A DNA stretch of 35,563 nt from Parcubacteria bacterium DG_74_1 (GTDB lineage Bacteria; Patescibacteriota; Minisyncoccia; Minisyncoccales; DG-74-1): contig LJNE01000002.1 of assembly GCA_001303125.1 (NCBI GenBank), positions 1 to 35,563 on the forward strand. The letters run 5' to 3'. Positions within the stretch are counted from its first letter, which is position 1; every line of letters begins with the position of its first letter. The notes under the pieces were generated by a model. That model was not told the origin of the DNA, searched no databases, and was given only the letters and a program-made list of their open reading frames with translations. The position numbers and the translations under genes were made by a program. Shown here piece by piece: positions 1 to 35,563 of the stretch.

Positions 1-391
1 TTTTCTTTTTTTCCAATTCTTTAAAATAGGCTATCCTCTTTTTCATTATTTCAAAATTGGTAAAAGTTCCTCCTAGCCATCTTTCTGTCACGTAAGGCAA
101 GGCTAGCTCTTGAGCAAAAGCTTCAACAAGGCTTTTAACCTGGACTTTGGTACCAATTATCAACAAAATTTTGTTATCCAGAACTAATTGCTGAATGAAC
201 TTCAAGGCTTCTTCTAGTTTCTCTTTTATCTTTTCCAAATCGATAATATGAATAGTATTTCTTACACCAGCTAAATAGGGTATCATTTTTGGATGAATCT
301 TAGAAATTTTGTGTCCAAAATGAAGGCCAGCTTGAGCCATCTCCTCAGTGTTAATATCAAAACCAAGTTTTTTCTCCTTTGTTTCTGGCAT
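1..391 (-). CDS. rpsB: 30S ribosomal protein S2, N-terminal part (runs off window start)
   Basis: Minus-strand translation from ATG at 391: MPETKEKKLGFDINTEEMAQAGLHFGHKISKIHPKMIPYLAGVRNTIHIIDLEKI...YVTERWLGGTFTNF; typical S2 motifs. Open to base 1. Confidence 0.95.
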   Translation of the reverse strand, partial: MPETKEKKLGFDINTEEMAQAGLHFGHKISKIHPKMIPYLAGVRNTIHIIDLEKIKEKLEEALKFIQQLVLDNKILLIIGTKVQVKSLVEAFAQELALPYVTERWLGGTFTNFEIMKKRIAYFKELEKKK

Positions 392-412
392 ATAAATAAA
401 TTCAATTTAATA

Positions 413-441
413 ATATTATCAAAATCTAAAAAACAAATCAA
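413..441 (-). promoter_or_regulatory. Sigma70-type promoter of rpsB (TTGATT-17-TAATAT)
   Basis: Minus strand -35 TTGATT (436-441), 17 bp spacer, -10 TAATAT (413-418), upstream of rpsB ATG. Confidence 0.65.
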
Positions 442-444
442 GGG

Positions 445-473
445 TTGCTTTCCCTGATAATATATTGTAATAT
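445..473 (+). promoter_or_regulatory. Sigma70-type promoter of rpmE (TTGCTT-17-TAATAT), ATG 8 nt after -10
   Basis: TTGCTT 445-450, 17 bp spacer, TAATAT 468-473, ATG at 482. Confidence 0.55.
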
Positions 474-481
474 TACACTAT

Positions 482-691
482 ATGAAAAAAGGTATCCATC
501 CCAAGTACTACCCAAACGCTAAGGTTAAATGCGCCTGCGGAAACATATTTACCGTTGGTTCAACCAAAGAGTTTATTGAGATTGAAATTTGTTCAAAATG
601 TCATCCTTTTTATACTGGTAAAGAAAAGATTATCGACGCCTTAGGCAGGGTTGAAAAATTCAGAAAAAGATTGGCAAAGAAGAAGAAATGA
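482..691 (+). CDS. rpmE: 50S ribosomal protein L31
   Basis: [53 protein letters not shown]31 with CxC/CxxC zinc ligands; TGA stop. Confidence 0.96.
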
Positions 692-742
692 GTGATACTA
701 GTTCACGAATAGAATATTAATTATACGAATATTGGTATCGTC

Positions 743-1801
743 TTGTTTATGCCCGATATTACGGAAATAAAAAAGGAATATAATGAGGTTCTACAACAGC
801 TCGCTGACCCCGAGCTGATTTCTGATAGGGACAAAAGTGATAACCTAATGAAAAGAAAAAATTATCTTGAAAAAATTATTAACAAGGAAAAGGAAATTAA
901 GGACCTAGAAAGTAAAATTGAAGAAAATAAAACAATTTTGAAATCCCAAGAAGAAAAAGAGCTTTTTTCTCTAGCCGAAACCGAGATAATTCAACTAGAG
1001 GAAAGGAGAGAAATATTGGAAGAGGAATTAAGAAAATTTTTATCAGAATCTCAAGAAAAAAATTGCACCGTTAAGGCGGTAATTATAGAAATCAGGGCGG
1101 GAGCCGGGGGAGAAGAAGCGTCTTTATTCGTTGCTGATCTTTTTAAAATGTATTCAAAATATGCTAACCTTCAAAACTGGGAAGAAAAGCTTTTAGATTC
1201 CCGACCAAGCTCTTTAAATGGTTTTAAGGAGATCGTTTTTGAAATTTCCGGCAATGAAGTTCTTTCAAAAATGAAAACAGAAGCTGGGGTCCACCGTGTT
1301 CAAAGGATACCGGCTACCGAAAAATCGGGCAGGATTCATACTTCCACAGTTTCTGTAGCGGTATTGCCAAAACCTCAAAAGGGGAAAATCACCATCAACC
1401 CCGGTGAATTAAAGATTGATACCTACAAATCTTCGGGTCCGGGCGGCCAATATGTCAACAAAAGAATGACAGCCATAAGGATTATCCATTTGCCCACGGG
1501 TTTAGTGGTTACTTCACAAACAGAAAGAAGTCTTCAGCAAAACCGGGAAAATGCCTTAAGTATTCTGGAAGCAAAACTTTTAGAAAGAAAAGAAATGGAA
1601 GCAACCGTTAAAATGGGTCAAGAAAGAAGACTGCAAATTGGCAAGGCCCAGAGAGCAGAAAAAATAAGAACTTATAATTTCCCTCAAAATAGGGTCACCG
1701 ATCACAGAATAAAAAAATCCTTCCATAATATAGAAGAAATCATGGAAGGCAAACTGGAACCGATAATAAGAGCCCTCTCGTCAGCCGTGATTAAGGAATA
1801 A
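743..1801 (+). CDS. prfA: Peptide chain release factor 1
   Basis: RF1 PxT motif (HRVQRIPATEKSGRIHTST) and GGQ motif (SSGPGGQYVNKR). The start may be the downstream Met. Confidence 0.95.
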   Translation: MFMPDITEIKKEYNEVLQQLADPELISDRDKSDNLMKRKNYLEKIINKEKEIKDLESKIEENKTILKSQEEKELFSLAETEIIQLEERREILEEELRKFLSESQEKNCTVKAVIIEIRAGAGGEEASLFVADLFKMYSKYANLQNWEEKLLDSRPSSLNGFKEIVFEISGNEVLSKMKTEAGVHRVQRIPATEKSGRIHTSTVSVAVLPKPQKGKITINPGELKIDTYKSSGPGGQYVNKRMTAIRIIHLPTGLVVTSQTERSLQQNRENALSILEAKLLERKEMEATVKMGQERRLQIGKAQRAEKIRTYNFPQNRVTDHRIKKSFHNIEEIMEGKLEPIIRALSSAVIKE

Positions 1802-3167
1802 AAACCAAACGAAGACACTGGTCAGATATTGTTCCCTTGTCGATGAAAATTTGAAGACAGTTCGCTCGTTGTACGACGGTACTATCGTAAGCCAATAGGC
1901 CGGGCGCTCCAAAATATCTTCCGGCAGCCAACAATTCATTCGAAGCGGCACCCAAGTCGCGCAAATATAGGCCAGCTGCTAAAAATGAGTCGCGGACGCT
2001 CCAAGGATTTGCCGATGAGCTCCCAGTAATTGAAGAAACCCGATCTTTTATCAGCATCCAAGTAGAGGGGATAAACTGAGCCGGTCCCATAGCTCCTCCC
2101 CATCCGTAATTAGGACCCCTACCAACATCAATCCAACAGGAAACGGGGGTGCGAAGGGGGTCCCTCCCAAGTTCTTTAGTAATCTGTAAAAAAGCTGGTA
2201 AATCACGCGTAGGATTAATTCCGCGGGGAAATTGCCTGTTATTTGCAATATGATATGTTGTACCAGAATTCAGGTCCGCAAGATAACACTGCCCGACATT
2301 TCTTGCGAGAGCTGATTCTTGAGTAATAATTGATAAAAGAAGGGCCGGCCGCACCCCTGTTTGCTGTTGTGCCCATTTAGCTATTTCAAGTGCCTCGCCA
2401 AAAGTGGGCATCTCAACTTCTGGAATGCCGGCTAGTTGAAATATTCTTGCTCTAATCTCTGATGCTCGCTGCTCGCTGATTTCTTTCTGTTCAATGTACT
2501 GCTGGTGCTGGGCCTCAGTCATGCCCATTAACTTCTCTTGTTCTTTTCTGACGGCTTCCGATTCCTGCTTTTGATACGCTAGGGATCTAACTGTTTCTTC
2601 CAAGCTGTCTTTTTCTCCGCCTAATTTGCCCTTTTGCTCTTCTAGGCTAAATTTTAAATCTTTAATATTTCCAAGAAGCTCTTGGCTTTTTAAATTAAGG
2701 GTTTCTAAGGCCATCAAATTATCGAAGAAACCAGAAAGCGTTTCTTCGGAAAGTAAAACCTCAACTAAAGATTTTTGGTCTTCCTCATAAATAGTTCTTA
2801 ATGTTCCGGCTAGTTTTTTTCTCAAATCTTCAATTTTTAAAGAAGTGGTTTCAATTGAACCCTCGGTATCCTGAATCTGCAAGCCAAGATCCTTAATAAT
2901 TAAATTACTCCGGCGAATTTCCAGATCTAATTGGTTGATTTTACTTTTTAAGGCACTTATTTGCTGTCTTAGGCTTTGTATTTCAGTCTCGGTCCGGGTA
3001 ATGTCTTTTTCGTATTGTTTGATTTTTTCTTCCAGCTCTTTTAATTCTTTTTCCAGCTGTGCTCTTTCCTGCTCAGGAGTCATCTCCGCTAGGACAAAGA
3101 ACGACGGCAGAGCTACAGCTAATATAAGGGTCAGTAATAAAGCTATCTTTAGAATGCGAAGGGGCAT
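1791..3167 (-). CDS. EnvC/PcsB-like coiled-coil protein with C-terminal lytic-transglycosylase-like domain
   Basis: Signal peptide/TM, long coiled coil with RTIYEEDQKSLVEVLLSEETLSGFFDNL, then LLSIITQESAL...GWGGAMGPAQFIPSTW, typical of SLT/MltB-type lytic transglycosylases. Confidence 0.8.
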   Translation of the reverse strand: MPLRILKIALLLTLILAVALPSFFVLAEMTPEQERAQLEKELKELEEKIKQYEKDITRTETEIQSLRQQISALKSKINQLDLEIRRSNLIIKDLGLQIQDTEGSIETTSLKIEDLRKKLAGTLRTIYEEDQKSLVEVLLSEETLSGFFDNLMALETLNLKSQELLGNIKDLKFSLEEQKGKLGGEKDSLEETVRSLAYQKQESEAVRKEQEKLMGMTEAQHQQYIEQKEISEQRASEIRARIFQLAGIPEVEMPTFGEALEIAKWAQQQTGVRPALLLSIITQESALARNVGQCYLADLNSGTTYHIANNRQFPRGINPTRDLPAFLQITKELGRDPLRTPVSCWIDVGRGPNYGWGGAMGPAQFIPSTWMLIKDRVSSITGSSSANPWSVRDSFLAAGLYLRDLGAASNELLAAGRYFGAPGLLAYDSTVVQRANCLQIFIDKGTISDQCLRLVFIP

Positions 3168-3199
3168 AAGTTAAAATTTCTAATTATTATAATTTATAA

Positions 3200-3853
3200 T
3201 TACTTATTTTCTTCAACTTCTTCCTCTGGCTTCTCCTCTCCTTCTATCTTCTCTACTTCCTCAACTTTTTCTTCTATCGGTTTTACTAATTCTTCCTCAA
3301 TTTTCTCAAGAGGCGAAACGAAAGCAACAATTTCTTCAGGATCTTTCAAAATTTTCACGCCTTCCGGCGCCCTCAAATCTTTAACTAAAACACGATCTTC
3401 AAAGGTTTCGAGGCTTCCGATATCTGTCTTAATCTCATGAGGAAGCTTTTGAGGCAAAGCTTTTATCTCAAGCTCGGAAATATTTTTAACCAAGGTTCCG
3501 CCTAACTCTTTTACCGCTATTGGTTCTCCTTCAAAAACTATTGGTACGGTCACCTCTACTTCTTCTTCAAGTCGCGGTTGGTAAAAATCAACATGAATTA
3601 GCTTTTCCTCTAGAGGATCTCTTTTTAGATCGTGGATTAAAACTAAAAACTTCTTTCCATTTACCTCCAAAGAAATCAAAGAGCTTTCTCCAGCTGTATT
3701 ATAAACCTTCTCAAAACTTTTATAGTCCAATTCTAAAGGTAGGGCTGATTTTATTTCGGGCCCATACAAAACCGCCGGCAAAATGCCTTTCTTTCGGAGA
3801 GTTTCCGTTTTTTTACCAAATTCTTTTCTAATTTTTGCCGATAAGCCTAGCAT
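3200..3853 (-). CDS. rplY: 50S ribosomal protein L25/general stress protein Ctc
   Basis: MLGLSAKIRKEFGKKTETLRKKGILPAVLYGPEIKSALPLELDYKSFEKVYNTAGESSLISLEVNGK; C-terminal Glu/Lys-rich extension. Confidence 0.93.
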   Translation of the reverse strand: MLGLSAKIRKEFGKKTETLRKKGILPAVLYGPEIKSALPLELDYKSFEKVYNTAGESSLISLEVNGKKFLVLIHDLKRDPLEEKLIHVDFYQPRLEEEVEVTVPIVFEGEPIAVKELGGTLVKNISELEIKALPQKLPHEIKTDIGSLETFEDRVLVKDLRAPEGVKILKDPEEIVAFVSPLEKIEEELVKPIEEKVEEVEKIEGEEKPEEEVEENK

Positions 3854-3899
3854 TACTCTGTTTTTATTTTATCATGAATTCATTCTTTAGATAGACAAG

Positions 3900-5009
3900 T
3901 TATTTAGATTTTTTAATAACGAATTTCTTTTCCAGTTCTTTAAGACTTGCCACAACTCCAGTGTATTCCAATTCAGACATAGACAGCATAGCTGCTCCAT
4001 AAAATCCTTGTCGCCGTATTTCTTCTGCTTTCCTAGAAACAGAATGTCTAACATAATCCCAGTAAGGATGGTCAAAAGCATCGGCTGGCTCAGTTAACTT
4101 GCCATCTTTTACTGAGAACCCTAAACAACTCACTACAGGTGGCCCGTCAAAAAAGGAGATAGCTGAATTTTTTTTAACCGGCATTAAAGGGCCAATATGA
4201 GAGCCACGCATAAATCCTGCGACATAAGGACCTATGGTGTAGGGAGATAGGACTTCGCCGGTGGCCGGGAAATCTTTCTGTGTCCTGATTAAAGCTACCG
4301 GATCATCCTTGCCAACGTACTTGCCGGCTATGTTATGGAGCCGAGTAGTACTAACTGATGCTGTCTGCTCTTTTGAGGCTCTTGACCAAATTGATTCTAC
4401 GACGAATCTACCAGGTTCCCGCAATAAAACAGCAATATCATAAATATTTTCTGGTGTATAAAGTTCAATAAATCTATCAGCTTTAGTATAAGCTACGTCC
4501 ATTATGACGAATTTGAATCCTTTTTTAATTTCTGGGGAAAGCAAAAGTCCGGCATTATGCATGGGATCGGCAAAGGTCAAATACAGAGAGAGATTGTAGG
4601 CGCCGGGCTCGGTTTTATCTGCAGCAAACATTAGAAAGGATTCGGCCGGTCTTTCCTCAATATCAAGCTCAGCTACCGCTGGACCCATACCCTTGACATT
4701 GCCCGTAAACCCCTCTTTGAGCAAATCTTGGCCGGCACCGTAAAGCCCTTGCGCTTTGGCAACTTTGGTACCGGCCACAAAAGCATCCCAGCAGAGCTTG
4801 TGAACCTTACTATCTAAGGTGCCTCTTTTGTGGGTACTCAGGATGGCAATATCATCCCCGGTGTGTCCAACATAATAGTCAATCAACAGTCCTTTGCCTT
4901 TTTCTTTGATATAATTTTCGACTGACTGCAATAACTTTTGGCTCGGTTTGATATGCCCGCCAATACTCCCAATGTCTGCTTTAATGATAGATAAAGTAAT
5001 TTTCGCCAT
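3900..5009 (-). CDS. fbp: Archaeal-type bifunctional fructose-1,6-bisphosphate aldolase/phosphatase
   Basis: MAKITLSIIKADIGSIGGHIKPS...HTGDDIAILSTH...DAFVAGTKVAKAQGLYGAGQDLL...FAADKTEPGAYNLSLYLTFADPMHNAGL; matches the FBPA/P family. Confidence 0.92.
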   Translation of the reverse strand: MAKITLSIIKADIGSIGGHIKPSQKLLQSVENYIKEKGKGLLIDYYVGHTGDDIAILSTHKRGTLDSKVHKLCWDAFVAGTKVAKAQGLYGAGQDLLKEGFTGNVKGMGPAVAELDIEERPAESFLMFAADKTEPGAYNLSLYLTFADPMHNAGLLLSPEIKKGFKFVIMDVAYTKADRFIELYTPENIYDIAVLLREPGRFVVESIWSRASKEQTASVSTTRLHNIAGKYVGKDDPVALIRTQKDFPATGEVLSPYTIGPYVAGFMRGSHIGPLMPVKKNSAISFFDGPPVVSCLGFSVKDGKLTEPADAFDHPYWDYVRHSVSRKAEEIRRQGFYGAAMLSMSELEYTGVVASLKELEKKFVIKKSK

Positions 5010-5130
5010 ATTTTTATTATCTTTACGCCATTAGAACCTTCATATTTCGAATATTCTTCTTAAATACAGAGTTTCTAACGGGATTTAAATTTAATTTTTG
5101 TTTGACCTTTTCATATATTATAATTATATC

Positions 5131-7506
5131 TTATTTCTTAATTTTAGCCAAAGTTAAAATGGTTTTAATGACCGTGTCGGGGTTCAAGGAAATTGATTCA
5201 ATCCCCTCTTTCATTAAAAATTTGGCGAATTCGGGAAAATCACTTGGTGCCTGACCGCAGATACCTATTCTTTTCTTCTTTTTCCTACAAATTTTTATCA
5301 CCTCGGCAATCATTTTTTTAATCGCTTCATTTCTCTCGTCAGAAATAGAGGCGATTTGAGCATTGTCCCGATCCACTCCTAAAGTTAATTGGGTCAAGTC
5401 ATTTGAACCGATGCTCATTTCGTCAAAAATCTCTAAAAACCTTTCGGCTAAAACAACATTAGAAGGGATTTCACACATCATACAGATCCTTAAACCGTCT
5501 TTTCCTCGTTCAATCCCTTTCTCTTTCATTAGCTTTAACACTTTTTCTCCTTCCTCTACTGTACGACAGAAAGGGACCTCGGGGATTATATTTTTTAATC
5601 CAAACTCCTCTCTGGCTTTTTTGATTGCTTGACATTCCATTTCAAAAGCGGGTTTAAATTTTTGATCGTAATATCTTGAAGCACCCCGCCAACCCATCAT
5701 TGGATTTGATTCCTCAGGTTCAAATAATTCTCCGCCAATGAGGGCTCTATATTCATTAGTTTTGAAATCCGAAAATCTGACAATGACCGGCTTTGGGTAA
5801 AAAGCAGCGGCTATTTGAGCGATCCCTTCGGCCAGTTTATCAATAAAATATTGATTTTTATCTTCGTAGCCAACGGTAATTTCTTCGATCCGGTTTTTAA
5901 GTTTTCCATCTTTTAAGGTTTTAAAATGATATAAAGCCAAGGGATGAATCCTGATTTTCTCCGCCAAGATAAATTCAATTCTGGCGAGACCCACTCCGTC
6001 ATTTGGCAAAAATGAAGTCTTGAATGCAATATCGGGAGCACCAATGTTAACCATTATTTTTGTTTTTAGGTTCGGAATCTTTTTTAAATTATATCTTTTA
6101 ACTTCAAAGGGGACTTTCCCTTCAAAGATTCTTCCGTTTAATCCCACCGTGCAATCTACGGTCACTTCCTGGCCACTTCTTAAAGTCCTTGTTGCTTCTT
6201 TTGTCCCCACTATTGCCGGTATACCTAACTCTCTTCCGATAATGGCGGCATGGCAGGTCTTTCCGCCTTCGTCGGTAACGATAGCCGAAGCAATTCTCAT
6301 AGCAGGAACCCAATCTGGGTCGGTCATTTTTGTCACCAAGACTTCTCCTTTTTTAAATTCTTCAATTTTAGAAACGTCGGCAATCACATGCACTTTTCCT
6401 TGACCAACTTTATTCCCAATGCTAATACCGGTTAAAACTGGCTTTTTTATTGTTTTTATTTTGTATTCTTCTAAAATTCTGGTCTCTGTCGGAGCATGAA
6501 CGGTCTCCGGTCTCGCCTGGACAATAAATAATTGACCTGTTTTTCCATCTTTGGCCCATTCAATGTCCTGAGGAAACTGATAATGTTTCTCAATTATCAC
6601 TGCCCATTTAGCTAGAGTCAGAACCTCTCCATCGGTTATAGAAAATCTCGCCTGGTCATTTTGAGAAACACTGACTTCTTTCAGCCCTCCAGTCTTTCCG
6701 TAAATATACTTTTTTGTTTTCCTCCCCAAATCCTTAATAATAATCGGCTTAAATCCTTTTTTCAGAGTAGGTTTGAAAACATAAAACTCATCGGGAGTAA
6801 TTTTCCCCTTAACAATCATCTCGCCAGCGCCAAAAATTGAGTTAATCAGAACAATATTGGGAAACCCTGTTTCGGTATCCAGAGTAAACATCACCCCCGA
6901 GGAAGATAGGTCACTTCTTACCATTTTCTGAACTCCCACAGAAAGGCCGAGCTTAAGATGAGAAAGTTTTTTTTCTTCACGATAGGCAATAGCCCTATCG
7001 GTAAAGGTAGAAGCAATAGATTCTTTTATCGCTTCTAACAAATTATTTTCTCCAGAAATATTTAGATAAGTCTCGAATTGACCGGCAAAAGAAGCGCCAA
7101 GTGTGTCCTCGGCAACCCCTGAAGTCCTCACCGCAACATCAGGATTTGAAACGTATTTCTTTCCCAGGTCTCGATAAGCATTAACTATCTCTTTCTTTAA
7201 ATCATCCGGAAATTCTCCTTTTAGGATGGCACTGCGAGATAGTTCCCCAGTTCTTTGCAGGCTTTTAATACTTCTGGGATTAAATTTTTGAAAAATATTT
7301 TTTAACTTTTTATCAATTCTATTACTCTTTAAATAATGCCAGTAAGCCGCGGTAGTCAAGGCAAAACCATCTGAAAGGTTAACGCCTTTCTTGATTAACT
7401 TAGAGAACATCTCCCCTAGAGAAGCATTCTTTCCGCCAACTAAAAGAATGTCTCTTTTTGAGATTTCTTTAAACCAAAGGATATATTTTTGTGACTTTTT
7501 AGTCAT
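5131..7506 (-). CDS. ppsA: Phosphoenolpyruvate synthase
   Basis: N-terminal ATP-grasp (VGGKNASLGEMF), swivelling His domain (GGKTCHAAIIGRELGIPAIVG), C-terminal PEP-utilising barrel (SIGSNDLTQLTLGVDRD). Confidence 0.96.
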   Translation of the reverse strand: MTKKSQKYILWFKEISKRDILLVGGKNASLGEMFSKLIKKGVNLSDGFALTTAAYWHYLKSNRIDKKLKNIFQKFNPRSIKSLQRTGELSRSAILKGEFPDDLKKEIVNAYRDLGKKYVSNPDVAVRTSGVAEDTLGASFAGQFETYLNISGENNLLEAIKESIASTFTDRAIAYREEKKLSHLKLGLSVGVQKMVRSDLSSSGVMFTLDTETGFPNIVLINSIFGAGEMIVKGKITPDEFYVFKPTLKKGFKPIIIKDLGRKTKKYIYGKTGGLKEVSVSQNDQARFSITDGEVLTLAKWAVIIEKHYQFPQDIEWAKDGKTGQLFIVQARPETVHAPTETRILEEYKIKTIKKPVLTGISIGNKVGQGKVHVIADVSKIEEFKKGEVLVTKMTDPDWVPAMRIASAIVTDEGGKTCHAAIIGRELGIPAIVGTKEATRTLRSGQEVTVDCTVGLNGRIFEGKVPFEVKRYNLKKIPNLKTKIMVNIGAPDIAFKTSFLPNDGVGLARIEFILAEKIRIHPLALYHFKTLKDGKLKNRIEEITVGYEDKNQYFIDKLAEGIAQIAAAFYPKPVIVRFSDFKTNEYRALIGGELFEPEESNPMMGWRGASRYYDQKFKPAFEMECQAIKKAREEFGLKNIIPEVPFCRTVEEGEKVLKLMKEKGIERGKDGLRICMMCEIPSNVVLAERFLEIFDEMSIGSNDLTQLTLGVDRDNAQIASISDERNEAIKKMIAEVIKICRKKKKRIGICGQAPSDFPEFAKFLMKEGIESISLNPDTVIKTILTLAKIKK

Positions 7507-9427
7507 TTTTTATTTTTTGTTTAATTCCCTCTACGCTTTCGGGATTAGCTAAAGTGGATAAATCACCTAATTCCTCTCCTGTAAATAATCTTTTTAGAAT
7601 TCTCCTCATAATTTTCCCGCTCCTTGTCTTTGGCAGGTCCTCAACCAAATAAATTTCTTTTGGCAAAGCAATGGGACCTATCTCTTTTCTAATCTGTTCC
7701 ACCACTTCTTTTTTAAAATGTTCTAGATTCTCTGCCCCTGTATAACAAATAAAGGCGACGGGTACTTCTCCTTTAATTTCGTCTGGGATTCCCACTACTG
7801 CTGACTCAGAAATTTCTGGGTGTTTATTTATGGCATTCTCTAGCTCTCCGGTGGCAACCCTGTGGCCAGCCACTTTAATCACGTCATCAACTCTGCCAAT
7901 AATGCGAATTAAGCCGTTCTCGTCTTTAAATGCTCCGTCAGAAGTAAAATAAGTCTCTTTACTATACTGGCTCCAATAAGTTTCTAAATACTTTTCCGGA
8001 TTTTTGTAAACTCCCCTCAATAACCCTGGCGTAAAGGGAGGCAATAAGACTAAGTTCCCTTCTTTTCCTGGTAGACAACTTTTTCCTTCATCGTCAAAAA
8101 TATCAAATTTTGTCCCCGGAAATGGTAAACCAGTAAAGGTTGGCTTAAAGGGACCAATTCCCGGCAAAGAGGTAATTAAAATTCCGCCTGTTTCTGTTTG
8201 CCACCAGGTATCAACAAGAGGACATCTCCCCTTCCCGACCTCATTAAAATACCAGAGCCAGGCCCCTTCATCAATCGGTTCCCCAACCGAACCCAATAAT
8301 CTTAATGTTTCAAATTTATAATCTTTAAGAATTTCTGTTCCGTATCTCTCAAACATCCTGATGGCCGTGGGGGCAGTATAAAAAATTGTTACTTTATGCT
8401 CTTCAATAATTTTAGCCCATCTGTCTGGCGCTGGAAAATCAGGAGCACCTTCAAAAATTAAGGTTGTTATTCCGTTGAGCAATGGGCTGTAGCAAGTATA
8501 AGAATGGCCCGTAATCCACCCCAAGTCAGAAGTACACCATAATATGTCCTCGGGATGAAAATCAAAAATCCATTTTCCTGTCCAGTATGCCTGAACCGTA
8601 TAGCCGCCGCAGTTATGAACAATTTGTTTTGGCCGGCCGGTACTTCCGCTAGTTGCTAATAAGAATAGTAAATCTTCTGAATCCATTATTTCTGCCTCGC
8701 ATTTAGTGTTTTCATCTTTAATTAATTCATCCCACCATAAATCTTTTCCTTTCTGCCAGGGGATTTCATTTACTGCTCGTTTTACGACAATTACCCTCTC
8801 AATTTTTGTTCCTTTAATTCCCTCGTCAGCACCTTGCTTTAAATTAATAATTTTCCCCCTTCTATAGTAGCCGTCGGCTGTTATTAAAATTTTAGCTTCT
8901 GAACCCTGTAACCGTATTTGTAAGGCAGAAGAGGAATAAGCTGAAAAAACTACCGTATGCACGGCCCCAATTCTAGCACAGGCAAGCATAGAAATTATTA
9001 TTTCTGGAACCATGGGTAAATATATTCCTACCCTATCTCCTTTTTTAATGCCTAACTTTTTAAGAGCATTGGCAAACTGAGAGACCAGAGAGAAAAGGTC
9101 CTGATAAGTGAAAATTCTGGAGGGCTGATCAGTCGGCTCAGGCTCCCAAATTAAAGCTGTTTTATCTTTTATTTTGTCCCAACCCTGAGGGCTACCTTCA
9201 AAAATACTTGAGGTAATGTTTATCTTTCCGCCCAAAAACCATTTAAAATAAGGAGGAGTGTGTTCAAATGGCTTTTGCCATTTTTTGAACCAAAAAAGCT
9301 CCCTGGCTAATTTCTCCCAAAATTTAACTGGGTTTTTTTCGCCTTCTTTGTAAATTTTTCTATCGTTTACCCAAGCCTTATTTTTGAACCTTGTGGTTGG
9401 ATAATATAAACCTCCTTTCTTAAGCAT
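7499..9427 (-). CDS. acsA: Acetyl-CoA synthetase (AMP-forming)
   Basis: LLATSGSTGRPKQIVH, WWQTETGGI, GRVDDVIKVAGHRVATGELE, TRSGKIMRR; overlaps ppsA start by 8 bp. Confidence 0.94.
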   Translation of the reverse strand: MLKKGGLYYPTTRFKNKAWVNDRKIYKEGEKNPVKFWEKLARELFWFKKWQKPFEHTPPYFKWFLGGKINITSSIFEGSPQGWDKIKDKTALIWEPEPTDQPSRIFTYQDLFSLVSQFANALKKLGIKKGDRVGIYLPMVPEIIISMLACARIGAVHTVVFSAYSSSALQIRLQGSEAKILITADGYYRRGKIINLKQGADEGIKGTKIERVIVVKRAVNEIPWQKGKDLWWDELIKDENTKCEAEIMDSEDLLFLLATSGSTGRPKQIVHNCGGYTVQAYWTGKWIFDFHPEDILWCTSDLGWITGHSYTCYSPLLNGITTLIFEGAPDFPAPDRWAKIIEEHKVTIFYTAPTAIRMFERYGTEILKDYKFETLRLLGSVGEPIDEGAWLWYFNEVGKGRCPLVDTWWQTETGGILITSLPGIGPFKPTFTGLPFPGTKFDIFDDEGKSCLPGKEGNLVLLPPFTPGLLRGVYKNPEKYLETYWSQYSKETYFTSDGAFKDENGLIRIIGRVDDVIKVAGHRVATGELENAINKHPEISESAVVGIPDEIKGEVPVAFICYTGAENLEHFKKEVVEQIRKEIGPIALPKEIYLVEDLPKTRSGKIMRRILKRLFTGEELGDLSTLANPESVEGIKQKIKND

Positions 9428-9473
9428 AGTTGTTATATTTTTTAATGAATATATTATAATTATAAATCAAATA

Positions 9474-9506
9474 AAAAAATGGGGCAACGCCCCAGGGGGT
9501 TTTTTA
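9474..9506 (-). terminator. Rho-independent terminator downstream of gap (also looks bidirectional)
   Basis: Minus strand TGGGGC-GTT-GCCCCA followed by TTTTTT; on the plus strand the stem is followed by AGGGGGTTTTTT. Confidence 0.75.
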
Positions 9507-9522
9507 ATCTGCAGGCTAAACA

Positions 9523-10551
9523 TTAAATTTGCTTGCCGACAAATTCGGCAAACTCCGCTAAGCGACAAGCATAAGCCCATTCGTTGTCATACCAGGCTAA
9601 GATTTTAATTAAATTATTATCAATCACTCTGGTGTTATCCGCATCAACTATAGCCGAATAGGAATTACCAATATAATCGGAAGAGACCAAAGGAGCATCT
9701 TCCACCCCTAAAATTCCTTTTAATTTCACATTTTGGCTTGCCTTTTTGAGAATAAAATTAACCTCTTCTGCCGTGGTCTTTTTCTCTGTCTGGCAAACTA
9801 AATCCACAACAGAAACCGTAGGGGTAGGTACTCGTATGGCAATACCATCCAATTTCCCTTCAAGCTCGGGTAGGACCCGACCTAATGCTTTGGCCGCTCC
9901 CGTGCTCGTCGGAATAATATTTAAAGCAGCTGCCCTCGCTCTTCTTAAATCCTTATGGGGCAAATCCAAAATTCTCTGGTCGTTGGTATAAGAGTGGATC
10001 GTGGTCATAAATCCTTTAATAATTTTAAAATTATCGTTCAAAACCTTAGCTATAGGGGTCAAACAATTAGTGGTGCAAGAGCCCATATCTATAACTTTAT
10101 CTTTTTTAGAATCAAATTTTTCCTCATTCACTCCCAGAATATAACAGGGAATTTTTTCCGGATCCTTTGAGGGAGCTGAAATAATTACTTTTTTAGCACC
10201 AGCTGCCAAATGCTTTTCTGCTTTTTCATAATTTCTAAAAACTCCGGTACATTCCAGAACAATATCAATACCCATTTCTTGCCAAGGTAATCTACTCGGA
10301 TCGGTCTCTGCAAAAACCTTAATCCTTGTTCCTTTTGAAGTCCCGTCCACGAATAATTCGCCGTCTGTGGCCTTGATCGTCTTTTTCCAGATCCCGTAAA
10401 CCGAATCGTATCTTAAAAGATGGGCCAGGGTTTTGGAATCGGTCAAATCATTAACAGCCACCACTTCTAAATCGGGATGATTATTAATTATCCTCCGAAA
10501 AGTGGGTCGGCCGATACGGCCAAAACCATTAATAGCTATTTTAACCGGCAT
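9523..10551 (-). CDS. gap: Glyceraldehyde-3-phosphate dehydrogenase, type I
   Basis: MPVKIAINGFGRIGRPTFRR, active site GSCTTNCLTPIAKVL, WYDNEWAYACRL. Confidence 0.97.
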   Translation of the reverse strand: MPVKIAINGFGRIGRPTFRRIINNHPDLEVVAVNDLTDSKTLAHLLRYDSVYGIWKKTIKATDGELFVDGTSKGTRIKVFAETDPSRLPWQEMGIDIVLECTGVFRNYEKAEKHLAAGAKKVIISAPSKDPEKIPCYILGVNEEKFDSKKDKVIDMGSCTTNCLTPIAKVLNDNFKIIKGFMTTIHSYTNDQRILDLPHKDLRRARAAALNIIPTSTGAAKALGRVLPELEGKLDGIAIRVPTPTVSVVDLVCQTEKKTTAEEVNFILKKASQNVKLKGILGVEDAPLVSSDYIGNSYSAIVDADNTRVIDNNLIKILAWYDNEWAYACRLAEFAEFVGKQI

Positions 10552-10555
10552 GAAA

Positions 10556-10810
10556 TCATTCTTTAATGTTTAATAATTGACAAATTCTTTTCTTGTCAAA
10601 CCCCGCTACCATTTCTCCGTTTATCTCCACTACCGGTACTCCCATCTGGCCTGATTTTTTAATTATTTCTTCCTTAAGTTTCTCGTCTTGAGAAACATCG
10701 ATTTCTTCAAATTGAATATTGTTTTCCTTCAGAAATTGTTTTAAAGTAACGCAATAAGGACACAAAGAAGTGGTAAAAACAATTATTCTGTCTTGGGATT
10801 TTTTTTCCAT
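10556..10810 (-). CDS. Glutaredoxin-family protein
   Basis: 84 aa, CPYC active site, GVPVVEINGEMVAGF. Confidence 0.88.
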   Translation of the reverse strand: MEKKSQDRIIVFTTSLCPYCVTLKQFLKENNIQFEEIDVSQDEKLKEEIIKKSGQMGVPVVEINGEMVAGFDKKRICQLLNIKE

Positions 10811-10829
10811 TTAATTATATCGGGTTTAA

Positions 10830-11849
10830 CTATTCGCAGCTCCCCTCGCTCGAAGAGCCTATGTCAAGACCGAAACCAGGAGAAAAGGACTCTTCTGAAA
10901 GATTTTGAGAACATTCAGAAGGCGGCGCATTAAAAGTCTGACAAATTACTTCTTTGAACTTTTCCGGCGTTCTTTCAAAATCTGGGATAACCGTGCATTT
11001 TATATCTCCCTCGGGGCAATATTGCTGATTTTGAACAATAACTGAATCGTTTATCACTATAGTTGGTGAACCTCCGACTCCATATTTATCATTCAAATCT
11101 TTCTGAACATCAAATTTGGGATAATAGCCGTTTAACCAGGTGCTTTTATCGTTGTATAATTCGGTAACCTTGTATGTCTCGTCGGTCTGGGAAATACAAG
11201 AATCCATTTTATTTTTATCAATATCAGCTCCGTTAAGGCATTCTTCAAAATTTCCATTCTTAACAAAACAATTCAAATAACTATAGTACTTTTCTTTTTC
11301 TTCTTTTTGAATACAATATTGCCTTAAGTTTTCATCTATCTCTTCTTTTTCGTGCATTATATAATTAACAAAATATATTCCCATGTCAGCTTTGTCTTTT
11401 AACAAATCGTAAACTGGCAAAAACATCTTCTGCGCCTGTAAGCCGTACGGGCAATACGACATGACAAAAAGTTTAACATCGGGCCTATCACTTTTCATCA
11501 CTTCTTGCGTTAAGGAAGAATCTAAATTAACTCCTTCCTCGGGAAATAGGAGCTTGCCATCTTTTGTTATGTAAGAAGGGAATTCCTCATCTTCAATTTT
11601 AAGCTGGATTTTATACATTCCGCTCTCCTCTATTATGTTTACTAGAGAAGCTATCATACCTTCCGGCAGCAAATTCTTATTAATAAAGTTAATTGCTTTC
11701 TCTCCAGCCTCCTCAGCAGAAAGAGTTCCTGGTTGCGCTTCCGTCGGAGCACTTTTTCCTTGATTAACAAAAACTACTGCGCCGGCAATCAAAACTCCAG
11801 CAACGATAATGGCTATCGGTATTAATTTTTTGTTTATTTCTTTTGTCAT
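10830..11849 (-). CDS. Membrane-anchored thioredoxin/DsbA-like protein
   Basis: N-terminal TM; VKLFVMSYCPYGLQAQKMFLPV (CPYG redox motif); GVGGSPTIVIND (cis-Pro). Confidence 0.75.
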   Translation of the reverse strand: MTKEINKKLIPIAIIVAGVLIAGAVVFVNQGKSAPTEAQPGTLSAEEAGEKAINFINKNLLPEGMIASLVNIIEESGMYKIQLKIEDEEFPSYITKDGKLLFPEEGVNLDSSLTQEVMKSDRPDVKLFVMSYCPYGLQAQKMFLPVYDLLKDKADMGIYFVNYIMHEKEEIDENLRQYCIQKEEKEKYYSYLNCFVKNGNFEECLNGADIDKNKMDSCISQTDETYKVTELYNDKSTWLNGYYPKFDVQKDLNDKYGVGGSPTIVINDSVIVQNQQYCPEGDIKCTVIPDFERTPEKFKEVICQTFNAPPSECSQNLSEESFSPGFGLDIGSSSEGSCE

Positions 11850-11900
11850 ATTATATTATTTGTTTATTTTGCTATTACAGGGCTAATTATACAATAAATT

Positions 11901-13121
11901 TTACTTATTGTAAAGAAGAACCTTCTGCATTAAATGTAGCTGTTTTATCTTGCCTAATTTTCCTTTCTGGCAGGCTTTTTCGGAAAACTCCTTAATGTTA
12001 TCAGCTCTCATTTTATCACTATAAATCAAAATTGGGAAGAGTCTTGAACAATGTCGTTTTAACTCAGAACAGGTAGCATGGTCACCTGTAACCACAATTA
12101 AAGTTTTTTTTAATTCGAGTAAGGGTTTTAAATTTTTATCAATTCTTTCAATGAACTTCTTCTTCCCAAAATAATTCCCGTCTTCGGCTAAGCTATCAGT
12201 TGCTTTTATGTGTAAAAATACGAAATCGTGATTTCTGATGGCTTTTTTGGTAGCCAAAAATTTTCCTCTTAAATTGGTGTCAGCGAAACCGGTAGCTCCC
12301 TTGACTTCAACTAAATCCATGCCTAAAATTTTCCCAATCCCTTTGTAGAGCCCGCCTCCCGCAATACAGCCAGCTTTTAAACCGTGCTTCTCTTTAAAAG
12401 AGGGAATTTTTCTTACCTCTCCGGCTCCTCTGACCAAAAGATAGTTAGCTGGTAAAAGTTTTTGCTTTTTCCTTTTTTTGTTGAAGGGGTGATTCTTTAA
12501 AATTTGGTGGGCTTTTTCTAAAAATTCATTCAAGACATGAGCTGTAAATTCTGCTTTTCCTCTCTCCCTTTCTCCACATTTCCCAAAAATGCAAATGGGA
12601 AAAATTTTTCTAACCTTCTCCCCCACCTTATGAGGATCTCCGTCGGTAATAGCCGAAGACATATTCTTTCCTCTTAGAACTAATACTATCCGATGACCGT
12701 AAGATTTTTTAATCAAAACATTAACTCCTTTAATTCTAATTTTAGAAATAGCTTTAACAAGAGATTGGGTCTTTTCAATTCTACCTGCTCTTCTATCAAT
12801 AATTTTGAAATTTTCATCCACTGTTCCAAAATTTGTCCTCAGGGCAACATCCCCTTTTTTTAATTTAATGCCAATCCCGGCTGCCTCATAGGGGCCTCGA
12901 CCCAAATAATAAATTTTTGGGTCATAACCGAAAAGGGCAAGGTGACAAGTGTCAGATGCCGGCTTCTCTCCTATTTGCCAAGGCTCGACCAATCCACAAA
13001 TTCCCCTTCGGGTCAGCCAATCTAAATTTGGAGTTTCAGCGACCTCCAAAGGTGTTTTATTTCCTAAAGCCAGAATAGGTGCATCACCAAGCCCGTCAAG
13101 AACAATAAGAATAATCTTCAT
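11901..13121 (-). CDS. apgM: 2,3-bisphosphoglycerate-independent phosphoglycerate mutase, archaeal (ApgM) type
   Basis: MKIILIVLDGLGDAPILALGNKTPLEVAETPNLDWLTRRGICGLVEP...ASDTCHLALFGYDP...VVTGDHATCSELKRH. Confidence 0.93.
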   Translation of the reverse strand: MKIILIVLDGLGDAPILALGNKTPLEVAETPNLDWLTRRGICGLVEPWQIGEKPASDTCHLALFGYDPKIYYLGRGPYEAAGIGIKLKKGDVALRTNFGTVDENFKIIDRRAGRIEKTQSLVKAISKIRIKGVNVLIKKSYGHRIVLVLRGKNMSSAITDGDPHKVGEKVRKIFPICIFGKCGERERGKAEFTAHVLNEFLEKAHQILKNHPFNKKRKKQKLLPANYLLVRGAGEVRKIPSFKEKHGLKAGCIAGGGLYKGIGKILGMDLVEVKGATGFADTNLRGKFLATKKAIRNHDFVFLHIKATDSLAEDGNYFGKKKFIERIDKNLKPLLELKKTLIVVTGDHATCSELKRHCSRLFPILIYSDKMRADNIKEFSEKACQKGKLGKIKQLHLMQKVLLYNK

Positions 13122-14212
13122 AACTCTTCTGAAATTTTTGATAACCGATTATATTTTGCTACTCTTTCGCCTCGGGCGGGAGCACCGGCTTTAATGAATT
13201 CGGCGCCAATACCTACGGCAAAATCGGCAATAAAGTCATCACAGGTTTCGCCAGACCGGTGGGAAACCATTATTTTCCAGCCGAATAACCTAGCTAATTT
13301 CGCCGCCTCCAAAGCTTTTGTCACTGTTCCGGTTTGATTGATTTTCAGCAAAAGGCCGTTACAAGCTTTCTCTTGATGAGCCCTTTTTATCTTTTTGGGA
13401 TTGGTAACCAAGAGGTCATCTCCGATTATGGTTATTTTTTTGCCCAATTTTTCGGCAATTTGCCGGAAATTAGACCAATCATCCTCGGCAAAAGGGTCTT
13501 CTAAACCAATAATCGGATATTTTTTAACCAAGTTTTGGAAATAATCAAAATTATAGATTTGCTTTTTCTCTTCGGAGAACTGAGAAGCAGCCACGTCTAT
13601 AATAATTTTCACACTGTATTGGGATAAAAGATCTAAGGCTTCCTCTGGAGAGTCGAAGGCCGGGGCGAAACCGCCTTCATCCCCTACGTTTTTGCCTAGT
13701 TTTTTTCTCAAATCCTGATAAATTTCCGAAGCTTTTTTCGTGCTACAGACAACCATAAATTCCTGAAAATCTAGGTTATTGGAAGCGTGCGCCCCACCGT
13801 TAATCACATTAAAGGCGGGGTTCGGTAAATTAATAGATAGACTATCGGAAATTTTATTAATATATCTCCAAAGAGGTATTTTCTCTGCGGCAGCTCCTGC
13901 GCGACAAACAGCCATAGATAATGGGGTAATAGCATTAGCACCGAACTTTTCAGGAGCCAAAAAATTATCGATCTCCTGTTGGTTAATAATATCTTTTCCT
14001 TTTAATTCAGGAGCTATAATTTCATTAATATTCTTAATTGCTTCTTGAGGCGTAACAACCGGTGCCTCATATTTTCCAATAGACGCGCCCGATGGCGCCG
14101 AATCCCTAAATAAACCCTGTGGAGTTTCCAAATCTACCTCTACCGTCCAACTTCCCCGGGAGTCTAAAATTTCCCTGGCTAAAATTTTTTTTATTTTTGG
14201 ATTCTGTTTCAT
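13118..14212 (-). CDS. eno: Enolase, compact variant (364 aa)
   Basis: AREILDSRGSWTVEVDLET, NVGDEGGFAP, GLEDPFAEDDW, GDDLLVTNPKKI, SHRSGETCDDFIAD; overlaps apgM by 4 bp. Confidence 0.93.
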   Translation of the reverse strand: MKQNPKIKKILAREILDSRGSWTVEVDLETPQGLFRDSAPSGASIGKYEAPVVTPQEAIKNINEIIAPELKGKDIINQQEIDNFLAPEKFGANAITPLSMAVCRAGAAAEKIPLWRYINKISDSLSINLPNPAFNVINGGAHASNNLDFQEFMVVCSTKKASEIYQDLRKKLGKNVGDEGGFAPAFDSPEEALDLLSQYSVKIIIDVAASQFSEEKKQIYNFDYFQNLVKKYPIIGLEDPFAEDDWSNFRQIAEKLGKKITIIGDDLLVTNPKKIKRAHQEKACNGLLLKINQTGTVTKALEAAKLARLFGWKIMVSHRSGETCDDFIADFAVGIGAEFIKAGAPARGERVAKYNRLSKISEEL

Positions 14213-14229
14213 AAATTTAATTAACTATT

Positions 14230-14925
14230 TTAAATAGATCTTTCTTTCTGACTTGGAGCAAAAATAATAAAAATAATGATACCTCCAAAAATAAATAATA
14301 TATCCCTCCAAATAGAGCCAATATTTAAAAAAACAAAATCGAACAAAGCGCCTATAATCACAATTAAAGAAAGGATAATAAACCCTAAAGTTTTTCTTTT
14401 AGTATAAACATCTTGGGCTTTCTGAAATTGCTCAAAAAAAATGAAAATTGCCGGAATAAAAGCAATAAGAAATAAAGAAGCTCGTAAATTTATAGCAAAA
14501 CTAGAAACTATTGGAGCACCCCAATTTATCGCTCCGCTCGGTTCTAAAAAAGGGTTAAATGGAATAAAAATAGTTAAATAAGTAGAAATCATTCCTAAAA
14601 GAAAAACTGGAATAAATCCTAACCAGGGAGAAACTTTAGGTGAAAATTTAACATAAACCGAGAAATAAGCCATTATTGAGAAAGCAAGAGCCTGCAAAAA
14701 TCCTCCAAAATTTACTGTGAATCTCAAAAAAAATAAATTTTTAACAAAAAACAATCCGCCTATCGCTTTAATAAGAACGAATAGCCAAAAAATTGAAAAG
14801 ATATAGAATAAAAGTTTGGAAACAATATCTTTCTCTTTTTTCCAATACTGGAAAACCCGATAGACAAGAGAGCCTATAGCAAAAGAAAGGATTAAATAAG
14901 CGAATCCGGTGATGGAATAACTCAT
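14230..14925 (-). CDS. Multi-TM membrane protein, copy 1 of a tandem paralogous trio
   Basis: About 7 hydrophobic segments; MSYSITGFAYL, FQYWKKEKDIVSKL, VSPWLGFIPV, FNPFLEPSGAINWG. Confidence 0.8.
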   Translation of the reverse strand: MSYSITGFAYLILSFAIGSLVYRVFQYWKKEKDIVSKLLFYIFSIFWLFVLIKAIGGLFFVKNLFFLRFTVNFGGFLQALAFSIMAYFSVYVKFSPKVSPWLGFIPVFLLGMISTYLTIFIPFNPFLEPSGAINWGAPIVSSFAINLRASLFLIAFIPAIFIFFEQFQKAQDVYTKRKTLGFIILSLIVIIGALFDFVFLNIGSIWRDILFIFGGIIIFIIFAPSQKERSI

Positions 14926-15677
14926 AATTTATTTGAGGTTTTAATATAATAAGAAGATGGTCCAGACAAGGGGCGGGGCATGGTTAAAATAAGTGTAATG
15001 AAAAGAATGATACTACAAACAATAAGAGCTATATCTCTCCCTATGGCACCTAAGTTAAAAGTATTAATAAATAAAAAATCAAAAGAGGCGACTATCAGTA
15101 TAAATAAAAAGGCGAGACCTAATCCAAGAGATTTTGCCCTGATATAAGGGTCTTCTGAATTTTTAAATTGTGAAAGAAAAATAATAGATAACGGGATAAT
15201 AGTAATGAGTGAAAGAAAAAGTCTCAGAGACGATACAAAAACGGCCATAGAACTAGATGGAAAGCCCCAATTAATAGCTCCACTCGCTTCAAGAAAGGGA
15301 TTAAATTGAAGTAAAACGACACTCAAAATTGCGGCAATTAGTCCTAAAACAAGAACCGGAATAAAACCAAGCCAAGGAGAAATCTTAGGAAATTTAAGAT
15401 AAATAATATGATAAGCTATAACGGCGAAAATAAGCGCTTGGATAAAAACGCCGACCTCTATTTTTTTTGATAAAACAGGAGGAAGAGGGCTATCGGCAAA
15501 AAATAATCCACTAATTGCGTCAATTAAAACAAACAATCCAAAAAGGCTGGCAATATAAAGCGCCTGTTTAGAAACAGCAGATTTTTCTTTCTTCCAGTAC
15601 TGAAAAAGGCGATAAATTAAAAATCCCACAGGAAAAAGTAAAACTAAATAAGCAACACCAGTAATAGAATAACTCAT
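14922..15677 (-). CDS. Multi-TM membrane protein, copy 2 of a tandem paralogous trio
   Basis: MSYSITGVAYL, FQYWKKEKSAVSK, ISPWLGFIPV, FNPFLEASGAINWG; 4 bp overlap with copy 1. Confidence 0.8.
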   Translation of the reverse strand: MSYSITGVAYLVLLFPVGFLIYRLFQYWKKEKSAVSKQALYIASLFGLFVLIDAISGLFFADSPLPPVLSKKIEVGVFIQALIFAVIAYHIIYLKFPKISPWLGFIPVLVLGLIAAILSVVLLQFNPFLEASGAINWGFPSSSMAVFVSSLRLFLSLITIIPLSIIFLSQFKNSEDPYIRAKSLGLGLAFLFILIVASFDFLFINTFNLGAIGRDIALIVCSIILFITLILTMPRPLSGPSSYYIKTSNKL

Positions 15678-16420
15678 AGTTTACTTGAGCTTTTAATATA
15701 ATAAGAAGATGACCCAGGCAAGGGACGGGGCATAGTTAAAATAAGTGTAATGAAAAGAATGATACTAATAGCAATATACTCTATATCTCGCCATATTGGG
15801 TCTACCTTTAAAAAGCTAACGAGTAAAAAATCAAGTAACATACTCGATGATGCAATTATAATGGAGAGGGAAAATCCAAACGCTTTCCTTTTAGCATAAA
15901 GGTCTTTTGAGATTTTAAACTGTTGGAAAAGAATAATAATGATTGGAGTAAGAACAAGCAGGGCTAAAAAGATTCTCAGTATTGCCATAGCAAAAACAAA
16001 TGGGCCAGAGGAAAAACCCCAGTTTATCGCTCCGCTTTCCTCAAGATGTGGGTTAAATGAAGTCATCACTGTTAGGACGAAGGCAATCAACCCTAAGATA
16101 AGAACTGGGATAAGACCAAGCCAAGGAGAAACTCTGGGAAATTTAAGATAAACAATCAAATAAGCTAAAATGGCAAAAATAAAGGCCTCAACGGCAGCAG
16201 CAGCATCTATAGTCATTTCTAAAAAAGTAGGATTGGTGGAAAAAAATAATCCCCCAATCGCTTTAATCAGGGTAAATATTTCAACCAAAATAACAGCATA
16301 AAGCCAGAGTTTAGAAACAAGGTCTTTTTCTCTTTTCCAGTATTGAAAGAAGCGGTAAACTAAAAAACCGAAGGCGAGAAAAAAAGTTAAATAAGCGAAT
16401 CCGGTAATGGAGTAATTCAT
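15674..16420 (-). CDS. Multi-TM membrane protein, copy 3 of a tandem paralogous trio
   Basis: MNYSITGFAYL, FQYWKREKDLVSKL, VSPWLGLIPV, FNPHLEESGAINWG; 4 bp overlap with copy 2. Confidence 0.8.
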   Translation of the reverse strand: MNYSITGFAYLTFFLAFGFLVYRFFQYWKREKDLVSKLWLYAVILVEIFTLIKAIGGLFFSTNPTFLEMTIDAAAAVEAFIFAILAYLIVYLKFPRVSPWLGLIPVLILGLIAFVLTVMTSFNPHLEESGAINWGFSSGPFVFAMAILRIFLALLVLTPIIIILFQQFKISKDLYAKRKAFGFSLSIIIASSSMLLDFLLVSFLKVDPIWRDIEYIAISIILFITLILTMPRPLPGSSSYYIKSSSKL

Positions 16421-16441
16421 AGTTTATTTGACTAAATTTAC

Positions 16442-17386
16442 TTATTCGTATTGTTTTACTGGTCGTCGGCTGTTTCTTAAATAGCTGTAAACAGAAAGGG
16501 CGGCCTTACATCCTTCGCCGGCGGCCACTATAATTTGTTTCCACCTGAGATCGGTCACGTCGCCGGCCACAAAAAGGCCAGAAGTTTTGGTCATATTGGT
16601 TTTGGGATCAATTCTAATCTCATCTTTTTCGTTAAATTCCACTAAATCTTTAACAAAGCCAGTAGCCGGAACATTTCCAATTTCCACAAAAACTCCTTCT
16701 AGGGGCAAAGTTTTTTCTTTGCCAGTTTTTCTGTCTTGGTAAACAATTGAGTTGACAAATTTTTCGCCTTCAATCTTTCTCAGGCTAGTATTAGTGAATA
16801 TCTGAACTTTTTTTGTCTTCTTAACCAATTCTTGGTTAATCTCATCCGCACCCACCTTTGAAGAATATTCCAAGACGTATATTCTCTTGGCCCAATTGCT
16901 TAAAGCGATGGCTGCTTCAAAGCCGGCATTGCCGCCGCCTACTACCGCTACCGTCTTTCCGGCAAACATCGGAGCATCACAGGTTGTACAATAACTTACA
17001 CCGCGTCCGATAAATTCTTTTTCACCAGGAACCTCCAGAGGCCGGGGGTCAGCTCCCGAAGCCACGATAACTGTCCTAGCCGAGAATTTGTGCTTACTGC
17101 CTGTGGTTATATAGAAGGTGCTACCAACCTTTCTAATCTTAGTTGCCGAATCCCTTTCAATGGCTATTTTTTGTTTTCTCAGGTGTTTTTCAAACTTCCG
17201 ACTTAACTCTAATCCTGATACTTCTTCAAATCCTGGATAGTTTTCAATAGCCACGGCTTTTCTGGCCATCTGGCCACCAAACTCTTTGGCGATCAAAAGA
17301 CTGTTTAATTTTTGTCTGACAGCATAAATACCGGCGGTAATCCCGGCCGGACCTCCGCCAATAATTATAAGGTCATAACGAGTCAT
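16442..17386 (-). CDS. trxB: Thioredoxin-disulfide reductase
   Basis: IIIGGGPAGITAGIYAVRQ, SYCTTCDAPMFAGKTVAVVGGGNAGFEAA, TSGLFVAGDVTDLRWKQIIVAAGEGCKAA. Confidence 0.95.
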   Translation of the reverse strand: MTRYDLIIIGGGPAGITAGIYAVRQKLNSLLIAKEFGGQMARKAVAIENYPGFEEVSGLELSRKFEKHLRKQKIAIERDSATKIRKVGSTFYITTGSKHKFSARTVIVASGADPRPLEVPGEKEFIGRGVSYCTTCDAPMFAGKTVAVVGGGNAGFEAAIALSNWAKRIYVLEYSSKVGADEINQELVKKTKKVQIFTNTSLRKIEGEKFVNSIVYQDRKTGKEKTLPLEGVFVEIGNVPATGFVKDLVEFNEKDEIRIDPKTNMTKTSGLFVAGDVTDLRWKQIIVAAGEGCKAALSVYSYLRNSRRPVKQYE

Positions 17387-17399
17387 AAGTTATAGATTA

Positions 17400-18263
17400 T
17401 TAATGTAAGACTTCTGGAATAGCTTCAATTAAATCTGTCGCCAGCATTCCTTCCTTTAACCTTTGGCTGGCGATTTCGCCGGCTTTTCCGTTAATATAGG
17501 CAGCTGCCTGGGCAGCAGTAAAAATGTTAATTCTTCTGGCCACCAAAGCACCACAAATCCCGGCCAGAGTATCCCCAGTCCCTCCCGAGGTCATAAAGGA
17601 ATTTCCTGTTCTATTCACAGCAACTTCTTTGCCGTCGGAAATAATATCAATTTCACCCTTAAGCAAGATCGTTGCGCCTAATCTTCGGCTCTCTTCTTGG
17701 ACTATCTTAATTTTTTCTTGTTCAATTTTACCGAACACTTCTTTGCCCGTTAATATAAAAAATTCATGGCTATGTGGAGTAAAAAGAAAATTCTTGTTTT
17801 TAAAAACCCCCGGTTTCTGCGCCAACGCATAAATAGCATCGGCGTCTACTACCGCCGGCGAAGAAACCTCTGATAAATATTTTATAATCGTTTCTTGAGT
17901 CTCTTTGCTTCGGCCTAATCCGCCGCCGATAACAACCGCCACATTTCCTCTGCCCATTGTTTTAGCGGATTCCGTCATAGAAATTAAATTACTCAAGTCC
18001 GGCTCATCCAACCATTTACCTTCTAAAGGGTACGCCGCCAGATTAGGAGAAAAAGAAGCTATAATATCTGCGGCTCTCTTGGGAGCCAAAATCTTTACCA
18101 TATCTACGCCAGCCCGGAAGGCCGCCAAAGCTGAAAGTGCCGGAGAGCCAGAATAGAAATCCGAGCCGCCAATGATAACCAAAAGCCCGAAGTCATATTT
18201 CTTAGAGTCCTTTGGCCGCTCTTTATAAATATCTCTTAAAATATTCTTAGTTATTTCAAGCAT
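17400..18263 (-). CDS. nnrD: ADP/ATP-dependent NAD(P)H-hydrate dehydratase
   Basis: LLVIIGGSDFYSGSPALSALAAFRAGVDMVKILAP, TPHSHEF, NRTGNSFMTSGGTGDTLAGICGALVARR (YjeF C-terminal kinase-like fold). Confidence 0.9.
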   Translation of the reverse strand: MLEITKNILRDIYKERPKDSKKYDFGLLVIIGGSDFYSGSPALSALAAFRAGVDMVKILAPKRAADIIASFSPNLAAYPLEGKWLDEPDLSNLISMTESAKTMGRGNVAVVIGGGLGRSKETQETIIKYLSEVSSPAVVDADAIYALAQKPGVFKNKNFLFTPHSHEFFILTGKEVFGKIEQEKIKIVQEESRRLGATILLKGEIDIISDGKEVAVNRTGNSFMTSGGTGDTLAGICGALVARRINIFTAAQAAAYINGKAGEIASQRLKEGMLATDLIEAIPEVLH

Positions 18264-18346
18264 TATTAAAAGAGTAAAATTTTTAACTCTTCAACCCTTA
18301 AGATATTTTAACATAAAAGCTTTTGTAGTAAAATAAAGAGTACTAT

Positions 18347-19042
18347 ATGACAAGATCAAGAACAACCCTTATTGCCCTAGGAGGCTCAATAATTTGTCCC
18401 CAGACAGGGAAAATCAATACAGTTTTTTTAAAGGACTTCAAAGAATTAATTTTAAAACTTATTAAAAGGGGGCATCGATTTATCATTGTTGCTGGTGGTG
18501 GAAAAATCTGCCGGCTTTACCAAAAGGCAGCAGCCAAAATTGTAAAATTACCTTATGAAGATATTGATTGGTTAGGAATTCACGCCACCCGGCTTAATGC
18601 TCATTTACTAAGAACGATTTTCCGAGGGTTGGCTTATCCGGTGGTTTTAGACGAGCCAGAAAAGCCGGTCAAGAATAATTGGCGGCTCTTAATAGCGGCC
18701 GGCTGGAAACCCGGCTGGTCAACCGATTACATCGCCGTCTTGCTGGCTAAAAGATTTAGGATAAAGAAAATTATTGATGCCGGGAATATCCCTTTCGTTT
18801 ATAATAAAGACTTTTTGAAATATAAAAATGCCTCTCCAATTAAAGAAATTTCTTGGAAAAATTACCAAAAATTAGTCGGCACAAAATGGATTCCGGGATT
18901 AGCCGCCCCTATTGACCCGGTTGCCGCCAAGTTAGCTCAAAAATTAAAAATCCCCGCCCTAATAGTTAAAGGTACGGAGCTCAAAAATTTAGAAAAAGTT
19001 ATTTTGGGTCAGAAATTCGAAGGAACTATTATTGAACCTTAA
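18347..19042 (+). CDS. Archaeal-like uridylate kinase (amino acid kinase family)
   Basis: TLIALGGSIICP, FIIVAGGGKICRLYQKAA, GWSTDYIAVLLAKRF, APIDPVAAKLAQKLKIPALIVKGTEL, C-terminal GTIIEP as in archaeal PyrH. Confidence 0.78.
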   Translation: MTRSRTTLIALGGSIICPQTGKINTVFLKDFKELILKLIKRGHRFIIVAGGGKICRLYQKAAAKIVKLPYEDIDWLGIHATRLNAHLLRTIFRGLAYPVVLDEPEKPVKNNWRLLIAAGWKPGWSTDYIAVLLAKRFRIKKIIDAGNIPFVYNKDFLKYKNASPIKEISWKNYQKLVGTKWIPGLAAPIDPVAAKLAQKLKIPALIVKGTELKNLEKVILGQKFEGTIIEP

Positions 19043-20505
19043 TCAATTTTTTTCCTGCGCAGAAAAGACGGCGTTTCCCAAAATTTCTCTTTTTGTAACA
19101 TTTCCTTTTCTACTTCCTCTGCTTCTTTTTTTATTTGGAGAGCGCTTTTTCTAACTTTTACTTCGGCTGTCTTCTTTTCCTGTTCCGCAGCGTGCCAAAG
19201 ATTCTCTTTCAGAGTTTCATTAGGTTGAGTCTCTTCTTGAGGAAGTTTCTTTGAAACTTTCACTTTTACTTTTCTTAGCCTAGCTTTTTTGGCTTTTTTT
19301 GTCTTTTTTTTGGGCCTTTTTATAGGTTCAAGTTTTATACCCGTCTTGTTCTGCGGAGTTTTTTTCCTAGGTCTAATTTTTACATCCTCTTCTGTGCTGA
19401 GTTTTTTCCTTTTTGGCCGGGAAGGTTTTTTTACCCGTCTTCTTTTAGATTTTTTCTTCGGAGCTTTATCAGAGAAAGCTTTCGTAACGCAACCGGTCGC
19501 AAAAACTGTTGTCTTAATAACTCCAGTTCCTTTTCCGGAAGACAAAGGCTGAATCCCAAAAACAATTCTTGCTTCCGGATTGACTTTCTCTGAAATGGTC
19601 TTAGAGATCTGATTTACCTCTTCTAAGGATATTCCTTTCTCGCCGATAATATTAAATAAAATCCCTTTGGCTCCATTTATTCCATAAGGATATAAAGGAG
19701 AAACAAGGGCTTTTTCCACCGCATCTTTGGCTGTTCCTTCCTTTTTGGGAAGAGAAATGGTATTTAAATATGCCAACCTTCCCTGGCCCTGTAAGACTGT
19801 CCTCAAATCGGCGAAATCAATATTAATTAAGCCTGGCTGGTAAATTGTTCCAATTAGTCCAGCTAAGGCTGTAGCTAAATTTTTATTAATAGAAGAAAGA
19901 GCGGCTTTTAAAGGGGTGGTTTTGTCAACAATCTGGAAAATTCTTTCGTTTGGCAAGATAGTGATACTGTTTAACTTTGACCTTAAATTTTTTAAAGCCA
20001 CCTTAGCAATTTCCATTTTCCTTTCTCCTTCAAATTTAAAGGGCAAAGTAAAAATACCGTAAGTAAGGTTACCTAAACTCTTTGAAATCTTTGCAAAAAT
20101 AGAGGCAGCTCCAGAACCAGTCCCCCCCCCTAGACAGGCAATTAAAATGACCAAATCTTGACCCTGTAATATTTTTTTAATCCTTTCTTTCTCATTCTGG
20201 CCGGCTGTCTCGCCTAACTCAAGATTCATGCCGGTTCCCAGACCCCGGGTGAAACCTTGCCCGAAAGGAAAACGCTCTACCTTTCTGGAAATTTCCCTCA
20301 AGGCCTGCAGATCAGTATTGGCAGCAAAAAAACTGGCTCTTTTTACTCCTTGAGCCAATTCCGAAACAATATTTCCTCCTCCCCCGCCAATACCAATCAC
20401 CCTGATTTTAGTTCTTTTCAGCGTACTAACCTTTTCCGCTTCGCCTTCTTTGGTCCGGGCCTTGGGTAAAGGTTTTTTGAGCTTCTTTTTAGGTTTTTTA
20501 GCCAT
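19039..20505 (-). CDS. ftsZ: Divergent FtsZ/tubulin-like GTPase with basic N- and C-terminal extensions
   Basis: IRVIGIGGGGGNIVSEL, AANTDLQAL, tubulin signature GGGTGSGAA, NIDFADLRTVLQGQG; C-terminal ~140 aa dominated by K/R/E/P. Confidence 0.85.
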   Translation of the reverse strand: MAKKPKKKLKKPLPKARTKEGEAEKVSTLKRTKIRVIGIGGGGGNIVSELAQGVKRASFFAANTDLQALREISRKVERFPFGQGFTRGLGTGMNLELGETAGQNEKERIKKILQGQDLVILIACLGGGTGSGAASIFAKISKSLGNLTYGIFTLPFKFEGERKMEIAKVALKNLRSKLNSITILPNERIFQIVDKTTPLKAALSSINKNLATALAGLIGTIYQPGLINIDFADLRTVLQGQGRLAYLNTISLPKKEGTAKDAVEKALVSPLYPYGINGAKGILFNIIGEKGISLEEVNQISKTISEKVNPEARIVFGIQPLSSGKGTGVIKTTVFATGCVTKAFSDKAPKKKSKRRRVKKPSRPKRKKLSTEEDVKIRPRKKTPQNKTGIKLEPIKRPKKKTKKAKKARLRKVKVKVSKKLPQEETQPNETLKENLWHAAEQEKKTAEVKVRKSALQIKKEAEEVEKEMLQKEKFWETPSFLRRKKID

Positions 20506-20511
20506 TAATAG

Positions 20512-20540
20512 AATATAAAACTTTAGAAGATTAAAGTCAA
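20512..20540 (-). promoter_or_regulatory. ftsZ promoter TTGACT-17-TATATT, 6 nt from ATG (leaderless)
   Basis: Minus strand -35 TTGACT (20535-20540), 17 bp spacer, -10 TATATT (20512-20517), ATG at 20505. Confidence 0.65.
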
Positions 20541-20549
20541 TGCTGCTGA

Positions 20550-20580
20550 GGGGTATTAGATTATATTCGGACCTGTTTTA
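20550..20580 (-). repeat. Spacer repeat core, copy 1 (upstream of ftsZ promoter)
   Basis: Minus strand TAAAACAGGTCCGAATATAATCTAATACCCC. Confidence 0.7.
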
Positions 20581-20607
20581 TGTATAAGCTAAAAAGGAAT
20601 AAAGAAA

Positions 20608-20812
20608 TTATTTTAAAAATATTAAAGCCAGGCCTCCTAAAATAAGGAAGATTCCAAGCCCCTTAAACATGATTTTTAAGTTATTTTCTGTATTCTGTAT
20701 AAAGTTTCTGGTAAAATGTCGCTGCCCCTGGCGCAATATTCTTATTATTGAAAAAGAATATCAACCCCAGACCAAGAAACAGTATACCGATGATTGTTTT
20801 TTCTATATCCAT
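20608..20812 (-). pseudogene. Small membrane protein split by a frameshift (43 aa + 20 aa ORFs)
   Basis: ORF 20681-20812 MDIEKTIIGILFLGLGLIFFFNNKNIAPGAATFYQKLYTEYRK*, then in another frame ...ENNLKIMFKGLGIFLILGGLALIFLK* ending at 20608. Confidence 0.5.
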
Positions 20813-20825
20813 TTAATTTTTTACT

Positions 20826-21140
20826 TTATAAAAACCAGAATACTAATATATTAGCTACAAGTAGGATAAATGCTGTAATTAGCATTACTTTTATGATTTT
20901 ACTTTGCCTTGGTGTAGGTCTTTCTGTTTTTCTTGCCAGCACAACCCATATCGGGATAAAAAGTATCAAAGGAAAAACAGCGCCGCTAGCTACCTCTTGA
21001 CCACTAATCGAGTGGCCCCCTTGTAACAATATAATAATTATACCACCTGCTAAAACTACCAGCAGAATAACCATTAAAGCAATGACGAATTGCCAAAAGG
21101 TTTTACTATAATTTTCTGATCTCTTTAGTTCTTGCTCCAT
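20826..21140 (-). CDS. Small membrane protein, unknown function
   Basis: 104 aa, three hydrophobic segments; ATG 8 nt downstream of TAGAAT. Confidence 0.65.
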   Translation of the reverse strand: MEQELKRSENYSKTFWQFVIALMVILLVVLAGGIIIILLQGGHSISGQEVASGAVFPLILFIPIWVVLARKTERPTPRQSKIIKVMLITAFILLVANILVFWFL

Positions 21141-21148
21141 ATTTTTTT

Positions 21149-21225
21149 ATTCTACCACAGAATTACCCAAATGGGCAGTAATGCACTAGCTGGAGGGTAT
21201 TGGACTACGTTCGAACCTGTTTAAA
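21149..21225 (-). repeat. Spacer repeat copy 2 (core + hairpin + TGTGGTAGAAT)
   Basis: Minus strand AAACAGGTTCGAACGTAGTCCAATACCCTCCAGCTAGTGCATTACTGCCCATTTGGGTAATTCTGTGGTAGAAT. Confidence 0.8.
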
Positions 21226-21237
21226 AATATTCTTATC

Positions 21238-22128
21238 TTAAATTACAAGAATTATTATGCCAATCAAAACAGCGACAACACCTAACAACTTCTGTTTGTT
21301 CAAATCAGCGCCAAGCAAAGGAACGCTTAATAAAGTAACAAATAAAATTTGAGTATTTTTAATCGATTCGTGGTATCCAGGATTGGGAGAGATTGCTATT
21401 CCCTTTATACCAAGAATATTAGCTATAAAAGAAAACGTTGCCGCTAAAAAGACTATTGGCAGAAAACTCTTTAATTTAGGTCTATCCTTTAAGTAATTTT
21501 TCATATCTTTACGGCTTAATATAGCAAAGGCTAAAAAATTAAAACCGAAAACAAAAAGCGCTATCTCTTGAGGAGAAAAGCCTATTTGACTGACTTTCTT
21601 TATTCCCAACACCGCGACAGTAAAACTTAAAGCCCCTATAATAGCTAGCACATCCCATCTTAAAAATCGTCTTTCGGTTCGTTGAATAGAAAAAATATCT
21701 TTTTTTTCTATAATAAGTGCGGCTATACCACCAATTATAAAAAACATTCCCATTAATTTTATTAAACTAAATGAACTTCCAAAAATTAAAAAAGCAATCA
21801 CGCTTATTAAAAAAACATTACTGCTTTTAATCGTTCCAGCAAAACCAGGATTTGGCGCCTTTATCACTGCTGTAAAATCTGCCCAATTACCAATAACAGC
21901 AAAAATACTAACAATTGTCATTATGATTATAAAATCCAGGAAAAATTCTGAATCCCAAATGGTATTAATCGTCCCAATATTTATAACTAAAAAACCTAAA
22001 AAAGCAAAAAGAAAAAGAAAAAGCAATATTTGTTTTGAAGAAAAACCTTTGTTTCCCAGATATCTCGTACACAAAACCATTCCCGTAAATGAAAACGCTG
22101 TTAAAATTGAGTATAGATACCAGGACAT
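21238..22128 (-). CDS. EamA/DMT-family transporter-like membrane protein
   Basis: 296 aa, about 10 TM segments, two EamA-like halves. Confidence 0.8.
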   Translation of the reverse strand: MSWYLYSILTAFSFTGMVLCTRYLGNKGFSSKQILLFLFLFAFLGFLVINIGTINTIWDSEFFLDFIIIMTIVSIFAVIGNWADFTAVIKAPNPGFAGTIKSSNVFLISVIAFLIFGSSFSLIKLMGMFFIIGGIAALIIEKKDIFSIQRTERRFLRWDVLAIIGALSFTVAVLGIKKVSQIGFSPQEIALFVFGFNFLAFAILSRKDMKNYLKDRPKLKSFLPIVFLAATFSFIANILGIKGIAISPNPGYHESIKNTQILFVTLLSVPLLGADLNKQKLLGVVAVLIGIIILVI

Positions 22129-22134
22129 ATCCTC

Positions 22135-22213
22135 ATCCTACCAAAAAACCGCCTTCTTGGGAAAACGGCTGAAGCTAGCTAGGAGTATTGGACCCTGTTC
22201 GGACCTGTTTTAT
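22135..22213 (-). repeat. Spacer repeat copy 3 (core + terminator hairpin + TTTTTTGGTAGGAT)
   Basis: Minus strand AAAACAGGTCCGAACAGGGTCCAATACTCC...GCCGTTTTCCCAAGAAGGCGGTTTTTTGGTAGGAT. Confidence 0.8.
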
Positions 22214-22265
22214 GGAGAATTATGGCTTTAGGGTGCCAGTTATAGAATAATATAAGTTCGTCGTT

Positions 22266-22336
22266 CTAAACAAAAAACCAGCTAATAAGCTGATTTCTTG
22301 TCCTAAATAAACCTCTTTCGACGCTTACTTGGGGAC
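22266..22336 (-). repeat. Repeat B copy 1 containing a rho-independent terminator
   Basis: Minus strand CCCCAAGTAAGCGTC...ACAAGAAATCAGCTTATTAGCTGGTTTTTTG; near-identical to 24421-24494. Confidence 0.7.
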
Positions 22337-22361
22337 AGGGGGGAAGAAGATTTTTAGTTCC

Positions 22362-22694
22362 TTAATAGTGTAGGTCCCCAACTCGACGTTGGGTGTTAAA
22401 ATAGATCTTGCAACTTTTCCAATCAACCTGCTCTAGGAACATAGGATTTGGTTCTCGGGAAAGCTGGCCCATACCGACGATTCCGCCTGTAATAAACCAA
22501 GATTCAGATTCAATAGAATCATCTGTAGCCGTCACCCCTTTCACTCTAATACGGAAGATATTCTTCATGACATGGGTAAATGGGGGTGGCTCAACTATGA
22601 AGTCTACTTCTCTTCCCTTAAAGAGACCCCACATTAGGTCCAATTTTGATGGTCCCTTCACGACCCTAACAGTACTCTTTAACTTCGATGTCAT
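22362..22694 (-). CDS. Orphan 110 aa protein, unknown function
   Basis: ORF with AGGAGG four nt before ATG and an upstream TTGACA/TATAAT promoter. Confidence 0.65.
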   Translation of the reverse strand: MTSKLKSTVRVVKGPSKLDLMWGLFKGREVDFIVEPPPFTHVMKNIFRIRVKGVTATDDSIESESWFITGGIVGMGQLSREPNPMFLEQVDWKSCKIYFNTQRRVGDLHY

Positions 22695-22880
22695 ACGACC
22701 TCCTGCTAATATTTGGTAGTTCAGGCACTACCTCACCGTTCGTCACCTGACGCACCTAAAGCCATACAGCTCCAGGGATTGTTTTCTTCTTCCCCCACGG
22801 TAATATTATTTTAAGGAACCGAAATAGACATAATTTCTTCTGTCCATTTCGCTTCCTTTTTTTACTCCCTCCTGGCACTT
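22695..22880 (-). ncRNA. Candidate structured 5' leader of the 110 aa ORF
   Basis: Hairpin GGAA-GC-GAAAUGGACA...UGUCUAUUUC-GG-UUCC (22815-22856); hairpin GGTAGT-GCCTGA-ACTACC (22715-22732) whose loop can pair with 22745-22750. Confidence 0.45.
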
Positions 22881-22882
22881 AT

Positions 22883-22912
22883 ATTATATAACACAAAATA
22901 TCAATTTGTCAA
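22883..22912 (-). promoter_or_regulatory. Sigma70 promoter TTGACA-18-TATAAT
   Basis: Minus strand -35 at 22907-22912, -10 at 22883-22888. Confidence 0.75.
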
Positions 22913-22917
22913 TAAGA

Positions 22918-23000
22918 CATTCTACCAAAAAACCGCCCATAAGACGATTCTTTGGCTTTTGTAAACTGGGAGTATTGGACTCTGTTCGGACCTGTTTGAT
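22918..23000 (-). repeat. Spacer repeat copy 4
   Basis: Minus strand CAAACAGGTCCGAACAGAGTCCAATACTCCCAGTTTACAAAAGCCAAAGAATCGTCTTATGGGCGGTTTTTTGGTAGAAT. Confidence 0.8.
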
Positions 23001-23078
23001 GAAGAATCATGGGGGTTAGGATGCCAGCTTTGGGACGATGTTAGAACCTGGTTGACGGAAAGCTTAACTTAATTATAC

Positions 23079-23534
23079 CTACAGCCATCTCCTTACATGA
23101 TTTTTATATTCTCCATACTCTCTTCCAAAAATCCTTTCAAGATTTCTTTCTTCAAAAGGAATAAATAATAATCCCATCAAAAATACGAAGGCGATCGGGA
23201 CGGCAAACGTAACCAAGGTTCCATGGTTAATAGCTATACCCAATAGTATTGCAGTAAATCCTAAATATTGTGGGTTTCTGCTAATACGGAAAGGACCTGA
23301 GGTTATTAGCTGGGTAGGATTTTCATATGGCTTGACTGTGGTTTTCTTTTTCTTTAATAACATATCAGCCCAGATATTTATAACTCCACCAAAAATAATA
23401 AAGGCAAAACCTAAATAGGTATATGGAGGAAAAATTATTTTCTTAATAGGGAAAATAAAATGTAATCCTATTGATAATAATAAGAGTATTATAAAATAGG
23501 TCGGCGGGAGAGGCTTCTTCTTCGGCTTTTCCAT
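23079..23534 (-). CDS. Isoprenylcysteine carboxylmethyltransferase/phospholipid methyltransferase-like membrane protein
   Basis: Several TMs, TSGPFRISRNPQYLGFTAILLGIAI...FIPFEERNLERIFGREYGEYKNHVRRWL. Confidence 0.85.
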   Translation of the reverse strand: MEKPKKKPLPPTYFIILLLLSIGLHFIFPIKKIIFPPYTYLGFAFIIFGGVINIWADMLLKKKKTTVKPYENPTQLITSGPFRISRNPQYLGFTAILLGIAINHGTLVTFAVPIAFVFLMGLLFIPFEERNLERIFGREYGEYKNHVRRWL

Positions 23535-23545
23535 ATAATATTTAT

Positions 23546-23728
23546 CTATTTTTCGAAAAAAAGAGAGATTGCGTATGCAAAGAATCCTACTCCAAAACCG
23601 ATAAATAGACCTGCGGGTATATTATTCATCGCGAAGCCGATTCCAAAACCAAGAAACAAGCCGGCAGGAATAAAAATCGCCCCCTTTTCTTTTTTCCATT
23701 TTTTCCTTTCAAATTTTTGCTCTTCCAT
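23546..23728 (-). CDS. Small Gly-rich membrane protein with internal repeat
   Basis: 60 aa; FIPAGLFLGFGIGFAMNNIPAGLFIGFGVGFF. Confidence 0.6.
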   Translation of the reverse strand: MEEQKFERKKWKKEKGAIFIPAGLFLGFGIGFAMNNIPAGLFIGFGVGFFAYAISLFFEK

Positions 23729-23763
23729 ATTTTTATAATGATTTATTTTTAGGCCTTTGTCTT

Positions 23764-23840
23764 ATTCTACCAAAAAACCGCCCAAATGGGCAGTGATGCA
23801 CTAACTGGGGGTATTGGACTATGTTCGGACCTGTTTTATA
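23764..23840 (-). repeat. Spacer repeat copy 5
   Basis: Minus strand TAAAACAGGTCCGAACATAGTCCAATACCCCCAGTTAGTGCATCACTGCCCATTTGGGCGGTTTTTTGGTAGAAT. Confidence 0.8.
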
Positions 23841-23841
23841 T

Positions 23842-23866
23842 AAAAAACACCTGTTTATTAACAGGT
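23842..23866 (-). terminator. Rho-independent terminator after the small membrane ORF
   Basis: Minus strand ACCTGTTAATAAACAGGTGTTTTTT. Confidence 0.75.
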
Positions 23867-23904
23867 AAATACAAGAAAATGGGGGTTGGGACGGGGTTGA
23901 ATAG

Positions 23905-24141
23905 TTAAGGATTCTTCCCCGTCCCGGTGTGCTTTGCTGGGAGAAACATCGATTTCCTAGTGCGATATATCCATATGAGATATCCCACCAAAATAATAGA
24001 GAAGATTAATACCCAGCCAAGGTTCCCTGCCATCGCCTCTTCTATGATTCTTCTAATAAGGAAAGTTATGGCGAAGGCTCTTATAAAGAGAATAGCGTGC
24101 TCCACTTCTGTCACCTCCTTCTCGTACCTGCCGAATTTCAC
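23905..24141 (-). CDS. Small membrane protein, unknown; likely true start GTG at 24105
   Basis: AAGGAGG lies 8 nt before the GTG at 24105; track start (GTG at 24141) has no SD. One or two hydrophobic segments. Confidence 0.55.
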   Translation of the reverse strand: MKFGRYEKEVTEVEHAILFIRAFAITFLIRRIIEEAMAGNLGWVLIFSIILVGYLIWIYRTRKSMFLPAKHTGTGKNP

Positions 24142-24303
24142 GGTCAGGGCTTATAGAGCACACGGGTTTTCAAAGGACTGGAATAGAAATAATTTTTTAT
24201 ATCCATTCCGCCCCTCTGAAATAAATAACAGGCATCCTAGGAGAGAGTTGCCTGTTGACTCAAATATCAAGATATATTCAGCTTTACTTACTCTCTCCTT
24301 TAT
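24142..24303 (-). ncRNA. Candidate structured 5' leader with H-type pseudoknot
   Basis: Minus strand GGAGAGAGT (24298-24290) complements ACTCTCTCC (24248-24240), which lies in the loop of AACAGGCA/TGCCTGTT (24256-24249 with 24234-24227). Second hairpin GGAAUGGA...UCUAUUCC at 24180-24209. Confidence 0.5.
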
Positions 24304-24309
24304 ATCTCT

Positions 24310-24337
24310 ATTATAGCATATTCATAGAATTTGTCAA
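24310..24337 (-). promoter_or_regulatory. Sigma70 promoter TTGACA-16-TATAAT
   Basis: Minus strand -35 at 24332-24337, -10 at 24310-24315. Confidence 0.75.
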
Positions 24338-24342
24338 TAGAT

Positions 24343-24412
24343 ACAAAAAACCACCTTCTTTTAAAGGCTAATAACCAACGGGGGGATTGGACTATGTTCG
24401 AACCTGTTTTTT
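24343..24412 (-). repeat. Spacer repeat copy 6
   Basis: Minus strand AAAAACAGGTTCGAACATAGTCCAATCCCCCCGTTGGTTATTAGCCTTTAAAAGAAGGTGGTTTTTTGTAT. Confidence 0.8.
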
Positions 24413-24420
24413 AGCTTAAA

Positions 24421-24494
24421 TAAACAAAAAAACCAGTTAATAAGCTGATTTCCTGTCCCAAATAAATCTTCTTTCTAGACACTTACTTGGGGGG
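24421..24494 (-). repeat. Repeat B copy 2 containing a rho-independent terminator
   Basis: Minus strand CCCCCAAGTAAGTGTC...AGGAAATCAGCTTATTAACTGGTTTTTTTG; matches 22266-22336. Confidence 0.7.
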
Positions 24495-24495
24495 T

Positions 24496-24537
24496 GGTAG
24501 CGGGAATTAGAAGTGTTCAACTTCTTTACCCGCTACC
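24496..24537 (-). terminator. Strong 3' hairpin directly after the 255 aa ORF
   Basis: GGTAGCGGG/CCCGCTACC (9 bp) plus AGAAGT/ACTTCT (6 bp) inverted repeat, no immediate T-run. Confidence 0.55.
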
Positions 24538-24550
24538 TTAGTAGGAAGAT

Positions 24551-25318
24551 CTACATAGAAGAACTCACGAAGCTCTCTGGAGGGACGCTGACGTCGGTAA
24601 TCTGTCGAGCAGTATAGAAAATTCTCCCCTCGGCTCCGAAGAGACTATCTTCGTTCCGAAGCACAAACTCATCGCCGAATACAAGCTCGCCCCATTTAAT
24701 CTCAGGATCAGTCTCTTCCGAGACATGAGTCTTGTTTCCCTCATGAAACGAACGAGAACCGAGAGTTGATTTTGCATCTCGGTACCCAGCACCCTGCTGA
24801 CCTGTTACGGCTGGTCTCACTATCGCTTGACCCTTTTGGGGATCAATAATAAGAGCGATGAAAGTTGGCTCGCCGTTGCACCCGATCGTCAATTGATCGC
24901 CTTTGCGAAACTGATCTATCTTGAGGCTACTTACTGCAACCGCTTTTGGTTTGTCCAGAAGTAGCAGTTTGCTTCCCGTGGCCTCACTTATTGTAAGACC
25001 TTTTGGAAGCCAGACGGGGACGAGAGCACACTCGGTATTTATGGGACAATTTTTTTCAAGCCCCAGGAACTCACGGGTTTCCGAAGGATTTAAAGGTATT
25101 CCCACGATGCACCCTCTGCTCCGAGCATTCGCAGTGATTTCCTCTACTTCTTTGTAACCCGTAGAGACTATGACTGCTCCATACCAATTTCCAGCCACCC
25201 TGCAAGGTTTCTGTTTCCGCAATAATATCATTGCTTCACTTATCGCGAAAATACAGAGAGCAAGCAGTCCTACAGCAACAAAGATACCAGCTATACCTAG
25301 ATGCATGTAACTATCCAT
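24551..25318 (-). CDS. Orphan 255 aa protein, N-terminal TM anchor plus soluble domain
   Basis: AGGAGG upstream of ATG, TTGACA promoter; no family recognised. Confidence 0.65.
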   Translation of the reverse strand: MDSYMHLGIAGIFVAVGLLALCIFAISEAMILLRKQKPCRVAGNWYGAVIVSTGYKEVEEITANARSRGCIVGIPLNPSETREFLGLEKNCPINTECALVPVWLPKGLTISEATGSKLLLLDKPKAVAVSSLKIDQFRKGDQLTIGCNGEPTFIALIIDPQKGQAIVRPAVTGQQGAGYRDAKSTLGSRSFHEGNKTHVSEETDPEIKWGELVFGDEFVLRNEDSLFGAEGRIFYTARQITDVSVPPESFVSSSM

Positions 25319-25413
25319 TTTTCTTTCTTTCCTCCTTTTCGTTTGTATTCTAGTCTATCTTCTATATGAAATGGCTTTCCATGAAGCCACGTTGTATAAG
25401 TACTAGTAATAAA

Positions 25414-25442
25414 ATAATACCATAAAATATGGTATTTGTCAA
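25414..25442 (-). promoter_or_regulatory. TTGACA-17-TATTAT promoter with a perfect palindrome filling the spacer
   Basis: Minus strand -35 25437-25442, -10 25414-25419, palindrome AATACCATA-nnn-TATGGTATT at 25416-25436. Confidence 0.7.
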
Positions 25443-25532
25443 TAATATGCTGGCATCCTCGGTCTCGGACCCGCGTTTTAAGAGAAAAATCGAGGATTCT
25501 TGACCGTGTCTCATAACGCGGCTCGGTCGGGA

Positions 25533-25970
25533 CTATACTTTAATTTTTGGAAAGTATAAACGAGCTTCTAAAAACTTAGTGAGATTCTTCATTTCTTCTT
25601 CGCTCATTGGTTCATTATGATAAGTTCCTGGAGCAAGTGGAAGTTGTACTGGCGCACCCCAAGTTTTTCCTTTTCGTCTGGCGTAAATATGAACATGAAA
25701 TCTCGGAGTGTTGTCAGGTAAAAGTCCCCAATTCCCATTGGCCTGTAAATTAAACCAAGGGGCCAGCTTCAGCTCTTCCATAATCTGAGCCACTCTTGCA
25801 GCGACCTTAAATGTTTCTGCACATAAATCTGGATTAGCCCAAGCAGATGGAACATTTGTTTTAGGATAAACTACGACATGCAAACCTTCCTCAGGTGGAA
25901 TATGGGGGTTAATCGGAGTAAATATTTCAAATTTTTCATTAGACCATAAAGGTAATTTTTCTTCTTGCAT
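25533..25970 (-). CDS. HIT-like (histidine triad) protein
   Basis: 145 aa, GLHVVVYPKTNVPSAW and RFHVHIYARRKG (third triad His replaced by Tyr). Confidence 0.65.
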   Translation of the reverse strand: MQEEKLPLWSNEKFEIFTPINPHIPPEEGLHVVVYPKTNVPSAWANPDLCAETFKVAARVAQIMEELKLAPWFNLQANGNWGLLPDNTPRFHVHIYARRKGKTWGAPVQLPLAPGTYHNEPMSEEEMKNLTKFLEARLYFPKIKV

Positions 25971-25978
25971 ATTATTTT

Positions 25979-26012
25979 ATTTTACCAAAAAAGCGCCATT
26001 TTGGCGATTTCC
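25979..26012 (-). repeat. Hairpin half of the spacer repeat, without the core, upstream of the HIT gene
   Basis: Minus strand GGAAATCGCCAAAATGGCGCTTTTTTGGTAAAAT. Confidence 0.65.
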
Positions 26013-26102
26013 AACGCGTCTCGTCCCTCGATACCGAGCACAAGACTCCTTATGGGAATCCAGAGAGCTTTGAGCTTGCGCCCCTACGTTAGTAGAAGGA
26101 GG

Positions 26103-26468
26103 TTATGACGTTCCGACTGCCTCGGAATCTGCCACCTTTTTCTCTGGGTGTTCCCAGAGAATCTCTTCGGTAAAGCCCCACTCCCAGATAACTGCACCGT
26201 TTGGGTCATTGTTATCTTTGAGTCCAGGAGTAGACCACCAATATGGTCCAGTGGGACTGAGTGACTGCGCCGTTATCTTAACGACTTTCCCTGCCTCCAA
26301 TCCACTGTGTGGATTCTTACCTGGCTTATAGTAGAGTTCCAGACTAGCTTTTACGAATCTCTGAACATCGTTCCCCGCCACTATATATGTGGTCGTATCT
26401 CCTCCTTCCCAATAAAGAGTAATCTGTTGTAGGGGCCTCTTAAGAAGTCTTTCCAATAATGAAGTCAT
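26103..26468 (-). CDS. Orphan ~121 aa protein, unknown function
   Basis: Start at internal Met (MTSLLERLLKRPLQQ) after AGGAGGTGAAAGG; the track start at 26507 overlaps the -10 box. Confidence 0.6.
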   Translation of the reverse strand: MTSLLERLLKRPLQQITLYWEGGDTTTYIVAGNDVQRFVKASLELYYKPGKNPHSGLEAGKVVKITAQSLSPTGPYWWSTPGLKDNNDPNGAVIWEWGFTEEILWEHPEKKVADSEAVGTS

Positions 26469-26498
26469 CCTTTCACCTCCTATTCTATTTCTGCTTAG

Positions 26499-26527
26499 AT
26501 TATACACTCGTTTGTTAAATTTGTCAA
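26499..26527 (-). promoter_or_regulatory. Sigma70 promoter TTGACA-17-TATAAT
   Basis: Minus strand -35 26522-26527, -10 26499-26504. Confidence 0.8.
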
Positions 26528-26532
26528 TAATC

Positions 26533-26563
26533 CCACAAAAAACCGCCCATAAGGCGATTCTTT
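26533..26563 (-). terminator. Terminator downstream of tRNA-Gln
   Basis: Minus strand CAAAGAATCGCCTTATGGGCGGTTTTTTG. Confidence 0.75.
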
Positions 26564-26571
26564 GAAAATAA

Positions 26572-26642
26572 CTGCGGGGCTAGGACTCGAACCTAGATAC
26601 CATGATCCAGAGTCATGTATCCTACCATTAGATGACCCCGCA
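26572..26642 (-). tRNA. tRNA-Gln (anticodon CUG)
   Basis: TGCGGGG...CATGA-CTCTGGA-TCATG...CTAGG-TTCGAGT-CCTAG-CCCCGCA-G cloverleaf; CCA not encoded. Confidence 0.9.
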
Positions 26643-26697
26643 ATACGTCCCCATTTTCTTAAATAGGATTACATTAAGAGGGCCATGGAGAAAAAAG

Positions 26698-27606
26698 TTA
26701 TATTTTCAAATACCTTCGGGTAGCGAGGAAGCTAGAAATAACTCCAAGTAAAATCCCGGTGACAAATTGAATTAAAATTATTTGCCAAAGATTAGTGACA
26801 AAAAATTGGGAAATATCCAGATCGGTAAAGAAGGTCTCAACCCTAGGACTTAAGCTCCAGATAATTAAACTGAAAGTTAAAAGACAAATCAAAGCAGCTA
26901 AAATCCCAGCCAATACTCCTTGCACTAAAAATGGACCACGAATAAACCAACTACCGGCGCCGACCAGCCTTTGAATCTTTATTTCCTCCCTCGAATTATA
27001 AATGGCTAATCTAATAGTATTAAAAGTAACTAAAATTGCTACCAGCGATAGAATTATTGAAAGAAAAATAAAGCTTCTGTTAATTGTGGAGGTTAAAGAG
27101 AAAATTCTCTCAATAACTGACCTCCTTTGATAATAATCAACTTTTTCAATCAGGGCTGTGAAATCGGAGGTTTCCAAAAAATCAGTGATAGCTTGGTACT
27201 GACCGGGCTCAGAAGCTATAATATTCAAAGAAGCCAAAAAGGGATTACGGCCAACCTCTGCTAAACTAGCCATCAAAACTGGGTTGTCTTTATGTTTTTC
27301 GGTAAAATCAGCCAGCGCCTTTTCTTGAGAAATATATTTTACTTCTTTGACTTCCGAAATCCTAGCTAGCTCTTCTCTGAATTCAAAAATATCGTTTTCT
27401 AGCGCCTCTTCTTTAAAATAAAGCGAGATATCCGCTTTCTCCTCTACTGAAGAAATTAGAAGATGACTTAATCCGTGAAAAAGGAAAAGCGAGGTAGCTA
27501 AAGTAATGGTTAGAAGTAAAATAAAAACCGTGGCAATCGATAATCCTCCATCCCGAAAAAAACCCTGCCACCCAGATCTGATTACTCTTTTTAAACTAGT
27601 AAACAT
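26698..27606 (-). CDS. ftsX: Cell division protein FtsX
   Basis: Four-TM FtsX topology; EIKIQRLVGAGSWFIRGPFLVQGVLAGILAAL. Confidence 0.93.
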   Translation of the reverse strand: MFTSLKRVIRSGWQGFFRDGGLSIATVFILLLTITLATSLFLFHGLSHLLISSVEEKADISLYFKEEALENDIFEFREELARISEVKEVKYISQEKALADFTEKHKDNPVLMASLAEVGRNPFLASLNIIASEPGQYQAITDFLETSDFTALIEKVDYYQRRSVIERIFSLTSTINRSFIFLSIILSLVAILVTFNTIRLAIYNSREEIKIQRLVGAGSWFIRGPFLVQGVLAGILAALICLLTFSLIIWSLSPRVETFFTDLDISQFFVTNLWQIILIQFVTGILLGVISSFLATRRYLKI

Positions 27607-27630
27607 TTTTCAGGATTTTTAATTTAAAAT

Positions 27631-28311
27631 TTACAATATGAATCGGCCTCTCCTCTCGTCCCTGATTACTCTCCCGTCTTCCAAAGTAACCACTCTTTTC
27701 CCTAGAGAATTAATTATTTCTCTATTATGGGTGGCTAAAATAAGAGTTGTGCCCATTTCTTGGATTTTCAACAAGAGCCGAATGATACCCAAACTATGAT
27801 AAGGGTCAAGGTTACCGGTCGGCTCGTCAGCCAAAATCACTTCCGGCCGATGAATCAAAGCTCGGGCAATAGCGGCTCTCTGTTTCTCGCCGCCAGAGAG
27901 CTCTTCTGGAAAATTATTGGCTTTCTCGGTTAAGCCGACAATCTCCAAGACCTTGGGAACGTCTCTCGCAATCTCTTGGTCGGAAGCCCCAATAACCTCT
28001 AGAGCATAGGCAACATTTTCATGGGTTGTTTTAGAAGGCAGCAATTTATAATCCTGGAAGACCGCGCCAATTTCTCGCCTGAACTCGGGCAAGTTCCCCG
28101 GCTTTATCTCGTTAATGCTTTTCCCCTGAAAAAAAATTTCACCCTGGGTTGGCTTTTCCTCGGCCAATAAAAGCTTAAGTAAGGTTGTTTTCCCTGCCCC
28201 CGATTTTCCCACTACTGAAACGAATTCTTTTTCTTCAACGTCAAAGCAAACATCATCAACGGCAATAGTGTTCCGAGGATAAATTTTAGTAACGTGTTGA
28301 AAGGAAATCAT
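27631..28311 (-). CDS. ftsE: Cell division ATP-binding protein FtsE
   Basis: Walker A GKSGAGKTTLLK, signature LSGGEKQRAAIARAL, Walker B VILADEPTGNLD. Confidence 0.94.
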   Translation of the reverse strand: MISFQHVTKIYPRNTIAVDDVCFDVEEKEFVSVVGKSGAGKTTLLKLLLAEEKPTQGEIFFQGKSINEIKPGNLPEFRREIGAVFQDYKLLPSKTTHENVAYALEVIGASDQEIARDVPKVLEIVGLTEKANNFPEELSGGEKQRAAIARALIHRPEVILADEPTGNLDPYHSLGIIRLLLKIQEMGTTLILATHNREIINSLGKRVVTLEDGRVIRDERRGRFIL

Positions 28312-28319
28312 AATAAAAA

Positions 28320-29355
28320 TTAAAGTTCTTTTTCTTTAATCTCTTCTTCTATAAATTCCTCTAGTTTCCCGTCTAAGACTTCTTCTACTTTTGATGTCTC
28401 AATATTGGTCCTCAAGTCTTTCACCAGCTTATAGGGATGTAAAACATAACTTCTAATCTGATTACCCCATTCAATTGAAACTTTCTTGTTTTTTATTTTG
28501 GAAATTTCTTTCTCTTGTTCCTCTTCTCTCATTTGATAGAGTTTTGACAAAAGCAAGCTCTGCGCTCTTTTTCTGTTTTCACCCTGTAATCTTTCTGATT
28601 GACAGGAAACCGTCAGCCCAGTTGGTAAATGAGTAATTCTAACAGATGTTTCTCTTTTATTAACATACTGACCGCCGGGCCCGGATGCCCGGTAAAAATC
28701 AACTTTTAGGTCATCCGGTCTGATTTTTATTTCCGATTCCTCAATCTTAATTTCTGGTAAAACTTCCACCAGGGTAAAAGAAGTGTGCCGTAACTTTTGG
28801 GTAGAAAAGGGAGAAATTCTTACTAATCTGTGGACTCCGCTTTCTTTTTTTAAAAAACCGTAAGCGTATTTTCCTCTGATTTCCAATGTCGCCTGCTTTG
28901 TACCGATTCTGCCTTCCGGGCCTCCAGCTTCGCCAAAAGACTGATGCAAAACTTTTGTCTTTAAGCCCTTAAAAGCAGAATATCTTTCGTACATTCTTAA
29001 TAACATTGTCGCCCAATCTTGAGCATCCTGACCGCCGGCTCCCGCATAAACAGATAAAATAGCGTTTCTCTGATCATATTTCCCTGAAAGAAAAGCCCGT
29101 AATGCCGTCCTTTTTAAATCTTCCTCGGTCTCAATACTTTCGAATTCAGAAATTTCCTGCTGGAGTTCTGATAATTCTTTAGTCACTTCCACAGCTTTTT
29201 TTTGGTCTTTCCAGAAATCCGATTGCTGCATTTCCTGTTCCAATTCTTTTATTTTCTCTCTTTTTTTCTTTATGTCAAAGACGGTCCTCCAAAAGGAGGA
29301 GTTTAGCTTGCAAATCTTCCGATCTGGCGCTTTCATCTATCATATCTTTGCTCAT
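28320..29355 (-). CDS. prfB: Peptide chain release factor 2, expressed by programmed +1 frameshift
   Basis: RF2 SPF (HRLVRISPFST) and GGQ motifs. Frame 0 ATG at 29355: MSKDMIDESARSEDLQAKLLLLEDRL-UGA; shift at CTT TGA C (29280-29274) into DIKKKREKIKELEQ... Confidence 0.93.
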
Positions 29356-29381
29356 CTTATCATATTTTTGCCAAAAAGAAA

Positions 29382-29424
29382 AGCCGGCGACCAGAGTTGA
29401 ACCGACGACCTAGTTCGCTGTTTA
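29382..29424 (-). pseudogene. tRNA 3'-half fragment
   Basis: Minus strand AGGTCGTCGGTTCAACTCTGGTCGCCGGCT aligns without gaps to the tRNA-Thr 3' end (22/30 identical, first 15 identical); no 5' half. Confidence 0.65.
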
Positions 29425-29428
29425 GATA

Positions 29429-29500
29429 AGCCGATTGTCGGGATTGAACCGACGACCTGCTGTTTACGAAACAGCTGCTCTACCACTGAGCTAAATCGGC
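29429..29500 (-). tRNA. tRNA-Thr (anticodon CGU)
   Basis: GCCGATT-TA-GCTCAGTGGTAGAGC-A-GCTGT-TTCGTAA-ACAGC-AGGTC-GTCGG-TTCAATC-CCGAC-AATCGGC-T. Confidence 0.94.
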
Positions 29501-29541
29501 ATAAAGGGTGGGGCTATACTATTCCAAAGTTGTACTGGCGA

Positions 29542-29612
29542 AGCGGGATACCAGAATCGAACTGGCGCTTTTTCCTTGGGAAGGAAACGTACTACCGCTA
29601 TACTAATCCCGC
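29542..29612 (-). tRNA. tRNA-Gly (anticodon CCC)
   Basis: GCGGGAT...TTTCC-TTCCCAA-GGAAA...GCCAG-TTCGATT-CTGGT-ATCCCGC-T. Confidence 0.93.
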
Positions 29613-29625
29613 GTCTTTGATCATA

Positions 29626-30015
29626 TTAAAATCCTAATACCTCTAAAAACTTTTGCCAAGGGTTTTTTTCTTCGGTCGTTTCCTCTTTTTCGGCCACCCC
29701 TTCTTCGGGCGGTAAAACTACAATCGGAACCGACCCTGTTGGGAAATATCCTTCCTCATAAAGTTTCTCTGTCTGATAATCATCTGTTTCGGTCTGTGTA
29801 ATGCCGGCTTGCAAGTCGGCAATCTGTTCTTCTAAGACTTGGATTTCTTTTTCTAGGACCTCTCTCCTTTCTTGGAGGTCGGCTCTTTTCTGACTTATTT
29901 TCCAATTAGTAACGGCCAAAAATCCGATTGCACCGATTGCTAATGATGCTAGAAAAATTGAGAAAACTATTGCCGACCAAGCTCTCTTTTTAGATCTTTT
30001 AAGATTTGTTACCAT
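29626..30015 (-). CDS. FtsB/DivIC-like septum formation initiator
   Basis: Single N-terminal TM followed by coiled coil (KRADLQERREVLEKEIQVLEEQIADLQ) and short acidic tail. Confidence 0.75.
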   Translation of the reverse strand: MVTNLKRSKKRAWSAIVFSIFLASLAIGAIGFLAVTNWKISQKRADLQERREVLEKEIQVLEEQIADLQAGITQTETDDYQTEKLYEEGYFPTGSVPIVVLPPEEGVAEKEETTEEKNPWQKFLEVLGF

Positions 30016-30021
30016 AAATTA

Positions 30022-30123
30022 ATGCGACTAAAACCGAAAATTATTTTTAAAATAGTCTGGATTATCTTGGTCTCTCTAGTAATCCTGGGAATGGTTTCTT
30101 GGCTCTTCTCTCCTTTTTTTTAA
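30022..30123 (+). CDS. Candidate 33 aa single-TM microprotein
   Basis: MRLKPKIIFKIVWIILVSLVILGMVSWLFSPFF*; basic N-terminus and one TM; start only 6 bp from the divergent FtsB-like start. Confidence 0.5.
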   Translation: MRLKPKIIFKIVWIILVSLVILGMVSWLFSPFF

Positions 30124-30192
30124 GTATACCAGAAAATTACTCTTTGTTTAAGAAAACAATCTCATCTCCTTTTTCTTCCTTAAGGCGGGGGC

Positions 30193-31992
30193 TCAGGTTT
30201 TGAAGATCTCTAAAAATACTCTGGGCGGAATCCGTATTCTTCCTTTTTCTTTTAATTCTTTCTTGCCTTTTTTTTGTTTTTCCAAAAGCTTTCTTTTCCG
30301 GGTATAATCTCCGCCGTAAAGAGGGGCCAAAACATCTCTTCTTCGGGCTTTAATAGTTTCTCTGACAATAATCTTTCCGCCAATCGCTGCCTGGAGGGGC
30401 ACGGGAAACAATTGAGGCGGCAAGGCCTCTTTTAATTTTTCAACAATCTTCTTACCCTCCCGATAGGCTTCTTTATTCGGCACAATCCGCGAGAGGGCCT
30501 CTTCTTTGCGACCCAAAATTAAAATATCCAATTTCACCAAGTCAGCTGGTCGCCAATCCAATAACTCATAACTCATTGAGGCAAATCCTTGGGTAGCTGA
30601 CTTTAGTTTGTCATAGAAATTCTTAGTAATAATCTCTCGCAGGGGCATCTCATAAATTAGTTCCACTTTCTCTAAACCTAAATAATCTGTTTTTAAGTAT
30701 CTGGTTTCCATATTCCCTAACAACTCAGAAATCTGTCCCAAGTAATTTCCTGGCGCCAAAACCTGAAGCCTTACCCAAAGCTCTTGCCCCTGGCCAGCCT
30801 GCTGGCCAGCAGTTGGCCAATCAATTGGGGTATGAATAAGGATTTCTTTATTGTCCCGTGTTATTATTTTATAAACTACTGAAGGCGTAGATAAAACTAC
30901 ATTCAAGCCAAACTCTCTCTTTAGCCTCTCTGAGATAATCTCGGCATGCAGTAATCCCAGAAAGCCGGTCTGGAATCCCCTGCCCAGACTTCCTTTCATT
31001 TCTGGCTTAAAAAATAAAGAAGCATCAGTCAATTTTAATTTTTCCAGGCTTGATTTTAACAACCCGAAGTCATTAGAGTCTTCGGGATAAATACTCAAAA
31101 ATACTTTTGGCTGAGGCTCACGATAGCCAGGTAATGGTTTTACCGCAGGATTATCAGTTAACGTTTCTCCGGCCCTGACTTTATTAGATATTTTAATCCC
31201 GGTAGCAATAAAACCTATTTCTCCAGAACTTAATTCTGTCACTGGAGAAAGCTCGGGTTTAAAAATACCAACCGATTTTACTTCTATTTTAATGCCTGCC
31301 TGCAGTAAATAAATTTTATCACCGGTTTTTATTTCTCCGTCAAAAATCCTAACAAAAGCCAAAACGCCCTGGTAAGGATCGTATTTTGAATCGAAAACCA
31401 GTGCCCGCAACCCTGCCTCTTCTCCGGAGGGGTAAGATTTGGCTGGAGGAATTTTAGCGACTATGGCCTCCAGAATTTTTTCTACATTAGTTCCGCTCTT
31501 GGCAGAAATTTTGATAATACTCGTAGGGGTAGTTTTCAACAAATCAGCAATTTCTCTTTCCGTTCCCTCAATCTTGGCTTGGGGTAAGTCAATTTTATTA
31601 ATCACTGGAATAATGGCTAAGTTTTGCTCTCTGGCCATTTCTAAGTTGCCGATTGTCTGGGCCTGGATTCCTTTGGTAGCATCAACCAATAAAATAGCGC
31701 CCTCCACGGCTGCCAAGCTTCTGGAAACCTCATAGTTAAAATCCACATGCCCCGGAGTATCAATCAAATTCAAGATATAATTCTTATACTGTATCCGAAC
31801 CGGGTGCATTTTAATAGTAATGCCCCGTTCCTGTTCCAGGTCCATGGCATCTAAATATTGGGGCCGCATCTTCTCTTGTGGTATGGTTTCTGTTAATTCC
31901 AAAAACCTATCGGCTAGGGTCGATTTTCCATGGTCTATGTGAGCTAAAATACAAAAATTCCTAGTGTTAGGTACTAAGGAAAGGGGGGCCAT
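30193..31992 (-). CDS. lepA: Elongation factor 4 (LepA)
   Basis: RNFCILAHIDHGKSTLADRFLELT, DTPGHVDFNYEVSRSLAA, GFLGLLHAEII, C-terminal AAIGGKIIVRETIKARRRDVLAPLYGGDYTRKRKLLEKQKKGK. Confidence 0.97.
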   Translation of the reverse strand: MAPLSLVPNTRNFCILAHIDHGKSTLADRFLELTETIPQEKMRPQYLDAMDLEQERGITIKMHPVRIQYKNYILNLIDTPGHVDFNYEVSRSLAAVEGAILLVDATKGIQAQTIGNLEMAREQNLAIIPVINKIDLPQAKIEGTEREIADLLKTTPTSIIKISAKSGTNVEKILEAIVAKIPPAKSYPSGEEAGLRALVFDSKYDPYQGVLAFVRIFDGEIKTGDKIYLLQAGIKIEVKSVGIFKPELSPVTELSSGEIGFIATGIKISNKVRAGETLTDNPAVKPLPGYREPQPKVFLSIYPEDSNDFGLLKSSLEKLKLTDASLFFKPEMKGSLGRGFQTGFLGLLHAEIISERLKREFGLNVVLSTPSVVYKIITRDNKEILIHTPIDWPTAGQQAGQGQELWVRLQVLAPGNYLGQISELLGNMETRYLKTDYLGLEKVELIYEMPLREIITKNFYDKLKSATQGFASMSYELLDWRPADLVKLDILILGRKEEALSRIVPNKEAYREGKKIVEKLKEALPPQLFPVPLQAAIGGKIIVRETIKARRRDVLAPLYGGDYTRKRKLLEKQKKGKKELKEKGRIRIPPRVFLEIFKT

Positions 31993-31994
31993 AA

Positions 31995-33710
31995 TTAGCG
32001 TCTAAAAATTGATTCTTTGATAATCTTGAGCTCGGGAGACTTAAGAAGGATGGTCAAAAGGAGGTAGCTAAGCAGTCCTACCGTAGCGCCAAAAATAATT
32101 TGCATCAAAAGTCCAGAAACCACCTGAAGAGTCAAACAAACGGAAAGTGTCATAAAAAAACTGGCGAGAAGTATTTTCCAGAGAGACTGCCAGATTTCCT
32201 TCGAGCCGATCTCGCCCCTCTCTTTTTTCAAAAAAGATAAGAGTAAAGAGAATTGAAAGATGCCGGCAAGAGATAAAGCCAGCGGAAGACCGATAACGGT
32301 GATATCCCCAATACTCTTTAGTCTTAGAATGTTTATCATAAATTCTGAAAAAAAATTAGGAAAAGACAGAAACCAAACCAGAAAAAAGGCCAAAATAATA
32401 TTTAAAACCATAGAGCTAATACCAATAAGTGTCGGCGTTTTGGTGTCTTGAAAAGAATAAAAGACTCGGGCTAAAAACGGAATAACGCTAAAGGCGAAGA
32501 TTCCCAGACAAAAAAGCCCCAAAGAAGCCGCTGTCAATTGAACGGCTAATTCATCGAACTCGCCGGCTCCTAGAACAAAGCGTACTATTGGTATTCTTAG
32601 CAAGAAGATTAAAACAGAAATGGGAATAATTAAAAAAAGAATCTGACGAAATGTTGAGGAGAAACTTCCTAAAAATTCTTCCTTAAAATCGCTGAGCCAA
32701 GTCCGAGACAAGGTGGGGAAAGCGGCTATGGCAAAGGAAGCACCAATCAAGGCGACGGGAAAATGCTGCAGATGGTCTGCTAAATTAAAAATTGCGATAC
32801 TGCCTACGCTCAAGGTAGAAGCAATGGCCGTAATAACAATTAAATTCAGATGATAAGCGGCCGCTCCAATAGTCCGGGGAACCATTAACTTGAATACCTT
32901 TATCAAGCCCGGAAATTTAAGGTCAAAAACTGGCCGATATTTAAAGCCTGATGATTTGGCAGCCGGGATCTGAATCGCCCAATGGAAAAAAGCCCCCAGC
33001 ACCACGCCGTAGGCTAACCCCGGTAGACCAAAGATAGGAACAAAAAAAACAATTCCAAGAATAATCCCTAAATTATACAGAATTGGAGCCAAAGAATAAG
33101 CAAGGAAACGATTGAAATAATGTAGAACTCCGGAAAAAACAGAAGACAAGGCAAAAAAAATCGGACTAAGAAACATTATTCTGGTTAAAGAAATGGCGAG
33201 TGATTTTTCTTCAGGAGCGAACCCGGGAGTGATAAACCGGATTAACCAAGGTGTAAAAATGGCCAGAAGTCCACAGAAAAAAATAAGTAAAATTAAAAAA
33301 ACATTAAGAAGATTGCTAGTAAACTGCCAGGCCTCCTCTTTGTTTCTCTGAAAATATTCGGCAAAGACAGGTAAAAATACGGCTGAAATTCCCCCCATGA
33401 TTAGAATGCCATAGATAAAATCCGGAATACGGAAAGCAGCAAAATAGATATCAAGGTCAGACCCCGCCCCAAAATAACTAGCTAAAAGACGGTCTCTAAA
33501 TAATCCTAAAAGTCCGCTGACTAAAGCCGAAATCCCCACTAAGGTAGCGGCGAAAGTAATCGTTTTAGCTTGAGAACTAAAAAGACGATAAAGTTTTCCT
33601 CTTTTGAGTTTATCTCCATCTATAGGGCGCAAGGGTGGTGTAGAATGAGATGAAATCTCAGTGAACTTAGCCTCGCTCGATTCTCTCTTCTTTGCTGAAT
33701 GATTAAACAT
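31995..33710 (-). CDS. murJ: Lipid II flippase MurJ/MviN
   Basis: About 14 TM; GLLGLFRDRLLASYFGAGSDLDIYFAAFRIPDFIYGILIMGGISAVFLPVF. Confidence 0.94.
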   Translation of the reverse strand: MFNHSAKKRESSEAKFTEISSHSTPPLRPIDGDKLKRGKLYRLFSSQAKTITFAATLVGISALVSGLLGLFRDRLLASYFGAGSDLDIYFAAFRIPDFIYGILIMGGISAVFLPVFAEYFQRNKEEAWQFTSNLLNVFLILLIFFCGLLAIFTPWLIRFITPGFAPEEKSLAISLTRIMFLSPIFFALSSVFSGVLHYFNRFLAYSLAPILYNLGIILGIVFFVPIFGLPGLAYGVVLGAFFHWAIQIPAAKSSGFKYRPVFDLKFPGLIKVFKLMVPRTIGAAAYHLNLIVITAIASTLSVGSIAIFNLADHLQHFPVALIGASFAIAAFPTLSRTWLSDFKEEFLGSFSSTFRQILFLIIPISVLIFLLRIPIVRFVLGAGEFDELAVQLTAASLGLFCLGIFAFSVIPFLARVFYSFQDTKTPTLIGISSMVLNIILAFFLVWFLSFPNFFSEFMINILRLKSIGDITVIGLPLALSLAGIFQFSLLLSFLKKERGEIGSKEIWQSLWKILLASFFMTLSVCLTLQVVSGLLMQIIFGATVGLLSYLLLTILLKSPELKIIKESIFRR

Positions 33711-33716
33711 AGTTTC

Positions 33717-33745
33717 ATTTTAATATTTTTCTTCTTACTTTACAA
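33717..33745 (-). promoter_or_regulatory. murJ promoter TTGTAA-17-TAAAAT, 6 nt from ATG (leaderless)
   Basis: Minus strand -35 33740-33745, -10 33717-33722, ATG at 33710. Confidence 0.6.
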
Positions 33746-33777
33746 TTAGTAGAGCCCTTGTTAACATAAACTAAAAA

Positions 33778-34704
33778 ATGAAGCTACATCATGTAGTCAA
33801 ATCTCAACAATTTGAACGAAAATGGCTAGAAAGGGAATTTTTCCCCTTAACTAGAGAAATGGAAAAAATCGCTAATAAGGGAGGTTCAGATATTCTTTCT
33901 GGGAAGAGAATGATTACTCTTTTTTATGAGCCCAGTACTCGAACCCGAGCTTCTTTTGAAATAGCAATGAATCTACTCGGTGGAAAAGTAGTTTTCTCGA
34001 CCGAGAATGCTAGGCAATTTTCCTCTGCTGCCAAAGGTGAAAGTTTAGAAGATACAATCAGAATTCTAAATGGTTATCGGCCCGATGTTATTGTCCTGAG
34101 ATATGATGAAGAGGGCGGCGCGAAAAGAGCAACCGAAGTCTCCAGGGCGCCAATTATCAATGCCGGAGATGGTACCGGTCAACACCCTACCCAAGCTTTA
34201 TTAGACCTCTACACAATCCAAAAGGAACTCGGCAAGATTGCCGGTATCACAATAGCCATGGTTGGAGATTTGGCCCGCGGAAGAACAGTTCGTTCTCTTT
34301 CTTATCTTTTATCTAAATTTTCTGATGTTAAGATTTATTTCATTTCACCCGAAATGGCTAAAATGAAAAAGGATATCAAAGATTACCTAAGAAGAAGGAA
34401 GGTCTGGTTTAAAGAGAGACACGACTTAAGAGAAATTGTTTCTAAGGTAGATGTAATTTACCAAACCAGGACCCAAAAAGAACGTGGTGCTCTTTCAAAA
34501 GAGCGGGAGAAGATAAAAAGTTTTTGTATTATCAATCGGAACGTTCTTAATTTAATGAAAAAGGGTGCTATTATAATGCACCCTTTACCTCATGTTGAAG
34601 AAATTGCTTCGGAAGTAGATTTAGATCCTCGGGCAGCATATTTTCGGCAGGCCGAGAACGGACTTTATACCCGAATGGCTCTACTAAAAATAATTTTAAA
34701 TTAG
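33778..34704 (+). CDS. pyrB: Aspartate carbamoyltransferase catalytic subunit
   Basis: FYEPSTRTRASFEIAMNLLGG, GDGTGQHPTQALLDLYTI, IMHPLPHVEEIASEVDLDPRAAYFRQAENGLYTRMALL. Confidence 0.94.
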   Translation: MKLHHVVKSQQFERKWLEREFFPLTREMEKIANKGGSDILSGKRMITLFYEPSTRTRASFEIAMNLLGGKVVFSTENARQFSSAAKGESLEDTIRILNGYRPDVIVLRYDEEGGAKRATEVSRAPIINAGDGTGQHPTQALLDLYTIQKELGKIAGITIAMVGDLARGRTVRSLSYLLSKFSDVKIYFISPEMAKMKKDIKDYLRRRKVWFKERHDLREIVSKVDVIYQTRTQKERGALSKEREKIKSFCIINRNVLNLMKKGAIIMHPLPHVEEIASEVDLDPRAAYFRQAENGLYTRMALLKIILN

Positions 34705-34711
34705 TTAAATC

Positions 34712-35563
34712 ATGCTAAAACATTTACTTACCGACCAAGACTTAAGCCAAGAAGAAATTTGGAAAATTTTTGAACTAACAAAACACTTAAAAAAGAGGTT
34801 CCAAGATAAAGATTTTGATTCACTAGAAGGTAAACAAAAAATAATTGAACAAGAGGAGCCATTGAGAAGTAAAAGTTTGGCCATGATTTTTCAAAAACCA
34901 TCTACTCGAACCAGGGTTTCTTTTGAGTTAGCGATGACTCAATTAGGAGGTCGAGCTCTCTACCTCTCTAGTTCTGATCTTCAGCTCAGTCGAGGAGAAA
35001 GTATTGGAGATACTGCCAGAACTTTATCTCGTTATGTTGACGGAATTATGGCTCGAGTTTCTAATCATCAAGATATAACAGAATTAGCCAAAAGCTCTTC
35101 TGTTCCGGTAATTAATGGCCTGTCAGACTCCTTTCATCCCTGTCAAGCTTTAACTGATCTTTTTACTATCTGGGAAAAACGAAGAAGTTTAAAAGGTTTA
35201 ACTATTTCTTTTGTCGGAGACGGAAACAATAATGTCACTAATTCGCTTTTGCTTACCTCGGCAAGATTAGGGGTTAATTTAAAGATTGGCTGCCCTGAAA
35301 AATATAAAATCCAGGGAACTATTTTGGACTTGGCCAAGGATGATATTTTAAAAAATAAGACAAAGGTTGAAATTTTTTCTGACCCACGGGAGGCAGTAAA
35401 AGAAGCTGATGTAATTTATACCGATGTCTGGGTGAGTATGGGTAGAACCGATGAAAAAGAAAGAGTCAAGGAACTAGCTCCCTTTCAGGCAAACCAGAAA
35501 CTTTTATCTTTTGCAAAAAAAGATGCAACAGTGATGCACTGCCTACCGGCCCACAGGGGCCAA
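34712..35563 (+). CDS. argF: Ornithine carbamoyltransferase, partial (runs off window end; absent from ORF track)
   Basis: MLKHLLTDQDLSQEEIWKIFELTKHLK...IFQKPSTRTRVSFELAMTQLGG...FHPCQALTDLFTI...VMHCLPAHRG; 284 codons open to the end. Confidence 0.92.
   Translation, partial: MLKHLLTDQDLSQEEIWKIFELTKHLKKRFQDKDFDSLEGKQKIIEQEEPLRSKSLAMIFQKPSTRTRVSFELAMTQLGGRALYLSSSDLQLSRGESIGDTARTLSRYVDGIMARVSNHQDITELAKSSSVPVINGLSDSFHPCQALTDLFTIWEKRRSLKGLTISFVGDGNNNVTNSLLLTSARLGVNLKIGCPEKYKIQGTILDLAKDDILKNKTKVEIFSDPREAVKEADVIYTDVWVSMGRTDEKERVKELAPFQANQKLLSFAKKDATVMHCLPAHRGQ

Follow-up and report, generated by a model that had tools for sequence, protein, structure and literature searches.

What built the interval between the tRNA-Gln gene and ftsZ in Parcubacteria bacterium DG_74_1, where small genes on one strand are interspersed with copies of a short repeat, and what is that repeat? 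We analyzed the interval within a stretch of 35,563 nucleotides of contig LJNE01000002.1, in the following called the window; its features are listed in Table 1.

A repeat search of the window recovered the six core copies that an earlier note on this DNA had listed, as 34-nt matches 85 to 100% identical to the reference copy (cores 1, 2, and 4 to 7), and the two copies recorded there as hairpin only (25984 and 26533) are both present in the sequence. A seventh core, absent from that list, was found at 23024-23053(-) and reads AACCAGGTTCTAACATCGTCC. When the own genome was searched with a 74-nt query, the six window sites gave E-values of 2e-33 to 1e-5, and elsewhere in the 585 kb comparable copies occurred only at C10:7057 and C10:7345. 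The notion of a single ~75-nt element had to be abandoned in favor of two separate modules, as the TTTTTTGGTAGAATA half matches most relatives without the core. Judged from the letters alone, the GC hairpin with TTTTTTGGTAGAAT is a widespread general terminator/-10 motif and a module separate from the core, and the specific module is the ~33-nt core, AAACAGGTTCTAACATCGTCCAnnCCCCG[C/G]AGC. The core is often part of a longer site of ~115 nt (~100-133 nt) that overlaps the stop codon. Read in gene direction, i.e., on the minus strand, it lies shortly past a stop codon (about 16 nt at 21238), and only the hairpin/-10 motif precedes the next start codon; the core therefore closes the upstream unit instead of preceding each gene, as had been supposed. 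The hairpin at 26533 follows tRNA-Gln, with the tRNA 3' end in place of a core, and upstream of the hairpin at 25984 there is a probable degenerate junction, with a tail at about 26045-26053 followed by GTGCTCGGTATCGAGGGACGAGACGCG. The possibility that the core is part of a protein was rejected by inspection, since stop codons are present and a codon-like pattern of variation is absent.

Table 1. Features from tRNA-Gln to ftsZ, in gene direction (window coordinates)
Feature	Position	Strand	Basis
tRNA-Gln(CTG), array head, proposed primary attachment site	26571..26643	-	ARAGORN; RF00005 59.1 bits
Right flank past tRNA 3' end: hairpin CGCCTTATGGGCGGTTTTTT followed by TTGACA...TATAAT-like promoter of unit 1	26529..26566	-	sequence
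Unit 1: orphan ORF, 134 aa	26103..26507	-	no Pfam match
Probable degenerate junction: tail-like ATAAGGAGT + right-arm motif CTTGTGCTCGGTATCGAGGGACGAGACGCG	26014..26053	-	sequence
Hairpin with TTTTTTGGTAAAAT (putative terminator + -10-like)	25979..26009	-	repeat search
Unit 2: HIT-like protein, 145 aa	25533..25970	-	Pfam HIT E=0.02, under cut-off
Unit 3: orphan ORF, 255 aa	24551..25318	-	no Pfam match
Core 1	24380..24413	-	repeat search; core model 27.8 bits
Unit 4: small membrane-like ORF, 78 aa	23905..24141	-	sub-threshold Pfam matches only
Core 2	23807..23840	-	repeat search; core model 28.9 bits
Hairpin + TTTTTTGGTAGAAT	23764..23794	-	repeat search
Unit 5: 60-aa ORF + PEMT-family methyltransferase (151 aa)	23079..23728	-	Pfam PF04191 1.4e-17
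Core 3	23024..23053	-	core model 23.8 bits
Core 4	22968..23001	-	repeat search; core model 24.1 bits
Hairpin + TTTTTTGGTAGAAT	22919..22949	-	repeat search
Unit 6: orphan ORF, 110 aa	22362..22694	-	no Pfam match
Core 5	22181..22214	-	repeat search; core model 18.7 bits
Hairpin + TTTTTTGGTAGGAT	22132..22160	-	repeat search
Unit 7: EamA-family transporter	21238..22128	-	Pfam PF00892 3.6e-15
Core 6	21193..21226	-	repeat search; core model 26.6 bits
Hairpin + GGTAGAAT	21149..21180	-	repeat search
Unit 8: membrane ORF, 104 aa	20826..21140	-	ORF
Core 7, final junction ahead of ftsZ	20549..20582	-	repeat search; core model 15.7 bits

Regarding the genes themselves, the transporter and methyltransferase assignments of the earlier note were borne out, whereas the HIT assignment rests on a weak match only; the other window ORFs have no convincing Pfam match, in agreement with their description as orphans.

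The core is spread across the order, with 364 copies in 67 of 100 genomes, commonly in arrays in which all cores lie on one strand. Searching for the exact core pattern across genomes yielded 60 stretches, nearly all from Patescibacteria records or metagenome-assembled genomes labelled 'bacterium'; two came from other named groups, one of them (L096) in apparently coding sequence. Two IMG/VR matches were uninformative as to viral spread, one being a chance match inside a phage gene (L142) and the other a contig edge (L141), and this candidate was rejected. At the fixed locus, gene content is replaced almost entirely between genomes: in the same interval of 21 genomes, 160 ORFs form only 10 cross-genome pairs. 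The cassette or genomic-island architecture proposed earlier would have been refuted by identical gene order in relatives or by absence of the element from other genomes; neither was seen, and the proposal is supported. At the same time, single-gene units are common to different families at high identity. Specifically, a single-gene unit shared by G080 and G017, of two families, is 95.0% identical over 1399 bp (dnaG/rpoD, 69-73%), G080 and G016 share a unit at 90.5% over 1077 bp, and unit 8 and a unit from an array of another family (L064) are 78% identical in their DNA over 332 bp. In high-identity pairs the similarity does not always continue through the core. The genome set holds one genome per species and hence provides no strain-level data on insertion or excision.

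The earlier note could not reveal two things: the anchor of the array, which is the tRNA-Gln gene, and the likeness of the core tail to tRNA 3' ends. The tRNAs behind which arrays begin are tRNA-Gln (following ftsEX), tRNA-Asn (following dnaG-rpoD), and a few more. The order ftsX-tRNA-Gln recurs in those relatives whose ftsX loci extend beyond ftsX; cores follow it within 5 kb in 10 genomes, and in four genomes arrays begin at the tRNA-Asn behind dnaG-rpoD. In the nearest relative (G001), the contig stops about 1 kb past ftsX, and no tRNA was found in that stretch. An upstream same-strand tRNA lies within 2.5 kb of 6 of 16 core clusters, versus 0.87 expected (P=3e-4); the other 10 clusters are more than 2.5 kb from such a tRNA, several of them at contig ends. 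The core tail with its following sequence matches a tRNA 3' end with its flank in 83 of 136 cores, compared with 5 of 136 after shuffling, and the matched tRNA is Asn, Gln, or His in 75 of these 83, with the caveat that shared terminator motifs add to the flank matches. Within the window, the right flank of tRNA-Gln aligns, with a score of 53, to the one that follows the core at 22964, and the right-arm motif of the degenerate junction matches right arms that follow tRNA-Asn/Gln and cores in relatives. The same 40+ nt follow tRNA-Gln (..CAG) and the first core (..CAG) in G086 as an exact repeat, and in G032 the tail GCAAC is found in tRNA-Gln and likewise in its three cores. The resemblance to the adjacent tRNA in particular is not general, the tail ranking first of 111 in only 4 of 14 loci and matching no better than shuffled sequence in G019, G046, G035, and G010. 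In G085, left-flank and right-flank types combine independently, and divergence starts just after GCAGC.

Our best reading of these observations is that the cores are att junctions of single-gene cassettes stacked in tandem at tRNA 3' ends, although no cassette movement was observed; the tRNA-Gln-to-ftsZ interval has probably grown by accretion of small integrative cassettes, mostly of one gene each, which are integron-like without being integrons. In the proposed model, a unit would consist of terminator hairpin, -10-like promoter, gene, and attachment site, in this order, with the core as the 3' part of the attachment site, composed of an element-borne arm (AAACAGGTTCTAACATCGTCC) and a tail (nnCCCCG[C/G]AGC) that would mimic the tRNA acceptor 3' end. 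The tRNA 3' end would serve as the primary docking site, in the role that attI plays in integrons, and every insertion would leave a tail-bearing junction open to insertion by a further unit. The junctions are inferred to arise by site-specific recombination, with a crossover presumed to lie inside the tail, between CCCC and GCAGC, and the units may be moved by a recombinase supplied in trans, which has not been identified; candidates would be the one tyrosine recombinase, which is Xer-like, or large serine recombinases resembling CcrB from helper islands. Integrons likewise have same-strand single-gene arrays, a site of ~100 nt at each 3' end, and, if the model holds, mobilization in trans; unlike in integrons, neither an integron integrase nor canonical attC ends were seen in the array, a tRNA replaces attI, and the cassettes have their own promoters. 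A canonical integron was rejected because an integron integrase is lacking and no recognizable attC ends were seen in the elements compared.

No recombinase or integrase was detected by ORF and Pfam search in the array units of the window. The only tyrosine recombinase of the genome (PF00589; C10:8714-9670) is encoded on a different contig and scores Xer-like but under the XerC, XerD, and integron-integrase cut-offs. It adjoins the C10 array, but PF00589 genes of relatives are mostly far from arrays, so adjacency was dropped as evidence. That there is a Parcubacteria-specific integron-like class, in which tRNA-Gln/Asn 3' ends are the landing site, the ~115-nt site with its tRNA-mimicking tail serves as cassette site, and the only Xer-type recombinase of the cell swaps single-gene cassettes within and between families, can be offered only as a tentative possibility. 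As for serine recombinases, PF00239 had no match in ten array-rich genomes (G000, i.e., the genome studied here, G065, G085, G083, G017, G080, G010, G016, G032, and G092), and a resident serine recombinase was rejected as the mover, being missing from most array-rich genomes. Large serine recombinase genes do occur at the ftsX-tRNA-Gln site of five relatives (G021, G039, G063, G028, and G071). In G039, G063, and G028, the 3' end of the ORF reaches into the tRNA. The genes stand at the front of restriction-modification islands, G021 and G039 have a core downstream, and in model searches the proteins resemble CcrB/XisF. These genes lend some support to the explanation that survives best among the rivals, although we consider it unlikely: larger elements with serine recombinases would enter tRNA-Gln 3' ends and decay, leaving attR-like fragments and stray genes as scars, without circulating single-gene cassettes. 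It is opposed by the missing PF00239 matches, by the regularity of units of one gene plus junction, and by the single units common to families at 90-95%.

Larger mobile elements offer further comparisons. SCC elements with Ccr serine recombinases build up composite insertions, one behind another, at a single gene's 3' end. The array resembles them in this respect and in the CcrB-like enzymes at tRNA-Gln of relatives, but the serine recombinase that such an element should carry is absent from the genome studied and most array-rich relatives. With tRNA-anchored additive genomic islands the array shares a fixed tRNA locus, repeated copies of the tRNA 3' end, and variable accessory genes mostly of unknown function; it differs in that its repeat is an element conserved in its own right (arm and tail), which occurs in dozens of genera and at several tRNA loci and which delimits mostly single genes, each equipped with a promoter and a terminator. 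Arrays sit immediately behind the 3' ends of tRNA-Gln, tRNA-Asn, and others, though not in all clusters, and copies of the tRNA 3' end recur at unit borders, most strongly in G086 and G032; an integrase within the inserted element, as such islands carry, is missing from the window units, serine recombinases occurring in some relatives only. The ends of the tRNA/tmRNA islands found by Islander (PMC4383910) can be told by a target that has been regenerated and a tRNA fragment that has been displaced, end marks which the array shares. Unlike those islands, the array units measure about 0.5-1.5 kb, lack an integrase, and would have accreted serially. Tycheposons, described in Prochlorococcus, likewise combine modular cargo exchange anchored at a tRNA with streamlined genomes. 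They have also been reported with a tRNA and xerD (PMC10872708). They differ from the array in their length of 4-200 kb and in carrying a tyrosine recombinase; here, none lies inside the element beside the tRNA, and PF00589 genes are mostly distant from arrays.

Genes at tRNA hotspots might also be shuffled without a dedicated recombinase, by homologous recombination between short repeats during DNA uptake. Stretches of 20-33 nt, as shared here, come close to the minimum length that homologous recombination requires, and the flanking terminators are repeated too, but the conserved dedicated arm, the tRNA-like tail, and the large serine recombinases at the same tRNA site would remain unexplained, which makes this account improbable. 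Still weaker, and very improbable, is the idea that the core acts at the RNA level in 3' untranslated regions, as an element for regulation or processing, and was copied along with the genes. Its position right after stop codons and ahead of the terminator and its strong conservation would fit; yet flank types on either side assort independently, the tail varies along with the tRNA 3' ends that it resembles, and the core is largely confined to accessory arrays at tRNA hotspots. Consistently, an Rfam search of the interval gave no match except the tRNA, and the ten full-length elements, while conserved at their ends, revealed neither a consistent fold nor consistent end-to-end pairing, so that a stable RNA fold of the core was rejected. 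Least credible is a true integron, or an attC array without integrase (CALIN), with highly diverged attC sites: it is favored by the array of single genes in one orientation, with a ~100-133-nt site at the stop codon of each, but the tyrosine recombinase scores 95.8 against an integron-integrase cut-off of 265, the RYYYAAC...GTTRRRY pair was not seen at the site ends, no consistent end-to-end pairing was seen, tRNA genes start the arrays, and each cassette has its own predicted terminator and -10 motif.

Our search of the literature on integrons, cassettes, and tRNA-linked islands of Patescibacteria/CPR found no description of the element. That the same element bounds swappable single-gene units in about two-thirds of the related genomes studied points to an undescribed, integron-like form of gene trading. 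It is poorly understood how accessory genes reach the ultra-small, gene-poor Patescibacteria, and a sequence-defined junction present order-wide is a direct handle on this question, as it marks the cassette borders. With a simple core profile, the accessory gene pool can be catalogued and the search for the recombinase becomes testable. Finally, the arrays suggest that no integron is needed for integron-like stacking of cassettes to arise on tRNA genes.

The earlier note had read one repeat of about 75 nt, in six cores and two hairpin-only copies, as resembling a cassette or genomic-island architecture. The six cores were confirmed, with 85 to 100% identity over 34 nt, and sequence searches added a seventh (see table). 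When a 74-nt copy was compared with the whole 585-kb genome, E-values of 2e-33 to 1e-5 were obtained at the six core sites; only two comparable extra copies were found elsewhere, at C10:7057 and C10:7345 on another contig of the source genome. The repeat did not hold up as a single element, as it consists of two separable modules, a hairpin with TTTTTTGGTAGAATA and the core, of which the core is the specific one. Hairpin and TTTTTTGGTAGAATA occur without a core in most of 100 relatives and, judged from sequence, resemble a terminator joined directly to a −10 box a few bases 5′ of the start codon. TTTTTTGGTAGAATA, present at window positions 21149 to 26559 and in many relatives, is widespread in the order and links terminator hairpins to −10-like boxes shortly before ATG, a placement that suggests leaderless transcripts.

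On the minus strand, each unit comprises hairpin and −10 box, gene, and core, the latter starting about 16 nt after the stop codon of the EamA gene in the window and 2 nt after that of the EamA-like gene on C10. In relatives, the core forms the right end of a longer site (101 to 133 nt in 10 aligned sequences), whose left end, AAATAGTGAGTAGCAGGGTGGGGTAA, can itself provide the stop codon and is followed by about 50 variable nt. Beyond GGAGC/GCAGC on the right, the copies differ in sequence.

Of 100 genomes from the order, 67 contain copies matched by core model R1, 364 in total; the 28 source sequences from which it was built match by construction. Copies are often arranged as arrays, with one strand used throughout each. 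Across about 85,000 species, an exact 21-base pattern was found in 60 stretches, nearly all from Patescibacteria records or unnamed "bacterium" MAGs; two came from other named groups (L096, in apparently coding sequence, and L097). The exact core AAACAGGTTCTAACATCGTCC was also seen at L141 14708–14726, close to the edge of an IMG/VR contig otherwise carrying phage genes, and may be either an attachment site or an assembly chimera.

The window array is headed by tRNA-Gln(CTG), and the order ftsX–tRNA-Gln is kept in the relatives examined. A same-strand core lies within 5 kb downstream of this pair in at least 10 genomes (the source genome G000 and its relatives G019, G056, G065, G046, G086, G087, G017, G032, and G035) versus about 1.3 expected, a rough estimate from core density. 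The position is conserved and the contents are not: 160 ORFs within 6 kb downstream of tRNA-Gln in 21 genomes yielded only 10 cross-genome pairs. The second hotspot lies at the tRNA-Asn that follows dnaG-rpoD (G010, G080, G092, and G017). Where tRNAs were listed (three genomes), 6 of 16 core clusters had a same-strand tRNA upstream within 2.5 kb versus 0.87 expected (P = 3e-4), and the other 10 had none within that distance. A third hotspot follows tRNA-Arg–tRNA-His in two families (L025 9461–9609, core at 8935; L070 5181–5333, cores at 6279–8096); the core tails there (GGGGACC) showed no match to tRNA-His. In L073, a group I intron (5308–5616; RF00028, 88.7 bits) lies inside an apparent tRNA-Asn gene that heads an array and was missed by ARAGORN.

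By sequence comparison, the core tail is tRNA-like. G085 cores share their last 16 nt, GTCCAAGCCCCGCAGC, with the tRNA-Gln 3′ end of G019, and in G032 the rare variant GCAAC ends both tRNA-Gln and its three cores. In G086, tRNA-Gln, which ends ..CCCGCAG, and the first core, which ends ..TTCCCAG, precede the same 40 or more nt; in the window, the flank following tRNA-Gln aligns with that following the core at 22964 (score 53). Tails plus flanks of 83 of 136 cores matched one of 111 tRNA 3′ segments at a score that just 5 shuffled cores attained, and the best match was Asn, Gln, or His for 75 of the 83. Shared terminators raise these scores, and Gln is overrepresented in the tRNA pool, since ftsX loci were the ones retrieved. 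The adjacent tRNA ranked first at only 4 of 14 loci when the best-scoring core was taken where there were several.

Two left-flank types occur in G085 in combination with at least three right-flank types, switching at CCCC|GCAGC; site-specific recombination in the tail would be expected to give such mixing, although this is inferred from static sequence. G080 and G017, members of different families, share a single-gene stretch at 95.0% identity over 1,399 bp, whereas dnaG and rpoD from those contigs reach 69 and 73%; G080 and G016 share another at 90.5% over 1,077 bp. In such pairs, only the gene and a short upstream stretch are homologous, the homology beginning directly after a core in the L069/L072 pair and ending short of the core in others. 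The window unit 20826–21140 has a 78% DNA match in a G083 array.

No recombinase is encoded among the window units. The only tyrosine recombinase of the source genome adjoins the small C10 array; it is Xer-like and does not reach the curated cut-offs for XerC, XerD, or integron integrase. In relatives, such genes are mostly far from arrays. The source genome's enzyme is flanked by a 29-nt inverted repeat, TAATATTGTGCGACATTTAATCAGGGTAA (L023, on C10, 8641–8669 and 10196–10224; 90% complementary), which could be a recombination site; additional, diverged copies lie at C10:128 and C10:9802. Large serine recombinases at the ftsX–tRNA-Gln site of five relatives, related to CcrB/XisF where scanned, head restriction-modification islands, and in three the ORF end overlaps the tRNA 3′ end; they show that the tRNA-Gln end serves as an integration site in the order. 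Because the window units lack a recombinase and array-rich genomes usually lack large serine recombinases, mobilization of the cassette units in trans would be the most likely mechanism, although unproven.

A second intergenic repeat, TCAAAATTTAGCCCRAAGTT, lies between small genes on C10 (GNAT, HD, and SGNH hydrolase by eye). Of 100 relatives, 15 also have it, with clustering in G014 and G019; it is possibly a second cassette-type array. Window 14230–16420 holds three tandem paralogous membrane proteins (DNA identity 66 to 77% over parts).

Coordinates of cores, repeat copies, and recombinase genes
Feature	Stretch	Positions	Remark
Six cores	Window	20550, 21192, 22182, 22967, 23806, 24380	Earlier note
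Seventh core	Window	23024–23053	Absent from earlier note
Core	L169 (G065 C1:506000–522000)	511790	Sequence upstream partly N, hiding the array head
TCAAAATTTAGCCCRAAGTT copies	L023 (G000 C10)	140–172, 686–718, 1493–1525, 2127–2159, 5533–5565, 6120–6152	
Large serine recombinase gene	L162	2133–3449	ftsX–tRNA-Gln site
Large serine recombinase gene	L183	1259–2884	ftsX–tRNA-Gln site
Large serine recombinase gene	L184	9401–10891	ftsX–tRNA-Gln site
Large serine recombinase gene	L185	1130–2575	ftsX–tRNA-Gln site
Large serine recombinase gene	L186	13931–15244	ftsX–tRNA-Gln site

Among known kinds, the nearest is the additive island in which tRNA 3′-end repeats recur (PMC10872708); as a rule, tRNA islands regenerate their target and leave behind a displaced fragment (PMC4383910). 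No description in Patescibacteria was found in the literature searched, most subscription journals and preprints being outside its scope. Like an integron, the array stacks single-gene cassettes, but it fails the integrase test and attC ends were not found; we therefore class it among the tRNA-anchored additive islands, as a new form whose granularity is integron-like.

Follow-up and report, generated by a model that had tools for sequence, protein, structure and literature searches.

A candidate nested terminator/promoter element in an array of short gene cassettes of a Parcubacteria genome

Gene array behind tRNA-Gln

The minus strand of the window (the whole stretch of DNA analyzed, 35,563 nucleotides of a contig from Parcubacteria bacterium DG_74_1) carries, directly downstream of a tRNA-Gln gene, a tandem array of unrelated one-gene cassettes, a feature of integrons (Table 1). 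Rfam analysis of the window matched only tRNAs, and comparison of the cassette proteins with defence genes (PADLOC) and with PHROG revealed nothing firm. For single cassettes of the array, DNA relatives were found in different families, without the neighboring cassettes. The elements described below punctuate such arrays of unrelated short genes.

Table 1. Features of the cassette array, in window coordinates
Feature	Position	Strand	Details
Core spacer repeat (AAACAGGTYCGAACATAGTCCAATACCCC)	20549..20582	-	degenerate copy; proposed cassette junction
Predicted leaderless cassette gene	20826..21140	-	small hydrophobic protein; DNA relative in G087
Candidate fused element, gene 21140	21149..21177	-	hairpin GCCCATTTGGGT; imperfect T-run; -35-like TGCCCA (21177-21172); extended -10 TGGTAGAAT (21157-21149); ATG 8 nt downstream
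Core spacer repeat	21193..21226	-	first base marks the end of homology between cassette 22128 and L218
Predicted leaderless cassette gene	21238..22128	-	EamA transporter; DNA relatives in G110, G002
Candidate fused terminator/promoter, gene 22128	22135..22170	-	hairpin AGCCGTTTTC/GAAGGCGGTT, -14.5 kcal/mol, z -2.4 (RNA folding); -35-like TTCCCA (22163-22158); extended -10 TGGTAGGAT (22143-22135); ATG 6 nt downstream
Core spacer repeat	22181..22214	-	
SD-led cassette gene	22362..22694	-	no family match
Candidate fused element, long hairpin + TGGTAGAAT	22919..22956	-	-18.5 kcal/mol, z -5.9 (RNA folding); then independent TTGACA (22912-22907)/TATAAT (22888-22883) promoter of SD-led gene 22694
Core spacer repeat	22968..23001	-	
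Second core copy	23023..23052	-	order-wide form CAGGTTCTAACATCGTCC
Two-gene cassette	23079..23728	-	60-aa membrane protein; phospholipid methyltransferase-like (PEMT) protein
Candidate fused element before gene 23728	23764..23793	-	hairpin CTGCCCATTTGGGCGG, T6, extended -10 TGGTAGAAT; SD-less leader, 35 nt
Core spacer repeat	23807..23840	-	
SD-led cassette gene	23905..24141	-	no clear family match
Predicted terminator and promoter, SD-led gene 24141	24310..24379	-	hairpin + T6, then TTGACA-16-TATAAT; no fused -10 (sequence and folding)
Core spacer repeat	24380..24413	-	
SD-led cassette gene	24551..25318	-	no family match
Predicted promoter, SD-led gene 25318	25414..25442	-	TTGACA-17-TATTAT (read from sequence)
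Predicted leaderless cassette gene	25533..25970	-	weak HIT-like match (below cut-off); DNA relatives in G077, G041
Candidate fused terminator/promoter, gene 25970	25979..26007	-	-35-like TCGCCA (26007-26002) in hairpin 5' arm; extended -10 TGGTAAAAT (25987-25979); ATG 8 nt downstream
SD-led cassette gene	26103..26507	-	no family match
Predicted tRNA-Gln terminator and promoter, first array unit	26499..26557	-	hairpin TCGCCTTATGGGCGG-T6, -16 kcal/mol, z -3.95; then TTGACA-17-TATAAT
tRNA-Gln(ctg)	26571..26643	-	directly upstream of array; proposed anchor

Hairpin, T-run, and extended -10

The original prediction held that a minus-strand hairpin and its T-run continue into an extended -10 sequence. 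This is what was observed at 21149, 22135, 22919, 23764, and 25979, where the T-run leads into TGGTA(G/A)(G/A)AT: TTTTTTGGTANNAT is present exactly at the last four of these positions and TTCTGTGGTAGAAT at 21149, where the T-run is interrupted. The predicted distances from hexamer to ATG also were correct (8 nt for gene 21140, 6 nt for gene 22128, and 8 nt for gene 25970), and these 6 to 8 nt contain no Shine-Dalgarno (SD) motif and leave no space for a ribosome-binding site. Only these three of the five copies directly adjoin a start codon; the nearest ATG downstream of the 23764 copy (23728) is 35 nt away, and after the 22919 copy come a separate TTGACA-18-TATAAT promoter and the SD-led gene 22694. 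A loose form of the motif, with 2 mismatches allowed, occurred 26 times in the window compared with 16.8 expected and thus, on its own, is weak evidence.

The stem is GC rich and directly precedes the T-run, as in intrinsic terminators. RNA folding of seven spacers from the window gave -5 to -18.5 kcal/mol. Three had z scores below -2.4 and the other four did not clearly surpass shuffles on energy alone, suggesting that terminator strength varies. Fusion of a terminator with TGnTAnnAT is far above chance: in stretches totalling 474 of the 585 kb of this genome, from which all own-genome statistics were drawn, the motif was fused to 14 of 64 strict hairpin-plus-T5 terminators compared with 0.34 expected from shuffles (shuffle maximum, 4 of 500), and it was carried by just 32 of 5735 T-runs that lack a hairpin (Fisher P = 1.6e-17). 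A perfect stem was present at 177 of 245 T5+G[GA]TAnnAT sites versus 324 of 2248 control T-runs, the loci having been partly selected by stem. Within the same stem family, 103 of 105 fused hairpins had a T-run of exactly 6, compared with 56 of 173 unfused ones. The shared stem sequence may owe much to common descent of the spacers, so that the conserved hairpin and some of the -35 signal are not entirely independent evidence.

The designation of the promoter as the extended -10 type was right about the -10 itself, but this hexamer has a partner: exactly 17 nt upstream, inside the 5' arm of the hairpin, is a TTGACA-like -35. Matches to TTGACA peaked at exactly this distance (189 of 531 sites, versus 6 to 19 at other spacings), TTGACA ranked 1 of 180 anagrams at sites without the common stem, and leaderless promoters without a T-run had the same 17-nt peak. 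Such a -35, about 17 nt from a TATAAT-like -10, is a feature of sigma70 promoters; at single sites in the window, only 3 to 4 of the 6 TTGACA positions match. Since this -35 is located in the 5' arm of the stem, the 3' arm of the terminator and the T6 run make up the promoter spacer; in the 25979..26007 element, the 17 nt consist of loop, 3' arm, and T6.

Leaderless spacing also occurs genome-wide without terminators. With gene starts called mechanically, 36 genes of this genome have TGnTAnnAT 6 to 9 nt before the ATG compared with about 2 expected. A relative (G213) showed the same excess, and both signals persisted after removal of T-run-fused sites. An ATG lies 6 to 9 nt downstream of 45 of 88 copies picked regardless of spacing and of 131 of 290 sites (mode, 6), meaning that about half of the copies elsewhere have predicted leaderless starts, compared with three of five here. 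A -10 hexamer at a fixed short distance from the start codon, above background, is characteristic of leaderless genes; SD-like motifs were found for 34 of 458 genes overall.

GGCGGTTTTTTGGTAGAAT was present in 150 of the 247 genomes of the order (control, about 11), and a scan of 85,000 species found it almost confined to Paceibacteria-type Patescibacteria. The promoter of gene 22128 is conserved in its ortholog, L218. Homology with L218, and with L221 (the ortholog of gene 21140), starts exactly at TGGTA(G/A)(G/A)AT, and the upstream hairpin differs. The ortholog at the 23764 element, L223, retains the hairpin with changed stem pairs and keeps the -10. The promoter is absent from ortholog L224 (EamA) and from relatives of the HIT gene (L219 and L220). 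A match to a viral contig (L216) was dropped, as this appears to be a chimeric metagenome contig. An orientation bias of the elements (e.g., in G213) was discounted as a signal, since it is explained by co-orientation of genes with replication.

Spacer core and tRNA junctions

Upstream of the hairpin, the spacer has a second conserved part for which transcription gives no explanation; it resembles a recombination junction with a relation to the 3' ends of tRNAs. The DNA homology of relatives breaks at this separate core (AAACAGGTTCTAACATCGTCC) and at the 3' ends of tRNA-Asn and tRNA-Gln genes, which suggests integron-like cassettes that are anchored at tRNA genes and may move by site-specific recombination at the core. 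The module GGAGC|AGGCTnGTG was found after tRNA-Asn(gtt) and after cores, and the ATGCTAAGTCAGGTGAC module was found after tRNA-Gln(ctg) and after cores. Such a copy of a tRNA 3' end at an element boundary is typical of tRNA-targeted integrative elements. The suspected full tRNA at the start of the C7 array turned out to be just a 3' fragment resembling a tRNA.

Membership of the integrons was ruled out by the results for both attC boxes and IntI. Among 101 cores, RYYYAAC occurred in none and GTTRRRY in 9, compared with 14.6 by shuffling, and the sole tyrosine recombinase detected in the genome matches Xer-type models much more closely than IntI (TIGR02249 was below cut-off). No integrase was found in the cassettes examined. 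The Xer-like recombinase adjoins one array of this genome (C10) but no array fetched from relatives, which reduces its adjacency from support to a lead.

A proposed stop-and-start element

The hairpin, T-run, and TGGTAGAAT quite probably form a bifunctional unit, with an intrinsic terminator nested within a promoter of the sigma70 type. The original idea of one element that ends a transcript and starts a leaderless one is strongly favored by the comparative statistics (fusion, ATG spacing, and order-wide occurrence), but it missed the -35 and the separate upstream core in the spacer, and not all copies are leaderless. In RNA transcribed from upstream, the previous transcript would be released by the GC stem together with U6. 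As DNA read by the RNA polymerase holoenzyme, the 5' arm of the stem (TCGCCA, TTCCCA, and similar) would act as a weak -35, the 17 nt of loop remainder, 3' arm, and T6 as the spacer, and TGGTAGAAT as the extended -10, placing the end of the previous transcript and the start of the next gene within about 17 bases. Transcription starting 6 to 9 nt past the hexamer would begin at the start codon in about half of the copies, including those of genes 21140, 22128, and 25970, and would yield a leaderless mRNA. Each element would be the travelling 5' punctuation of one cassette, which thus would bring its own promoter and be insulated from its neighbor.

Several of these observations also could be accommodated if a terminator merely lay next to the gene's own leaderless promoter, through economy of compact intergenic space and without the -35 and the stem overlapping in function. 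The genome-wide occurrence of leaderless TGnTAnnAT promoters without terminators is consistent with this, as is the retention of the promoter in L218 and L221 while the upstream terminator changes. We nevertheless consider simple adjacency unlikely, because the T-run is fixed at 6 only when fused and the TTGACA-like peak lies within the stem, at a distance of exactly 17 nt. It is very improbable that the unit is only a terminator, with TGGTAGAAT an inherited part of the repeat spacer that has no promoter activity and with genes reached by readthrough or internal promoters. The spacer is indeed partly shared by descent, and a second TTGACA/TATAAT promoter lies behind several copies, but the 6- to 9-nt ATG spacing peak recurs in independent contexts and in nonrepeat genes, and the footprint shared by orthologs starts at the -10. 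The breaks in homology within the spacer core in several pairs of relatives, together with the post-core modules found directly after tRNA-Asn and tRNA-Gln genes, might indicate that the whole spacer, TGGTAGAAT included, is primarily the recombination site of the cassette system and only incidentally resembles a promoter. This appears improbable, as the breaks sit upstream of the hairpin, outside the terminator/promoter, and leaderless promoters exist outside arrays.

The nested terminator/promoter has partial parallels in known systems. In Deinococcus-Thermus and Actinobacteria, leaderless genes have a -10 (TANNNT) next to the open reading frame (PMC12340547, PMC3160421). The genes described here share with them a TA-type -10 about 12 bp before the start codon, the lack of a ribosome-binding site, and the tight ATG spacing, but they differ in having an extended -10, a -35-like motif at 17 nt, and, in arrays, an intrinsic terminator filling the spacer. 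Integron cassettes generally are promoterless, although some, such as gene-less cassettes of Vibrio, supply promoters (PMC11014356). Like these, the present arrays comprise short unrelated genes in one orientation with related spacers between them; unlike integrons, they have a terminator and a promoter in most spacers and sites that do not resemble attC, and IntI was not detected. Islander-class integrative elements (PMC4383910) likewise carry a copied tRNA 3' end at their own end and lie directly behind a tRNA gene, whereas the units here are single short genes that lack an integrase and are tandemly repeated. Engineered yeast elements also end one transcript and start the next within one short DNA segment (PMC10298055), but those are eukaryotic and synthetic, while the present unit is natural, bacterial, and built on an intrinsic hairpin terminator. 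Little has been published on transcription or translation initiation in Patescibacteria; the surveyed literature on leaderless genes (PMC12340547, PMC3160421) does not cover them, and no start-site maps were found in the literature searched.

A broader proposal, which we regard as evenly balanced, is that Paceibacteria-type Patescibacteria possess an undescribed cassette system anchored at the 3' ends of tRNA-Asn and tRNA-Gln. One-gene cassettes, tRNA-like at the 5' end and with CAGGTTCTAAC at the 3' end, would be exchanged by a tyrosine recombinase without attC or IntI, with breaks expected at AAACAGGTTCTAACRTCGTC for recombination at the tRNA-Asn and tRNA-Gln loci. Wherever a cassette lands, the nested terminator/promoter that it brings would insulate it and have it expressed, usually as a leaderless transcript. 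If the nested reading is true, 30 bp would suffice both to stop and to start transcription, with the terminator placed in the spacer of the promoter, which is unusually compact for a natural regulatory part. Such an element would illustrate how imported genes stay independently expressed in host-dependent bacteria with small genomes. In combination with the proposed tRNA-anchored junctions, it turns the question of how these bacteria gain and express new genes in the absence of known integrons into a testable one.

Fused elements in the array

The window spans C2:1-35563, C2 being one of the 13 contigs of a 585-kb genome (approximately 92% complete). The array, on the minus strand of the window, comprises about eight short, unrelated transcription units, all on the same strand. 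Five copies of a hairpin whose T-run continues into an extended -10 (TGnTAnnAT type) lie here (21149, 22135, 22919, 23764, and 25979). All five match the earlier description, and the ATG distances of 8, 6, and 8 nt given for three of them were correct. Leaderless-type starts follow those three alone: the copy at 23764 is followed by a 35-nt leader lacking a Shine-Dalgarno (SD) sequence and then by gene 23728, and downstream of the copy at 22919 come a separate TTGACA-18-TATAAT promoter and a gene led by an SD. Two expression modes thus coexist in the array, the fused element with leaderless or short-leader genes and canonical promoters with SD-led genes. The SD-led cassette genes have TTGACA/TATAAT promoters upstream and no firm family match; they differ from the leaderless cassettes and may be of separate origin.

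Features of the window and of fetched loci (L; L011 lies on contig C10 of the same genome)
Feature	Location	Remark
FtsZ-like gene	19039-20505	Array boundary; divergent tubulin/FtsZ-like, long Lys-rich C-terminal extension
tRNA-Gln(ctg)	26571-26643	Other array boundary
SD-led genes 22694, 24141, 25318, 26507	22362-22694, 23905-24141, 24551-25318, 26103-26507	Canonical -35/-10 promoters after spacer
SD-led cassette gene	L011:2914-4625	
Second spacer terminator type	22268-22349, 24422-24497	CCCAAGTAAG...CAGCTTATTAGCTGGTTTTTTG
Tandem paralogous genes	14230-16420	Three genes
tRNA-Thr	29429-29500	
tRNA-Thr 3'-end-like fragment	29377-29411	Directly downstream of tRNA-Thr
Split cores	L117 IG 10197-10426, L129 IG 4989-5162, L155 ~1970-2040	
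Cassette protein	L011:5581-6132	
Xer-like tyrosine recombinase	L011:8714-9670	Convergent to second array with same cores

Terminator scanning of 474 kb of this genome (strict hairpin-plus-T5 criterion) revealed that TGnTAnnAT directly continues 14 of 64 terminators, compared with 0.34 in composition shuffles; T-runs without a hairpin continue into it in 32 of 5,735 cases. Among 458 to 459 mechanically called genes, 36 had TGnTAnnAT 6 to 9 nt before the ATG (about 2 expected). The commonest spacing was 6, which puts the predicted transcription start on the A of the ATG. In this genome and in that of a relative (G213), a TGnTAnnnT peak remained once every T-run-fused site had been removed, which argues that leaderless starts are general to these genomes and not a property of the repeat. 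Leaderless genes whose -10 adjoins the open reading frame are well documented in Deinococcus-Thermus, and Actinobacteria have many of them (PMC12340547, PMC3160421).

When TTGACA was scored at each spacing upstream of the -10 in 531 fused sites, one sharp peak was obtained at 17 nt, where 189 sites matched at at least four of six positions, compared with 6 to 19 at neighboring spacings; individual window sites match at only 3 or 4 positions. With sites carrying the common TYGYC stem left out, TTGACA ranked first of 180 anagrams at 17 nt, and the same peak was seen in leaderless promoters without any T-run. Of 105 fused hairpins, 103 had a T-run of exactly 6, compared with 56 of 173 unfused ones of the same stem family, a count that excludes directly scanned loci and keeps array stretches chosen from hits to a T6-containing pattern, by which some loci had been fetched. 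The peak and the fixed T-run suggest that the hairpin 5' arm would act as the -35, the loop, 3' arm, T6, and GG as the 17-nt spacer, and TGGTAGAAT as the extended -10, with the caveat that the common stem may be inherited from one ancestor.

Distribution across genomes

With up to two mismatches, GGCGGTTTTTTGGTAGAAT was matched in 150 of the 247 genomes of the order, often in same-strand clusters, compared with about 11 genomes for a reversed-pattern control. Across approximately 85,000 species genomes, the exact 19-mer was found in 79 stretches, and also in one doubtful viral contig. Exact matches in named genomes fall almost entirely within Patescibacteria (Nealsonbacteria, Parcubacteria, Portnoybacteria, Staskawiczbacteria, Gribaldobacteria, and Paceibacterota). 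One exact copy (L142) lies on a contig labeled Pacearchaeota archaeon, which is probably mis-binned; otherwise, it would be a cross-domain case.

In 88 distinct copies drawn from the species-genome scan regardless of ATG spacing, the ATG followed at 6, 7, 8, and 9 nt in 19, 12, 11, and 3 copies, respectively, against about 0.6 per position at 10 to 60 nt. Upstream contexts vary, the only common part being aaaTCGCCAa.a before GGCGG. Over all loci, 131 of 290 distinct sites had an ATG at 6 to 9 nt. Among the 290, ARGGTC was found at the predicted transcript start in 19 of 139 cassettes without an adjacent ATG (e.g., L130, L117, L146, and L223) versus 1 of 134 leaderless ones. It lies mostly 6 to 8 nt past the hexamer, in most cases before a 35- to 60-nt A/T-rich leader without an SD, and may mark a second kind of 5' leader.

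Individual cassettes have DNA relatives in other families. Homology starts exactly at TGGTA(G/A)(G/A)AT, with different upstream sequence, between the EamA transporter gene (22128) and L218 (G110) and between gene 21140 and L221 (G087). Gene 23728 and L223 (G079) both retain the hairpin but build it from different pairs (CCACC/GGTGG versus GCCC/GGGC). As counterexamples, the promoter is absent in L219, L220, and L224. The second spacer terminator type recurs at 83 to 90% identity in genomes from several other families.

Cassette cores and tRNA genes

A separate core lies 5' of the hairpin, with the consensus AAACAGGTTCTAACaTCGTCCa.t.cccggAGc (102 distinct copies). Its local form occurs eight times in this genome, and matches were found in 51 of the 247 genomes of the order. 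In the pairs of homologous cassettes compared between genomes, homology ends at or inside the core, at both ends for L057/L058 and L155/L183 and at one end for L029/L064 and L021/L022; EamA cassette homology likewise stops at the core at 21219, on its first base. One compared segment reaches 95% identity over 2.4 kb in genomes that belong to different families. A hairpin-like insert around TTCTAAC/ATCGTCC interrupts some cores, as though a further small element had landed at the putative crossover point.

The conserved post-core sequence was also seen immediately after tRNA genes: GGAGC|AGGCTnGTG... follows three tRNA-Asn(gtt) genes, and the ATGCTAAGTCAGGTGAC module follows a tRNA-Gln(ctg). 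Two genera differ in their first cassette at one syntenic tRNA-Asn locus, and several arrays of this genome begin behind tRNA-Gln, tRNA-His, and tRNA-Glu. On the simplest interpretation, cassettes would insert at the 3' ends of tRNAs, the tRNA gene taking the role that attI has in integrons. The attC consensus boxes are absent from the cores. Integron cassettes are generally promoterless, and promoter-bearing gene-less cassettes are known in Vibrio (PMC11014356); in tRNA-targeted islands, a copy of the tRNA end is present (PMC4383910). A single recombinase, Xer-like, was found in this genome; among the arrays examined in relatives, none had one nearby.

Elsewhere in the window, the tRNA-Thr-like fragment resembles a tRNA end displaced by integration, and the tandem paralogs (approximately 230 to 250 amino acids, about 750 nt apart) share DNA identity blocks of 66 to 81%. 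The L011 cassette protein gave a weak PADLOC match to Csx1/Csm6 (CARF plus HEPN; E = 1.6e-4).

The literature searched, which took in few subscription papers or preprints, yielded no account of the element, no start-site maps for Patescibacteria, and nothing on arrays of this kind. The original prediction of a fused terminator and promoter for leaderless genes appears right in its core and calls for extension: judged from sequence, the element would be a nested terminator/promoter, found order-wide and serving leaderless genes about half the time, and it rides on what look like gene cassettes anchored at tRNA genes.

Follow-up and report, generated by a model that had tools for sequence, protein, structure and literature searches.

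The minus-strand segment 24298-24219 of the 35,563-nt stretch of Parcubacteria bacterium DG_74_1 analysed here (the window) belongs to a conserved family of cis-acting leaders of Patescibacteria, for which the role of an orphan transcription attenuator is moderately favoured by the comparison of sequences. That a conserved structured RNA is encoded at this place is almost certain from the alignments of its homologs, and the leader family, spread across the ultrasmall Patescibacteria, is previously uncatalogued: in the literature searched (one library only) no native regulatory RNA family of Patescibacteria is described. The combination of Patescibacteria with noncoding RNA, pseudoknot or riboswitch returned nothing relevant from that library; in the one riboswitch paper (PMC11665869), riboswitches figure only as possible tools. 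A structured leader placed before many unrelated ORFans gives a handle on accessory-gene regulation in reduced, episymbiotic bacteria and marks these ORFans as real, regulated genes, while the attenuator is testable in vitro without culturing the organism.

The leader and its gene in the window

The first-pass annotation had described an H-type pseudoknot at the 5' end of a small membrane-protein mRNA; its coordinates for all four helix strands on the minus strand were correct, both helices being read in the sequence, and the AAUAU/AUAUU small hairpin that it had placed in loop 1 is present (Table 1). The perfect -35 and -10 boxes at 24337-24310 would put GGAGAGAG at about +6 of the predicted transcript. 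In a repeat search the S2 helix lengthened to 10 bp (24299-24290 with 24248-24239). When the 72 nt were shuffled 4000 times with dinucleotides preserved, no shuffle contained two interlocked Watson-Crick helices with 8 bp or more each and at least 17 bp together, and this is the sole site of that size in the window, both strands being scanned. The leader as a whole (213 nt) is strongly folded, at z = -4.3.

Table 1. Features of the leader region and of the downstream gene (window coordinates)
Feature	Position	Strand	Basis or remark
Sigma-70 type promoter TTGACA-N16-TATAAT	24310..24337	-	12/12 consensus match
S2 5' strand GGAGAGAGU	24290..24298	-	sequence; SD-like, ~+6, nearly invariant in family
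Small loop-1 hairpin	24262..24279	-	folding of leader
S1 5' strand AACAGGCA	24249..24256	-	covariation
S2 3' strand ACUCUCUCC	24240..24248	-	sequence and alignment; within S1 loop
S1 3' strand UGCCUGUU	24227..24234	-	covariation
U-rich tract UGUUAUUUAUUU, terminator-like, after S1 GC core	24219..24230	-	U-tract statistics
Second hairpin P3	24168..24223	-	paralog at 22864-22809 (-) with 3 compensatory pairs
Hairpin GUGUGCUCUAU/GUGGAGCACGC, GUG start codon paired, SD GGAGG in loop	24095..24163	-	folding read against sequence
66-aa ORF, predicted small membrane protein, GUG start, SD AAGGAGGUG	23905..24105	-	translation; no family

The S1 arm of the window copy consists of 8 bp closing a 14-nt loop, without extension (about -9 to -11 kcal/mol), and S2, taken as a nested hairpin, amounts to about -13 kcal/mol. 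Since S1 and S2 do not overlap here, a pseudoknot is possible, but the 5-nt loop (UAGGA) spanning the 9-bp S2 is tight, and fewer than 9 bp of S2 may form if the pseudoknot is a true one. The 66-aa protein contains no Pfam domain above the cut-off, and its protein homologs were sought in 246 other genomes of the order with no convincing candidate. The P3 hairpin together with the hairpin pairing the start codon suggests, as folded in the model, a further control of translation.

Distribution of the family and support for the helices

The leader was found at 27 loci in 26 Patescibacteria genomes of at least 13 families and several orders, with the common layout of a sigma-70 promoter, GGAGAGAG, a stretch of 14-79 nt often holding a small hairpin, and the S1 hairpin carrying CUCUCUC. 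The loci were collected with a pattern and a model built on the window copy and L072, and then with a 13-sequence model; within the order to which the window belongs they cover ten families, to which are added three families of the class outside the order (f54, f66, f72) and three Candidatus Buchananbacteria, and one genome (G165) has two leader copies with different genes behind each. The order of the window is itself Patescibacterial, as three of the genomes match records named Candidatus Paceibacterota, Parcubacteria and Patescibacteria with full identity for 1.4 kb or more to either side, up to the ends of the loci compared. The strongest test was the pattern of promoter, GGAGAGAG and CTCTCTC, which, applied to 85,462 species, gave 46 matches; S1, being independent of that pattern, was then scored in each with shuffles of the downstream sequence as the reference. 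Only six matches were S1-positive (p<=0.007), all from Patescibacteria, and the best of the approximately 40 others reached 0.03. Phage relatives were rejected, the blastn hits to phage records and two viral-contig patterns being chance matches without S1.

The S1 helix is near certain from covariation: compensatory changes occur in 6 of 9 pairs of the 13-sequence alignment and make up 18 cells, against a mean of 6.1 cells in shuffled alignments (0/500 shuffles reach the observed number), and the covariation value of 0.281, compared with 0.152 shuffled, is lost on sliding the partner. The covariation check proposed at first for both helices thus held for S1, whereas in S2 no compensatory change was seen. 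In the same alignment S2 (GGAGAGAG/CUCUCUC) is paired in 97% of cells, nearly invariant and never covarying, an invariance that partly reflects the use of the S2 sequence in finding most members. Its support comes, therefore, from constant co-occurrence and complementarity, the S2 partners forming at least 6 contiguous bp in 26/26 loci. Because of this ascertainment, a search was made by S1 alone (GGCGACTCTCTC...TCGCC), and 5/5 of its matches have the complementary GAGAGAG upstream (p<=0.013 each). Departures within S2 occur at the ends of the helix (G-U pairs in both L217 and L220; CUCUUCC in L224). In L094, L217 and L220 the GGAGAGA is placed in a hairpin loop of its own and the nested S2 is weak (0.00 in L217 and L220, 0.50 in L094), so that S2 of these modelled leaders would be a kissing (loop-loop) contact. 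Taken together, S2 very probably pairs at some stage of folding, and the proposal that the mRNA of a small membrane-type protein begins with a structured RNA is borne out by conservation, with S1 covarying and the S2 partners present in every homolog found.

Folding of loop 1 in 26 members gave a Stouffer z of -5.0, the hairpin sequences being different and several members having no loop-1 hairpin. A consistent short ORF was not seen by eye in loop 1, and leader-peptide attenuation was rejected on this ground. The downstream proteins are short ORFans with membrane segments, zinc-ribbon-like pieces and others, and no Pfam domain above the cut-off was found in the ten of them that were scanned; the downstream genes having no common function, the leader is to be regarded as a portable module that is not bound to one pathway. 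In L086, L089, L094 and L115 a conserved second domain, GGGAGAAGGAT...ATCCTTCTCCC plus GAGGAGAGA, occurs downstream of S1, and the leaders are about 500 nt long before an ORF begins, so that the RNA there may be a larger one.

Proposed termination and antitermination, and alternative readings

In such leader attenuators as the trp leader, the T-box and the terminator-type riboswitches, an upstream strand and the terminator arm contest one segment, with a U-rich tract following. The leader family resembles them in its promoter-proximal position, the strand competition for one segment and the U-rich tract. In about 20 of the 27 members the S1 stem runs on through CUCUC/GAGAG, and therefore S1 and S2 compete for CUCUCUC and are mutually exclusive. 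The tract after S1 is enriched in U: its best 12-mer has 7.4 T, whereas the best 12-mer taken in the same way further downstream has 4.8 (Wilcoxon p 7e-9). The peak in T lies 15-30 nt past the CUCUCUC start, with background beyond it. According to the base-pair probabilities, a nascent RNA ending at CUCUCUC forms S2 with P>=0.87 in 22/27 members; once the S1 3' strand is added, S1 prevails in most of them, while S2 of the window copy remains at 1.00 in this nested model. Accordingly, the leader has a terminator-like hairpin with a U-tract ahead of the gene, the arm of the window copy being weak, and an exclusive alternative pairing by the upstream strand is predicted in most members, the S1 and S2 of the window copy not overlapping. 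Against an attenuator count the U-tracts, which are interrupted (UGUUUGUUU type) and in part belong to the stem, where they are complementary to 5' arms rich in A; the lack of compensatory change in S2, whose sequence served to find most members; the weak nested S2 of the three members with GGAGAGA in a loop; and the weak arm of the window copy. The terminator scan of the window did not list S1, whose loop is above the limit of the scan.

The H-type pseudoknot of the first-pass annotation is compatible with the geometry of the window copy, but a permanent pseudoknot is not the general state of the family, as the S1 extension competes with S2 in most homologs. The static reading holds only in part, and the U-tract and the S1/S2 competition point to a terminator and an antiterminator. 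In the mechanism proposed, GGAGAGAG would pair first with CUCUCUC as the polymerase leaves the promoter, giving S2 as the antiterminator; S1, extended by CUCUC/GAGAG in most homologs, could displace S2 when its 3' strand has been made and would serve as the intrinsic terminator; whether GGAGAGAG is occupied or freed, be it by a protein, an RNA or a ribosomal subunit, would shift this balance and determine how far the downstream gene is reached by read-through. In the window copy the antiterminator S2 would be favoured, and S1 and S2 may coexist as an H-type pseudoknot; its arm being short and unextended, and S2 winning in the nested model, this copy should be largely read through. A wider proposal, of phylum-specific attenuator or riboswitch leaders whose invariant 5' GGAGAGAG senses some factor, perhaps an RNA-binding protein or 30S subunits that are free, and which control unrelated ORFan genes, is tentative.

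The alternative that survives best, although still unlikely, is a static 5'-terminal pseudoknot or hairpin with an SD-like polypurine, shielding the mRNA without switching from such 5' exonucleases as RNase J, which is encoded in this genome. The polypurine/SD 5' stabilisers (STAB-SD) are known from Bacillus and mycobacteria (PMC2358910, PMC3997798), and the SD-like GGAGAGAG close to the predicted 5' end of the mRNA is shared with them; here, in contrast, a covarying hairpin always provides a complementary partner for the purine tract. This CUCUCUC partner, which would hide the tract, and the U-rich tract after S1 are both left unexplained by stabilisation, and GGAGAGAG, which begins 11-15 nt past the -10 box in many members, lies 32-53 nt from it in several.

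A ligand-binding riboswitch, with the pseudoknot of S1 and S2 as the aptamer, is quite improbable, even though the H-type geometry in the window, the invariant S2 sequence and the terminator-like output would suit it. The preQ1-I (RF00522) and fluoride (RF01734) riboswitches likewise couple a small H-type pseudoknot to an expression platform, but here S2 is the invariant part and no conserved loop or ligand-pocket sequence is seen, the loops being unconserved in sequence and length (loop 1 of 14-79 nt), and the downstream genes have no common function, unlike those of metabolite riboswitches. Rfam 15, including preQ1, fluoride and T-box, gave only tRNAs at the gathering score for the window, for the leader region searched at E<=5 and for 12 homologous loci at E<=0.5. 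The leader would work like an attenuator and falls into none of the named families tested, differing from the known leader attenuators by having no leader peptide, T-box or known aptamer, by the invariant GGAGAGAG/CUCUCUC, by the unrelated ORFan genes downstream and by its occurrence, within the searched data, in Patescibacteria only.

A DNA-level operator, in which the inverted repeats GGAGAGAG...CTCTCTCC beside the promoter are bound by a repressor, would account for the promoter-proximal position and for an S2 conserved in sequence beyond pairing alone; it is very improbable in view of the widely varying spacing (27-53 nt and more), the compensatory changes of S1, for which an operator would have no need, and the G-U pairs found instead of G-C at the edge of S2 in L217 and L220. 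Least credible is a trans-acting RNA in which the C/U-rich CUCUCU loop would be a seed for distant Shine-Dalgarno sequences of GGAGAG type, with the 5' GGAGAGAG as a self-block. The loop is paired into S1 in most members, and the excess of GGAGAG over the 500 nt that follow (19 sites vs 5.8 shuffled), which would speak for this reading, may come from ordinary SDs together with the second domain that a few members have.

Paralogous leader and neighbouring elements

A second structured leader is located in the window at 22890-22680 (-) (z -4.7), in the same promoter setting, with the 5' GGAGGGAG and a long P3 hairpin that shows three compensatory pairs relative to 24168..24223; the S1/S2 module is absent from it. 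Most matches of the covariance model of P3 in 247 genomes of the order were AT-rich sequences hit by chance, but reading through them revealed L072 (G174), with the full S1/S2 module and a changed S1 sequence. A P3-like hairpin TTGGAGATAAAAAATTGTCTTCA was also noted at L054 468-521 (-), behind a TTGACA/TATACT promoter and ahead of an unrelated gene.

Between the small genes of the window, at 20556-24404 (-), there are seven copies of a repeat of about 34 nt, ACAGGTYCGAACATAGTCCAATACCCCC, followed in several copies by AGTTAGTGCATTACTGCCCATTTGGGCGGTTTTTTGG. Elsewhere in the genome it occurs on contig C10 at 7058, 7351 and 15090 (+), the copy at 15090 being weak and inside a gene, and within each of the two clusters it has a single orientation, as in a cassette array. 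An integron was considered for this repeat and rejected, the attC R'/R'' boxes being not evident in the copies by eye. The only tyrosine recombinase detected in the genome (Xer-like; C10 8714-9670 (-), locus L021) lies about 1.3 kb from two of the ACAGGTYCGAACATAGTCCAATACCCCC copies. A 3' UTR element, CCCCAAGTAAGYGTC...TTATTTRGGACARGAAATCAGCTTATTARCTGGTTTTTT, is repeated after two unrelated ORFs, at 24490-24420 and 22340-22260 (-), and both copies are strongly folded (z -5.0 and -4.0, respectively).
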